From contig JASXTE010000005.1 in assembly GCA_030280995.1 (NCBI GenBank), positions 25,089,001-25,153,000 of the forward strand: a stretch of DNA of 64,000 bases, given 5' to 3'. The notes under the pieces were generated by a model. That model did no database searches. It saw only the letters and a program-made list of their open reading frames with translations, and was not told the DNA's origin. Below are positions 1 through 64,000 of this stretch, in pieces. Source of the DNA: Hemileia vastatrix (lineage: Eukaryota; Basidiomycota; Pucciniomycetes; Pucciniales; Zaghouaniaceae). Made by a program: the position numbers and the translations under genes. How positions within the stretch are numbered: the first letter of the stretch is position 1; the number at the start of each line of letters is the position of its first letter.

Positions 1-339
1 TTTTCAGTTGACATTAAGTCCTGGTAATTAAATTCTTCAGTTGACTTTAGTCCTGATAATTATCAACTTTTACATTACTAATTACTAAATTATTTTATTA
101 CTTCAGTTGATTTATTTTAATCCTGGTTATAAAATTACTCTAAATTAATTAATAAAATTTTGATTATTATTTCAGTTGATTCTTTGTCCTGAAAAAAGAT
201 TATACTCTTATTATTCCAGTTGATTACAAAATCCTGATAATTACTTATATATTAATTTTTTTCCTTATTTTTCTTTAAATAAAGTGAAAATAATAACTGA
301 TTTAATATTTCTTTCTCTCAGTTCAGTTTAAATACAACT
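1..339 (+). repeat. Leader of Ty3 element A with five degenerate hairpin repeats
   Basis: Upstream of the gag start there are five copies of a short motif, at about 4-27, 36-57, 102-126, 171-192 and 215-238. Each reads CAG-TT-GA(C/T), 4-9 spacer bases, (G/A)TC-CTG. The outer CAG/CTG and the inner GAC/GTC or GAT/ATC are complementary, so each copy can fold into a small bulged hairpin, and the inner pair changes from GAC/GTC to GAT/ATC in a compensated way. The 5' LTR of A lies outside the window or has merged into this stretch. I infer an RNA leader function such as packaging or dimerisation; nothing proves it. Confidence 0.55.
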
Positions 340-973
340 ATGACTGACAAAGTTGCTTCTGCTGGCCGTGATGAGGAACTAGATTTAATTAATTATGATG
401 AAGCTTCTTCTGTAAGTTCTCCTTTGAATACAAAACTGGCTCAAATTAATCAATTACTGGACCAATCAGGACATGGAGATGCAAGAGATAGAGATATTAG
501 TGGAGACAACTGCTCAGGAACAAAAGCCTTCAAGAAACCTCTCAGAAGAGCTTCCAAAAGGCTTCAAGATAAAAATGATGCCCTTGAATCAACAAGTCAG
601 TAATCTCTCCACACACATCAAGGAGTTGAGGTCAGAAAATCTCAGTTTGAGGTCAAGAACTGACTCTCTAGAAGACAAGGTAAGAAAAATAGAATCCTTT
701 CTTCAAGAGAAAAAGAAAACTCACCATCCCCCAAAAGGCCTTCCACATTTGGCTCCCCAGCAACAAGAAAAGGTTGAAGTCTCAAAGTGGCAGTGGGATT
801 GGCTGAATGGCTAGTGGGATTATCTGTCCCAACAACAACAACAACAACAACAACAAGTAACTCAGGCAGGTCCTTCAAGAACCAACCAGCTCAACTCCCC
901 AACTCCTCACCCTTATCATGGAGGAAGAAAGAGAAAAAACAATCACATTCAATTCTTTCCCAAACCATGGTAA
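340..973 (+). pseudogene. Gag N-terminal ORF of Ty3 element A (spliced, decayed)
   Basis: First ORF of the element. Exon 1 is 340-411 (starts MTDKVAS); a consensus donor GTAAGT at 412 and an acceptor CAG at 467-469 define a 58-nt phase-0 intron. Exon 2 starts at 470 (DMEMQEIEI). Without splicing the two parts are in different frames. Exon 2 encodes a coiled coil (VSNLSTHIKELRSENLSL and on to about 710), a conserved KWQWD box near 786-800, a CAA-repeat polyglutamine tract (about 832-857) and ends in Pro-Trp-stop. One in-frame TAG at 812 breaks it. Elements B and D have the same layout. I assign it as a Gag-like or matrix-like protein from position and coiled coil, not from a recognised capsid fold. 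Confidence 0.6.
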
Positions 974-1018
974 GCCCCTCTATTAAATCTCAAGTACCAT
1001 TTCTTGTTTCTGATTCAG

Positions 1019-3228
1019 TTCCTTCAGGTAATTCTGGAAGAGGAGATGAGACTGTGAGACCAGTAGAGGCTGGTAGTAGTAGATAAACTGCTCAATATTT
1101 TAATGTATCTAATCCTTTGGTTTTGATTGCTGCTTCAATGATAAATCCTGATATGGCTTTTATTGATGAGACACTTGAACCTGAGTTTTATTAGAATCTG
1201 TAAAGTTATTTTGTTTCCCTATTGAGAAATACTCCAGATGTAGCTAAAATTAATGATGAATATTTGAGGGATATTATTTCTAAACAAAATAATATAATGA
1301 ACATGCAATTAACTCAGAAATTTAATAGTTTGTTAGCTGAACAGGGTTATCAAGCGTTGAGGAGTGAATTACAGAGAGTTTCTGATGATTTGTTTCATTA
1401 CAAAGTAACTCATGAAAAGAAAGTTTCTTTATGGAAAAATATTGAGAATGATTTGTCTAAATTAAAAGATACTGTGTCCATCTGTTGCCAGGAGCAAGAG
1501 ATACATAATTTGAACTTCAAAAGATTGAGTGATCATTATTCATCTTTACAAAATAAGAACCAGTTATATTTTGCAACCATCAAAGAGAGTTTATCTATTA
1601 TTCCAAGAGTGAAGACTAGGCTAACAACCATTGAAGAGAAACTAAATTCATTGTTACATGATCAAAAGTTTTCTGACATTTCTTTGAGAGAACATGTGCT
1701 GCAGGATACCCCAATTTTACCTGTTCCTAGTTTATCCGAAGTAAAATTAGTTCCAGAAATACCTGTTGATATTACTTATTTTTTATCAAAAATTGATGAT
1801 GTACCTGGATCATCTACAAAAGGAATAAACAATGAAATTACTGCCCAATTGGAGAAGTTACAGCTCCTTCTCACTAAGAAACAAGCTTGTAATAAGGAGA
1901 CTACTTCAAATTAAAAGAATTGGCCAAAACTTGACCAATATACAAAATTTGATGGTGACTCTTCCTCTGATTGGAAGCAGTTCATTTGCAGGATTGATAA
2001 CTTAAAAAATTCTTACAAACTCCCAGATTAGGAAATTATGTCAAAATTAATTTCTTTATTTACCAATGTTGCCCTAATGTGGTATGAATCTTTTCTCTTG
2101 GATATAAGTGACTACTCATGGGAATATTTGAAAAGATTAATTAAAGCACAATTTGGTGGTTCCAAGTTTAGGATAGCTCAACAAAGGAAGTATGAAGAAA
2201 CTATATATAGCTCTTCTACTAAAAAACCCATTGAGTTCCTGATGAAATTTATTAAAATCTTGAGGGCTATGGACCCAAATATGGAGTTTGAATTATGGAA
2301 GGACAGAATCCTCTATAAATTACCTATGTCTTTGAGAGACTTGATAGTTTCTAGGACTGAGTTCTCAAGAGAACCTTCTTCTTTCATTAATACTTGTAAT
2401 GAGATCCTTCTAAACAAAAAGTATGATTCTAGAAAATTCATTCCTAGAACTCCATTAGAGAAACCCCCCAGTTACCAAAATAAACCTCTGGAAAAGGTTG
2501 GTAAACCTTCTTCCCCTGTTGCACCCAAAACTTATGCAACAAACACTTGCTTTAAATGCAAAAAGCCTTGGCAGAAAGGCTATTTTTGTGACAAGAAGAT
2601 TAATCTTGTTGAGAAGACAGAGGAATATGTTGATGACACAATAGCACTGGATGATACTTCAAGTGATTGTTCCAGCAATATTTCATATGAATGTCATCAG
2701 GAAATTTTGATGCTGGAAGAGGATATTCATTATTTGAATAATATTAATATTGAGAATAATGATTTATCTACAGTAGAGGATGCTGAGATCATGAAATACC
2801 TTGAGGAAAGTTCAATTATTATTTCCCTTGTCAAGGCACCAGTCTTGATCAATGGAAAAAACATTGAGGTGGTCATAGATTCTGGAGCTGGAGGAAGTGT
2901 AGTATCTGAAAAAGCACTTGCTTCAGCGGACCAAAATTATAAATCAAAACTTATGCCTATCATTTCTGAGAATTGGAGAGGTTATGGCTCTGTTTTGTCC
3001 CCCATTTGTAAATACAAAGTCACAGTATTTTTCAAATTTAACCATGGTTTTGTAAGAGCTATATGTGATTTTGTTGTCATGAAAAATGAAAACTTGAGTA
3101 GTTGTTTCATTGTTGGAATTGAAATTTTAACCAAATATGGCATAAAATTAGATCCTGCAAATCAATGCTTCACAATGGGGATGAATGTGAAAAAAAATTT
3201 AAAATTTCCTCCCCCAAGAAATTATTAA
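1019..3228 (+). pseudogene. Element A: coiled coil, capsid, zinc knuckle and protease region
   Basis: Second, longer ORF of the Ty3 element, broken by stops near 1084, 1192, 1912 and 2029. In order: a coiled-coil segment (1222-1900), a Gag capsid region (the KNWPKLDQY block at 1915 through about 2430, with ALMWYESFLLDISDYSWEYL), a zinc knuckle CFKCKKPWQKGYFC (about 2550-2590), an acidic linker, and an aspartic protease with the active-site motif DSGAGGS (about 2878-2898). The same order is seen in D and B, so capsid and protease belong to this second ORF rather than the first. A frameshift near 3200 leads into the RT region. Confidence 0.8.
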
Positions 3229-4760
3229 CACCAGGATTGAACACATGTCATTCTGTTGTTCAATATAAAGGAAAATATACAAGAGAAATGCCTGCACTTA
3301 TGTCTGAAATTGACAATGCTTCTTTTGGAGAACAACTTTCTGGTGAGGAAAAAGATTCCATCATTAAATTGATAAAATCTTTTCCTATGGCCTTTGCTCA
3401 TGGGTCACATGAATTAGGATTGATAAAAGAAGAAATGAATATTTCATTATCTTTCCCTTTAAATGAAAGACCACTAACTTAAAGAAGAAGCCTTATTCTG
3501 CTTCTCCAACAAATCGAAAATATATTGAAGACAATATCTTTACCCTTTTAAAAATGAATATTATTGAAAAGGTAGCTGAAAAACCTAAATATTGTGTTAT
3601 CTTACCTGTCCTAATTTCTTATGAGAAAGATAAATCCAGGTTATGTGGTAACTATAGAGAATTTAATACTTATACTGTTGATGATATCTATCCTTTACCT
3701 AGAATTAGCTCTATACATGCTACCCTACAGGGTGCTAAATATATCAGCTATTTGGATGGTAACAAGGGATATCACCAGATACCTGTTGAGAAGAATTCTC
3801 AGAATTTTCTGATGATTGCTACTCATATGGGTATTTATAAGTATGTTAGGATGCCATTTGGCCCTAAAAATGCCCCTTAATTTTTTAAAAAAGTTATGGA
3901 TAACACATTCCATCAAGAAATAATTGAAGGATGGCTGATGGCTTATATTGATGATATAATCATATTCTCTAAAACATTTGAGGACCATATTATTCACCTG
4001 TGTAAGGTATTCCATAAAATGGATGAGATAAATATGACACTTGCTTTGAAGAAATGCAAATTTGGTTTCCATTACTTAAAAGTGCTTGGTCAAGTTGTCT
4101 CAGGTTTACAGATATGTGTTGACCAAAAAAAAGTGGCAGCCATACAACAGGTGAAGGCTCCTACCACAGTTAGAGAGCACCAGAGTTTTTTGGGAATGTG
4201 TGGATACTATAGAGAGTATATTAAAAATTACCAAGTAATAGCATTACCCTTTACCCAATTGACTAGGAAAGATGTTGCTTTTGTCTGTAATAGTGTAAGA
4301 CAAAGAGATTTTGACACTATGAAACATTTTTTGATTTCAGCGCCAATTCTTGATTTACCTGACTTTAATAAACCAGTTGTTTTATACACTGATGCCAGTT
4401 TTATTGGTCTTGGTGCTGCCCTTCATCAGAAACAAGTGATGAATGATAAAGTATCAGAAGTAGTAATTTTTTATATTTCAAGAACCTTTAGAAATAGTGA
4501 ATTGAAATATGGTGCCACTCAACTAGAGTGTTTGGCAGTAGTGTGGGATGTAGAGAAGCTACATTATTATCTGGATGACCAGAAATTTGAACTAGTCACT
4601 GACTGAAGTACAGTTAAATCCCTCTTAAATTTGAAAACACCTAACAGATATATGTTCAGATGGCAGCTAGCTGTTCAAGAATACAGAGGGAGAATGAAAA
4701 TACTTCATAGGGCTGGTATTGTTCACTCAAATGTAGATATGTTATCAAAATTACCTTTGC
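3229..4760 (+). pseudogene. Element A: reverse transcriptase and RNase H region
   Basis: Ty3/gypsy pol core in pieces. RT signatures are visible: YTVDDIYPLPRI (about 3675), LDGNKGYHQIPV (3755), MRMPFGPKNAP-like block ending at a stop at 3880, the catalytic YIDDII (about 3945-3962), and the thumb LGMCGYYREYIKNY (about 4190). RNase H follows with LYTDASFIGLGAAL (4384) and QLECLAVVW (4520). Nonsense codons at about 3480, 3878 and 4604 make it non-functional. High identity to the RT of D and B places A in the same Ty3 family. Confidence 0.9.
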
Positions 4761-5405
4761 TTAATGATGACTCAAATCCTGCATATTTTCCTGAAGATGA
4801 GATAGTTCATATTCATGGAATATATGTGGTTGATATGGAGGAAGAGCTATTAAAGCTTATTCTGGATTCATATGATAAGGACACTGACTTAAAAAAGTTA
4901 TGTACAATATTAAATGATCCAAAGAATGCTACAATACAAGAATTAATTAAAACCCTTCAACCAAAGTACAAGAAGGCTTTGGAAAAAGGTAAATTCTCAA
5001 TTTATGAAGGATATCTATATTATAGAAGAAAGTTGAGTAATGTTATTGTTATTTCTCCTTCTATAAAAGAGATCATCTTGAAAATTTGTCATGATGACAT
5101 ATTGGCTGGACATTGTGATCTTGAAAGAACAATGATCAGAATAAAAAACACTGCTTGGTGGGTGAATATGTCTGAAGACACCAAATTATATGTTGAATCC
5201 TGTGATTCTTGCCAAAAATCAAAAAGATTGACTGGTAAAAGAGCTGCATTAATGTAACATATTGAACCTCCTGATGCACCATGGCAGATTACAAACATGG
5301 ACTTTGTAACAGGATTGCCCATTGCTGAGAAAGACAGTTATAACTCTTTTTGGGTTATTTTGGACAGATTCACAAAAATTTGTTAAATTATCCCTACTCA
5401 CAAGG

Positions 5406-6210
5406 TGTCACGCGCCACGTGACACTCGAGGCAAAAGTAGCTCATTAAATCAATACTAAAGGGCTCAAATCCATACTCGAAGCGCAGAAAGCAACTCTCC
5501 ATAGCAACTGCAACTTTCCTTTGTGTACTCGCTATTCAATCTAGCTAGTCTAAACTCTAAATCTAAATTAGTCAATTTCTCAATAGTGTGTCTTAGTCTT
5601 TTTAACAAATAAGCAACGCACAGCGCAATAACCAATATAATAGTACATTAAAAGGTTTATGAAATGTCTGTGGGCTATTAAGGGGTAGTGAGCATGGACG
5701 GAATGGTTAGTGAAGGATTAAGGGGTTAACGGATGTTAGTAAGGAGGGTCCAGGTGTAATGGATATATTTTAAATGGTTTGTGGTGTGCGGAATAGTGGA
5801 TGAGTATGAGGTCAATGCGAGGAGGAGTAAAGGATATAAAAAGGGTTGGGTTTTTTGGTTCGAGATTCCTTAGAATTAAATTATAAAACATATTTATAGT
5901 TAATAGTGATAAAACTCTAAAGTGAAAATCATTATTATTGTATCTTTCTTTATTTTCTCAATAATCATTTCTAAATCCTAAATCTTTGATTGTTGAGTTT
6001 CCAACCCTTTGTGAGATCTTAAGAATTTTAATATTACCTTTCAATTATATTAGAATCCTTCTCGAACATAACTCGAAGCAGTAGTTCTTCCTTCAAGTCA
6101 TCTTTGAATCACTTCCTTGAACCATCCCTCTGTGCTTCAAAGAAGTATCTGAACCTTTTATCTCACTTGCAGGAACATCTTTGACCTTGTGCGTAGGTTG
6201 TCCGGTGACA
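5406..6210 (+). mobile_element. Solo LTR (family S) inside element A
   Basis: An 805-bp block begins TGTCACGCGCCACGTGACAC and ends GTCCGGTGACA, so its ends are inverted TGTCAC/GTGACA. It is flanked on both sides by CAAGG (5401-5405 and 6211-6215), a 5-bp target-site duplication, and it interrupts the integrase frame of A exactly. It has no coding capacity. It carries a TATA-box promoter. Other copies are at 57164-57946 and, on the minus strand, 10904-11133 plus 51920-52377. It is the product of LTR-LTR recombination of an element whose body is not in the window. Confidence 0.92.
5835..5842 (+). promoter_or_regulatory. TATA box of solo LTR family S
   Basis: TATAAAAA about 430 bp into the LTR, followed by a G/T-rich stretch, matches the expected U3/R promoter position. 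The 57164 copy has a decayed version at the same place. Confidence 0.5.
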
Positions 6211-7224
6211 CAAGGATGTTTCAACTAAAGAATTAGCTTTTTTGTGGTGGTCTCAAATATTTAATACTGCTAGATTTCCTAAAGCCATAATCTCTAATAG
6301 AGACCCTAAATTTACTTCTGAATTCTGGATGTTTCTGATGGATGTTTGTGGCTGTGATCTGAAACTTTCTAATTCCCATCACCCCTAAACTGTTGGATTA
6401 GCTGAAAGTGTGATTCAGACTTTGGAGGACATGATAAGAAGGTATTGTGCCTTTGGCCTTGAGTACAAAGACAATGACAGATTTACTCATGATTGGGTTA
6501 CCTTACTTCCTGGTTTGGAATTTGCTTATAATAGCACTGTTCATTCTGTTACTCAGAAAAAGCCTTTTGAGCTCTGGCTTGGATATGTTCCAAATACCCC
6601 TGCCCAAATTTTCAATAATAAAATACGTAAATTGGATTTACATCCTGGTGTAAAATCTTTTCTTCAAATGCAACTGTGCAGAAGTCATGCTCAAAAATGT
6701 ATTGAAAAATCCTTTGAATATGAGAAGAAGAGATGGGACAAATCCCATAAAGAATACAATTTTAAAAAGGGTGATGAAGTACTTATTTCTACAGTTCGCT
6801 TCAATTTACAATGTAATAACAAATTGAAAGACACATTTTTAGGTCCATTTGTTGTCAGAAGAACGGTTGGTGATAATGCAGTTGAAGTTATCTTACATGC
6901 TCCATATGACAGAAAACATCCTGTTTTTCCAATATATCTTTTTAAACCTTACACATCCAATAGTGATTTATTTCCCAAAAGGAGGGGGAGACCAAAGAAA
7001 ACCCCTAATGAAATCACTGAGACAGCAGAAATTGATAAGATTCTGAATGACAGAATAGTTACTGCTGAAAAAGGTACAGAATACTTATTGAGATTCAAAA
7101 ATAAATCTTCTGAATATGATTCTTAGATATCTGGGAAGGAGATATCTAATCTTCCTACCTCGCTAAATAAATATAAAAAGAAAAAATTATAACATTTTTT
7201 TATTGTTTTTTTAGAGTGAGGGAG

Positions 7225-7900
7225 TGTCAGCCAGGCTACTAGATTTATCCAGTAAAATAATTATTTATTTTACTGAGATGAAGCCACGCCTTTTTAATTC
7301 CTGTTATAAAAAAATTATTTTATATATACTTATGTATTACTTACAATAAACTAAGTACAATAAGTAAATTTAGTATTTATATAAAATTAATAATAATGTC
7401 CCTTATATTTTTACTCCCTAAGACTGTGCTCAATAACAGGATGAAAAGGAGTAGAATTATACTAAAATACAAAAGATTAAGAAATTAAAATTTCTTTATT
7501 AAGAAATTTAAAATTCTATTAATATATAATTTTATCTAAAATGATTTACACTAAGTACTCTAAAACTATAATGTGATACCTTTTATTGAAACATCATTTT
7601 AGTATACCTTTGTTATGTGCACATTCTTATATTTGGAATGGTTTTTCTCTCACACTCTCTTATGGATAGTTGTTAAATATGTGTGTTATCTCTCTCCTTT
7701 TGCCTATAAAAGGCCTACTCTTTTGTGATGTTTTCATCATTCATTACTTACCATTTTTATAAAACATTTATTATATAAACTACTTATTACTATTATTTAT
7801 ATTTTTAGTATTTACATGACTGTAACTCTAAATCATAAATCATAATAATATTTATTAAATTCTACCTCTTATTATTTGAGCAAAATAACTTATAATGTAA
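7225..7900 (+). mobile_element. 3' LTR of element A (right end not resolved)
   Basis: After the pol stop, a purine tract (GAGTGAGGGAG) is followed by TGTCAGCCAGGCTA, the same start as the LTR of element D. The body has a TATA box at 7705-7712 (CTATAAAAGGCC). The sequence diverges quickly from the D LTR. I cannot see the CA end; decayed chromovirus sequence is recognisable from about 7915, so the LTR may be truncated there. Confidence 0.6.
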
Positions 7901-7914
7901 AAAATATGTACTTG

Positions 7915-10575
7915 ACTTTGAGAATTCCAAATCCACTTTCCAAAACCGTAAATCACCACGGAAAATCTTCCAGACCAAAAGGAGTCCCCCAATAAGTGAG
8001 CTAGTTGAAATTCTTCAAGGTGCAGAGATTCTTACATCTCTAGATCTTAGGGAAGGTTAGAACTACATATTTTTAAAAGAAGGCAATGAACACATAGTGG
8101 TTTTCTGAACTAAATTTGGTAATTTTGAATGGTTGGTAATTCCATTTGGTCCATTTAATGTGCCTTTCACTTTAAAACACTTCACCAATAGCATCTTCAG
8201 AGACAGAATAGGTATAGATGTAGCTGTGTACCTGGATTACATTTTAATATACCTCAGATCATTAAAGGAGAATCAGATACATGTAAAGGACTGGTTAAAG
8301 TACTTGAGGGAGGACTAGCTATTGTTAAATCTAGAGAAATTTTTCTTCTGAGTGAGTGAAATCCCTAACTTTGGTATGATCATTTCAAACAATAAGGTGA
8401 AAATGTATCAGGAGAAAGAAAAGGCAGTAAAAGAATGGCCAACCTCAGCATCAGTAAAGGAGCTCCAGTCATTCCTAGGCTTTGCAAATTTTACCACCGT
8501 TTAATTGAAAATTACTCTCACATTTTCCAACTATTGCACAACCTCACAAAGAAGGAAGCCAAATTTATCTGGAAAAGTACAAAACAATATGTGTTTGACT
8601 ACCTGAAGAGAAAATATGTGACAGCCCCTGTTCTCACAATCCCTAATTTATTGGAGCCATTTTTTCTGGAATGTGACTGCTCAGATTTTGCACTATGTGC
8701 AGTATTATCTCAATACAGCTCTGAAAATGTCTTGCACCTAATAGCTTATTTGTTACAAACACCAATAGGCGCAAAATTAAACTATGCGATATATGAAAAG
8801 AATTTATTAGCACTGGTATAAGTGGTAATCACCTGGTGAAATTTTTTAGAAGGAGTGCCTCACAGGTTACAAGTTATTATATACACAGATCCTAAAAGCC
8901 TGGAAAGCTTTATGATCACAAAAAAGCTGACTTGTTGGCAGGCATGCTGCGCAGAACTTCTACTAGCATTAACATTTTTTAAATATTCAGTCCAGGGAAG
9001 AAAGGTGTCTAATCTGATGTGCTATCATGAAATCCTAACTTGTGCCCCACACCAGGCCAACTACACACTGTTGGGGTAATTTTGTTGAAGGGGGAACTTG
9101 ATGAGGGGGTAATCCTAGACAAAATGAAACTGGCAGATGAATATTTGATGGAATGGATAATAAGAGGGCAGGAAAAGGATAGGGGAGTTAAGGAGTTGAT
9201 GAAGGCACTGTTATCAAAGGAGGTATTGGTAAGGAACGGATTGGAAGAGTATCACCTGGTAGGGGGAAGGCTGTATTGGAATGGAAGGATATTGGTAGCA
9301 AATGATGAGGAGCTCAAGAGGCAGGTGTGTTAAAATTAAAGCATGATTCCCCAATGGCAGGAAAAACAGGTCTGCTGAAGACTGTAGAGCTGGTGAATCA
9401 TAATTTATACTTGAAGTCCATGAAAGCATAATTCCAGCACTATGTAGCCGCATGCAACTCTTGCCCTAAAAACAAGGCTAGTCCAACAACAACACCACTG
9501 AAACCACTAAAAATTGCCAAACAGCCATTGAGTGAGCTATCCAACAATCTTATAGTGTAATTTCACAAGTCTCAAGGAAAGAATTCTATCCTCACAGTAG
9601 TCGACTGCTGCACCAAGATGGCACACTTCACCCCCACAACTACTAAGGTTACATCAGAGGGTTTTGCAGACTTAATGGTGGCACATGTCTGGAAATTACA
9701 TGGATTAACTGAAAGTATAGTATCAGATAGTGGAATTACTTTTAACTCTAAGCTGCTGAAAGCAATTTATGAGAAACTTTACATCAAGCCCATCTTGTCA
9801 ACAGCATGGCATCCACAGATTGATGTGCAATCTGAGATAGTGAATAAGGCGACTGAATAATTTTTGAACCATTTCATTAACTATCAGCAAGATGACTGGG
9901 TGAAGATGTTACCACTGGCTGAATTCTCACACAATAACAGGAATGTAATTCTTTTACATCAACTATGGATATCACCCAACATTCTCAATTAGTACCCCAT
10001 CCATGTTACAAGTACCAGAAGCAGAAGAGCAGATCCAAAGGATATTGAGTATATGTCAAGAACTAGAAGAAGCTCTCAAGTTATCTCAACAGTCAATGAA
10101 GCATCATCACAATCAAGGATGGACCCAGAATTGTGCACTACAGTTAGGTGACAAGGAATGATTAAGCTCACACTTCCTTTCCACATTTCACCCAAGCGCT
10201 AAATTAGATCGCTAGAAAGTGGGGCCAAAAAAAGTAAAAAACAGGGTATCTGACTCAGCTTATGAACTGGAACTACCAATCTCAATGAGGCAAGTACATC
10301 CAGTTTTCAAAATTTCATTTCTCACAAAGCATAAAGAAGTTACAATCCCAGGAAGTCCAGAGGAGCCACCAGCACCAATTCAAGTGGAAAATGAAGAGGA
10401 TTTTGAGGTGGAAAAGGTTATTTCTAAGAGGGTGTACAGGTGAAGGGTTCAGTATTTAGTGCAATAGAAAGGATATGGGTTTGGGTATGGGTCTTGGGGA
10501 CTGATGGAAAATTTGGTAAATGCTAAGGAAAAGTTAAAGGAGTTTGAGAAGGAGCACAGGCTGCAGGAGGGGTAA
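7915..10575 (+). pseudogene. Decayed chromovirus pol (element C)
   Basis: A 5'-truncated Ty3/gypsy pol with many stops and frameshifts. Order of recognisable blocks: RT fingers/palm (ISELLEILQGAEILTSLDL near 8000, FGNFEWLVIPFGPFN near 8120, and VAVYLDYILIYL near 8220 where YxDD has lost one Asp), RT thumb and RNase H ([17 protein letters not shown] near 8465; FFLECDCSDFALCAVLS near 8660), integrase HHCC and core (9340-9860, DSGITFNSKLLKAIY, WHPQID) and a classical chromodomain near the end (EDFEVEKVISKRVYR ... YLVQ ... SWGLMENLVNA, 10395-10560). It is a different lineage from A/B/D: the chromodomain is canonical and there is no AT-hook-like motif. It is old, judging by the stops. Confidence 0.85.
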
Positions 10576-10903
10576 AAGAGGGGGTAATTTTAAGATTTGG
10601 TTGAGAGGTGAGGAGGAAAAGCACTATGGGTGCTATGCATTGTGAGAGGTAGAAGAGGGAATATTGCATAAGGGGGTTATATGGGGAAAGAGCTGTGGAG
10701 TGCTCCTCATTGGACAACTTATATAGTAATCAAGTTACTTCTTAGTCTTACTGCTGTATCAGAATAGTCAGTCCCATCTCACTGTTGGTAATCCCAACAT
10801 AGTCAGTCCAGCTAGTCTTACTGCTTAGTAGCATAGTCAGTCCTGTCCCAGGCTAGAGTCAGGGCTAGTAGTAGTCTGCCTTCTTAGGTCTTAACAGGTA
10901 GGA
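10576..10903 (+). other. Possible 3' LTR of element C
   Basis: A purine-rich tract (GGTAAAAGAGGGGG) follows the pol stop, as expected for a polypurine tract. The next about 325 bp end in GGTCTTAACA, partly inverted to the start TAATTTTAAG. The block contains three copies of ATAGTCAGTCC (about 10765-10835). No second copy is present in the window, so the boundaries are a guess. Confidence 0.35.
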
Positions 10904-11133
10904 AAAAATAATATCCTTATATAAATTTAACTCCTATCACAATGATATTATATTTTAATTCTATAGAGTGTCAAACCAAATCCCCTCCATTATATAGAAA
11001 ACTCCATCTTGCATTGACCCCTTTAATAAACTTCCCTTAATTTATCACTGACCCTCCAATACAACCCACAGATCCATTAACCTTACTTCTATCCCTACTC
11101 ACAGACCTTTTTTACCCTTAGACACACAATAAC
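10904..11133 (-). mobile_element. LTR family S fragment, left piece, split by element B
   Basis: The reverse complement matches the middle of the family S LTR (for example GGTTTGAC, CTCTAGAATTAAA and GTCTGTGxGTA blocks of the 57164 copy). The match stops at 11133, where element B starts; the rest of the same LTR is found beyond the other end of B (51920-52377). The LTR therefore predates B. About 300 bp of the 3' part of the LTR are not found. Confidence 0.65.
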
Positions 11134-12635
11134 TGTCAGCCTGTATATCCCCAAGACTGAGTAAAAACTACTTATAAGTTATGTTAAACACATGAAATAT
11201 ACATGGGAATAATAAATGAGAGTACACAAACAGTATACATAAGTAAAATTATGATAATAGACAAAAAATGCCATTATAACACCTTATATACACACATATA
11301 TCCACCTTTTATAAGACTTATGTACTTAATATTAAGTTGAAATATGTTAGGGTAACCTTAAGAACATTCATTATAAGGCTGCATAATTTTTAAGTATACT
11401 TAAAGCTGTTATTTTCATTGTTTTATGCAAAAAACAAGAAATGTGCTTTATTTCACTTAAAAGTTGATTATATGTGCTATAAATTTAAGAATCTAAAAAA
11501 TGTGCTTTGACAGTTCAATTTGTCTCATTTAGGACTATTGATTTGGCTACTTAAATGAATAAAAATAATATTTTTCAAATTTGGTATTTTTTATGCCAGA
11601 AATGGCTTCTGTGTACTGGCCACATACTGCCTGCATTTTTCCCATGTGAATAGCTTCATTTTTAGCAAAGTTAGCTTTTTCACACTATAATTACCCCACA
11701 TTCTACGCCCACTGTGGGGAAACACGCTAAAATAGGGGAGAGGCGCTTATTTAGTGTCCTAGCTTAATTAATAATGCATTGACCCTGTTTATATGCACTA
11801 ATTTCATTAATAACCTCACTCTTGGCGTCTTATTTCATCACCACACTTAAATTTACCTAAATTTAGTCAAGGATTTACCCATGCAAGGGCCTGCCAAGGA
11901 CTGCATGTAGTTACCCCACATCTCATGTTCTTTTTTGAGTTTTTGGGTGGTTTATCAGTCAATATTGGTCATTTTTGAATGGGAATTTCACGTAGTATAA
12001 TTTCAGGATTAGCCCCTCCATTTCTACAGTTAATCCCCCTTATTATTAAGCTATTATTAACCTTAAAAAGTCTCCTTTAGTCTTTTATATTATTGTTTTA
12101 TACGCATATACTCTCTTTTTGTCTTTTTCTTTAATTTTGATGGATTTCCCTTATTATTACAGGATTTTGATGGTTGTTATTTGTCTAATTATGTCATGGG
12201 TTACTAAGGTTGTTGATGGGTAAGACTATTAGTTGTTTTGAGGCGTCATTAACTGTGTATTGGATGGTACATTAAGGAAATAATTGGGGAATTCAGTGTG
12301 TATAAAAGGAGGAGGATTTTGGGTCTTGTTTCTACATTCTTTATCATTTACAATTTACCAAATATAACCAAATAAATTACAATACATATCAATTAGTTTT
12401 TTTATAAGACTTTTTGAATAGTATCTGAATTATAAAATCTATTTTTCTACCAACTACAAATAGTGTAAGCCATATATAAAAATAGTGAGAATTATATTCC
12501 TGAGACCTTTAATTTTGATTATATTTTACTACTTATTGGATTAGTACTACAGTATTCATTCAGGACAATTAAATTCTTCCAGACAACTGACCATTAAAGC
12601 TAGTTCACGTCCTTGTACTTGACTTCAGCCTGACA
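11134..12635 (+). mobile_element. 5' LTR of element B
   Basis: Begins TGTCAGCCTGTATATCCCC and ends CTTCAGCCTGACA (inverted ends). Length 1502 bp; the 3' partner at 50414 is 1501 bp. A TATA box (TATAAAAGG) at 12301 lies about 1.17 kb into the LTR, giving a long U3. Confidence 0.93.
12301..12309 (+). promoter_or_regulatory. TATA box of element B 5' LTR
   Basis: TATAAAAGG, conserved in the 3' LTR at 51581. It sits upstream of the region expected to hold the R start. Confidence 0.55.
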
Positions 12636-12636
12636 A

Positions 12637-12651
12637 TTGGGGACCTTTCCT
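12637..12651 (+). other. Primer binding site of element B
   Basis: TTGGGGACCTTTCC directly follows the CA end of the 5' LTR with one spacer base. Element D has the near-identical CTGGGGACCTTTCC at the same place (minus strand, 49166-49180), so the priming tRNA is conserved between the two. TGG at its start matches a tRNA CCA end. I cannot name the tRNA. Confidence 0.65.
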
Positions 12652-12819
12652 CAAGAATTCTGTTATAATCCAGTAAGTAAAAAATTTTCAAAGAAGGTAC
12701 ACATAAATAAAATCCCTATAGAAATATTTGGATAATTACAACAGGTTGGGGTCACTTATATAGTGATTTCAGAAAAAGAAGCCCTGTTATAGAATAAAAT
12801 TGTGATATTGAATCAACAA

Positions 12820-12982
12820 TTTTACCACTAATTTAACATATAATTGTTATTAGTGGGTCTGTCAATAGACCAATTAAATTTGAGATCTTTGCTGATAAAA
12901 TTTTTACCACTAATTTAACATATAATTGTTCTTAGTGGGAGTCTGTCAATAGACCAATTAAATTTGTGATCTTTGCAGATGA
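12820..12982 (+). repeat. Tandem duplicate with paired hairpins in the element B leader
   Basis: Two direct copies of about 80 bp (12820-12899 and 12902-12982). Each holds a stem CCACTAA ... TTAGTGG around an AT-rich loop, then a second stem GGTCT-GTCAAT-AGACC (one copy has AGTCT before GTCAAT). It lies between the primer site and gag, where packaging signals of retroelements are usually found. Confidence 0.6.
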
Positions 12983-13300
12983 TAACCAATTAAACTGATT
13001 AATTGTTTTCTTCTTACAGGACTCTTAATCCCTTTTCTATTGGTTTGTAAAATTTATTTATATTAGAAAAATAATCTTACTGACAGTTGTTTTTTTTTTG
13101 ATATAAAATTATGGCTACATATTGTAGACCAGATAAATCAAGTGACCACATAAAAGCATATTTGACTTTTGGCACTTAGAAATTCACTTCATACCTATAA
13201 GTAAGCAATATAATTGTCTTCAGGTATTGATAAATACTTATAAAACTCCTTTTTGAAGTTTTCATATCTAAACTTTCAATTCTTTAAATTCCATGTAAGC

Positions 13301-13834
13301 ATGTGTGACAACAATGACATTGTAAGTAATAAGGCAAAACCTTATAACCTAAGAACTAGAGCTGAAAGACCTGTTACAGGACATTCAAATGGAGGGTCAA
13401 GAATCACCAATAATAAACAACACCCCACCAATGTCCCTGGAGGAAAGGGAAAAACTCTTAAAACAAGTGTCAATAAAGAATTCCAAAAACACGTTGCAAG
13501 AACAAATTCATTCCCTCTCAACCCTACTGAATACCCTAACAATAAGAGTAAACAATATGGTAGACCAGATCAAAAATCTGGAGAAAAGGGCGCACAGGGC
13601 TTTATAGAAGTCAACCAGGCTCTAGTGGATATAAGGTCTCATCCACAAACAGTGGCACCAAATACCACAGCAACACCTTCAGCCCCAGAAGAGGATCAAA
13701 AAATAACAGTCAGCAAATGGAAGTGGGATTGTTATGCCCAAAACTACAACAACCCTCCTCAACAGGGATCCAGCAGTCACCCTTACAGGGGAAAGGCAAG
13801 GAGAGGCAGGGGAAGTGGGATAAGACCTTGGTAA
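13301..13834 (+). pseudogene. Gag ORF1 of element B (spliced, one frameshift)
   Basis: Exon 1 is only 21 nt (13301-13321, MCDNNDI). A consensus donor GTAAGT at 13322 and acceptor ACAG ending at 13379 give a 58-nt phase-0 intron, as in element A. Exon 2 (from 13380) encodes the coiled coil LEEREKLLKQ ... LSTLLNTLTIRVNNMVDQIKNLEK and then loses frame near 13585; the KWKWD box (about 13716) and the Pro-Trp-stop end are in another frame. The unspliced frame through 13834 is open but gives a basic low-complexity product without the coiled coil, so I regard the spliced reading as the ancestral one. Confidence 0.6.
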
Positions 13835-13837
13835 GTC

Positions 13838-14855
13838 ACCCAACTCCTTATAATCAATCATATCAACCTGACAATGAATTACTTATAGGTAATGAGATTG
13901 ATAAGGAAATATTGGATATGATTGATAATGATTTAAAAGATTATTCATTTGAAAAAAATATGTTAAACTTGTCTTTACATGAGGAAAATTTAAATAGTTT
14001 TATTGATCACCAGGATAATGCTATTAATATAAAATTGGAATCAAATGATGAGTCTTCTGAGTTGGACACAGGATAAATAGAATATTTTTTGAAAGAGAAT
14101 CCAATGGAATCAAAAATAATAAGTAAATTATTATTGAGAATTGAAAAATTGGAAGAGTTCTCAAAAGAGTCAAACAATAATACAGAAAATGTATTATTAC
14201 AGATAACACAATCATTGAGTACCACAGCCAATAAATTAAAAATTATTGAAAATTCAAATGATGAATTAATCAATGAGAATAAAAGATTGATTTCTGAGAT
14301 TAGAAAATTAGAAAGTAAATTAGACCATACTCAGAATGTTATGGCTACCATTGAGGGACATGTTAAAATCTCTTTTTCAAATGTAAATGATACTCTAACT
14401 CATGTACCTGTAATAAAGGATAGGTTACAAAGAGTAGAAATAGAAGTAGAAAACATATTGAAAGATACTGAAAAAATAAAAGATAACACTTCTTATGTGG
14501 CAAGAGTACCTGTTTTCATGAAACATGCAAATGAAACACCAATGATGGAACATGAACATAGTATCATGGGCTCTGAGAATAATAAGTCAGTAAAAGATGA
14601 AATAAATGATCATCTTTCTAAAGTAAGTGAATTACTCAATATTCCTCAGGTTAGGGAAGCAAAAACTAGCCAAAAGAACTGGCCTAAGTTAGATCAGTAC
14701 CCTTCTTTTGACGGGGATTCAAAATCTGATTGGCAACAATTCATACAAAGAATTGATAAATTAAAATTTTCATACAAATTACCTGATGAAGGAATTACTT
14801 CAAAGTTAATATCTTTATTTACGGATGTGGCCTTATTATGGTTTGAATCTGTATT
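13838..14855 (+). pseudogene. Element B ORF2, N-terminal part (coiled coil and start of capsid)
   Basis: Open from about 13838 apart from a TAA at 14074-14076. It encodes a long coiled coil (about 14090-14480) and the capsid start KNWPKLDQYPSFDGDSKSDWQQFIQRIDKL (14677-14765), ending at LLWFESV where the CACTA-like element enters. Homologous to the second ORF of D (36331-38400). The continuation is at 27150, in the same frame once the insertion and its ATT duplication are removed. Confidence 0.8.
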
Positions 14856-14898
14856 CACCACGGGAAATCTGGGGGTGAACTGCTAGCAGTTCCCTCTA
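14856..14898 (+). repeat. Left terminal inverted repeat of the giant CACTA-like element
   Basis: Contains the perfect palindrome GAACTGCTAGCAGTTC (14877-14892). Five transition differences from the right end; two of them pair across the palindrome. Confidence 0.9.
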
Positions 14899-14970
14899 TT
14901 TGAAACTATCAGGAATTTGTCAGGAAACTGTTGGGAAACCATCCTGAAACTGTCAGAAAGATGTTTTTAA
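14899..14970 (+). repeat. Subterminal repeats next to the left TIR
   Basis: At least four variants of a 9-12 bp motif around AAACTGT(C/T)(A/G)GG follow the TIR (for example GTCAGGAAACTGTTGGG). CACTA elements typically carry subterminal transposase-binding repeats; I infer that role by position only. Confidence 0.45.
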
Positions 14971-15240
14971 ATCTGATGAAAAAACATTGAAAAAATAAAC
15001 TGTCACAGATTGAATCCAGAACAATCCCTCCTTGAGCAGAGCTTAAGAACCACATTGAACATCAGTTAATCTCAGGTTTGCCAAAAGGTTGAACAACATC
15101 ACTTAGCATACCTTAATATTCAAATTTAAACTTGAATATATGTTGCGTGTATGATATAGATGCATATGCATTTGAATTTGCATGGTGGATACTTATTGCA
15201 TGCTAAAAATTGATGTGAAATGCCTATCCAAAGTGTATGC

Positions 15241-15600
15241 ATAATGACTATGAAGAATAAATATGCATAAAAAATATGCATAGTAATTATGCATAAAAAA
15301 TATGCATATTGAATATGCATAAAAATATGCATATTGAATATGCATTAAAAAATGCATATTGAATATGCACTAAAATTATGCATATTGAATATGCATTAAA
15401 AATATGCATATTGATTATGCAAAAAAAGGTGCATATATGTATATGAATAAAATATATTAATATGCATATAAATCTGTATAATGAATATGCATATGAATAT
15501 TCATAAATATGCATAATGATTGAAAAATGCAAAAAAATGATGCTTAACGAGTATATTTTATGCATAAATAGAAATATGCAATATGAATTCATATTTCATA
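15241..15600. repeat. ATGCAT-rich minisatellite
   Basis: About a dozen irregular 20-30 bp units built from ATGCATATT-G-AATATGCAT, itself an odd-length palindrome, separated by short A runs. Both strands read almost alike. Open frames across it are repeat artefacts rich in Met-His-Ile. Confidence 0.85.
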
Positions 15601-16189
15601 CAGATAACACTGGCAAACCATTTTGACCAAAACTCATACTAAATTTTCATTCTGGACTAAAGGTGTGAGGGAAGGAAGAAAAACAGTCCGACGTTAGAAA
15701 AATGCTACATGCACTCATTTTGTAGCAGAGCAAATGAGAAGTGCTGAATTATGGTTGGTGCCCATAATTTAGTATGATATCATAATTTTATTTAATTGTT
15801 TTCAATATTGAAAAGACTTTAGGTTGGTTGGTATGGATCTAGCTGTGCCAGGGTCTAATCTAATTATTTTAACAATTTCTTAATAATTAACGGGCTTTAA
15901 TACAAAAACAGGTTGTATTTTTTGTGGGATATTGGATATGATAAGGTCTTTTGTAAAAAAAACTTATATTGTTTAAAAATATTCCTGAATCAGATGTGGG
16001 ATAATCACTACAAAAAATTGTAGTACTGCGGGCAATAAAATATATGCACAAGCAGTAAAGAAAGGACCAAGTGAACCCTTTTTGTGCAGTGGGAATCATT
16101 AGAGTGGAATTGTGGATGAAAAATATAATTCATTATTACCATTTTATTTAATCAAAAAATTTATAATATTAAAAAGAACTATTGATTAA
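15601..16189. other. Unassigned AT-rich spacer inside the CACTA-like element
   Basis: Unique sequence between the ATGCAT repeat and the palindromic array. I see no gene, no repeat of the array unit and no RNA gene. Confidence 0.5.
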
Positions 16190-19100
16190 TTGGTATTTGA
16201 CCTTTGTGCCTCACTCATATTTATCATTTGATTGATTTTTGTCACCATTATGTTATTAATATTATAAGTATAGCAAAAACTCGTGTGCCAAATGCATACC
16301 GGGTGATGTTACACCTTTTATAATATTATTAAATAAAGGTAAAAAAATATGAAAATGATTTGTTTTACAAAAAATAAATTGATATCCAAAAGCAATATGA
16401 GGGATAAAAAGGTAAAATTAAAGAAATCAAATATGAAATAAAAAATTAAAGTGAAATTCCTCCCATCAAGAGCAAGTAGACATGATGGGGTGAACGCCCA
16501 CCAGTGGCACTAAACTTGGACTATAATTTCTTTTTTGTAAAAATAAAAAAAAATCCGCTGGAGCTTTACCAAAACTTCAGGATGACAATTTTGCCATATC
16601 AAACAACTTCTAGTGCAATTATTGACGAGAAATTCATTTTCATTGCAATAGAGAGAATTGATCACATCAGACTGCATGTGACCAAAAGTGTCCAGCACAA
16701 GTTCGGCCAAACTTGTGCTGGACACTTTTATGATGGAGGTTAGCTAGGGTTGAATTTTTCTTCAGTTCATCTGGTATTTCTTATAAACATGTCCACTGGT
16801 ATTTGATCTTTGTGCCTCACTCATATTTATCATTTGATTGATTTTTTGTCACCATTATGTTTTAATATTATAAATATAGCAAAAACTCATGTGCCCAACG
16901 CATACCGGGTGATGTTACACCTTTTATAATATTATTAAATAAAGGTAAAAAAATATGAAAATGATTTGTTTTACAAAAAATAAATTGATATACAAAATCA
17001 ATATGAGGGATAAAAAGGTAAAATTAATCTCAAAGAGATCAATTATGAAAAACAAAATACTAGTAAAATTCTTGCTCTCAAGAGCCAGTAGAAGTGTTGA
17101 AACAAATGGGAGCCATCAGGGCTAAATTGTAATAAATGATCTTTTTTTTAAAGATAAAAAATTATACACCTGAGGTTGGGAAGAACAACAGGTGGATGAT
17201 TCAGCTAAACAAAACTACTTGTAGTGAAGTTTAATAAAAAAATGTTTTTTCTTGCCATATAGAGAATTGATCCCATCTGACTGCACGTGACTAAAAGTGT
17301 CCAGCACAAGTTCGGCCAAACTTGTGCTGGACACTTTTATGATGGAGAGTAGCTTGGGTGGAAATTTTCTTCAGTTCCTTCATCTTTTATTTCTCATAAA
17401 CATGTCTACTGGTATTTGATCAGTCTGTATCTTTCATATTTATCATCTGATTAATATTTTATCACCATTATATTATTAATGTTATTAGTACAGCAAAAAC
17501 TTGTGTGCCAAATGCATACCATGTGAAGTTATACCTTCAATAATTTTTTAAAATAGACGTAAATAAATATGGAAAGGATTAGTTTTACAAAAATTAAATA
17601 GAAATTTAAAAGTAAAAAGAGGAATAAAAGAGTAAAATAAAAGTCAAAGAGTTCAAATATGAAAAAAATACTGGTAAAATTCCTGCTATCAAGAGCCAGT
17701 AGAGGTGTTAAAGGAAATGGGAGCCATCAGGGCTTAATTGTAATAAGTGACCTTTTCTTTAAAGATAAAAAATTATACACCTGATATTGGGGAGAACAGC
17801 AGGTGGATGATTCAGCTAAACCAAACTACTTCTAGTGAAATTTGATAAAAAAAATTTTTTGTTGCCATACAGAGAATTGATCCCATCTGACTGCACATGA
17901 CCAAAAGTGTCCAGCACAAGTTCAGCTGAACTTGTGCTGGACACTTCTATGATGAAGAGCGGCTGGGGTAGAATTTTTTTTCAGTTCATCTGGTATTTCT
18001 TACAAAAATGTCTACTGGTATTTTATCTTTGTGCCTCACTCATACATATTGTTTGATTAATTTTTTGTCTTAATTATATTATTAATTATATAAGTATAGC
18101 AAAAAATTGTGTGCCAAATGCATACTGAGTGATGTTACACCTTTTATAATATTATTAAAAAAATGTATAATAAATATTAAAATAATTTATTTTAAAAATT
18201 ATTAATTGATATCCAAAAGCAATATGAGGAATAAAAAATTAAGTTAAAGAGATCAAATATGAAAAACGAACTCCAAATATTATTGCTAATATCAAAGGCC
18301 AGTAGAGATGTTGAAGCAACTGAGAGCCATCAGGGATAAATTTTACTAAATTGATTGTTTTTTAAAGATAAAAAATTGTGTACCTGTGGTTTGGATGAAC
18401 TCTAGGTGGATAATTCAGCTATATCAAACTACATCTAGTGAAGTTTCTTATCAAATAATTTTTTTCATTGCCATAGAGAGAATTGATCCCATCTGACTGC
18501 ACCTGAACAAAAGTGTCCAGCACAAGTTCGGCCGAACTTGTGCTGGACACTTTTTTGATGGTGAGTATCTAGGGTGCAGCTCTTCTTCAGTGCAACTGGT
18601 ATTTTTTCAAAACATATCCACTGGTATTTGATCTTTCTGTTTTATTAATATTTTATCATAACACATACCAGGTGATGTTACACCTTTTATAATATTATTA
18701 AATAAAGGTAAAAAAATATGAAAATGATTTGTTTTACAAAAAATAAATTGATATCCAAAAGCAATATGAGGGATAAAAAGGTAAAATTAAAGGGATCAAA
18801 TATGAATTAAAAAATTAAAGTGAAATTCCTCCTATCAAGAGCAAGTAGACATGATGGGGTGAACGCCCACCAGTGGCACTAAACTTGGACTATAATTTCT
18901 TTTTTGTAAAAATAAAAAAAATCCACTGGAGCTTTACCAAAACTTCAGGATGACAATTTTGCCATATCAAACAACTTCTAGTGCAATTATTGAAGAAAAA
19001 TTCATTTTCATTGCAATAGAGAGAATTGATCACATCAGACTGCATGTGACCAAAAGTGTCCAGCACAAGTTCGGCCGAACTTGTGCTGGACACTTTTATG

Positions 19101-22100
19101 ATGGAGGTTAGCTAGGGTAGAATTTTTCTTCAGTTCATCTGGTATTTCTTATAAACATGTCCACTGGTATTTGATCTTTGTGCCTCACTCATATTTATCA
19201 TTTGATTGATTTTTTGTCACCATTATGTTTTAATATTATAAGTATAGCAAAAACTCGTGTGCCCAACACATACTGGGTGATGTTACACCATTTATAATAT
19301 TATTAAATAAAGGTAAAAAAATATGAAAATGATTTGTTTTACAAAAAATAAATTGATATACAAAAGCAATATGAGGGATAAAAAGGTAAAATTAAAGGAA
19401 TCAAATACGAAATAAAAAATTAAAATAAAATTACTGCCATCAAGAGCAAGTTGACATGTTGGGGCAAATGTCCACCAGTGAGGCTAAACTTGGACTATAA
19501 TTGCTTTTTTGAAAAACAAAAAATTGCCAATCTGAGGTTTAAAAAAACTTCAGCAGAACCATTTAGCCATATCAAACAACTTCTAGTTCAATGATTGAGA
19601 GAGAATTGATCACACCAGACTGCATGTGACAAAAAGTGTCCAGCACAAGTTTGGCCGAACTTGTGCTGGACACATTTATGATGGAGAGTAGCTAGGGTAG
19701 AATTTTTCTTCAGTTAATCTGGTATTTCTTATAAACATGTCCATTGGTACTTGATCTTTGTGCCTCACTCATATATATCATTTGATTAATTTATTGTCAC
19801 CATTATATTATTAATATTATAAGTATAGCAAAAACTCGTGTGCCCAACGCATACCGGGTGATGTTACACCTTTTATAATATTATTAAATAAAGGTAAAAA
19901 AATATGAAAATGATTTGTTTTACAAAAGATAAATTGATATACAAAAGCAATATGAGGGATAAAAAGGTAAAATTAATCTCAAAGAGATCAATTATGAAAA
20001 ACAAAATACTAGTAAAATTCTTGCTTACAAGAGCCAGTAGAAGTGTTGAAACAAATGGGTGCCATCAGGGCTAAATTGTAATAAGTGAAATTTTTTTTAA
20101 ACATAAAAAATTATACACCTGAGGTTGGGAAGAACAACAGGTGGATGATTCAGCTAAACAAAACTACTTGTAGTGAAGTTTAATAAAAAAATGTTTTTTT
20201 GTTGCCATATAGAGAATTGATCCCATCTGACTGCACGTGACTAATAGTGTCCAGCACAAGTTCGGCTGAACTTGTGCTGGAAACTTCTATGATGGAGAGC
20301 GGCTGGGGTAGAATTTTTCTTCAGTTCATCTGGTATTTCTTACAAACATGTCTACTGGTATTTTATCTTTGTGCCTCACTCATACATATTGTTTGATTAA
20401 TTTTTTGTCTTAATTATATTATTAATTATATAAGTATAGCAAAAAATTGTGTGCCAAATGCATACTGAGTGATGTTACACCTTTTATAATATTATTAAAA
20501 AAATGTATAAAAATATTATAATAATTTATTTTAAAAATTATTAATTGATATCCAAAAGCAATATGAGGAATAAAAAATTAAGTTAAATGGATCAAATATG
20601 AAAAAAAACTCCAAGTATTATTGCTAATATCAAAGGCCAGTAGAGATGTTGAAGCAAATGAGAGCCATCAGGGATGAATTGTACTAAATTGATTGTTTTT
20701 TAAAGATAAAAAATTGTGTACCTGTGGTTTGGATGAACTCTAGGTGGATAATTCAGCTATATCAAACTACATCTAGTGAAGTTTCTTATCAAATAATTTT
20801 TTTCATTGCCATAGAGAGAATTGATCCCATCTGACTGCACCTGACCAAAATTGTCCAGCACAAGTTCGGCCGAACTTGTGCTAGACACTTTTATGATAGA
20901 GAGTAGCTAGGCTGCAGGTCTTCTTCAGCGCAACTGTTATTTTTTTAAAACATGTCAAATAGTATTTGATCTTTCTGTTTTATTCATATTTTATTATCTG
21001 ATTAATTTTTTGTCATTAGAATATTATTAATTTTATTAGTATAGAAAAAACTTGTGCGCCAAATGCATGCCATGTTATATTACGCCTTTTATAATATTAT
21101 TAAAAAATGTTAAAAAAATATGAAAATGATTTTTTTTCCAAAATTATAAATTAATATCCAAATGTAACATGAGTGATAAAAAAGTAAAGTAAAAGAGATC
21201 AAATATGAAAAAGAAAAATTCAAGGAAAATTCCTGCCTTCAAGAGCCAGTAGAGGTGTTGAAACAAATGGGTGCCATCAGGGCTAAATTTGACAAAATTT
21301 AATTTTTTTTAAAGATAAAGAATTTTTCACCTGAGATTTGGAAAAACTCAAGGTGGATAATTCAGCCATACTAAACTACTTCTAATGTAATTATTTAGCA
21401 TTTTTTTTAATTTAATTTCCACAGAGAGAATTGATCCCATCTTACTGCACCTGAACAAAAGTGTCCAGCACAAGTTCGGCCAAACTTGTGCTGGACACTT
21501 TTATGATGGAGAGTAGCTAGGTTGGAAGTGTTTCTCAGTACATCAGTTTTTTGTTCTTCACATTTCTATTGGGTTTTTAACTTTTTTTTATCATTAATAT
21601 TTAACTTAAAATTAATTTTTTGTCACCATATATATTATTAATGTTTCTAGTATAGCAAAAACCTGCATGCCAAATGCAAAATTGGTGATGTTACAACTTT
21701 AATAATATTATTATATAAAGTTAAAAAAATAGGAATATGTTTAGTTTTTAAAAAAATAAATTGATATTTAAAATTAAAAAGAGTAATATAAAAGTAAAAT
21801 GAAAATAAATGGGATAAAATACGAAATAAAAAATACAAGTAAAATTTTTACTATCAAGAGCCAGAAGTGGTGTTGGGACAGTTGGGGACCCCTAGGTCAA
21901 GACTTGGTCTAAACTTACTTTTATTTATAGCTAACAAATTTTGAACTGAGGTTTGGAAAGACATCCAGGGGACAATTTTACAATATTAAACATTCTTTAC
22001 TTCAATAATTGAGTGAAATATCATTTTTTATTTCCATAGAGAGAATTTATCTCATATGACTTCATGCAACCAAAAGTGTCCAGCACAAGTTCGGCCGAAC

Positions 22101-25100
22101 TTGTGCTGGACACTTTTATAATTGAGAGTAGGCATACAGCAAATCTTCTTAAACTCAAAAGGGATTTCTTATAAACATTTCCACTGGAATTTGATCTTTC
22201 TGTGTCATTTAAATTTACCATTTGATTAATTTTTTGTCATCATTATATTATTAAGGTTATTACTATAGTAATAACTTGTGTGAAAAATGCATACCAGGTG
22301 GTGTTCCACCTTTAATCATATATTATTAAATAAAAGTATAAGAGTATGAAAATTATTTATTTTAAAAATTAAAAATTGATATCCAAAGTAATATGAGCAA
22401 TAAAAAAGTAAAATAAAAGGGATAAAATAAGAAAAAAAAATCTAAGGAAAATTCCCACTATCAATAACAAGTAGAAGTGTTAGATCAAATGTGCACCACC
22501 AGGGCTAAACTTGCACTATATTTTCTTTTTTGTTAAACCAAAGAAAGTGTCCTGATGAGTTTTGAAAAATTATCAGGAGGACATTTTGGAAATATCAAAC
22601 TACTTATTGTGCAATGATTGAGCAAAATGTCATTTTCATTTCCATAGAGTAAATTTATCCCATCTGACTGCATGCAACCAAAAGTGTCCAGCACAAGTTT
22701 GGCCAAACTTATGCTGGACACTTTTATGATGGTGAGTATCTAGGGTGCAGGTCTTCTTCAGTTCATCAGGTATTCCTTATAAACAAATCCACTCGTATAT
22801 GATCTTTCTGTGTCATTCATATTTATCATTTGATTCATTGTTTTTCACCATTATAATATTAATGTTATTAGTATTGAAAAGACTTGTAAGCCAAATGCAT
22901 ACTGGGAGATGCTACATCTTTCATAATCTTATTAAATAAAAGTAAAAAAAATATGAAAAGTATTAGTTTTACAATAAATAAATTGATATTTGAAAGCAAA
23001 AACAGGAATAAAAAAGTAAAATAAAAGTGATTAAATATGAAATTAAACATTCAAATAAAATTTCTGCCATCAAAGATAATTTGAGTTTTCAGACCAAATT
23101 TGCACCACCAGTTCTAGATTTGGAATATGTTTTCTTTTTTTAAAAATTAATAAAAGTGTCCACCTGAGGTATTACAAAAAATCAGGAGGATAGTATAGCA
23201 GTATAAAGCTACTTCTTGTGCAATGATTGAGCAAAAATTCATTTTAACTTCCATTGAGTAAATTTATCCCATCTGACTGCATGCAACCAAAATTGTCCAG
23301 CACAAGCTCAGCTGAAATTGTGCTGGACACTTTTATGATGGAGAGTAGCTAGAGTGCAAGTCTTTTTCACTTAATCTTATATTCATTTTAAAAATGTCTA
23401 TGGGTATTTGATCTTTCTGTGTCATCCATATTTATTATTTTATTATTTTTTAGTCACCATTATATTATTAATGTTTTTAGTATAGCAAAAACATGTGTAA
23501 TGAATGTACACTGGATGACTTTACAACTTTAATAATATAATATAATAAATGTAAAAAAATGTGAAAGTTATCAGTTTTACCAAAACAAAATTGATATTCA
23601 AAAGCTAAAGGATAAATAAAAGGGTAAGATCAAAATTAAAGAGATCAAACATGAAATAAAGATATTAAGTATAATTTCTGCTATCATGAGCCAGTAGAGG
23701 CTTCAGAAAAAATGGGCACCATCATAGATTAACATGGATCAAATTTACTTTTTACCAAAGGAAAAAATTGTCTACCTTAGGTTTGGACAAACTTCCAGGG
23801 GACAATTTGTCTATATAAAACTACTTTCAGTGCAATGATGGAGTGATAATTTAGTCTCATTTCCATAAAAAGAATTGATTGCGTCTGATGGCATGCAACC
23901 AAAAGTGTCCAGCACAAGTTTGGCCAAACTTGTGCTGGACACTTTTATCATGAATAGTAGCCAGGGTGCAAGTCATTTTTAATCATCTGAAATTTCTTAT
24001 AAACATTTCCACTGTTATTAAATCTTTGTGCCTCACTCATATTTATCAATTGATTAATTTTTTGTCACCATTATATTATTAATATTATCAGTATAGCAAA
24101 AACTTGTGTGCCAAATGAATACTGGGTGATGTTACACCTTTTATAATATTATTAAATAAAGGTAAAAAAATATGAAAATGATTTATTTTACAAAAAATAA
24201 ACTTCTATCCAAAAGCAATATGAGAGGAATAAAGTAAAATAAAAGAAATCAAAGATGAAAATTAAAATCCAAGTTAAATTCCTGCCATAAACAGAAAAAA
24301 GAGATGTTGAATCAAATTAGCACAATCAGGGCTAAACTTGCACTAAATTTTCTTTTTTGTAAAAATAAAAAAAAAATCCACTTGAGCTTTACCAAAACTT
24401 CAGCATGAAAATTTTGCCATATCAAACTACTTCTAGTGTAATTTTATATCAAAAATTTATCTTCATTTCCATAGAGAGAATTGCTCCCATCTGACTGCAC
24501 CTGACCATAAGTGTCCAGCACAGGTTTGGCCAAACTTGTGCTGGACACTTTTATGATGGAGAGTAGCTAGGGTAGAATTTTTCTTCAGTTCATCTAGTAT
24601 TTCTTACAAACATGTCTACTGGTATTTTATATTTGTTCCTCACTCATTAATATCATTTGATTAATTTTTGGTTGCCATTATATTATTAATTTTATAAGTA
24701 TAGAAAAAACTCATTTGCCAAATGCATACCAGGTGATGTTATGCCATTTATAATATTATTAAATAAATGTATAAAAATATGAAAATAGTTTATTTTAAAA
24801 ATTATTAATTTATATCCAAAAGCAATATTAGGAATAAAAAATTAAGTTAAAGGGATCAAATATGAAAAAAGAAATCCAAGTAATATTCCTACTATCAAAG
24901 GCCAGTAGAGGTTTTGAAGCAAATGAGAGCCATCAGGGATAAATTGTACTAAATTGACTATTTTTTAAAGATAAAAAATTGTGCACCTGTGGTTTGGATG
25001 AAATCTAGGTAGAAAAATTGCCTATGTAAAACTACTTCTGGTGAAGTTTTTTATCAAATTATGTTTTTCATTGCCATAGCGAGAATTGATCTCATATGAC

Positions 25101-26570
25101 TACAACTGACCAAAAGTGTCCAGCACAAGTTCGGCCGAACTTGTGCTGGACACTTTTTTGATGGTGAGTATCTAGGGTGCAGCTCTTCTTCAGTGCAACT
25201 GGTATTTTTTCAAAACATATCCACTGGTATTTGATCTTTCTGTTTTATTAATATTTTATCATTTGATCAATTTTTTTTTACCAGTATATTATTATTTTTA
25301 TTAGTATAGCGAAAAAACATGTGCCAAATGCTTACAGGGTGATGTTAAACCTTTAATAATTTTATTAAATACAGGTAAAAAATTATGAAAATGATTTGTT
25401 TTACATAAAATTATTTGATATCTAAAAGAAAAAAGGGATAAAAAGAAATAGGTTGAATAATAGGGATTTTATATGAAATTCAAAATTCAAGCTGAATGCC
25501 TACTTTCAAGGCTCAGAAGAGGTGTTGGATAAAATGGGCATCATCTGGAATAAAATTTTACTTAATTTGATTTTTTGAAAAAATAAATGAAGTTTTCAAC
25601 TGATTTTTTTTCAATATTTAGTTGGACACTTTATCTATATCAAATTACTTCTAGTACCATGATTGACCAAATTAAATCCTCATTTCCATATGCAGAATTG
25701 ATCCCTTATGGCTGGACCAGGCCAAAGGTGTCAACCACAAGTTTGAGAACTCTTCTGGTGGACACTTTTATGATGGACAGTAGTAGGGTGCAAGTCTTCT
25801 TTAGTTAATCTAGTATTCCTCATAAACATTTCCAACTTATTTTTGGCCAAAAATCAGGTGGAAAGTTTTTCCATATAGAATTACTTCTAATGCCATGATT
25901 GACTAAAAATTGATTCTCATTGCCATATAGAGAGTTGATCCCATATGAATGGATCTGGAAAAAGTGTCACCACAATTTTTGATAAACTTAAGTTTGAAAA
26001 TTTTATGATGGAAAGTAATTGCAAGTCTTCTTCATTTCATTAAGTAATCCTCATAAAAATTTCCACCTGTATTTTGGCCAAACTTCAGGTGGACACTTTG
26101 GCCATATTAAATTAATTCTAGTTCCATGTTGATAAAAAACTGATACTTATTGCCATATATAGATATTAAGCCCATCAGACTGTGCCTTTCCAAAATTGTC
26201 TACCTGAATTATGGCTAAACCTCAGTTGGACACTTTTATGATGCAGAGTAGCTAGGGAAAAAGTATTCTTCAGTTAATTTGGTATTCATAATAAATTTAT
26301 CCTCCTGAACTTTATCCTAACTTGAGGTGGACAATTTCAGAAAGCACCAGTTAGTCACTATCCATCAAAAAAAGTGTTCACCAAAATTTTGGCTAAACTT
26401 GTGGTGGACCCCTTTGATCAGCCACAGTCAGATGAGATCAACTCTTTAGATGGAAATGACGATGATGTTTTAGTCAATCATGGAAATAGAAGTAGTGTGA
26501 TGTGGCCAAATTACCCCCCTGAAGGTCAGACAAACCTCAGAAGGACACTTTTTAGCAGAAAGTAACTGAG
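16190..26570. repeat. Tandem array of about 15 units of about 608 bp, each with a 46-bp palindrome
   Basis: Palindrome starts: 16684, 17293, 17903, 18509, 19052, 19632, 20243, 20847, 21457, 22072, 22680, 23289, 23901, 24507, 25112; spacing is 604-615 bp except two deleted units (543 and 580). Each arm is AAAAGTGTCCAGCACAAGTT and the centre is CGGCCG, TGGCCA or CAGCTG. The copies at 18509, 19052, 22072, 23901 and 25112 are perfect over 46 bp. Flanks share CCCATCTGACTGCA just before, and GATGGAGAGTAGCTAGGGT just after; further out, a block with GCATACCGGGTGATGTTACACC. To the right (25723, about 25959, 26194, 26369) the units shrink to 175-235 bp and the palindrome decays. No coding potential. 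Palindromes are better conserved than the rest of the unit. Confidence 0.93.
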
Positions 26571-27103
26571 AAAAATCCATTTATCAGAAGGAAAATTTTT
26601 TATTGGATAGATGCCAAGGTTTCATACTTGTCTATTATGGTCAGTATTAATTTTGAAAGTGTCTGTCCAAGCAATTTCATTGCCCATCATGACTCATTTC
26701 GTTTTAAATGTTTCAAACTGCGTGATACAGTATTAAGGTGTCACATAGTATAATTAAGTTCTATTAAGTGCCCTCCTATGATGCCTAAATTTATAATTTA
26801 ATATCTTACATAATAATTTTTTTATATAAATTCATCAGTATTTTATTTTATTATCAAATTTAATAGAGCAAGTATCCTGAATTATTATATATGCATAAGC
26901 TTAGGTTAGATCAATTTGTGCTCAATTTGTGCTCATCAGAGGACCAAAATCAAGTTCTGGAGGATCAACTTGTGCATAATTTGGAATCAGTTGATATTCT
27001 GTCTATAATCAATCTGAGAATAAATGTAAATCTAACTCTAATTTACTTATGTTTATAAAGTATTCATAAACCTGGCATATTTAAGGGACACTCTAAATTT
27101 CAA
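26571..27103. other. Right subterminal region of the CACTA-like element
   Basis: Unique AT-rich DNA with a few echoes of the array arm (CAATTTGTGCTC twice, CAACTTGTGC, 26915-26980). No gene seen. Confidence 0.45.
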
Positions 27104-27146
27104 GAGAGGGGATTGCTAGCAATTCACCCCTAGATTTCCCATGGTG
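27104..27146 (-). repeat. Right terminal inverted repeat of the giant CACTA-like element
   Basis: Reverse complement of the left end with a few transitions. Holds the palindrome ATTGCTAGCAAT (27112-27123), whose arms differ from the left copy in a paired way (C...G replaced by T...A). Confidence 0.9.
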
Positions 27147-27149
27147 ATT

Positions 27150-28604
27150 GAGTGAGGGAATTAATTACTCCTGGAATGAATGGAAGGCACTAATTAAAAG
27201 GCAGTTTGGTGGCCCATAATTTAATATCACTCAACAAAGATTGTATGAAAAGGCCAGATATAATCCAAATGCTGGAGATAAACCTATGGTATTTTTAATG
27301 AATTTAATAAAAATCATGAAAGCCATGGATCCAAAAATGGATTAAGAAGAGTGGAAAGAAAAGATAATATACAAATTGCCTATATCAGTTAGAGACATTA
27401 TTGTAGCTAGAACTGAAATCATCAGAGATACCTCTGGGTTCATTAATATATGCAATGAGATATTATTAAACCACAAATATGAAACCAAGTATAAAAATTA
27501 CAGACAAATTGTTGACGTGGTAAAACCTACTACAAGTGAATTACCAGTGGAGAAGAAAAAACCTTCAGCTCCCCTTGTCTGCAAAAGACAAGAGAATAAA
27601 ACTTGTTATAAATGTAATGAACCTTGGGTTAAGGGTCACACGTGTAAGAAAAGAATAAATGTTATTGAAACCTCACAGAATTCTGAACCTAGTAATCATG
27701 AAGATGAGAATGTGGAATCTAGTGAGGATTGCAAAAGTGACATATCTTACAGTGATGATGAAAATGAGATATTTGTATTAGAACAGGATAAAATGTTCCT
27801 GAATGATGCTATACCTCATACAGACACATCTTTAACTTCCATTGAGGAAGCTGAAATAATTAAAGATGTAACTCATGATACTTACAAAATAACACCTATC
27901 AGAGCACCTGTTATTATATGTGGAAAAGAAATGAATGCCATTCTTGACACTGGGGCTGCAGGTAGTGTAGTTTCTATTAATACATTAATGAAACTTGACA
28001 GTAAGAATAAGGAAAAACTAGAACCTTTTCAAACAAAGAACTGGAGAGGTTTTGGTTCAGTATTAAATCCAATTGGCAAATACAAAACTGCTGTGTTCTT
28101 TAAATATAATATTGGATATGTTAGAGCAGTATGTGAATTTGTAGTAATGGATAATAAAAATTGTAGTGATTGGTTTTTTATTGGTAATAACTTATTGACA
28201 AAATTTGTCATTAAACTAGATCCTGCAAACAGTTGCTTCACTATAGGTATGAATGGTAAGAGAAAATTTAAAATATGTTCTGAAAACTCAGTATATACCA
28301 TTTCTCATAGAGATGAACAACTGCAAGTTGGAAGAACTACCACTGAAATGGTTGAATTGGATAATGAAATCCAAAAGGCTTCTTTCAGTCCTCAACTCTC
28401 AAAAATTGAAGAAGAAAATATTTTGAGATTGATTAAATCATATCCTATGGCATTTGCTCATGGTTCAAATGAACTAGGATTGGTCAAAGACCATGAGATG
28501 AAAATCTCTTTAAGTTGTGATTGGGATAATATTCCTGGCAGCTTGAAAAAGAAACCTTACCCAGCTTCTCCTGAAAAAGGAAAGATATTGAAGACAACAT
28601 AAAA
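27150..28604 (+). pseudogene. Element B ORF2, middle part: capsid, zinc knuckle, protease
   Basis: Continuation of 13838-14855. Capsid C-part (NYSWNEWKALIKRQFGG) carries a stop at 27343-27345. A zinc knuckle CYKCNEPWVKGHTC lies at about 27604-27645 and the aspartic protease motif DTGAAGS at about 27949-27969. The frame is lost near 28575 (a one-base indel in the A-rich stretch), ending at TAA 28600-28602. In D the same region is a single open frame, so these are inactivating mutations. Confidence 0.88.
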
Positions 28605-31442
28605 ATGTTGTTAGAAATGGGTATTGTTGAAAAAGTAGACACAGCACCTAAGTATTGTGTTATTTCACCAGTATTAATCTCTTATGAAAAAGATAAGGCA
28701 AGATTATGCGGTGATTATAGAGCTCTGAATACATACACAGTAGATGATATTTACCCTCTACCAAGGATAGCTTCTATCCATGCTACTTTACAAGGAGCAA
28801 AATATATTTCCTGTCTGGATGGAAACAAGGGTTACCGCCAGATTCCTGTGGAAAGAAATTCTCAAAATTACTTATTAATAACCACACATATGGGTATATA
28901 TAAGTATGTGAGAATGCCATTTGGCCCAAAGAATGCGCCTTCAGTCTTCCAAAAATTGATGGATAGTGTTTTTCATCTGGAAATGGTTGAAAGATGGCTA
29001 TTGGTCTATATTGATGACATCATAGTGTTTTCAAAAACATATGATGAACATTTAAATCACCTGAAAAGAGTCTTTCTAAGGATGGATGAAATTAATATGA
29101 CAATTGCATTAAAGAAATGTAAATTTGGATTTCAATCCTTGAAAGTACTTGAACATGTTGTATCTGGATTACAAATTTGTGTTTACCAGAATAAGGTGGC
29201 AGCAATTAAAAACATAGGTATACCAAAAAATGTAAAAGAGGTTCAAAGTTTTTTGGGTATGTGTGGATATTATAGACAATATATAAAAAACTACCAATCC
29301 ATTGCAGCTCCTTTAACAACATTAATCAGGAAAAATGAGGCTTTCATTTGGAATAATGAAAGACAACATGCCTTTAATAAATTAAAGGAATGCTTAATGT
29401 CAGCTCCAATATTGGGACTGCCAGATTTCACCCTACCTTTTATCTTGTACACTGATGCAAGCTTCATAGGTTTAGGTGCTGCTTTACAGCAGAAACAGAT
29501 AATAAATGGAAAATTATCTGAAGTAGTTATCTGTTATATATCCAGAACCTTAAGAAAAACAGAATTAAGGTATGGTGCCACACAGCTAGAATGTTTAGTC
29601 ATGGTGTGGGCTTTAAAGAAACTTCATTACTATCTGGAAGACCAGAAGTTTGAACTTATAACAGATTGCAGTGCAGTAAAATCATTACTAAACATGAAAA
29701 CCCCTAATAGGCACATGTTTAGATGGCAACTAGCTGTACAAGAGTACAGAGGAAGAATGACAATCACTCATAGAGCAGGAACATTGCATTCTAAAGTGGA
29801 TTTATTATCCAGAAGTCCTTTGCCAAATGATGCTGACAACCCAGCTTATGTACCTGAAAATGAGGTTATACATATATTTGGGATTTATATAGTGGACTTA
29901 GAAGAAGAATTTATGCAAACTATATTGGAAAATTACTCATCTGATAAAGATTTGTCTAAACTATCTACCATTCTAAATGATCCAACTAATGCCTCCATGA
30001 GTGCATTGATTAAAACCTTACCTCCAAAGTATAGAAATGCGTTGGAAAAAGGTAAACTGTCAATTGAAGATGGATATATATATTACAGGAAAAAGCTAAG
30101 TTATGTAATATTAATACCACCTTCTATGAAAGAGTTAATTTTAAGTACTTGTCATGATGACATCTTAGCTGGTCATTTTGATTTAAACAAAACATTAACT
30201 GGAGTTAAAAACACAGCCTGGTGGATAAACATGAAAGAAGATGTACAAAAATACACTGAAACATGTGACTCTTGTCAGAAATCTAAAAGATTAACTGGGA
30301 AGAGAGTTGGGTTGTTACAACAAATAGAGCAGCCAAAATCTCCATGGGAAATAATAAACATGGATTTTGTAACTGGCTTGCCATTAGCAGGAAAAGAAAG
30401 ATTCAATTCTTGCTGGGTAATAGTAGATAGATTAACAAAAATGTGTAAATTTATCCCTACCCATAAAGAGGTATCTGCAAAAGACTTGGCATTACTATGT
30501 TGGACTCAGATGATGAATACTGCTGGGTTTCCTAAAGCCATAATCTCTGACAGAGACCCTAAATTTACTTCAGAGTTCTGGACATCTTTGATGGAAGTAT
30601 CAGGTTGTCAATTGAAATTGTCTACAGTACACCATCCACAAACTGATGGGCTGGCTGAGAGAATGATACAAACTCTAGAAGACATGATCAGAAGATATTG
30701 TGCCTTTGGATTAGAATACAAAGACAATGAGAAATTCACACATGAATGGGTAACATTTATTCCTGGCCTTGAATTTGCTTATAACAGCACAACTCATTCT
30801 GTAACAGAGAAGAAACCATTTGGACTCTAGCTGGGATACGCACCAAATACCCCAGTAAATCATTTAAATAAGCTACCAAGGTTGGATATACACCCTGGTA
30901 CTAAATCCTTTATTCATATGCAACAAATGTGTAGGAAGCATGCAGAAGAATTCATCCAAAAAGCATTTGAATATGAAAAGAAAAGGTGGAACAAATCTCA
31001 TAAAGAATTTTAATTCAAAAAGGGAGATGAAGTCCTTATATCAACACTACATTTTAACTTACAAGTTAATGTTAAATTAAAGGATCCCTTTGTAGGACCT
31101 TTTGTAGTAAGCAAAATGGTAGGTAATAATGCAGTGGAAGTCATATTATATGCTCCATATGATAGGAAACATCCAGTCTTCCCTATCTCATTATTGAAAC
31201 CTTACCATGCAAATGATCCTGACTTCTTTCCAAAAAGAAGGGGAAGGCCTAAAAAGCAACCTGAAGAAATTGTGGAAAAAGAAGAGATTGAAAAAATACT
31301 CAAGAAAAGGATCCTTACTAAAGAAAAAGGAACTGAGTATTTACTAAGATTTAAAGGGAAATCAAATGAATTTGATAAATGGATACCTGAAAAAGAAATT
31401 TCTAATTTATCCACCCTTCTTAAAAAATTGAAACAGAAATAA
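28605..31442 (+). pseudogene. Element B pol: RT, RNase H, integrase, chromodomain-like tail
   Basis: RT blocks YTVDDIYPLPRI (about 28737), MPFGPKNAPSVFQ (28915) and the catalytic YIDDIIVFS (29008). RNase H LYTDASFIGLGAAL (29447). Integrase: HHCC module at about 30145-30300, MDFVTGLPLAGKE, SDRDPKFTSEFW (30546) and the D-35-E glutamate in GLAERMIQ (about 30650). Tail: FPKRRGRPKK (AT-hook-like, 31225-31255), then KGTEYLLRFKGKSNEFDKWIPEKEI, which resembles a chromodomain. A TAG at 30828-30830 replaces a conserved Trp and a TAA at 31011 breaks the tail. Otherwise the domains are complete, so inactivation is recent relative to A and C. Confidence 0.93.
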
Positions 31443-31539
31443 ATTTCTGTTCAACCAGCTGAGAGGTTAAAAAACCAGTACTCATAATATTCTATTATGT
31501 TTTATTTCTTTAAAGTATAATCTTTAATGCTACAGAATT

Positions 31540-32676
31540 TGTTGGTCAGTTGTCTAGAAGAAGGTAAGAAAAATAGGAGAAAAAGGAGGAGAGAAGGAGG
31601 AGGACAAGGGAAAATAAAGGAAATAATTTATAATAATATATTTAATTTTATTTAAGAGGGAAAACAACGGTGAGCAACTTTGAGAGATGACAAAAGCTTA
31701 GTATTTATTAATAATAATATTATTCAATGTAAGGGTTCTGCGCGGCAAACACTTTTAATTACTATCAGACTTAAAGCACCTTTAATTTGTTATATAGACT
31801 TTTAATTAGAATTGTATTACTAATAAAAAAATATAAACATAATAAAATAGTTATTTAATTTGTTGAGTGTTTAATAAGTGATGAGGCTACAGGGGATTAT
31901 CCAAGGCCCTTTTATAGGCAATGGGTCCTCTGAAGCGCTACTATATTTGTAAATACAATGATTAGAATAGAATAAAACAAATATATCAAAGAGTAAATGA
32001 AACATAACAATGTAGAGAAAAACATGAAACAATTAATTAAAACCCCAATTAAGAATCCAATTTTCCCGCCATTAATTCCCAAATCAGTAAATGAAAATAG
32101 TGAATAACTAAACAAGATTGGAACATAGGAACTATGAGAAAAATAATTCCAAACAGATGGTACAGTCTGATTAAAAGATATTTTAAGTGAAACAAAAAAT
32201 ACTTTGATGCAACAAAACACGTAATTAATCTCAATTTAGTATAAATTAATTTATTTGTTTTTGCTAACACAATTAAGGGTCAAAAGAAGTGTCATTAATT
32301 ATTTTTTAGTATTATATGAGAGGTGTTATTTAATATATAAATTTAAATAATTAATTTAAATATATTATAAGTCAATTTTACACTTATAATTATAATATAT
32401 GTTTTTCAATTAATTAAATATAAATTTATAATTATTAAATACATAAAAATGCGCCCTTATTTGTAGAATATATTATATTATGTTCAATTTAACTGTATAT
32501 AAAAATTTATATAACCAATAAATTTAATGTAACACTTGTATATAATAAAATACTTATATAATTTTATTATGCAATAAAATATTAAGTTATATTCATTAAA
32601 TACAATTCTTACACACTCTTTCAGGTTTTATAAGTTACATATCATTTACTGGACTCCTGGAATAGCCTGGCTGACA
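31540..32676 (-). mobile_element. 3' LTR of element D
   Basis: On the minus strand it begins TGTCAGCCAGGCTATTCC and ends CAACTGACCAACA. TATA box CTATAAAA on the minus strand at 31910-31917. Differs from the 5' LTR by a handful of substitutions and a small indel near the GA-rich stretch. Confidence 0.93.
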
Positions 32677-32697
32677 CTCCCTCACTCTAAAAAAAAC
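32677..32697 (-). other. Polypurine tract of element D
   Basis: Minus strand reads TTTTTTAGAGTGAGGGAG immediately before the LTR start TGTCAGCC; the same tract precedes the LTR of element A at 7210-7224. Confidence 0.7.
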
Positions 32698-32810
32698 AAT
32701 AAAAAAATGCTAAGATTTTTTCTTTTTGTATTTTTTCAACAGAGTAGGCAGATTTGAAATTTCTTTGCCAGGTATCCATGCATCATGTTCAGATGATTTG
32801 TTCTTATATC

Positions 32811-35800
32811 TCAATAAATATTCAGTACTTCTTTCAGAAGTGTAATTCTATCATTGAGAATTTTATCAATTTCTGCTGTTTCTGTGACTTCCTGAGGGTT
32901 CTTCTTAGGTCTTCCTCTTCTTTTTGGAAATAAGTCACTGTTGGAAGTATAAGGCTTAAGCAAAGAAATGGGAAAAACAGGATGTTTCCTATCATATGGA
33001 GAATACAATACAACTTCTACTGCATTTTCACCAACCATTTTTTTAACAACAAATGGTCCTACAAAAGGATCTTTTAATTTGTGGTTACCTTGTAAATTGA
33101 AATGGACAGTAGAGATCAACACTTCATCACCCTTGTTAAATGTGTATTCTTTATGGGATTTATCCCATCTTTTCTTTTCATATTCAAATGCTTTATCAAT
33201 ACAACTCGGAGCATGATTTCTGCATAGCTGTTGCATTTGCATAAAAGATTTTACACCAGGGTGTAGTTCCAACTTAGGTAATTTATTATTAAGAATCTGA
33301 GCAGGAGTGTTTGGGACATAACCTAACCAAAGCTCAAAAGGCTTTTTCTCAGTGACAGAATGAACAGTGCTATTATATGCAAATTCAAGACCAGGCAAAA
33401 GAGTGACCCAATCATGAGTAAATCTGTCATTGTCTTTATATTCTAAACCAAAGGCACAATACCTTCTAATCATATCTTCTAGAGTTTGAATCATTCTTTC
33501 AGCTAGACCATCAGTCTGAGGATGGTGAGCTGTAGACAATTTTAACTCACAGCCACAAATATCCATCAAAGAGGTCCAAAACTCAGAAGTGAATTTTGGA
33601 TCCCTATCAGAGATAATGGCTTTTGGAAAACCAATAATATTAAACATGTAAGACCACCATAAGAAAGCTAATTCTTTGGTGGATACATCTTTGTGGGTTT
33701 GAATAAATTTGCACATTTTTGTGAATCTATCAACTATTACCCAACAAGAGTTAAAGCTGTCTTTACCTGCAACAGGAAGACCAGTGACAAAATCCATATT
33801 AATGATTTGCCAGGGAGCACTAGGTGCTTCAATATGTTGTAATAACCCTGCTCTCTTACCTGTTAACCTTTTAGATTTTTGGCAGGAATCACAAGATTCA
33901 ACATATAATTTTGTGTCTTCAGACATATTAGCCCACCATGCAGTGTTTTTGATTCTAATCAATGTTTTTTCAAGATCAAAATGTCCAGCTAATATGTCAT
34001 CATGACAAAGTTTGAGGATAGTTTCTTTCATTGAAGGAGGAATAACAATTACATTGGTAAGCTTCCTTCTATAATATATATAACCATCTTCAATAGAAAA
34101 CTTTCCTTTATTTAAAGCATTTTGGTACTTTGCAGGAAGAGTTTTTATTAATGCTTGAATTGAAGCATTCTTAGGATCATTCAAAATAGTAAACAATTTA
34201 TTTAAATCAGAATCTTTATCATATGAATCCAGTATTAACTGTAATAACTCCTCTTCCATATCAACTATAAATATACCATGGATATGAACAGTATCATCTT
34301 CAGGTACATAAGCAGGATTGGAGTCATTATTTGGCAGAGGCAATCTGGAGAGCATATCAACATTAGAGTGAACATTTCCAGCTCTATGGATAATTGTCAT
34401 CCTTCCTCTGTATTCTTGAACAGCAAGTTGCCACCTGAACATATGTCTGTTAGGTGTCTTGAGGTTTAAGAGAGACTTCACAGCACTACAGTCAGTTACC
34501 AACTCAAATTTTTGGTCATCCAAATAGTAATAAAGTTTCTCAAGAGCCCAAACAACTGCTAAGCACTCCAATTGAGTGGCACCATATTTCAATTCACTAT
34601 TTCTTAAGGTTCTTGAAATATAACAAATTACAACCTCTGAGGATTTATCATTAATAATTTGTTTTTGGTGAAGGGCAGCACCCAGACCAATAAAGCTAGC
34701 ATCTTTATAAAGGACAAATGGCTTGTTAAAATCTGGAAGAGCCAATATAGGGGCTGTCATTAAGCAACTTTTTAATGTATCAAAAGCTTTCTGACAGTCA
34801 TTATTCCAGAGAAAAGCAACATCTTTTCTGGTCAGTTTTGTAAGAGGCAAGGCTATGACCTGATAATTTTTAATATATTGTCTATAATAGCCACACATAC
34901 CCAAAAAACTTTGGATTTCTCTTACAGAAGTTGGTGCTTTCACATTTTGAATGGCAGCAACTTTATTATGGTCTACACAAATTTGTAAGCCTGACACAAC
35001 ATGGCCAAGGACTTTCAAAGATTGAAAACTAAATTTACACTTTTTTAAAGATAAGGTCATATTGATTTCATCCATTTTTTGGAAAACTCTATTCAAGTGA
35101 ATCATATGTTCATCAAAAGTTTTAGAAAAAACAATAATATCATCAATATAAACCATGAGCCAACCTTCAATAATTTCTTGATGGAAAGTGTTATCCATGA
35201 CTTTCTGGAAAACTGAAGGAGCATTTTTAGGGCCAAATGGCATCCTAACATACTTATATATTCCCATATGAGTAGCAATAAGCAAAAAATTTTGAGAATT
35301 TTTCTCAACTAGAACTTGATGATAACCTTTATTACCATCCAGACAACTAATAAATTTTGCACCTTGAAAGGTAGCATGTATTGAATTAATTCTGGGTAAA
35401 GGATAAATATCATCAACAGTATAAGTATTTACAGCTCTGTAATCTCCACATAATCTAGCTTTATCTTTTTCATAAGAAATCAAGACTGGGGAGATGACAC
35501 AATATTTGGGGGTGACATCCACTTTCTCAATGATATTCATTTTCAATAAAGTTTCAATATTATCTTCAATATCTTTTCTTTTTGATGGAGAAGCAGGATA
35601 TGGTTTTTTCTTAAGGGAAGGAGGAATATCACTCAAATTACAGGATAAGGTAATTTTCATCTCTTCCTGAACAATTCCCAAGACATGAGAACCATGAGCA
35701 AAATCCATAGGGAAAGAGGTAATAGAGGCAACAATAGAATCCTTTTGTTCACTAGTCAACTGATCACCAAAAGAAGCGGTATTTATTTCATGTAATAAAT

Positions 35801-36069
35801 CATCCATTTCAGTTGTTGTTCTACCTTTACATTGGATTAGTGAGTTACAAGATTTCAACAAATGCCCAGAAGTTCTAGGAGAAGAAATTTTGAATTTTCT
35901 TTTCCCATTCATTCCTAAGGTAAAGCAATTATTTGCTGGGTCCAGTTTCACACCAAACATGGTTAAAATATCATTTCCCATAATAAACAAATTGCTCAAA
36001 TTATCATTTTTCATGACAACAAACTCACAAATAGCTCTGAAAAAACCACCATTATATTTGAAGAATACA
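32811..36069 (-). CDS. Element D ORF2, C-terminal part: protease end, RT, RNase H, integrase
   Basis: Open from the MITE at 36070 down to 32811, over 1080 codons. RT: YTVDDIYPLPRI, MPFGPKNAPSVFQ and catalytic YIDDIIVFS (about 35130-35155). RNase H: LYKDASFIGLGAAL (Thr to Lys beside the catalytic Asp, which is kept). Integrase HHCC (CHDDILAGHFD ... CDSCQKS, about 33885-34005), then MDFVTGLPVAGKD, SDRDPKF and GLAERMIQ with D-35-E spacing. C-terminus: GPFVVKK module and AT-hook-like KRRGRPKK (about 32900-32930). A one-base loss near 32845, judged against A and B, shifts the frame so that the chromodomain-like tail is replaced by a short end LLKEVLNIY. Otherwise no stop; likely made active protein before the MITE entered. 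Confidence 0.93.
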
Positions 36070-36330
36070 CACTACGCAATATAGGGGGTGGACTTGCTAG
36101 CAAGTCCTCAACCTGAACTCAGATGGAACTCAGATGGAACTCAGACTGAACTCAGACTGAACCCATACTGAACTCTACTTGAACACCCACCTAAAACTGT
36201 TCTGCTGAGTGGTGTTCATCCCTGATTGTATGGTTCCTTTATCAATAGCTCAATGTGTGTTCAATCTATGGTGAGTTTGGGTCCAAGGTTGCGGACTTGC
36301 TAGCAAGTCCGCCCCCCATATTGTGTGGTG
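36070..36330. mobile_element. CACTA-like MITE (261 bp) in the protease region of element D
   Basis: Left end CACTACGCAATATAGGGGG, right end (reverse complement) CACCACACAATATGGGGGG, with the perfect palindrome GGACTTGCTAGCAAGTCC just inside both ends (36090-36107 and 36293-36310). ACA at 36067-36069 and 36331-36333 is the 3-bp TSD. Interior has direct repeats of GAACTCAGACT near the left end. Element plus TSD is 264 bp, so the ORF2 frame is unchanged, but it brings in-frame stops. A 260-bp relative in reverse orientation is at 62898-63157. Confidence 0.93.
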
Positions 36331-36333
36331 ACA

Positions 36334-38400
36334 GAGGTTTTGTATTTGCCAATAGGAAATAAGGTAGAACCATACCCTCTCCATTTTTCAGAAGTTATAG
36401 GTAATAATTTACTCAAATATTCCTTATCCACTGAAGCCAAAGCTTTTTCAGATACTACACTTCCTCCAGCACCAGAATCAAGAACTACATCAACATTTTT
36501 ACCATTAATGATAACAGGTGCCTTTAAAGGGGATATAGGAATAGAATTGTTAGTAATATCTTTAATTATCTCAGCATTTTCTACTGAAGATAAATTCAAT
36601 ACACAATCTTCAGATATATTATTTAAATAATGGACATCATGTTCCAACATTAAAACATCTTTACCAGATTCATTGTAATAGGAGATATTACTTTCACAGT
36701 CACTGGAAGAATTATTGACATCAAGTTCAACTTCATCAGTGTCTTCATTTTGTTCAACAAGATGAATTTTCTTGTCACAAACATGACCCTTCTGCCACGG
36801 TTTGTTACATTTATAACAAGTATTTGTTGCATATTTTTTAGGTGCAACTGGGGCAGAGGGTTTACCATATTTTTCTGGGAGCTTTATAGAAGGTTTATTC
36901 TGATCATTATAAGATTTACTAAGGTAATTCTTTGGTTCATATCTATGGTTGAGTAGTACTTCATTACAGATATTAATGAAAGAAGAATTTTCCCTTACAT
37001 GCTCAGTTCTAGCAACAATCAAATCCCTAAGAGAATTTGGTAATTTATACAAGATTTTATCTCTCCAAATATCATAATCCATCTTTGGATCAATTGCTCT
37101 AAGGATTTTAGTTATTTTCATCAGAAAAACAATGGGCTTTTCAACAGAGGAGGATACATATCTAGTATTCTCATACAGTCTCTGCTGAGCTAACCTGAAT
37201 TTTGAACCCCCAAACTGATTCTCAATCAAGGATTTCCAATCATTCCATGTATAATGATTGTTATCTAAAAGGACAGATTCATACCACATCAAGGCTACAT
37301 TGGAAAATAAAGAAATTAGCTTAGAAACAATTTCCTCATCAGGTAGTTTATTAGATCTCTTTAAATTATCAATTCTTTGGATAAAGTGTTGCCAATCAGA
37401 GGAAGAATCACCATCAAAGGTAGGATATTGGTCTAACTTAGGCCAATTTTTCTGACTACTGGGATGGTCCACTTTTTGGTTTGAATTATTCATTATTAAC
37501 AATTCCTGAAGTTTAGCCAGGTGTTCAGAAATTTCATTATTTACAGAAACAGCTGGTGCATGACCATCACAAGATTTTTTGCTAGTAGCAAAATATTTTA
37601 CAGACTCATTGTCAGTTTGTTTAATGGATGAAATATGAGGAAGAAAGGATGAACCATGCTCAGGTTTTTTCCCTTTATTTTTATGCAGTTTATTTACAGA
37701 AATCTCATTTAATTCATTATTGATGGTTAAGGTTGAGAACTTTTCCTGTAGGTCAGACACATAGTTTCTTATTCTTGGAATTTCAGACATCTGGTCATTT
37801 ACTTTTGCAAGAGATAGAACATTTCTGTCCTCAGAAAATGAGTGTTTGGTACTTAGTGCATGGAAATCATTTTTTAGCTTCTTAAACTCATTTTGCAGAG
37901 ATTTTATTTCATTCTTGAATGAATAATTTTCCTCAATAAGGGGTTTCAATTCACTCAAGGTCTTATGTAGACTGATATTTCTATCTGAGATAGCTCTATA
38001 GTCACTTCTTATTTGTTTTTGTTGACTAAGAACAATATTCAAGGTTTCTTTGATTTTTAAATAAGCTGTATCTTGTACAGAAGAACTCACTTTACATTGC
38101 AAGTGTAAATTATTTAATCTATCATTTTCATGGATTAACACATCTCTCACATGTTTGTCTTTCACAATATTAAAATCAAGGGTATCTTTCAATATTTCCT
38201 CAGAAGTTTTTTCAATTAAGGTATAGATTTCAGGGGGAACAGAATCATTTTTAATTGCAAGAGAGGGATTAATTAAAGATGTAGAAGCTAAATGTAAAGG
38301 TTCATCAAATGACAATTTGCTAATTACATCAATAGGGCTACTTGTTACAGGAAGCTGTCTTTTAACAGGTTTAACTGTTCTTTCACCATGTTCAATAACA
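36334..38400 (-). CDS. Element D ORF2, N-terminal part: coiled coil, capsid, zinc knuckle, protease
   Basis: Reads without a stop from about 38400 to the MITE. Order: linker HGERTVKPVK, coiled coil (about 38150-37700), capsid region (KNWPKLDQYPTFDGDSSSDWQHFIQRI at about 37450, ALMWYESVLLDNNHYTWNDW), zinc knuckle CYKCNKPWQKGHVC (about 36780-36820), acidic linker, and the aspartic protease motif DSGAGGS (about 36465-36490). There is no good ATG near the start: the ORF overlaps the end of gag ORF1 in another frame, so it is probably reached by splicing or frameshifting. Continues at 36069 in the same frame. Confidence 0.9.
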
Positions 38401-38756
38401 TTACCATGGCAGAGGAGGAAACTTCCCCTGAGACTGGGTTTGGGATTGTGCTTGGGCCTTCTTTCTCCTGCCTTGTTGGTAGGGATGAGGAGGTGGATGG
38501 AAATTGGGTGTTCTGGATGGGCCAGGCTGATGATGAGGAGGGTGTTGCACATTCTGTTGGTAGTGACTCATTAGATAATCCCATTTCCATTGCTCTACTT
38601 CCATAGTATTTGGATTTTGGATGGTTGAGCTGGGTGGCTGTGAAGGTTGAGCCTGAAACTGAGGCTGATTGGGAGGCAACTGAGGAGGGGCCTGGGCCTG
38701 AATCTGGTTCCTGAGTTCTTGGACCTGATCCCACAATGTGTCTACCTTTGCTTTGT
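38401..38756 (-). CDS. Gag ORF1 of element D, 3' part (after insertion of E)
   Basis: Coiled-coil continuation (VDTLWDQVQELRNQIQ), then a Pro/Gln-rich stretch, the conserved box VEQWKWD and the end PPLPW-stop at 38401. The upstream half is at 48164-48489; removing E and one ACGT copy joins the halves in frame. The stop overlaps a GTAA donor-like sequence as in A and B. Low-complexity composition argues for a structural Gag-type protein. Confidence 0.75.
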
Positions 38757-38760
38757 ACGT

Positions 38761-39856
38761 TATGGTAAGGTAAACTCTTACAGTCGCCTTGCTGTAAGCA
38801 GAATCCGGAGGAGATATGTGGATTTAGCTGAAAACCCCGTCCTTCCAATAAAAATAACAAAATGGGAATTCTAAATCACTAAGCTAACCAATCTACTTGG
38901 ATCTGATTGATGAAAATAATGAAACTCCAAAATAATTAACGCTTATTGAGATTTAATGAAAGTAGCTGTTGAGGAAAGAAATACTGATAACAACAATTAA
39001 GGTGTACCAGTGAAAGATCTGAAAAGATTGACTTTTATGTTTTTATAATGATTTGAATTTTTATGAGACAGCAATAATCAAGTCCCAGCGACGAAGACCT
39101 TTCTAAGGATACCCTGTTTTGAAGTGTGATTTAAATTGTTGAATAGTATTTCTAAAATGTTAAGTATATAAAAAATATAAAGTTATAAGGGTATTACAAA
39201 TTTATTTAATTTGTTGAGTAATAAAAAATGAGACCGTGGTGGTTAATGATTAAGCTGTATGATGTATCCCCCTTCTCAATTTCGAGTTTGAGAAGCGCTT
39301 AAGTATTCCTAGTCACATGCCTAAGTTTTCCCCTCCAGAGCTCTTCCAGAGTCAATCCGGAGCCCGTACGGAGTCCGTCCGGACTTCCGGACTCAATTAG
39401 AACCTTAAAACTATAATAAAAAAATCTAGAAAAATTACACATAATAGAGCTACTTCCCCTTTACATACCAAACTAATTTTCGTAGTCTGCGCAGCTCTAA
39501 TTACCCCGTGAAAATTCATCAAAGTTAAGTAATTTTTGAAAACGTAAATATTTCTATAAAACTTTAAAATTCATTTAAAAATATAAGAAAAATAGTAAAA
39601 ATTCTGGGAAAATTTCCCAAGGTTCTTGAGTGACTTGACTTAATACTTATAAATTTTTCAGACCGTAAAAAATAAGTTTTCTCCGTAAAATAAATTGTTT
39701 TTGTGTAGGCATTCGCTCGTGACCAATTTCTTCATATTTTAAACTCCAATAAATTAAATAAAACCCTTTTATATAAAAAATAATAACACCAATCTTGCAT
39801 GCCGTGATAACTCCATTTACATATTTAGGTGCTGTACTAAACTTTAGGCTACCACA
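38761..39856 (-). mobile_element. 3' LTR of element E
   Basis: Minus strand begins TGTGGTAGCCTAAAG and ends CCTTACCATA (ends TGTGGTA/TACCATA, so TG...TA rather than TG...CA). 1096 bp. Carries a short GC-rich stretch with CCGTACGG motifs (39356-39395) that is expanded in the 5' LTR. Confidence 0.92.
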
Positions 39857-39870
39857 TCCTCCCTCCAATT
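39857..39870 (-). other. Polypurine tract of element E
   Basis: Minus strand TTGGAGGGAGGA lies directly before the LTR start TGTGGTAGCC. Confidence 0.7.
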
Positions 39871-39979
39871 GAGAATGTCCCCATTCTTAAAACTTTGCAT
39901 AAGTGGTCGAACACAATATTCATCTTTAACCTTCAACCACCATCTTCTATAATCAACTATAAAATTCATCTTCATCAAT

Positions 39980-40673
39980 ATGTCTTCCAAAGAACTTGTC
40001 GCTCCATGTGAACTCTGCGCTCGATACCAGGTACCTTGTTTAATGTCCAACCCTAATCTTCCTGGCAGAACAGCTTGCGACTTATGCCGTGTGAAAAAAG
40101 TCAAATGCAACCGGCCAATAGTTCCTTCTAAAACAAACGTATATTTAGGACCAGCAGCTCTCCCTGATCCCTCAACTTCTAAAAGGCGATCCAAAATTCC
40201 TATCTTCTTAAAACGAATAAGATCAAAAACAGCTTCAAAAGTTCAATCTTCATCAACGGATCCCGGCCTAATTTTGCCTTCACAAGATCCTAATCCTATA
40301 ACGCCAGTACCCCCAACTAACTTTGCTGAGACTATGTTTCCTGGCTCTAAATGTAAGACCCTATTTATCTTACTAAAAAAAAACTTTTAATCAAAATTGA
40401 CTAAACCTATGACTTAATAACATATTTGAACTTCTAGCTGTCGAAATAACCAACACTGATAATGTTGGTAGAGTGAAGACGGACTATATCAATCATTACC
40501 CAAATTTTCATCGCTATCTTTTTCTTGACTTTACTAATGAGTTGAAACGAAAAATGCTGGCCTATTTTCAAGAAACTCCAGCTAATAACCATGAAGACCT
40601 CATGAAAAGAAGAATTTTAATGCAAAGCTTTGATAATGATGTTGAACAATTTCAAAGAAATTATCTTTTCTAA
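39980..40673 (+). CDS. C6 zinc-cluster protein gene carried in antisense inside element E (2 exons, 202 aa)
   Basis: Exon 1 39980-40352, intron 40353-40437 (GTAAGA...CTAG, 85 nt), exon 2 40438-40673; phase-1 junction, 609 nt in all. The N-terminus has six cysteines spaced CX2CX6CX12CX2CX6C (CELCARYQVPC ... CDLCRVKKVKC), a C6 zinc-cluster arrangement common in basidiomycete proteins; then a basic Ser/Thr/Pro-rich linker and a helical C-terminal domain (TDYINHYPNFHRYLF ... LMQSFDNDVEQFQ). Probably a DNA-binding or regulatory protein, but the C-terminal domain is not one I recognise. It runs opposite to E, starting about 110 bp from the purine tract, and keeps its intron, as expected when a gene travels antisense in a retroelement RNA. 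Confidence 0.75.
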
Positions 40674-41255
40674 CAGTATAACTTGATAAAATTTTGTTTT
40701 TGCTTGGTCTTCTTAAACTTTCAACATAAATGATGTTTTCTTTCTTCTCTGGCTTGATATAACATAAAATAAAATAATATAAATCTTGTGATGATTCCAC
40801 TACTGAGAGCAAGGTTTGAATCCCTTCAGACTCCCATATACCAGTCTTCCTTCTTGTCACAGCATTGAGAGAGTGGATCTTCCTATGAGCCGAATACTCC
40901 TGATTCCAACCTCATAGGGCCCCCCACTGAGCCAAATTCTATGATTCCAATCTCGCCATAAGGTCCTCCAAGCTTCACACCAAAAAAAAAATGGCCTAAC
41001 TATGAGGCACTAAAAAAATCATTCCCTAAAATCCAACTACCATCCTAACTTCTGATTCCTTCATCACAATTTTCAAACTTTGCTATACAGCAAACCCATA
41101 AAATACTTTTGCCAGGCTTCCAATAATAATATTAACTTTAGACCATGTTAAAGCGCCACAAATTTCACCTAATTAACATTATGCTTTCCATAGCATCATT
41201 ACCACCTAAAATTTTAACCTCCTAAAGCTTATCAGCACCCAATTCTAGAAATAAT
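40674..41255. other. Non-coding stretch after the zinc-cluster gene in E
   Basis: Probable 3' region of the captured gene. Two related GATTCCAA(C/T)CTC blocks (about 40903 and 40953) are the only structure I see. A GGTTTGAATCCC string at about 40813 looks like a tRNA T-loop but has no tRNA fold around it. Confidence 0.4.
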
Positions 41256-41259
41256 TGAA

Positions 41260-41735
41260 TAACCAGTTTAGAGTCATAGTGGACAGTGATAAATTAAAAG
41301 ATTGAATTGAGTTATCCAAACAAGATTGACATTCCAGTTTAAAGTCTTGGTGGACCAAAAATATAATCGATTGCCAGTTTATGGTCTTGGTGGACCAAAG
41401 ATCGTTTAGGTGCATAAATAACTTGATATATTCCTAAGTAAGGCCTAGGCTTGACCAAAGATTGAATAAATTTGATAATCCAGTTTAATGTCATAGTGGA
41501 CCAAACATTTGATCGACAAGTAATCCAGTATAAGGCCATAGTGGACCAATGAATGTTGAATTATCCTGCAGATATTAATTTTCCAGTTTAAAGTCATAGT
41601 GGACTTAAACAATGAATGAACTACCAGTTTAAAGTCATGGTGGACCAAACATTTAATCGATAAGAAATCCAGTAAAAAAAACCTTAAAGAACGTCTTGAA
41701 AAGTAGCCAGTTTAAAGTCTTGGAGGACTAACAGA
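41260..41735. repeat. Hairpin repeats, CCAGTTTAAAGTC type, in element E
   Basis: Eight or nine copies (about 41261, 41334, 41373, 41480, 41525, 41582, 41623, 41708 and a decayed one at 41669), each CCAGTTTA(A/T)AGTC-NTNGTG-GACC with GTC/GAC able to pair. Spacing is irregular, 40-105 bp, and spacers differ, so this is not a simple tandem repeat. A further copy is at 42488-42513. Confidence 0.75.
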
Positions 41736-41865
41736 TGTCTTGAAGTAAAATCCCATAGGTATTGAGTTCCCCTAGACCCTGTTTCCTGTCTAAACTAAAT
41801 AAATAAAACTAAAAAGAATGAAGACTGAAAAATAAAACTAAGAAATATAATAATATTTTTGATTT

Positions 41866-42020
41866 AATTAATTAATTTTTTTTTTTTTTTATTATTATTA
41901 TTATTATTTTTTTTTTTTTTTTTTTATTTTTATTTTTATTTTTTATTTTTTATTTTTTTATTTTTATTTTTTTTATTTTTTTATTTTTTTTGTTTTTTTT
42001 TTTTTTATTTTTTTTTTTTA
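41866..42020. repeat. T-rich low-complexity tract in element E
   Basis: About 150 bp of almost only T and A (TTTTATTTTT-type) on the plus strand; followed to 42165 by an A-rich stretch. No gene. Confidence 0.9.
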
Positions 42021-42837
42021 CCTTTAAAATAAAAGATTTTAGAAATGATAGTTTTGAAATAAAAGTTAAAATTTAATTTTTAAAGAAAGATAAATGAATG
42101 TAAAAAAAAGATAAAAAAAAGTAATAATAATAAAAAAAATTCAAAATAAAATTTTTAAAAGATGCCCCCCGGCCATTTGATGAGCCGTACCCTCGACATC
42201 ATACCCACATCCAAGTGCAACTTGATGTGGTTACACAATTTTGAGAAATTGAAAGAAAAGAGAATAAATGAAAGTTTTTAGAAGATAATTTTTATAATGA
42301 TGATCACTGGGTGGGCTCCCTCCAATTTATAAAAATGATTAGAGACCACCAGTGAGCATCACCTTTACATTAATTCATAATATATATTAAAGAAAAGAAA
42401 TCACAATCTAACATAAAAAAAAAATCAAAAACAAAATAAAAAAAATCTTGAATCCGGCGTTGAGAGCGGTGTCTCTTGATTCGTTCCAGTTTATAGTCTT
42501 AGTGGACTTCCTATAATTAAAAGACAAAGCCAGGATTCAACTAGAAACAGGGAAAATTTTGGAAACGAACATTATGGGGTAATTGTGTATAGAGCAGCCA
42601 GCCCATCAATTACCCCCACACTTGCCAATATTTAATTAAGAAGGTTCCCCTGTGAACACTTCTTCCAATAAATTTTAAAATTTTTCCAACACTATCTTCA
42701 CCCATATTTTTAAGAATTTCAAATTTTGAAAATTTTCAATGAAGGTTTTCTCGTATTTCGTTATGTTTCATCATAGTTTCGTCGCCCATATGCAGTGTAA
42801 CGATAGTAAAGTATTTTTAATAAAAATAAGAAGATAG

Positions 42838-43165
42838 TTTATACTCGTTGCGGAGGAATCCATAAAATTTCGTAGATATCATAGTTTATCCTCATTGCGG
42901 AGGTATAAAATTTGATAAATGTAATTAAAATGGTAGTTTATCCTCATTTCGGAGTTATAAATTTAATAAAAAACATTAAAATTGTAGTTTATCCTCATTT
43001 CGGAGTTCATCATAAAATTTTGTTAGTATTATAGTTTATCCTCATTGCGGAGTTATAAATTTAATAAAAAACATTAAAATTGTAGTTTATCCTCATTTCG
43101 GAGTTATCCATATAATTTCATAAATGTCATAAAAATTGTAGTTTATCCTCATTTCGGAGTTATAC
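42838..43165. repeat. Hairpin repeats, AGTTTATCCTC type, in element E
   Basis: Seven copies of AGTTTATCCTCATTTCGGAG or close variants (about 42838, 42882, 42934, 42985, 43033, 43083, 43139), each with CTC/GAG able to pair. They end exactly at the stop end of the integrase ORF. A further copy lies between the two ORFs of E at about 45596-45621. Confidence 0.8.
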
Positions 43166-45529
43166 TTCGGCACTCCTGGTGCCTCTAGGATAGAACCGTT
43201 TCACTTGATCGGCCGCTACCCTCTTCTTCAATACTACTCCATCCAACTCTTCTAGCACATATGAACCGCCGGAAACTTGCTCCTTGATTTTATACGGTCC
43301 ATTCCACCTATCTGCAAACATCTTTCCCCACCGACTTTCCAAACTCCTATTATACACCAGGAGCATATCCCCTGGGTTCAAAGGTTTCCTTAATCGATGT
43401 GCCAACCGCTCATCCCAATATCTGACTGATTGATTTCGGATCTTCATCATCCGGGAATATGCCTTTTCTAAATATTCTTCTTTCTTTTCTAGCTGCATCA
43501 TTCTTGCACACAATAATTCTTCAGTAGTTTTGACCGTGTCCCAGTCAACTCCAAGATATGATTCAGCTTCTAAATCAACCGGTAAAACTGCTTTCTGTCC
43601 AAAAACAAGTTCATAAGGTGAAAATCCGGTCGTCCTTTTGGCAGTGATTTGATCAGCAAATAAAACTAAAGGTAAATAGTGCCTCCACTTTTCGGCACTT
43701 GTCCCACACATTTTAACTAAAGCATCCTTAATAACTTGATGCCCTCTTTCAACCATGCCTTCAGCTTCAGAATAATATGGGGTTGCTACCCTAACCTTTG
43801 ATCCAACTTTCAATACGGCCTCTTTAAACTCTGTCCCAAATTCAGGACCTCCATCTACTGTTACCAACTTCATCACCCCATACCTATATACCCAATTATT
43901 CAAAAAAAATTCTGCCACATTTTTGGCAGTTAAATTAATAAGAGGCGCTGCCTCTACCCAACCAGATAAATCATCTCTGGCCACAATTAAATATTTATAC
44001 CGTCCCTCTTTTATATGAACAGCATCTAAACTAACTCTCCCAAAGAGCGTATATTCACCGGTCGCGCGTCCAGGTTCTTTTGGCCTTAAATAACTTCGTC
44101 TTTGACATTCTTCGCATGACTGAACCCACTGTTTAACAGCCATCTTCATGCCAGGCCACCAAAATCGATCAGAAATTCTTCTAAATGTTTCTCCAACGCC
44201 TCTATGCCCGAGGTCTTCATGCAGTGATTTCAAAACTAATTCTTGCCCCTTCTGTTGAGTTATAACTACTTGAGGATTTGGATAATTTCTCCTCATTAAA
44301 CGTCGACCAGATAGGTAAAACGTAGATGACTTCCTCTTGATAGCCACCCATTCATCGTCTTCACAATCTTCTGGCCTCTCTAAAGTCAACAAATATTTGA
44401 CTAACAAAAAATAAAAACCAGTCTGACCCCAGACTTCATCTTGAAAATCGATTAATATAACATCAATAGGGACTTCTCTATCACCAATATCACCTGCACA
44501 TGAATGAGCCAATAATCGTTGACCCCTAAATAAATCTTTAATCGAGCTATGTCGTCGTTTTTCTTCTGAACCTTTGGATCCTTCAAAAACTGTATTTGAA
44601 AATACCTCTTTCTCTTTATCCACCCTTTTATTTAAATTCTCTAATTCTCCAACATATACACCATTCCTTAATTTACTACTATCCCACACTACCAATCCAT
44701 CTTCCTCTACATACACCACATATTCTTCTACCTCCTCTCTGCCGAATTTATCTACACCTTTTCCAACACCTTTATTAACATAAAAACTATTTTCCCGTTT
44801 ATCCTCTTGGTGGAGGTCCGTGATAGAAGGAGATAATTGCAGTTTAACCTCTTGCTGGAGGTCCAAAATAGAAGGAGATAATTGCAGTTTAACCTCTTGC
44901 TGGAGGCCCATAATAGAATTTTCACAAAAATTATTTTTTTGTGTTTTAATTATACTGAGATTTTTAATTTGGTTTTGATGAGATTTTCGCAGTTTACCCT
45001 CTTGCTGGAGGTCCATAATAGAAGGAGATAATTGCAGTTTAACCTCTTGCTGGAGGCCTGGAATAACCTTTTCACATAAATTATTTTTTTGTGATTTACT
45101 TATACTGAGATTTTTAATCGAGTTTTGATGAGATTTTCGCAGTTTACCCTCTTGCTGGAGGTCTGTAATAGAAGGAGATAATTGCAGTTTAACCTCTTGC
45201 TGGAGGTCCAAAATAGAAGGAGATAATTGCAGTTTAACCTCTTGCTGGAGGTAATCAAACATACCCTTCCCATTTTTATCCAACCTAATTTGGCCCATTT
45301 TGCCTTTTTCACCGTTTTTAAATTTAATAGAAAAACCGGGTAAATCCAATAAACATATAGAAAAGTCCAAAATGTATTTGCACTCCAAAGTAATATTAAC
45401 AGAAAATAATTGAGAATCCACTTGAATTATCTCCAAGTGAGCTGACCTATTGCAATCCGGGATCTCATCCTGAGGAGAGATTACAACATTAGAGTGATCA
45501 GCCCCTGCTACCCCAAAAAATGAGGGCAT
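43160..45529 (-). CDS. Integrase ORF of element E (789 aa) with unusual repeat-bearing N-terminus
   Basis: ATG at 45529. Residues 1 to about 95 are unknown. Residues about 95-255 contain six to eight copies of LQQEVKLQLSPSI, the translation of hairpin repeats in the DNA. After a charged linker comes a zinc-binding module (HEDLGHRGVGE ... CEECQRR, about 44105-44240) and a Ty3-type integrase core: VSLDAVH with the first Asp, TVDGGPEFG with the second and GMVERGH with the Glu, spacing about 34. It ends in a GPF/Y-like module (WNGPYKIKEQVSGGSYVLEEL). Full-length Ty3 pol has protease, RT and RNase H before this; none is here. Start codon and N-terminal repeats suggest this arrangement is stable, not a fresh deletion. 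Confidence 0.88.
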   Translation of the reverse strand: MPSFFGVAGADHSNVVISPQDEIPDCNRSAHLEIIQVDSQLFSVNITLECKYILDFSICLLDLPGFSIKFKNGEKGKMGQIRLDKNGKGMFDYLQQEVKLQLSPSILDLQQEVKLQLSPSITDLQQEGKLRKSHQNSIKNLSISKSQKNNLCEKVIPGLQQEVKLQLSPSIMDLQQEGKLRKSHQNQIKNLSIIKTQKNNFCENSIMGLQQEVKLQLSPSILDLQQEVKLQLSPSITDLHQEDKRENSFYVNKGVGKGVDKFGREEVEEYVVYVEEDGLVVWDSSKLRNGVYVGELENLNKRVDKEKEVFSNTVFEGSKGSEEKRRHSSIKDLFRGQRLLAHSCAGDIGDREVPIDVILIDFQDEVWGQTGFYFLLVKYLLTLERPEDCEDDEWVAIKRKSSTFYLSGRRLMRRNYPNPQVVITQQKGQELVLKSLHEDLGHRGVGETFRRISDRFWWPGMKMAVKQWVQSCEECQRRSYLRPKEPGRATGEYTLFGRVSLDAVHIKEGRYKYLIVARDDLSGWVEAAPLINLTAKNVAEFFLNNWVYRYGVMKLVTVDGGPEFGTEFKEAVLKVGSKVRVATPYYSEAEGMVERGHQVIKDALVKMCGTSAEKWRHYLPLVLFADQITAKRTTGFSPYELVFGQKAVLPVDLEAESYLGVDWDTVKTTEELLCARMMQLEKKEEYLEKAYSRMMKIRNQSVRYWDERLAHRLRKPLNPGDMLLVYNRSLESRWGKMFADRWNGPYKIKEQVSGGSYVLEELDGVVLKKRVAADQVKRFYPRGTRSAEV
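44795..45250 (-). repeat. In-frame hairpin repeats inside the integrase ORF of E
   Basis: Eight copies of AGTTTAACCTCTTGCTGGAG or near variants on the plus strand (about 44797, 44847, 44888, 44991, 45035, 45141, 45187, 45232), each with ACCTC/GAGGT arms around TTGCTG. They keep the reading frame and encode LQQEV(K/G)L. Two longer blocks (44888-44995 and 45035-45145) are duplicates. Confidence 0.85.
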
Positions 45530-45621
45530 TCATAATAATTTGAATCCTGAATAAATTAAAGACATAACGATAAAAGAAAATTTCAGCCCAGTTTAGGTAG
45601 TTTATCCTCATTTCGGAGGAA

Positions 45622-46827
45622 TTAAATTCTTGATATCCCCTGGAGATAATCCATAATTTTGCCCCAAGGGCTTATCCACCGATTCCATAAAACCCAAAAA
45701 TAAACTCCCAGAATTTCTCCTATAAAAGGACATAAAAAATAAACTACCTTTTTCCAAAATATGAGTGCATCCACTTTATGCACCCTATTGTCCAATGGCA
45801 CTACACTCTCTATTAGTGCAGGAAAAACCATATCCTCCATAAAAATCTCTTCCTGAGATTGAAACAAATCCACCATACATATACCAGATTCATAAACCAT
45901 ATCCACATCTGAATTGCAGACAGTCTCCGCTTTTGAAGACAAAACCTGAGGTAAATATTCCTCTAAATCAAATTCCAAATTATCCAAAACAAAATTATCC
46001 CCAACATCCAAATTTTCTTCATCAGTGACAATAATATCTTCATCTTCAGAAACCTTTTTTTTCCAAACAGAAGAGTCAACAAAAATAATATCTTCAGGCT
46101 GGACAAAATCTTCAGGAATGGCTGAATCCGGAATTTCATCAGTAACTAGTTCTTTTACACCATCCTCTTCTATCTCTTGAGCGACCTCAGTGTCTTCTCC
46201 AGAGTCCAAATCAACAGAGTTATGAGTATCCAGATGTTCCAAAATAACCTTCTTTAGCACCTCCATACCAGGAATCCTAGTTTCTCCATCTGGAAGATCC
46301 TTCATTAAATTTGCTTTAATAAGCACCATCAAAACATCTTTCTTAACCTTTTCCCCCATGGCACCCCAATAAACATACTTTGATGCATTATCATGAAATA
46401 AAATTTCATACTCCAACAAATAATCCAGAACCACCTGAAATTCAACCATAAACTGATGATACTGATGCAGAGATGTTACACCACCTTTTGATTCCCATTT
46501 CCTAGCTATATCCTTTAGATCCTCCAATGAATAAACTTTTGGCCACCTTTTTTCCATTTCCATCTTGAGCTCTCTCCAATCTTGACCTTTATAACCATCC
46601 ATAGAAATAACCTCCTTTTCCACCTCTCTGTCCAAAATAAAGAACCTAATCTGCTTCACCATATCCAAAGGTAAAGCACCATCAATCGCAGCTGCAGTTT
46701 CATACCTATGTAAAAATCCTTCTAAATCATCTCCAGAAAACTTGGGCCCAACCCAAGATACAATCCTTACTGATGCCCTAACAGGTACACCAGCAGCCAA
46801 CACAGCAGTTCCACTAGTAGAAGACAT
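45622..46827 (-). CDS. Gag-like ORF of element E (about 401 aa)
   Basis: I take the ATG at 46827 (MSSTSGTAVLAAG); an in-frame TTG lies 27 nt upstream. The N-terminal 200 residues look like a Ty3-type Gag capsid (VSWVGPKFSGDDLEGFLHRYETAA ... DWRELKMEMEKRWPKV ... VTSLHQYHQFMVEFQVV). Then an acidic region of about 120 residues. The last 40 residues contain a hydrophobic stretch (VVYFLCPFIGEILGVYFWVLW) that looks like a membrane segment, odd for Gag. There is no zinc knuckle. A 92-bp gap with one hairpin repeat separates it from the integrase ORF. Confidence 0.75.
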   Translation of the reverse strand: MSSTSGTAVLAAGVPVRASVRIVSWVGPKFSGDDLEGFLHRYETAAAIDGALPLDMVKQIRFFILDREVEKEVISMDGYKGQDWRELKMEMEKRWPKVYSLEDLKDIARKWESKGGVTSLHQYHQFMVEFQVVLDYLLEYEILFHDNASKYVYWGAMGEKVKKDVLMVLIKANLMKDLPDGETRIPGMEVLKKVILEHLDTHNSVDLDSGEDTEVAQEIEEDGVKELVTDEIPDSAIPEDFVQPEDIIFVDSSVWKKKVSEDEDIIVTDEENLDVGDNFVLDNLEFDLEEYLPQVLSSKAETVCNSDVDMVYESGICMVDLFQSQEEIFMEDMVFPALIESVVPLDNRVHKVDALIFWKKVVYFLCPFIGEILGVYFWVLWNRWISPWGKIMDYLQGISRI

Positions 46828-46864
46828 CCCAAAACATAAGAAAAGCGTTAACAACCATTAAAAT

Positions 46865-46935
46865 AACAAGCCTCTTGCAGGCCAATAACAAATTTCAATT
46901 AGAGTTCCAGAGAATAAGCCTCTTGCAGGCTAAGA
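46865..46935 (-). repeat. Leader hairpins of element E
   Basis: Two copies of AAGCCTCTTGCAGGC (46869 and 46916 on the plus strand) with GCCT/AGGC arms, close in sequence to the ACCTC-TTGCTG-GAGGT hairpins further downstream in the element. Confidence 0.6.
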
Positions 46936-46983
46936 AAGTCCTAGATCCAAGTAAGTCTTTAAAGAAAGCTAGAGAAATCGAAC

Positions 46984-47000
46984 CCCACGTTGGGCGCCAA
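46984..47000 (-). other. Primer binding site of element E
   Basis: The plus strand reads CCCCACGTTGGGCGCCA, two bases from the 5' LTR, in the form of a tRNA 3' end: T-stem CCCAC, acceptor GTTGGGC, discriminator G and CCA. TCGAA before it extends the likeness into the T-loop. The tRNA identity is not determined. Confidence 0.8.
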
Positions 47001-47002
47001 CT

Positions 47003-48163
47003 ATGGTAAGGTAAACTCTTACAGTCGCCTTGCTGTAAGCAGAATCCGGACGAGATATGTGGATTTAGCTGAAAACCCCGTCCTTCCAATAAAAATAACA
47101 AAATGGGAATTCTAAATCACTAAGCTAACCAATCTACTTGGATCTGATTGATGAAAATAATGAAACTCCAAAATAATTAACGCTTATTGAGATTTAATGA
47201 AAGTAGCTGTTGAGGAAAGAAATACTGATAACAACAATTAAGGTGTACCAGTGAAAGATCTGAAAAGATTGACTTTTATGTTTTTATAATGATTTGAATT
47301 TTTATGAGACAGCAATAATCAAGTCCCAGCGACGAAGACCTTTCTAAGGATACCCTGTTTTGAAGTGTGATTTAAATTGTTGAATAGTATTTCTAAAATG
47401 TTAAGTATATAAAAAATATAAAGTTATAAGGGTATTACAAATTTATTTAATTTGTTGAGTAATAAAAAATGAGACCGTGGTGGTTAATGATTAAGCTGTA
47501 TGATGTATCCCCCTTCTCAATTTCGAGTTTGAGAAGCGCTTAAGTATTCCTAGTCACATGCCTAAGTTTTCCCCTCCAGAGCTCTTCCAGAGTCAATCCG
47601 GAGCCCGTACGGAGTCCGTACGGAGCCGGAACGGAGTCCGTACGGAGTCAAAGCGGAGTACGTACGGAGTCCGTACGGAGTCTGTCCGGACTTCCGGACT
47701 CAATTAGAACCTTAAAACTATAATAAAAAAATCTAGAAAAATTACACATAATAGAGCTACTTCCCCTTTACATACCAAACTTATTTTCGTAGTCTGCGCA
47801 GCTCTAATTACCCTGTGAAAATTCATCAAAGTTAAGTAATTTTTGAAAACGTAAATATTTCTATAAAACTTTAAAATTCATTTAAAAATATAAGGAAAAT
47901 AGTAAAAATTCTGGGAAAATTTCCCAAGGTTCTTGAGTGACTTGACTTAATACTTATAAATTTTTCAGACCGTAAAAAATAAGTTTTCTCCGTAAAATAA
48001 ATTGTTTTTGTGTAGGCATTCGCTCGTGACCAATTTCTTCATATTTTAAACTCCAATAAATTAAATAAAACCCTTTTATATAAAAAATAATAACACCAAT
48101 CTTGCATGCCGTGATAACTCCATTTACATATTTAGGTGCCATACTAAACTTTAGGCTACCACA
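47003..48163 (-). mobile_element. 5' LTR of element E
   Basis: 1161 bp, same ends as the 3' LTR. The length difference comes from a GC-rich minisatellite built on ACGGAGTCCGT at about 47598-47690, which has about six units here and two in the 3' LTR. Confidence 0.92.
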
Positions 48164-48489
48164 ACGTCATATTTTCTGTCTTCAACTCTTTTATATGACT
48201 GGATAGGTTGCTGATTTGTTGTGGCAGAGGAAGCTTTTTTATTTTGAAGCCTTTTGGAAGACCTTCTTTAGGCACTAGAGGCTTTACTTCCTTCTGTGGT
48301 ACTGGGGGAAGGGGGTTTGGTTTGTTTGCATTTCCTGTCATTTCCACATCCTGCAGTATGTGAATTCTTTGTGTTAGAATAAGATTTTTTATGACCAACT
48401 TTAGAAGAACTTACAGTGTCAGCATCATAGTCAATTTCTATTTCATCCACTTGCATGTTATCCATTTTTTCTGCCAAATTGTTGGACAT
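48164..48489 (-). CDS. Gag ORF1 of element D, 5' part (spliced)
   Basis: Exon 1 48489-48415 (MSNNLAEKMDNMQVDE ...), donor GTAAGT at 48414-48409, acceptor CTGCAG ending at 48351, exon 2 from 48350 (DVEMTGNANKPNP). The 64-nt intron is phase 0, at the same place as in A and B, and splicing joins two frames that are otherwise offset by one. Exon 2 leads through LPKGFKIKKLPLPQQ into the coiled coil ISNLSSHIKELKTENM and is cut by element E. Confidence 0.7.
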
Positions 48490-49165
48490 ACTAGTGGGAA
48501 GATTTATAATTTACTTTTTATTTTATAAAAAAATAATAAAAGTTAGTCAATAATTGCTCCAAATAATAAAAAAAAAAATTTATTAATTAAATTATAGAAA
48601 AAATAATTTTCAATATAAAGTAATAATTAAAAAAAAATTAATTTTAAAAAAAATGGATTGCAAGGTTAAATTGGGAATAACAATCAAGTTAATTCAACCA
48701 ATTAATTACCAATATTAAATATGGCAATATATTTGGGACTAAGCACAATGTACTTTTAAGTCAACCAAAATTAACAATAATTAATAATAATAAAAAATTA
48801 AATTAATAATTCAATTTGTATTAATAAAAAATGTCAATTCTTCTAGGACTAAGAGGATTTAACACTCTATAATGGTCAACTAGGAAAAAAAAATTTTAAT
48901 ATTTGAACACTTACACTCAGTGAATCAGCAATTAAGCCACAATCACTGTTATTGCAATAAAAATATAGTAATATGAGTGAGAGGCGCAAAGGTGAACTTA
49001 CTATAGTGATCGAAAAATCACTTCAAAATAATATAAAAATTAATATAATATAAACCTAAGATGTCGAACCCAAGTTCGAAACACAGTCGCGGCAAAAGTT
49101 TTGTTTTTGCTAGGTGGTCCGTGCGTTTTGTTGTTCGTTGCCAGGCTCGATCGTCGTCGTCGTTT
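48490..49165 (-). other. Leader of element D with three bulged hairpins
   Basis: AT-rich, no gene. On the minus strand three copies of the leader hairpin seen in A: CTAG-TT-GAC ... GTC-CTAG (48843-48884), TTGG-TT-GAC ... GTC-CCAA (48733-48768) and TTGG-TT-GAA ... TTC-CCAA (48671-48701). Outer and inner stems change together. Close to the primer site a further hairpin TCGAAC-CCAA-GTTCGA is at about 49064-49080. Confidence 0.55.
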
Positions 49166-49180
49166 GGAAAGGTCCCCAGT
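49166..49180 (-). other. Primer binding site of element D
   Basis: Minus strand CTGGGGACCTTTCC one base from the LTR end; shared with element B. Confidence 0.65.
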
Positions 49181-50327
49181 TGTCGGTCAGTTGTCTAGAA
49201 GAAGGTAAGAAAAATAGGAGAAAAAGGAGGAGAGAAGGAGGAGAACAAGGGAAAATAAAGGAAATAATTTATAATAATATATTTAATTTATTTAATTTTA
49301 TTTAAGAGGGAAAACAACAGCGAGCAACTTTGAGAGATGCCAAAAGCTTAGTATTTATTAATAATAATATTATTCAATGTAAGGGTTCTGCGCGGCAAAC
49401 AATTTTAATTACTATCAGACTTAAAGCAACCTTTAATTTGTTATATAGACTTTTAATTAGAATTGTATTACTAATAAAAAAATATAAACGTAATAAAATA
49501 GTTATTTAATTTGTTGAGTGTTTAATAAGTGATGAGGCTACAGGGGATTATCCAAGGCCCTTTTATAGGCAATGGGTCCTCTGAAGCGCTACTATATTTG
49601 TAAATACAATGATTAGAATAGAATAAAATAAATATATCAAAGAGTAAATGAAACATAACAATGTAGAGAAAAACATGAAACAAATAATTAAAACCCCAAT
49701 TAAGAATCCAATTTTCCCGCCATTAATTCCCAAATCAGTAAGTGAAAATAGTGAATAACTAAACAAGATTGGAACATAGGAACTATGAGAAAAATAATTC
49801 CAAACAGATGGTACAGTCTGATTAAAGGATATTTTAAGTGAAACAAAAAATACTTTGACGCAACAAAACATGTAATTAATCTCAATTTAGTATAAATTAA
49901 TTTACTTGTTTTTTCTAACACAATTAAGGGTCAAAAGAAGCGTCATTAATTATTGTTTAGTATTATATGAGAGGTGTTATTTAATATATAAATTTAAATA
50001 ATTAATTTAAATATATTATAAGTCAATTTTACACTTATAATTATAATATATGTTTTTCAATTAATTAAATATAAATTTATAATTATTAAATACATAAAAA
50101 TGCGCCCTTATTTGTAGAATATATTATATTATGTTCAATTTAACTGTATATAAAAATTTATATAACCAATAAATTTAATGTAACACTTGTATATAATAAA
50201 ATACTTATATAATTTTATTATGCAATAAAATATTAAGTTATATTCATTAAATACAATTCTTACCCACTCTTTCAGGTTTTATAAGTTACATATCATTTAC
50301 TGGACTCCTGGAATAGCCTGGCTGACA
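49181..50327 (-). mobile_element. 5' LTR of element D
   Basis: 1147 bp, partner of 31540-32676. TATA box CTATAAAA on the minus strand at 49561-49568. GAATT follows at 50328-50332. Confidence 0.93.
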
Positions 50328-50332
50328 GAATT

Positions 50333-50413
50333 AATCTGAATACCTGAAAATTACAAATAAATAAATAAAATGTATAACTTATCATTTTTTTATTGTTTTT
50401 TTGGGTGGGCAAG
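50333..50413 (+). other. Last stretch of element B before its 3' LTR, with polypurine tract
   Basis: Joins to 31539 once D is removed. Ends in GGGTGGGCAAG, a purine-rich tract directly before TGTCAGCC. Confidence 0.65.
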
Positions 50414-51914
50414 TGTCAGCCTGTATATCCCCAGGACTGAGTAAAAACTACTTACAAGTTATGTTAAACACATGAACTATACATGGGAATAATAATTAAG
50501 AGTACACAAACAGTATATAAAAGTAACATTATGATAATATACAAAATATGCCATTATAACACCTTATATACACACATATATCCTCCTTTTATTAGTCTTA
50601 TGTACTTAATATTAAGTTGGAATATGTTAAGGTAATCTTAAGAACCTTAAGTATAAGGCTACATAATTTTTAAGTACACTTAAAGCTGTTATTTTCACTG
50701 TTTTAAACAAAAAAACAAGAAATGCGCTTTATTTCACTTAAAGTTGACTATATGCGCTATAAATTTGAGAATATCAAAAATGCGCTTTGACAGATCAATT
50801 TGTCTCATTTAGGACTATTGATTTGGCTATTTAAATGTATAAAAATAACACTTTTCAAATTTGGTGTTTTTTATGCTAGAAATGGCTTCTGTGTACTGGC
50901 CACATACTGCCTGCTTTTTTCCCGTGTGAATAGCTTCATTTTTAGCAAAGTTATCTTTTTCACACTATAATTGCCCCACATTCTATGCCCACTGTGGGGA
51001 AACACACTAAAATAGGCGACAGGTGCTTATTTAGTGTCCTAGCTTAGTTAATAATGCATTGACCCTGTTTATATGCACTAATTTCATTAATAACCTTATT
51101 CTTGGTGTCTTATTTCATCACCACGCTTAAATTTGCCTAATTTTAGTCAAGGATTTACCTGTGCAAGCACCTTCCAAGGATTGCATGTAGTTACCCCACA
51201 TCTCACGCTCTTTTTTGAGTTTTTGGGTGGTTTCTCAGTCAATATTGGTTATTTTTGGATGGGAATTTCACATAGTATAATGTCAGGATTAGCCCCTCCA
51301 TTTCTACAGTTAATCCCCCTTATTATTAAGCTATTATTAACCTTAAAAAGTCTCCTTTAGTCTTTTATATTATTGTTTTATATGCATATACTCTCTTTTT
51401 GTCTTTTTCTTTAATTTTGATGGATTTCCCTTATTATTACAGGATTTTGATGGTTGTTATTTGTCTAATTATGTCATGGGTTGCTAAGGTTGTTGATGGG
51501 CAGGACTATTAGTTGTTTTGAGGTGTCATTAGCTGTGTATTGGATGGTACATTAAGGAAATCATTGGGGAATTCAGTGTGTATAAAAGGAGGAGGTTTTT
51601 GGGTCTTGTTTCTACATTCTTTATCATTTACAACTTACCAAATATAACCAAATAAATTACAATACATATCAATTAGTACTTTTATAAGACTTTTTGAATA
51701 GTATCTGAATTATAAAATCTATTTTTCTACCAACTACAAAGAGTGTAAGCCATATATAAAAATAGTGAGAATTATTTTACTGAGACCTTTAATTTTGATT
51801 ATATTTTACTACTTATTGGATTAGTACTACAGTATTCATACAGGACCATTAAAATCTTCTAGACAACTGACCATTCAAGCTAGTTCACGTCCTTGTACTT
51901 ACCTCAGCCTGACA
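50414..51914 (+). mobile_element. 3' LTR of element B
   Basis: 1501 bp, alignable end to end with 11134-12635; TATA box at 51581. Many differences are transitions, as expected for an old pair. Followed by ATAAC. Confidence 0.93.
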
Positions 51915-51919
51915 ATAAC

Positions 51920-52377
51920 CCAACATTGAAACTATACTATTGATCCTAGCACTAATGCATTGCACATTTGCTTAAAGTTGAAAAGTATAAGCAGATGATT
52001 GGCTAATTTAGATTTAAGGTTTAGATAGTGCAGTTGCTAGTGTGTTTGAATCAAGACAACAAAGGGCAAAAGCAGTTACTAGCACTACAATAAATGTTTG
52101 TTTTGTCTTGGGGAACAACAATGGCACAACAATTACACAGCAGTTAAGTAACAATTATTTTTTTGAACTTAAAGGTCTTAGGTGGGTCTTAAGTGCAAAA
52201 AACAATTGTTTTGTAACTGTTGCACAACTATTGCATAATTGTTGCACCCCATGGCAAAATAAACATGTGCTGTAGTGTAGGTAGATTTTCCTTTCTGCGC
52301 TTTGAGTATGGATTTGTGTACAGATTTATGGATTAAAAGATTGACTTTTGCTTTGAATGTCACGTGGCGCGTGACAG
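51920..52377 (-). mobile_element. LTR family S fragment, right piece, with a MITE inside
   Basis: Minus strand starts TGTCACGCGCCACGTGACA at 52377, as the solo LTR at 5406, and continues through AAATCCATACTC and GCGCAGAAAG. The alignment is interrupted by the 195-bp MITE and resumes with CTAAATCTAAATTAG-type sequence up to the right flank of B. Confidence 0.75.
52083..52277. mobile_element. Foldback CACTA-like MITE (195 bp)
   Basis: Left CACTACAATAAATGTTTG, right (reverse complement) CACTACAGCACATGTTTA; the inverted repeats run through most of the element, so it is almost one long hairpin. TAG at 52080-52082 and 52278-52280 is the TSD. Interior sequence is unrelated to the 260-bp family. Confidence 0.9.
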
Positions 52378-53157
52378 TTAAATTTATAAAGTTGTTAGAT
52401 TTGTTAAATTTTTAAATGTTAGTAAAAATTTTTAAATTATTTATAAACTGTGAATTTAATACAGATTTCTCAATTTTGAAAGTCGCACTTGTTGTTGCTT
52501 TGTAACCTGGAAAAAAATCAGGTTACCACTAAGCAGGAGTGCATATCCAGAAATAAGAATGGCACGCAATCTCATCAGATTCTTGAGTTCATCATACTCG
52601 GGTGTTTTTTTATTGTAGATCTTGCTATTCATTTAGATATGAAAGTACTTGATGGATAAATATACAAAATGAATGTTATATGCAAAAAACAAATCATGAA
52701 AAAATTTGTCAACCTCGATTCATAGATTTTAGCCTCAGCCCTAGACCGCAATCAACACTGCTAAAAAAAAAAATAATACTCATTGAGTACGTTCACCTCA
52801 GTTTTCAAAATATATTTCCAATATTTCTTAAAATAGTATGTATCTTATTCTTTTTAAAGAATTGATATCGTATATTGATTGGACTTGTTTACGCAGAGAA
52901 ATATATCTATAGATTCGTGGGCAGTTTAATTACCTTGTGTTTTGTGACCTTCGATCATTCACGCGCACACACACACAAAATACAAATAATAAATAAGTCT
53001 AGCTAAGGGCAAGAAGGGTAAGAACTTCCTAAAAACCGTTACAATTTTTTATAATCAGAAAACTAAAACGGTCAACAGTCTTTTTTATTTATTTATTTGA
53101 TCATCGCTCTTCAATTCGAAGGATTTGACTTAAAGCGAATTTAAAATATCAACATAG
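52378..53157. other. Intergenic region upstream of the H-protein gene
   Basis: No ORF or repeat of note; a short (CA)n run at about 52962. It should hold the promoter of the gene at 53158, but I cannot point to a specific element. Confidence 0.5.
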
Positions 53158-54079
53158 ATGGTGATGATGATGAGGATGATGATGAAAAACTCTGTGGGCA
53201 AGGTAGGATTTCGAAGATTTGGGTCTTATCATGTTGGCGATTGCGTTAGATCGTGCCGAGCTTTTGAGGTGAAGAAAACTGTAGGAGTTGGCTCCATTCG
53301 TTTTCAATCAAGTAGGAATATTGTATTGATTGACTAAACCCGTGATTTTCCCAGTAGTTTGACTTTTTTTTTTTTTTTTTTTTTCAATTTTTTCTGACTC
53401 TTTCTGTTGTTCGTCAGCCAAAAGATACACAGTTGAACATGAATGGGTTTCTTATGACAAATCCACCAAAGTTGGGACGATTGGAATAACTGATTATGCT
53501 CAAAAAAGTTTAGGAGACGTCGTTTTCGTGGAGCTTCCTGAAGTCAATCAAAATGTTTCCACTGGAGGTGTGCTCAAGATAAATTTCAATTATCATTCCA
53601 GATCTCTTAATTCCTAAAGTGATCGTTTTTTTCTATCACGCCCCATTCCATTCTCACGGCATTCTTTCACATCTTTACCTTCTTCTTTGTGAATCTCTGA
53701 AACTTTTACTTTAATTCGATTTGCCATAATCAAAATGAATGCATGGTCAGATCAAATTGGCGCGATTGAAAGCGTGAAAGCAGCATCAGATATATTTGCA
53801 CCGGTATCAGGAAAGATAAGTGCAGTGAACACGAACCTTACGGAGCAAGCCAGCTTGATTAATTCAAGTCCAGAGTCAGATGGTAAGAGTAGATTCTTTG
53901 CGCTTTTTAAACCAGCCTTTCTCCATCATTCAGGAGATAAAGAGGACTGTTTGAGTACTGATGGGACATGGTAACAATTAATAGGTTGGGTTGCAAAGAT
54001 TGAAGGGGTTTCAGAGGCGGAAGTAGATCAGCTATTGACAGAAGAGGCCTACACAGCACATTGTGAAGGATCAGAATAA
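53158..54079 (+). CDS. GCV3: Glycine cleavage system H protein, mitochondrial (4 exons, 176 aa)
   Basis: Carrier protein of the glycine decarboxylase complex in the mitochondrial matrix; its lipoyl-lysine shuttles the aminomethyl group from P to T protein and is reoxidised by L protein. Exons 53158-53311, 53418-53567, 53751-53882 and 53985-54079, all phase-1 junctions with GT-AG introns of 106, 183 and 102 nt. The N-terminal about 50 residues are Arg/Met-rich and free of acidic clusters, as in a transit peptide. The mature domain starts at [13 protein letters not shown], followed by [23 protein letters not shown] and [18 protein letters not shown] with the lipoylated Lys at about 111; it ends WVAKIEG ... 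[12 protein letters not shown]. An in-frame TAG three bases upstream limits the start; downstream Met codons in the MVMMMRMMM string are alternatives. Length is normal. Intact; single-copy host gene. Confidence 0.93.
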
Positions 54080-54103
54080 ATAATCATACGGTTGGCAAAC
54101 GTG

Positions 54104-54132
54104 GGATTTGATGATGATGATGATGATGATGA

Positions 54133-54168
<36 letters not shown>

Positions 54169-54172
54169 TTTA
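54104..54172 (+). repeat. (GAT)n-(ATT)n compound microsatellite
   Basis: About eight GAT units followed by about ten ATT units in the short space after the H-protein gene. Confidence 0.9.
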
Positions 54173-54397
54173 TTTTTGTCTGTGTGAGTTTTTGAAGCAT
54201 GGAAAAAGGGAGACGGGTAAAGATGCCAAGCCAGGAAAATATAAGACATTGATGGCTTTCAGATGTTTACTGGAGAGATGAGAACTAGAGTGAGACAGTC
54301 AAGTCACATGGTGTGGGGTTGTATTAGATGAATGATTTGTATGTAAGAGTGTTGGAGTGAGAAAAAGAGTCCCCCACTCAGATCTTCAGCAACCGGC

Positions 54398-55434
54398 ATG
54401 AGTCTTTCTTCGCATTCTTCGGATTCTTGTGACTCATCCATCTCTCGCTCAGTCTCGCCCTCATCATCGTCTGAGCAGTCATCATCCACACTCGCCTCTC
54501 ATCCTCACTACATCCCTCCACCTGACTATGCTCCTCTTCCTCCACCCACCATCAACCTCCTTCCTAATAAGCAACAGGAGCTATGGGCTATTCGTCTTCC
54601 CTTGGCCGTTTGTCCAACCCCTCCCATCATTTCATTTCTCCAATCCACCCATCCGCTCATTCCTCTCTCTCTGTCTCTCTCTTGCTATCATGTTTTAACA
54701 GGTGAAACCAAAACACTTGGCAAATCTTAACCTGGATATCTCAAATTTGGTTCCTCCTTTTAAAGAGCCCGTTAAAGTCGGCGAATTAAAAATTAAAAAA
54801 GTCATTTATGATGTTTTTATTGAAGTGACAACGTGTGATACGCTCCATCGTAACGGTAATGTTAATCAATCCACTGATCAAATCGATGATCTGGATCGAT
54901 TGGTTGATCGGAACTTTGCTCCTGAATCCACTGAGCTTTTGAGTATGGTCCCAATGGTTCCGTCAACAAAGGATCAAGGATTGGTAATGGGTATGGATAT
55001 TTCCCTATCTTCACCAATCACTTAGTCCATGGGTTTCTGTAATATATACAAGCAGTGTATTCTCACATAGCTCTTTTAATATTTATATCATTCTGGTTTT
55101 ATCTCGTTCATCAATCAAACATTGATCAGCGCCTGTAGCAATTCAAAAAACCTTATTTGTTAGAAGACAGATCCCAACATTGGCTTTTGACGATATAGCC
55201 TCCGATCCGACGGCTATAACATCTAAAATAAAAGAAAACCCCCTTGATAATCCATCACCCAAAAAACGACCTTGCGTTCAGTTAGATGGTCGGTTTATTC
55301 CTTACGGTACCCATGCTCAAAATTATGGTTCTTCCGAAAAAAAGCCATCGACTTTAGAGTTAAATGGCAAGCGAAGACGTACTTTAGGAAAACCTATCAT
55401 TAATGGTGTAAAAAAACCTGAAACTACAACTTGA
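54398..55434 (+). CDS. RPA34: RNA polymerase I subunit RPA34.5-like protein (3 exons, 267 aa)
   Basis: Exons 54398-54607, 54702-54990 and 55130-55434; introns GTTTGT...ACAG (94 nt, phase 0) and GTATGG...TCAG (139 nt, phase 1). The N-terminus is Ser-rich and acidic (SSHSSDSCDSS), then Pro-rich. The family core starts QQELWAIRLPLAV, a hallmark of RPA34.5, and runs through HLANLNLDI ... KVGELKIKKVIYDV ... STELLSMVPMVPS ... APVAIQKTLFVRRQIPTL. The C-terminal 60 residues are basic. RPA34.5 pairs with RPA49 as the TFIIF-like heterodimer of Pol I in the nucleolus. The family is poorly conserved, so the call rests on the core motif and domain order. It is 318 bp downstream of the H-protein gene on the same strand with its own start; no operon is implied. 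Confidence 0.75.
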
Positions 55435-55811
55435 TTGGCAATGTCACATCACATGATACTTTATAAATCAAATCTTAAACGTATAGTGCACATGTAACTA
55501 ATCTATCTATTAGAATTATGGAAGGGGCTATATTCTCTTAAGAAATTGTTGAGTTGTATTGGGGGTCACATTATAGTTGAAAAAAGGTATAATATAAAGA
55601 TGTTTCTTGTAAAAAAATCTTAATAAAATCAGAAGTTTTTCTTTTCTTTTCGTACTCAAGCAAGGTTGAAGAGGAGAGCAGCATAAAAGAACAGATTTTG
55701 AAATGGAAAACAACTTATTATTTCAAGTTCCTAAATATTTTTTTCTAATGATAACAAATATAAAACTAAAATTAGCTAGTTAGTAGAGGTTGTCAAATTG
55801 TATGTACCAGA
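55435..55811. other. Intergenic region downstream of the RPA34.5-like gene
   Basis: AT-rich, no convincing gene or repeat; ends at a copia LTR. Confidence 0.5.
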
Positions 55812-56653
55812 TGTAGAAGTTTTAGCACAGGGGAAAGCTAAATACAGGTCAATCAGCAACTGTGCACCTTACAACAACAAGTAACTACAACAAAGCATGT
55901 GCTAAAACTGAGCAAAAGACTCTATTCTCCCCACACAGTGAAATGACTGTCAGAAGCAGCCAAATGGGAAGCAAGGGACAGGAGGAAACAAAGGAGGGAT
56001 CAAAGAGAATAAAATGAAAAAGATTTGGATGGGGAAAACAGAAACAGCAAGCAGAGTGTTACATTTTAGTATAAGTATTGTTAACTTTAACCTTATTAAG
56101 TGAAACCCCACATTCTTTCAAAGAAGTTTCCATGTTCCATTCTCCCCACAATAATCCCCACATTTCCATTGTACTTGTGTTATATTCTAACTCTATGTAG
56201 TCATGATGTACTAATCCTGTATTTAGTTAAGATATAAACAAAGGATGAGCTGGGAATGTTTACCCAGAGAATCCTCTTTGCATGTTCTATTAATAAATAA
56301 TAATAATTTACCTTAGGGGTTAACACAGAGGCATGATTATATGATAAAGTCCACCGTTATAAAAAACCAAAAGCAACTTAACATCAATAGAAACTACTAA
56401 ACTACAATACAGAAACAGAAAACAAAACATAACAGTCAAAGACATGATTCCCACACAGTGACATGTTCACATCCCAAGTACAGAAACATGTCCTTGAGGT
56501 CCAGGTTGAGGAATATGACTCCAGGTGGGAAAGAAAAGTTGCCCTCAATGCTGGAGCCTGTATCTTGACAATTCCTTGGTGGAAGAGACCAGGAAAAGAC
56601 AATATGAGCATGGAGAAGGAGTGGGTCAGGTATTAGATGCAGAAATTTCTACA
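55812..56653 (-). mobile_element. 3' LTR of a Ty1/copia remnant
   Basis: Minus strand runs from TGTAGAAATTTC to AAAACTTCTACA (inverted ends TGTAGAA/TTCTACA), about 842 bp. It follows a polypurine tract on the minus strand (AAAAGGGGGGGGGG, 56654-56668), which sets its orientation. No partner LTR in the window. Confidence 0.7.
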
Positions 56654-56668
56654 CCCCCCCCCCTTTTA

Positions 56669-57130
56669 ATACTAGACCCATGAGTTTAAGGAGATGAGAC
56701 AGCTTTACTCTTCCCAGTGATTTTGTGAGGCAATCAACAATCATGTGCTCAGTGGAGATGTGTCAAAGCTGAAAATGATTTTTGTTAAGGCTTTCAGTTA
56801 TCCAGCAGATTTGAGTGTCAACATGTTTGGATCTTTGATGGTATCTGAGTGAATCCTTGCATTGAGAGATGGAACTGGCATTATCTGCAAGGATTAAGTG
56901 TGAAGGTTATTTGGGAATGTTAAAAGAGGTGAGGAATTTTTTCATCCAAATTGCTTCACATACAGCATCAACAATGCCTCTAAATTCAGCTTCAGTACTT
57001 GAAATGGTAACATCTTGTTGCTTTTTAGAGCTTCAGGAAACAGCTCATCCATTTAGCATGACAACATACCCTCCAGTTGAGCACCTAGTGTCATGATCTC
57101 CAGCATAATCTGTGTCTGAATAGATGGGAG
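56669..57130 (-). pseudogene. Ty1/copia RNase H fragment
   Basis: Read on the minus strand from 57130: YSDTDYAGDHDTR(C)STGGYVVMLNG, then SSKKQQDVTISSTEAEF, AVCEAIWMKKFL, ILADNASSISQCKDSLRYHQRSKHVD and a tail like IVDCLTKSLGRVK. This is the copia RNase H domain and pol end. Stops (for example after LNG and in AVS-stop) show decay. The part upstream in the element (RT, integrase) is gone; family S LTR begins 33 bp further right. Confidence 0.85.
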
Positions 57131-57163
57131 GACAAAGAGATGGATGATTAGGAAAGGGACATT

Positions 57164-57946
57164 TGTCACACACCATGTGACACTTGAAGCAAAAGTACCT
57201 CAATTACACCACTATTCAAGCCTAACTCCTAGCAATATGTAAAAAGCAATCTTGGAACAATTACCTTCTATTGTGCTCTCAAATAAGCTGCGCTATTCAA
57301 ACTTTAAAGTATCCTAAATTTAAATATGCTTATACTTTTCAAAAATAAGCAATTTACATGCACTCTTGCACTAATGTCAAGGCAGTATTCAAAGGGGGAA
57401 ATTGTGGGTCTGAGGGTAAATTAGGAGGTCTGTGATAGAAGGTAAAGTATAGAAGGAATATAAATTTAGATTATTGATGGGAATTCCAGTGGAATAAATG
57501 GGTCTGTGGGTGTATGATAGCTGAATATTTGATGGGTCAGTGTGAGGAGGAATAGGATATTTAAAGGGGGTTTCTTTGGTTTGACTTTCTCTAGAATTAA
57601 ATTATAAAATATATTTGTGATAGTAGTCAAGCTCTTATTAGGCTATTATTATATTTGTTTTTTTATCTCTTAATAATCAATTTTGTTAAAATCCTAATAA
57701 CTTAAAATTCCCTTTGATTATTAAGTTGAAACCCTTTGTGAGATTCACCATAATAGTTAGTGTCCTTAAATTATACATTAATTATTCCTCAAAGATAATT
57801 AGGAACCATTCTTGGTTACTCAGTTCCATCTTTGAATCACTTCTTCAAAGTAATCCTCTGTGCTTTGAAGTTGTAATTTCCCTCATCCCTTTATCTCACT
57901 TACTTTGGGATCATCCTTGACCTTGTGTGTAGGTTTTCCAGTGACA
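57164..57946 (+). mobile_element. LTR of family S, without matching TSD
   Basis: Begins TGTCACACACCATGTGACAC and ends TTTTCCAGTGACA, alignable over its length with the solo LTR at 5406. Flanking 5-mers (ACATT and GTATA) do not match, so it may be one end of a lost element or the site has rearranged. Nearly every CG of the 5406 copy is CA or TG here. Confidence 0.85.
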
Positions 57947-58485
57947 GTATAATTTAATTCTCTGTAGTTCTCATTCTTTGTACCACTACAATTTTCAGGT
58001 GCTAAATATAAAAATGGTGCCTGTCTGACGCACTCCTCCCAAGGGCGCCACTACTAGAGCTCATGCTAGGGATAGGCCAACCTCATTAAGTCCTGTTTCT
58101 TGCACTCACTCCCTCAAACCACTTAATAGGGGGTGTCAGTTCTGGAAAATCCGCACTTAACTTAAGTGCAGATTTCAAACCAAATCAGCACTTAAATTTT
58201 GCAAAAAAAGTCACTTATTTCAAAAATGGGTGTCAGTTATGACCTCAAATCAGCACTTTTTTCCCGTTTTTTTTCACAACCACATTTCGGCCACAAAACA
58301 TCCCTTCCTTTCTTACCCCATCCCTGTCACATGTGACACACTGACCTTCCTCGCTACCTACCCATCAATCCTCGGCACACACCCCTTCCTGACATTTTCA
58401 ATATTTTGACCAGGCATGTTTACATTCTATTTTACTTATTTCTTCTACCTCTTAATCTTTTTTCTTGTTATGTGCCAGTTTCATA
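57947..58485. other. Region upstream of the Myb/SANT-like pseudogene
   Basis: Contains a near-palindrome GCACTTAACTTAAGTGC (about 58164-58180) and two copies of GGGTGTCAGTT (about 58131 and 58226), which could be an end of the transposon-like unit carrying the downstream gene. I found no matching inverted copy downstream. Confidence 0.4.
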
Positions 58486-59749
58486 ATGCCTCCCAGACAT
58501 TCCAAATATCAAAAGGTAACTCAAAAATCTGCTTCATCACAAAAGTCTCCTTGTAAAGCAAGCCCTACACCTGAAAAATCAAAGTCAGGTTCAGGTCAGC
58601 TTAAAAAGGATGATTATCTCATCATAATCAACTTCCTTAAAATAAAATCAAATTTTGAAGCATGTTTTGGATGTGAAAAGTCCACTTGTATTGGACGTCC
58701 ACCTTCTTCAAAGGTTAATGGCTACTTATTGATGGCCAATGAAGTAAGGAAGAAAACAAGGGGGAGAATTGATATCAATCCTAAACAAATGAAGGAGAGA
58801 TTTAAGAGTTACCAATCAAAATATAAAAAGACTCATCATGCTGCAAATGAAACTGGCTTTGGTATTGACGATGATGATTTGGAGATTGGAATTACTACTG
58901 TTTCCAAAAAGCTCAATGTCATGTGTCCTTTCTATGAGGAAATGGATAATCTTTTTGGCTCCCGAGTTGATGTAAACCCTTGGTTTCTACATGATACTAC
59001 TAAGAATATACCCTCTGGATCTTAACCATCAAATAATCCTCCTGAAATACCTGTACATCAACAGAATCAATCCCCTCCACCTTCTAACCATAGTTCAGCT
59101 GAAGATGATCCCGACTATCAAGCAGAACAATTATATCGCAGCAGATCTGAATCCTCAGAGGCCCAAAATTTAAATGTATGTTTACTTTTTGTTTTTTCTT
59201 CAATTCTTCTCTGAATTTCTCTTTCTTTCTAGTCTCCTCCTACTCAAACTCAATCTCCATTAAATAATCTCAATTCTGGAAATGTGAATCCCACTTTAGA
59301 AGCTGCTTTAGATGAACTTCCTGAAGCCTCTTGTTCAAACTCCAAACTAAAGTGTCAAGCCTCAACTTCAATGAACTTGAACCATCTATTAAAACATGGT
59401 AATACTTCAACAAGCTCATTTGGCTCCCTTGAGGATTACTTTGAAAAAAAGATATAAGTAAGTTTTGTTTACTATATATCTTAATCATTAACTCATTTAT
59501 TTATTTATTTATTTCAATTTAATTTTCTCAGCAAAATCAACTATTGTGAATAATGCCCTTGACTTTGAGAAGATGAAGTTTGATCATATGCTAAGGAAAG
59601 ATCAGAAAGCTTTAGATTTGGAAGAAAAAAAATTTGAGGCAGAGCAGATGGAAAGAGTAAATGACCGTCAATTTCAAAGAGAAATGGCTACTTGTGAATT
59701 GGAAAAACAAGAGAGTTTTAAAAAAAAGATTTCATTATGGAATGTGTAA
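58486..59749 (+). pseudogene. Myb/SANT-like DNA-binding protein family, pseudogene (3 exons)
   Basis: ATG at 58486 (MPPRHSKYQK). Basic Ser/Lys-rich N-terminus, then a helical domain with KVNGYLLMANEVRKK ... MKERFKSYQSKYKKTHHAANETGFGI ... TVSKKLNVMCPFYEEMDNLFG, similar to the Myb/SANT or trihelix-like proteins that are expanded in rust genomes and often linked to transposons. Intron 1 is 59176-59232 (GTATGT...CTAG); a second donor GTAAGT is at 59458 and an acceptor TCAG at 59528-59531. The last exon is a charged coiled coil (DFEKMKFDHMLRKDQKALDLEEKKFE). Broken: TAA at 59023-59025, TAA at 59455-59457 just before the donor, and the last exon is out of phase by one. Function of the family is unknown to me. 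Confidence 0.6.
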
Positions 59750-59828
59750 AAAATGGCCAATCTTATGAGGACATTAAAAAATTACTTGACCTTTTCAATT
59801 GATAGATTGTTTTTAAAATGCATTTTTA

Positions 59829-60142
59829 CTCAAGCTAACTCCAAAGTGGCAGTCAATTAATCCTGTTTTTCACATATCTCTCTTGGAACTGGCTTGATAA
59901 ATATACCTGGGCAAGAAATATCCTCCTCCAGAGCTAGTCAAAGTAGAAGATCATCTAGAGTGGGAAGTAAGCCAGATTCTTAATTCAAGAAGGCACAATG
60001 AAAAACTTTAATACTTCATGGAATGGGAAGGCTACCTCAATGATACTAATAAAACATCCTGGGAACCAGCCATTAACCTTTCTAATGCTCCTGAACTTAT
60101 CAAATCTTTTCATTTAAAATATCCTTCAAAACCTAAACCTTA
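59829..60142 (+). pseudogene. Chromovirus integrase tail and chromodomain fragment
   Basis: Reads LTPKWQSINPVFHISLLEL (the HPVFHVSLL block at the end of Ty3 integrases), then PPPELVKVEDHLEWEVSQILNSRR ... YFMEWEGYLN ... TSWEPAINLSNAPELIKSFH, a canonical chromodomain. Stops at about 59896 and 60010 and no upstream pol show it to be a relic. Not from the A/B/D family. Confidence 0.85.
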
Positions 60143-61090
60143 AATTCTTTCTCTGTTTTTTTTCTTTCTTTTTTCTCTCTTCTTTTTTTCATCTCTAAAA
60201 ACTTAAATCTTAAAATATTCAACATATCTTTCAATTTAAACTTAAAACTTCATAATCATTCAAAACTTAAATTCTTTTATCTATTCTTTTCAATTTCAAG
60301 TTTCTGCATATTTCTTTATACTAAATTTAAAACTTTAAAATAAAAATAAGATAAAAATAAAATAAAAATAAGATAAAAATAAAATAAAAATAAAATAAAA
60401 TAAATTGAAATAAAATAAAATAAAACCAAAATAAAATAAAATAAAAAATAATAAAATAAAATTACACAATAAATAAAACATATATTAAAATAAATTCATT
60501 TTCTCTTTTTTCTTTCTTCTAAAATTGATTTGCATATTATGTATCATATTCTCTTCCAAATCTTTTTTCTTTCTTTTCTTTTCAACATTCGAACTCTTTT
60601 ATTTTCATTCTATTTCTGTTTTCCTCAAAACTCTAACCCTCAAAAACACCCAAACAATCAACACAACTGTCTTCAACAATCAATCTCAAATAAAATTTCT
60701 TTTAAATTATAAATTTCCTCTATTTTCTTCTCCCTAAATTTTCTTTCTTAAAATATTTCTTTTCTCTTTTCTTCTCTTGAAAATTTCTCTCTTAAAAAAC
60801 AAATTTTTCTTTTTTCTTTATTTTCTTCAATTTACATAATAAACCAAAAAATAAAACAAGCAACAAAATAAAACAATAATCAAGAATAAAACAATATACA
60901 AAAAAAAAGAATTCTTTTCTTTTCTATTTTGATTTTTTATTTTCTCTAAATTATTTTTTCTTCCAATTTTATTTGAATCAATTCCTTCATCTTCTCCATG
61001 ACTTGTCAAGTTCCCTTTTGACTCTTCTCAAAGACTTCATCACCTTCAGCAAATACCTCCTCCCCAATATCCAACAATTCTTTGGCTATA
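60143..61090. repeat. Low-complexity CT-rich and AT-rich region
   Basis: TTTCTTTCTT-type stretches alternate with an AATAAAATAA-type run (about 60325-60480). No gene seen. Confidence 0.7.
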
Positions 61091-61094
61091 ACAT

Positions 61095-61260
61095 ACGTGG
61101 TGCAATATGGGAGGTGTACTTTCTAGAAAGTCCGCAACCTTGAACCCTAATTTATATATAATTGAGCACACATTGAGGCAGTGATGAAACAATCATGAAG
61201 AAATAGTGAATTTACTTTTAAAACACCTTGAAACTAATTTGAACACTCATTGAACCAAAG
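61095..61260. mobile_element. Partial CACTA-like MITE of the 260-bp family
   Basis: GTGGTGCAATATGGGAGGTG, then the palindrome ACTTTCTAGAAAGT (61118-61131), TCCGCAACCTTG, and an interior with GAGCACACATTGAG, all matching in order the left end of the copy at 62898. The outermost bases are altered and I could not find its other end. Confidence 0.6.
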
Positions 61261-62897
61261 TTTATTAATAGCTCAAAAAATATCTATACTTGAATTACAG
61301 GATTTGTTGAAGGGATAAAAAATAAATGAGCCCCACTATCAATCTAGCCTTGTGGCTTCATAAGATTTTTAAAAATTGTAATTTTTTTTCATTTTTTGAA
61401 TCTTATGAAACCCTCAGATACTTTGAATTATAAGAGATTTCACAAAATATTATAGGGTATTAACCCTATGAATATATAGATAAAACATCCAATATTCTAA
61501 GAAATTATTCATTAAGAAATATTTATTGAATTTCTATATTTCATTAAATTTTTATCAGTAAAAAATTGAGAAATTAACGCCTTTTCTCATTATATCAATC
61601 AATATTATTATTTATTTATTCATTTTCAAAACATTTGTGGAAAATGAAACACTCTTTAAAATAATTCAACATTAAATTTAGTCAATAGAAAAATTTGTAA
61701 GATTTATTTACATCTCATATTTAAATAAGCTAAAACAGGAAATAGGCCCAATTTTATTAAAAATATAACTTATCATGATCTTCATTATATCAAAAGAATA
61801 AAAAATCCAATTTTTATGAGAATAAAATATATGGTTAATAAATATTGAAAAATATTTTTGAGTTTTTTTTGGGATGTTTCATGCCATTATGATTTCAAAG
61901 TCTCAAAATATATTATATAAATTTTGTGCTTACATTGTTTTAAAATGTTCCTTAAAAGTACATTCCTCCCTTAAACTTCAAACCTCATTCTTCCCAAATC
62001 TAAAATTTTCTCCCTCTTACATTTTATTTAATTCTACCAAGAACTGTCCCATCCCAAACCCTTATTCCCCCTTCTCCACTCCAAATCATCCCATTACACC
62101 CCTTAACACCCTATTTATTCCCCTATTCATCACTTTCCACCCCAGCTTTCTTGATATCACTCCTTTTTCTCCCCTTCTAGCCCCTTTTACTCTATAGGCA
62201 GGAAAGGAGGTCATTTGGAAAGCCATATGGGTTGGATGAAAATTGAAGGGGTGGATTGGGGTGGGGTGGGGAATTTTCGGGGTGAAGAGTGAAAAAACGG
62301 GGGTTGAAAGCAAAAGCATTTTAATTATTTATAAAAAGAGTGGGGTGGAGTTGAGGCAAAAATAGGTACTTTAAGGTTGAAAAGGGTGGGGAAGGGTAGG
62401 GAGAGGCAAGAAAGGAGTGGTGAGGGATGAGGATGGTAGCAAAAGGGGTGTATTTGTGTTAAAAATGAAAATAGAGTTGAGGGGAATAGTAAGGAGGGCT
62501 TAAACTTGGATTTTGAAGCTTAGAGGGTGTAGCAAATGAATCAGGAGGGCAATAAAAGGGTGGGGGCTGGTAATAGAATTCATAGAAATGACAAGGTAGA
62601 AAAAGTTGTGTGGAGAGATTGTGAGGTTTCCTATTGAGTTAGCAAAAAATGGAAAGTGTACTCTATTTGGGCAAATATCAGAGTCCACCCCCTCAATCTA
62701 CAGCTCTATTCTTCCAATATGAAAAATGATTGATAATTATCTTTTATTGATATTTTTGAACTTAAAACTATAGTTTATACATCATTATTTAATATTTATT
62801 ATTTACAATGAACTTTAAGACTAAGAAAGTAATATAATAAAGTGATTGGTAACAAAATACTATTTTGATTTTTTACACAAGAATTGACAGTATGCTC
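61261..62897. other. Gene-poor stretch with a C-rich to G-rich switch
   Basis: AT-rich to about 61950; then the plus strand is pyrimidine/C-rich (61960-62195) and G-rich (62200-62560). A G4-type run GGGGTGGATTGGGGTGGGGT plus GGGG is at 62248-62271. Open frames here are short, overlap on both strands and resemble nothing known, so I call no gene. Confidence 0.5.
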
Positions 62898-63157
62898 CAC
62901 CATGCAATATGGGGGGGGTTTTGTTAGCAAGTCCACAACCTTGGACTCAAATTCACCACAGATTGAACACACATCGAGTTATTGAAAAAGGAACCATAAA
63001 ATCAGGGATGAACACCACTCAGAAGAACAGTTTTAGGTGGGTGTTCAAGTAGAGTTCAGTATGGGTTCAGTATGAGTTCAGTCTGAGTTTCATCTGAGTT
63101 CTGTCTGAGTTCAGGTTGGAGACTTGCTAAAAAGTCCACCCCCTATATTGCGTAGTG
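62898..63157. mobile_element. CACTA-like MITE (260 bp), second member of the family
   Basis: Left CACCATGCAATATGGGGGGG, right (reverse complement) CACTACGCAATATAGGGGG. Inside it matches the MITE at 36070 in reverse orientation, including the TTCAGTCTGAGTT repeats. Flanks are CTC and CTT, a 3-bp TSD with one change. The inner palindromes are decayed in both ends, unlike the 36070 copy. Confidence 0.88.
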
Positions 63158-64000
63158 CTTCTGATAAGTATACATGATATAAATTAATAATATAATAAGA
63201 AAATTGAAGCAAAAAGTTGAAAACTAAAAAAAAAATTTTAAGAAATTTAAATCAATTGAAGTTATGTATTTTATGAGTTTATTGTATCTATTGTTAAATG
63301 TAATAGTAAAATATGTTGGTTTATATTAAAAATATCTTTGAATTAAACTAAATAATCCAAGTAAAGTTTGAAGAAAAGATCTATCTACATATATAACCAA
63401 TTAACTTCTTTTCTTGTTTTGTGATTACTATATATAACTGCAAACTTAAGAAACTTTAATAATTTATCTGCCTCAATAAATTTGCAATAATCTTTTCAGT
63501 AACAGAAAAAAAATTCTGAGTCCTTTCTTTTACTAGTTTTATTCATTGCAATGACTATATATGTTTTCAAAAAAAATATTCATCATGTTTTTGGTGGAAC
63601 TTAGATTGAACTCTCAATACAATCCTGTTTCCAAGTGAGGTTCAAGTTAAGTTAAGCCATGTAAAAATTTATACTTCTATAGAATTTTTATTAAGTATTT
63701 TTAAATATAAAAATAATAATATTTTTATACTAAAATATTTTTATTAAATACTTTGAAGTTGTTAAAACAAGTACAAATTAAGAATCATTTTGATAAAATA
63801 TCATATTAAAAATAGTTTTAAGTTGATCATAAATTATTATGACATGAGTTCTTTCCATATGGTAGATTAAGAAAATAAATTAAAATTAATTTTATACAAC
63901 TATATTATATAAAAAAGTATCAGCTCTTTTTCTTAGATTTGAAGTACTTCAAAAAAAAATTTTTTTTACTTTAGGTACACATCACATAGAGTCTTCAAAG
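63158..64000. other. AT-rich end of window, nothing recognised
   Basis: No ORF of note, no repeat shared with the rest of the window. Confidence 0.5.

Follow-up and report, generated by a model that had tools for sequence, protein, structure and literature searches.

The region analyzed here is a 64-kb window of the Hemileia vastatrix genome (64,000 nucleotides, the whole stretch of DNA under study), which is AT-rich (32.4% GC) and includes a number of LTR retroelements. In rust fungi, much of the genome size is due to LTR retrotransposons and TIR transposons, and CACTA elements have been reported in rusts (PMC12210899). A pol-type ORF at 28575-30830 has 1,278 relatives at an E value of ≤0.001; among the 120 of these 1,278 that were listed, the named ones come nearly all from Austropuccinia psidii, with two from Puccinia striiformis and one from a bacterial MAG, and the rust relatives share 40 to 53% identity with the ORF. 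A Pseudomonas amygdali MAG protein that matches the rust-type reverse transcriptase likely reflects contamination of that MAG.

The gag region of one LTR retroelement is interrupted by an element of 12,291 bp (14856-27146). Its left terminal inverted repeat (14856-14905, + strand) starts CACCACGGGAAATC, and the right one (27098-27146, − strand) matches it with 43 of 50 aligned columns identical (E = 2e-9); the left end opens CACCACGGG at 14856 and the right end closes CCATGGTG at 27146. A second alignment of the ends, spanning 51 columns including one flanking base, contains six mismatches and one gap, with all six mismatches being transitions as judged by eye. A 16-bp perfect palindrome lies within the left repeat (14877-14892). 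Flank sequence and the empty-site join define a target site duplication, ATT, at 14853-14855 and 27147-27149. When the flanks are joined with a single ATT, the gag frame of the host retrotransposon is uninterrupted at the junction, and two related gag copies in the window, at 1540-3207 (+ strand) and 37973-36318 (− strand), span the junction gap-free in alignment. Taken together, the ends, the restored gag frame, and the gapless gag copies are direct evidence for one insertion, 14856-27146. We therefore confirm the preliminary description in its view of a single mobile TIR unit, as one inserted unit, with inverted ends starting CACCA, a perfect 3-bp duplication, and a restored retrotransposon frame; the end length of 43 bp given there was too short, as the repeat runs to about 50 bp. 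Beyond the junction, the host gag frame has two internal stop codons, so the host retrotransposon is not intact. Dating the insertion by the host LTRs was abandoned, since the LTR pieces on the two sides seem to represent separate portions of a single LTR, leaving no divergence to read.

Nothing resembling a gene was detected within the element. All 23 stop-to-stop ORFs of at least 60 amino acids that overlap it were scanned against Pfam, with matches reported up to an E value of 1 for 22 ORFs and up to 0.001 for one, and none of the 23 has a match at the cutoff, Transposase_21 (tnp2) included. A zinc-ribbon profile covering 14 residues of an ORF in an ATGCAT microsatellite (E = 0.0054; 16.9 bits against a cutoff of 32) was taken as chance. 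The microsatellite itself, with a period of about 13/26, occupies 15236-15517 in the left part of the element; ATGCAT occurs 18 times in 14856-16000 and 18 times in the remaining window. For the repeat unit described below, the longest ORF of the consensus has 89 codons, compared with 111 to 126 for the five longest among 100 shuffles, and is nothing unusual; 13 of 174 gaps in the unit alignment are divisible by three, and a search of the unit ORF against a 5.8-billion-protein collection returned no candidate with three words in common. Across the 64-kb window, we observe no Rfam match at the gathering score, no ARAGORN match, and no transposase or autonomous partner.

Most of the element is repetitive, with repeat homology extending from 16191 to 26553 (10,363 bp, 84% of 12,291 bp). 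At its center is an array of 15 units (16390-25427, + strand), 543 to 615 bp in length and 69 to 97% identical in pairwise comparisons; 11 of the 15 units measure 604 to 611 bp, and the other four 543, 580, 612, and 615 bp. Because the units are only 69 to 97% identical to each other, the array is unlikely to be an assembly artifact. Similarity among them follows a higher-order pattern (u1 and u5, 97%; u3 and u7, 92%; u4 and u8, 92%; u4 and u15, 90%), which is what unequal exchange would be expected to leave. A partial leading unit, consisting of spacer sequence, precedes the array (16191-16389, + strand; 95% identity to the unit consensus). Rightward, the units break up into monomers of 231 to 236 bp, so that each 609-bp unit consists of a core of some 250 bp and a spacer of some 355 bp. 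The decayed tail (25593-26337, + strand; period of 231) consists of such monomers with palindrome remnants and without the 355-bp spacer. Palindromes with a score of at least 8 begin at 25583, 25724, 25829, and 26056 in this tail, the last being a better-kept type A palindrome (26056-26099) recognized by palindrome scan and homology, and an inverted monomer copy follows (26357-26553, − strand; 74.6% identity to the consensus). Elsewhere in the 64-kb window, the unit has no match at an E value of ≤1e-4 except a 27-bp stretch at 35028.

Each unit carries one near-perfect 46-bp palindrome, referred to as type B, with the consensus AAAAGTGTCCAGCACAAGTTCGGCCGAACTTGTGCTGGACACTTTT. The first lies at 16684-16729 and the 15th and last near-perfect one at 25112-25157, with the others starting at 17293, 17903, 18509, 19052, 19632, 20243, 20847, 21457, 22072, 22680, 23289, 23901, and 24507. 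At a score of at least 13, the element contains 17 palindromes, comprising these 15 and 2 in the microsatellite, compared with none in each of 20 dinucleotide shuffles and none in the window outside the element; under laxer mismatch scoring, weaker palindromes also appear outside the element, at 1.2 per kb and with a best score of 14. These results bear out the earlier account of a gene-less interior, without a transposase-like ORF, that holds a tandem array of about 10 kb rich in palindromes, and add to it the right tail with its 231-bp monomers and inverted copy.

Conservation within the units was assessed by parsimony steps, counted on a unit tree built from columns other than the tested ones; these counts are approximate since units exchange sequence, and they refer to one array only. 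The arms of palindrome B accumulated 12 steps over 42 columns (0.29 per column), compared with 1.60 per column in other columns and 1.74 in base-matched, non-CpG columns, and 0 of 20,000 draws were as low in either null. In bins of six columns, the arm cores show 0 to 0.33 steps, rising to 0.67 where the arms end on the outside and to 1.83 and 1.5 in the first bins beyond the palindrome; the flanks upstream of B are mildly conserved, at about 1.0 to 1.3 steps per column with one bin at 0.33. The B arms are constrained in sequence relative to the rest of the unit, and these almost frozen palindrome arms are the new result here.

Of 630 arm positions, 13 depart from the consensus, spread over 7 of the 15 units. 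None of the 13 changes is compensated, and one (in u14) leaves a G-U wobble. Sequence rather than pairing appears to be kept in B, since no arm change has a complementary partner. The center of B, CGGCCG, varies only at the four bases of its two CpGs, with 15 of 30 CpGs kept. The observed/expected ratio of CpG is 0.19 inside the element and 0.27 outside, with an excess of TpG/CpA across the window, and this window-wide depletion may be taken as a sign of cytosine methylation or a related process. Methylation decay of the CpGs at the center of B is suggested because the variable bases are CpGs in a CpG-poor element. Among the 10 distinct B palindromes, 94.3% of cells pair and two pairs show double changes, both in the center; the observed pairing is reached by 11 of 500 shuffles and the observed covariation by 4 of 500. 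Some selection for palindrome symmetry is possible, via these two center pairs.

A second palindrome in each unit, type A, provides a comparison. It shows 2.09 steps per column against 1.66 in base-matched columns (reached by 56 of 5,000 draws) and beats all 200 shuffles in just 3 of the 15 units. Palindrome A is unconstrained and, in most units, decayed, which makes it a weak control for hairpin-driven mechanisms. We considered A as an inverted duplicate of B and rejected this: the cores score 52 in inverted and 42 in direct orientation, scores that stand without a null, and flank similarity is within the shuffled range. At most a putative likeness of half-sites is claimed for A and B.

Motifs resembling the half-site of B recur near the right end of the element, where motif search and matrix scans identified AGCACAAATT (26913 and 26924) and TGCACAAGTT (26967) within 26913-26976 (− strand). 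Exact AGCACAARTT occurs in the window in the array palindromes and otherwise only at 26913 and 26924, with 26967 a one-mismatch site, and the left subterminal region has no occurrence with up to one mismatch. In a matrix scan with the 10-base block AGCACAAGTT, the right-end sites rank 5 to 7 outside the array, two of the three being one tandem duplication. A scan with all 16 bases of the half-site places no site of either subterminal region in the top 14 outside the array; the top-ranking site (9037) lies in unrelated sequence and was the only one outside the array among the 35 matches from which the matrix was made. With the block AAGTGTCCAG, the right end is absent from the best 14 and one weak left site (15185) is present. 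Between the near-perfect palindromes and the element ends there is 1.8 kb on the left and 2.0 kb on the right, and the motifs are at most a hint of a link between palindromes and ends. Maize En/Spm has a 12-bp motif; a resemblance to it was rejected, as the best match to the 23-bp half-site ending at TTTT is 6 of 12 positions, equalled by 15,310 of 20,000 shuffles.

We tentatively favor, at somewhat below an even chance, the reading that this is a non-autonomous CACTA-like TIR transposon in which palindromic repeats of subterminal type have expanded into a satellite-like array that is probably protein bound. A transposase of an autonomous relative would have cut and pasted the element by its ends. 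The interior may have begun as a short subterminal-type repeat, in which a palindrome pair about 120 to 135 bp apart formed the 231-bp monomer. This pair would then have been joined to the spacer of about 355 bp, and repeated unequal exchange of pair plus spacer would have produced a 9-kb array with units of approximately 609 bp, as the higher-order pattern suggests. The 46-bp palindromes would most likely be paired mirror-image putative binding sites of a sequence-specific protein, probably an accessory DNA-binding protein (TnpA-like) of the element family, whose putative binding would help bring the ends together or which would be competed for. That the array of 15 putative dyad sites, in place of any gene, is itself the selected trait on which the element evolves, drawing the accessory protein of its autonomous relative as a sponge or mobilization booster, we regard as rather doubtful; were the binder a host protein, the element would amount to a mobile set of chromatin sites of the host.

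The conservation of B is open to other readings. Palindromes are recombinogenic, and it could be mutational in origin, with hairpin-forming palindromes starting breaks and gene conversion that homogenize them, or with the arms correcting each other. The higher-order exchange evident in the array and the mildly conserved flanks upstream of B, where local gene conversion is possible, are compatible with this, and palindrome A, besides lacking conservation, is decayed and may have lost the ability to fold well. We nevertheless consider such an origin improbable, as it is the center, nearest to where a hairpin tip would form, that varies, 7 of the 15 units retain arm mismatches without correction, and divergence is already high in the bins directly outside the palindrome. 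The palindromes might instead act at the RNA level, as hairpins that give rise to small RNAs, and not at the DNA level; as RNA, the consensus folds into a 21-pair stem (−34.9 kcal/mol), and 7 of the 15 type B palindromes fold as single-stranded DNA with z scores from −5.1 to −10.2. Any near-perfect palindrome folds, however, and given the lack of compensated arm changes and of an Rfam match in the window at the gathering score, we hold this to be the least probable reading. The conservation of B appears to be better explained by sequence-specific binding than by selection for a hairpin, because homogenization should include the center and a constraint on structure only would permit compensated arm changes.

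A protein-bound palindrome could also have come from outside the element, and the main rival to amplification in place is the capture, by a TIR element, of a pre-existing genomic satellite whose palindrome binds a chromosomal protein of the host. The palindrome is frozen as the rest of the unit drifts, the near-perfect copies sit in the middle of the element, and a precedent is offered by a Chenopodium quinoa CACTA array, for which a related satellite in C. sosnowskyi is unlinked to CACTA (PMC8978399). Such capture is nonetheless unlikely in our estimate, given a tail whose gradual passage into 231-bp monomers and an inverted copy has the appearance of growth in place, the weak motif sharing with the right subterminal region, and the rarity of unit matches elsewhere in the 64 kb. 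Even less support can be given to a concatemer of MITE-like elements, in which every 609-bp unit would be one such element and the palindromes would mark where the ends of two neighbors abut: cutting a unit at the center of its palindrome does yield 23-bp inverted ends, and satellites derived from MITEs are known (PMC9659126), but the palindrome centers are without spacer or duplicated bases, each unit has a second palindrome inside it, and the 64-kb window contains no solo unit elsewhere, making this highly improbable. Compatible with any of these readings, another DNA transposon superfamily with a 3-bp duplication might move the element, as CACCA ends misfit the CACT(A/G) of CACTA elements (PMC4423477). 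Of the five superfamilies compared, however, CACTA is best suited by a 3-bp duplication outside TAA/TTA, a CAC start, and a long repeat-rich interior (PMC4423477), and we consider a different superfamily a minority possibility. End motifs do not settle the superfamily, because they vary within it: in CACTA relatives of animals, the ends are CCC and the duplications 2 bp long (PMC1636069).

With regard to classification, the CACTA-like features noted in the preliminary description stand, namely, a 3-bp duplication and ends with a CAC start. The duplication, ATT/ATT with the frame restored, was seen for a single copy. CACTA ends begin CACT(A/G) according to the rice table of PMC4423477, and CACTA membership is unproven because both ends here are CACCA. 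As for direct and inverted subterminal repeats, palindromes are abundant, the near-perfect ones being located 1.8 to 2.0 kb inside, with weak half-site motifs at the right end only. We do not file the element as a CACTA member, though we think that it works like one. MITEs are short non-coding TIR elements of about 400 bp (PMC9659126), compared with 12,291 bp here, and PIF/Harbinger elements have a TAA/TTA target and GG(G/C)CC ends (PMC4423477), compared with an ATT target and CACCA ends here. As weak tests of wider occurrence, the end pattern was searched in a prokaryote contig collection and the palindrome pattern in viral contigs, each with zero matches.

Two statements of the preliminary description require revision. 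Non-autonomous CACTA derivatives were said to be usually short or to carry gene fragments, which finds no support in lettuce, where 1,714 candidate CACTA insertions with one family's ends average 6.8 kb and LsC1 is a 3.9-kb non-autonomous CACTA element; the same source states that most CACTA transposons carry neither ORF (PMC8195511). The statement that no described class fits the element is likewise unsupported, as there are precedents in soybean Tgmt* (PMC2613891), in Chenopodium (PMC8978399), and in mobile satellites, an idea already in print for Helentrons in oyster (PMC7492417) and for MITEs (PMC9659126); repeat arrays of CACTA elements are also the subject of general statements (PMC4423477). 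Tgmt* resembles the present element in its 3-bp duplication, inverted ends, palindrome-forming repeats, and large size: its 28 asymmetrically distributed subterminal repeats are able to form 14 palindromes, 2 on the left and 12 on the right, and are built on a 17-bp motif that occurs in both direct and inverted orientation and that a TnpA-like protein was proposed to bind (PMC2613891). Tgmt* differs in having CACTA ends, a transposase gene, and repeats of the 17-bp motif that stay within 159 and 732 bp of its ends (PMC2613891). The element described here, in contrast, is gene-less, and its 46-bp palindromes are central and about 609 bp apart over 9 kb.

Helentrons move by another mechanism. 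Cg_HINE of oyster, of Helentron type (PMC7492417), and Tetris of Drosophila virilis, of foldback type (PMC4079207), are like the present element in being non-autonomous and in spreading tandem repeats, and have other ends. The CACTA-like element of Chenopodium quinoa shares a kilobase-size satellite array within the element and towards one side (5.55 kb, with 32.5 copies of a 171-bp monomer), but, unlike the element here, it carries Transposase_21, and the word palindrome is absent from the available text (PMC8978399). Lettuce LsC1-type elements are likewise long and without a transposase and have AT-rich 3-bp duplications; the available text describes no palindrome array for them and lacks the word palindrome (PMC8195511). 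Styx of Zymoseptoria was dropped as a comparison since it encodes a transposase (PMC10853768). The titles and abstracts listed in the literature survey included no rust element of this type, although such a survey does not prove absence. The present element enlarges a known kind rather than founding a new one and is unusual in scale.

What distinguishes this TIR element, composed mostly of a satellite-like array, is that its units combine a constrained 46-bp palindrome with a second one that is unconstrained and decayed. This contrast between B and A makes it testable which transposon or host protein reads the palindrome and whether the number of sites affects mobility. The element sequence is also an exact probe for its family and for an autonomous partner.

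The window contains further traces of retroelement activity. Direct repeats at 38761-39856 and 47002-48163 match with 99.7% identity over 623 bp and 98.6% over 499 bp; they flank retroelement ORFs at 43160-46857 and are probably a recent LTR pair. Pieces at 31539-32676, 49180-50327, 11131-12637, and 50411-51916 match at 97.6% and 94.0%, and the interval 49180-51916 may be a solo LTR of the family hosting the element. Finally, the retroelement ORF at 43160-45529 contains a 45-bp tandem repeat, a multiple of three, at 44797-45252.
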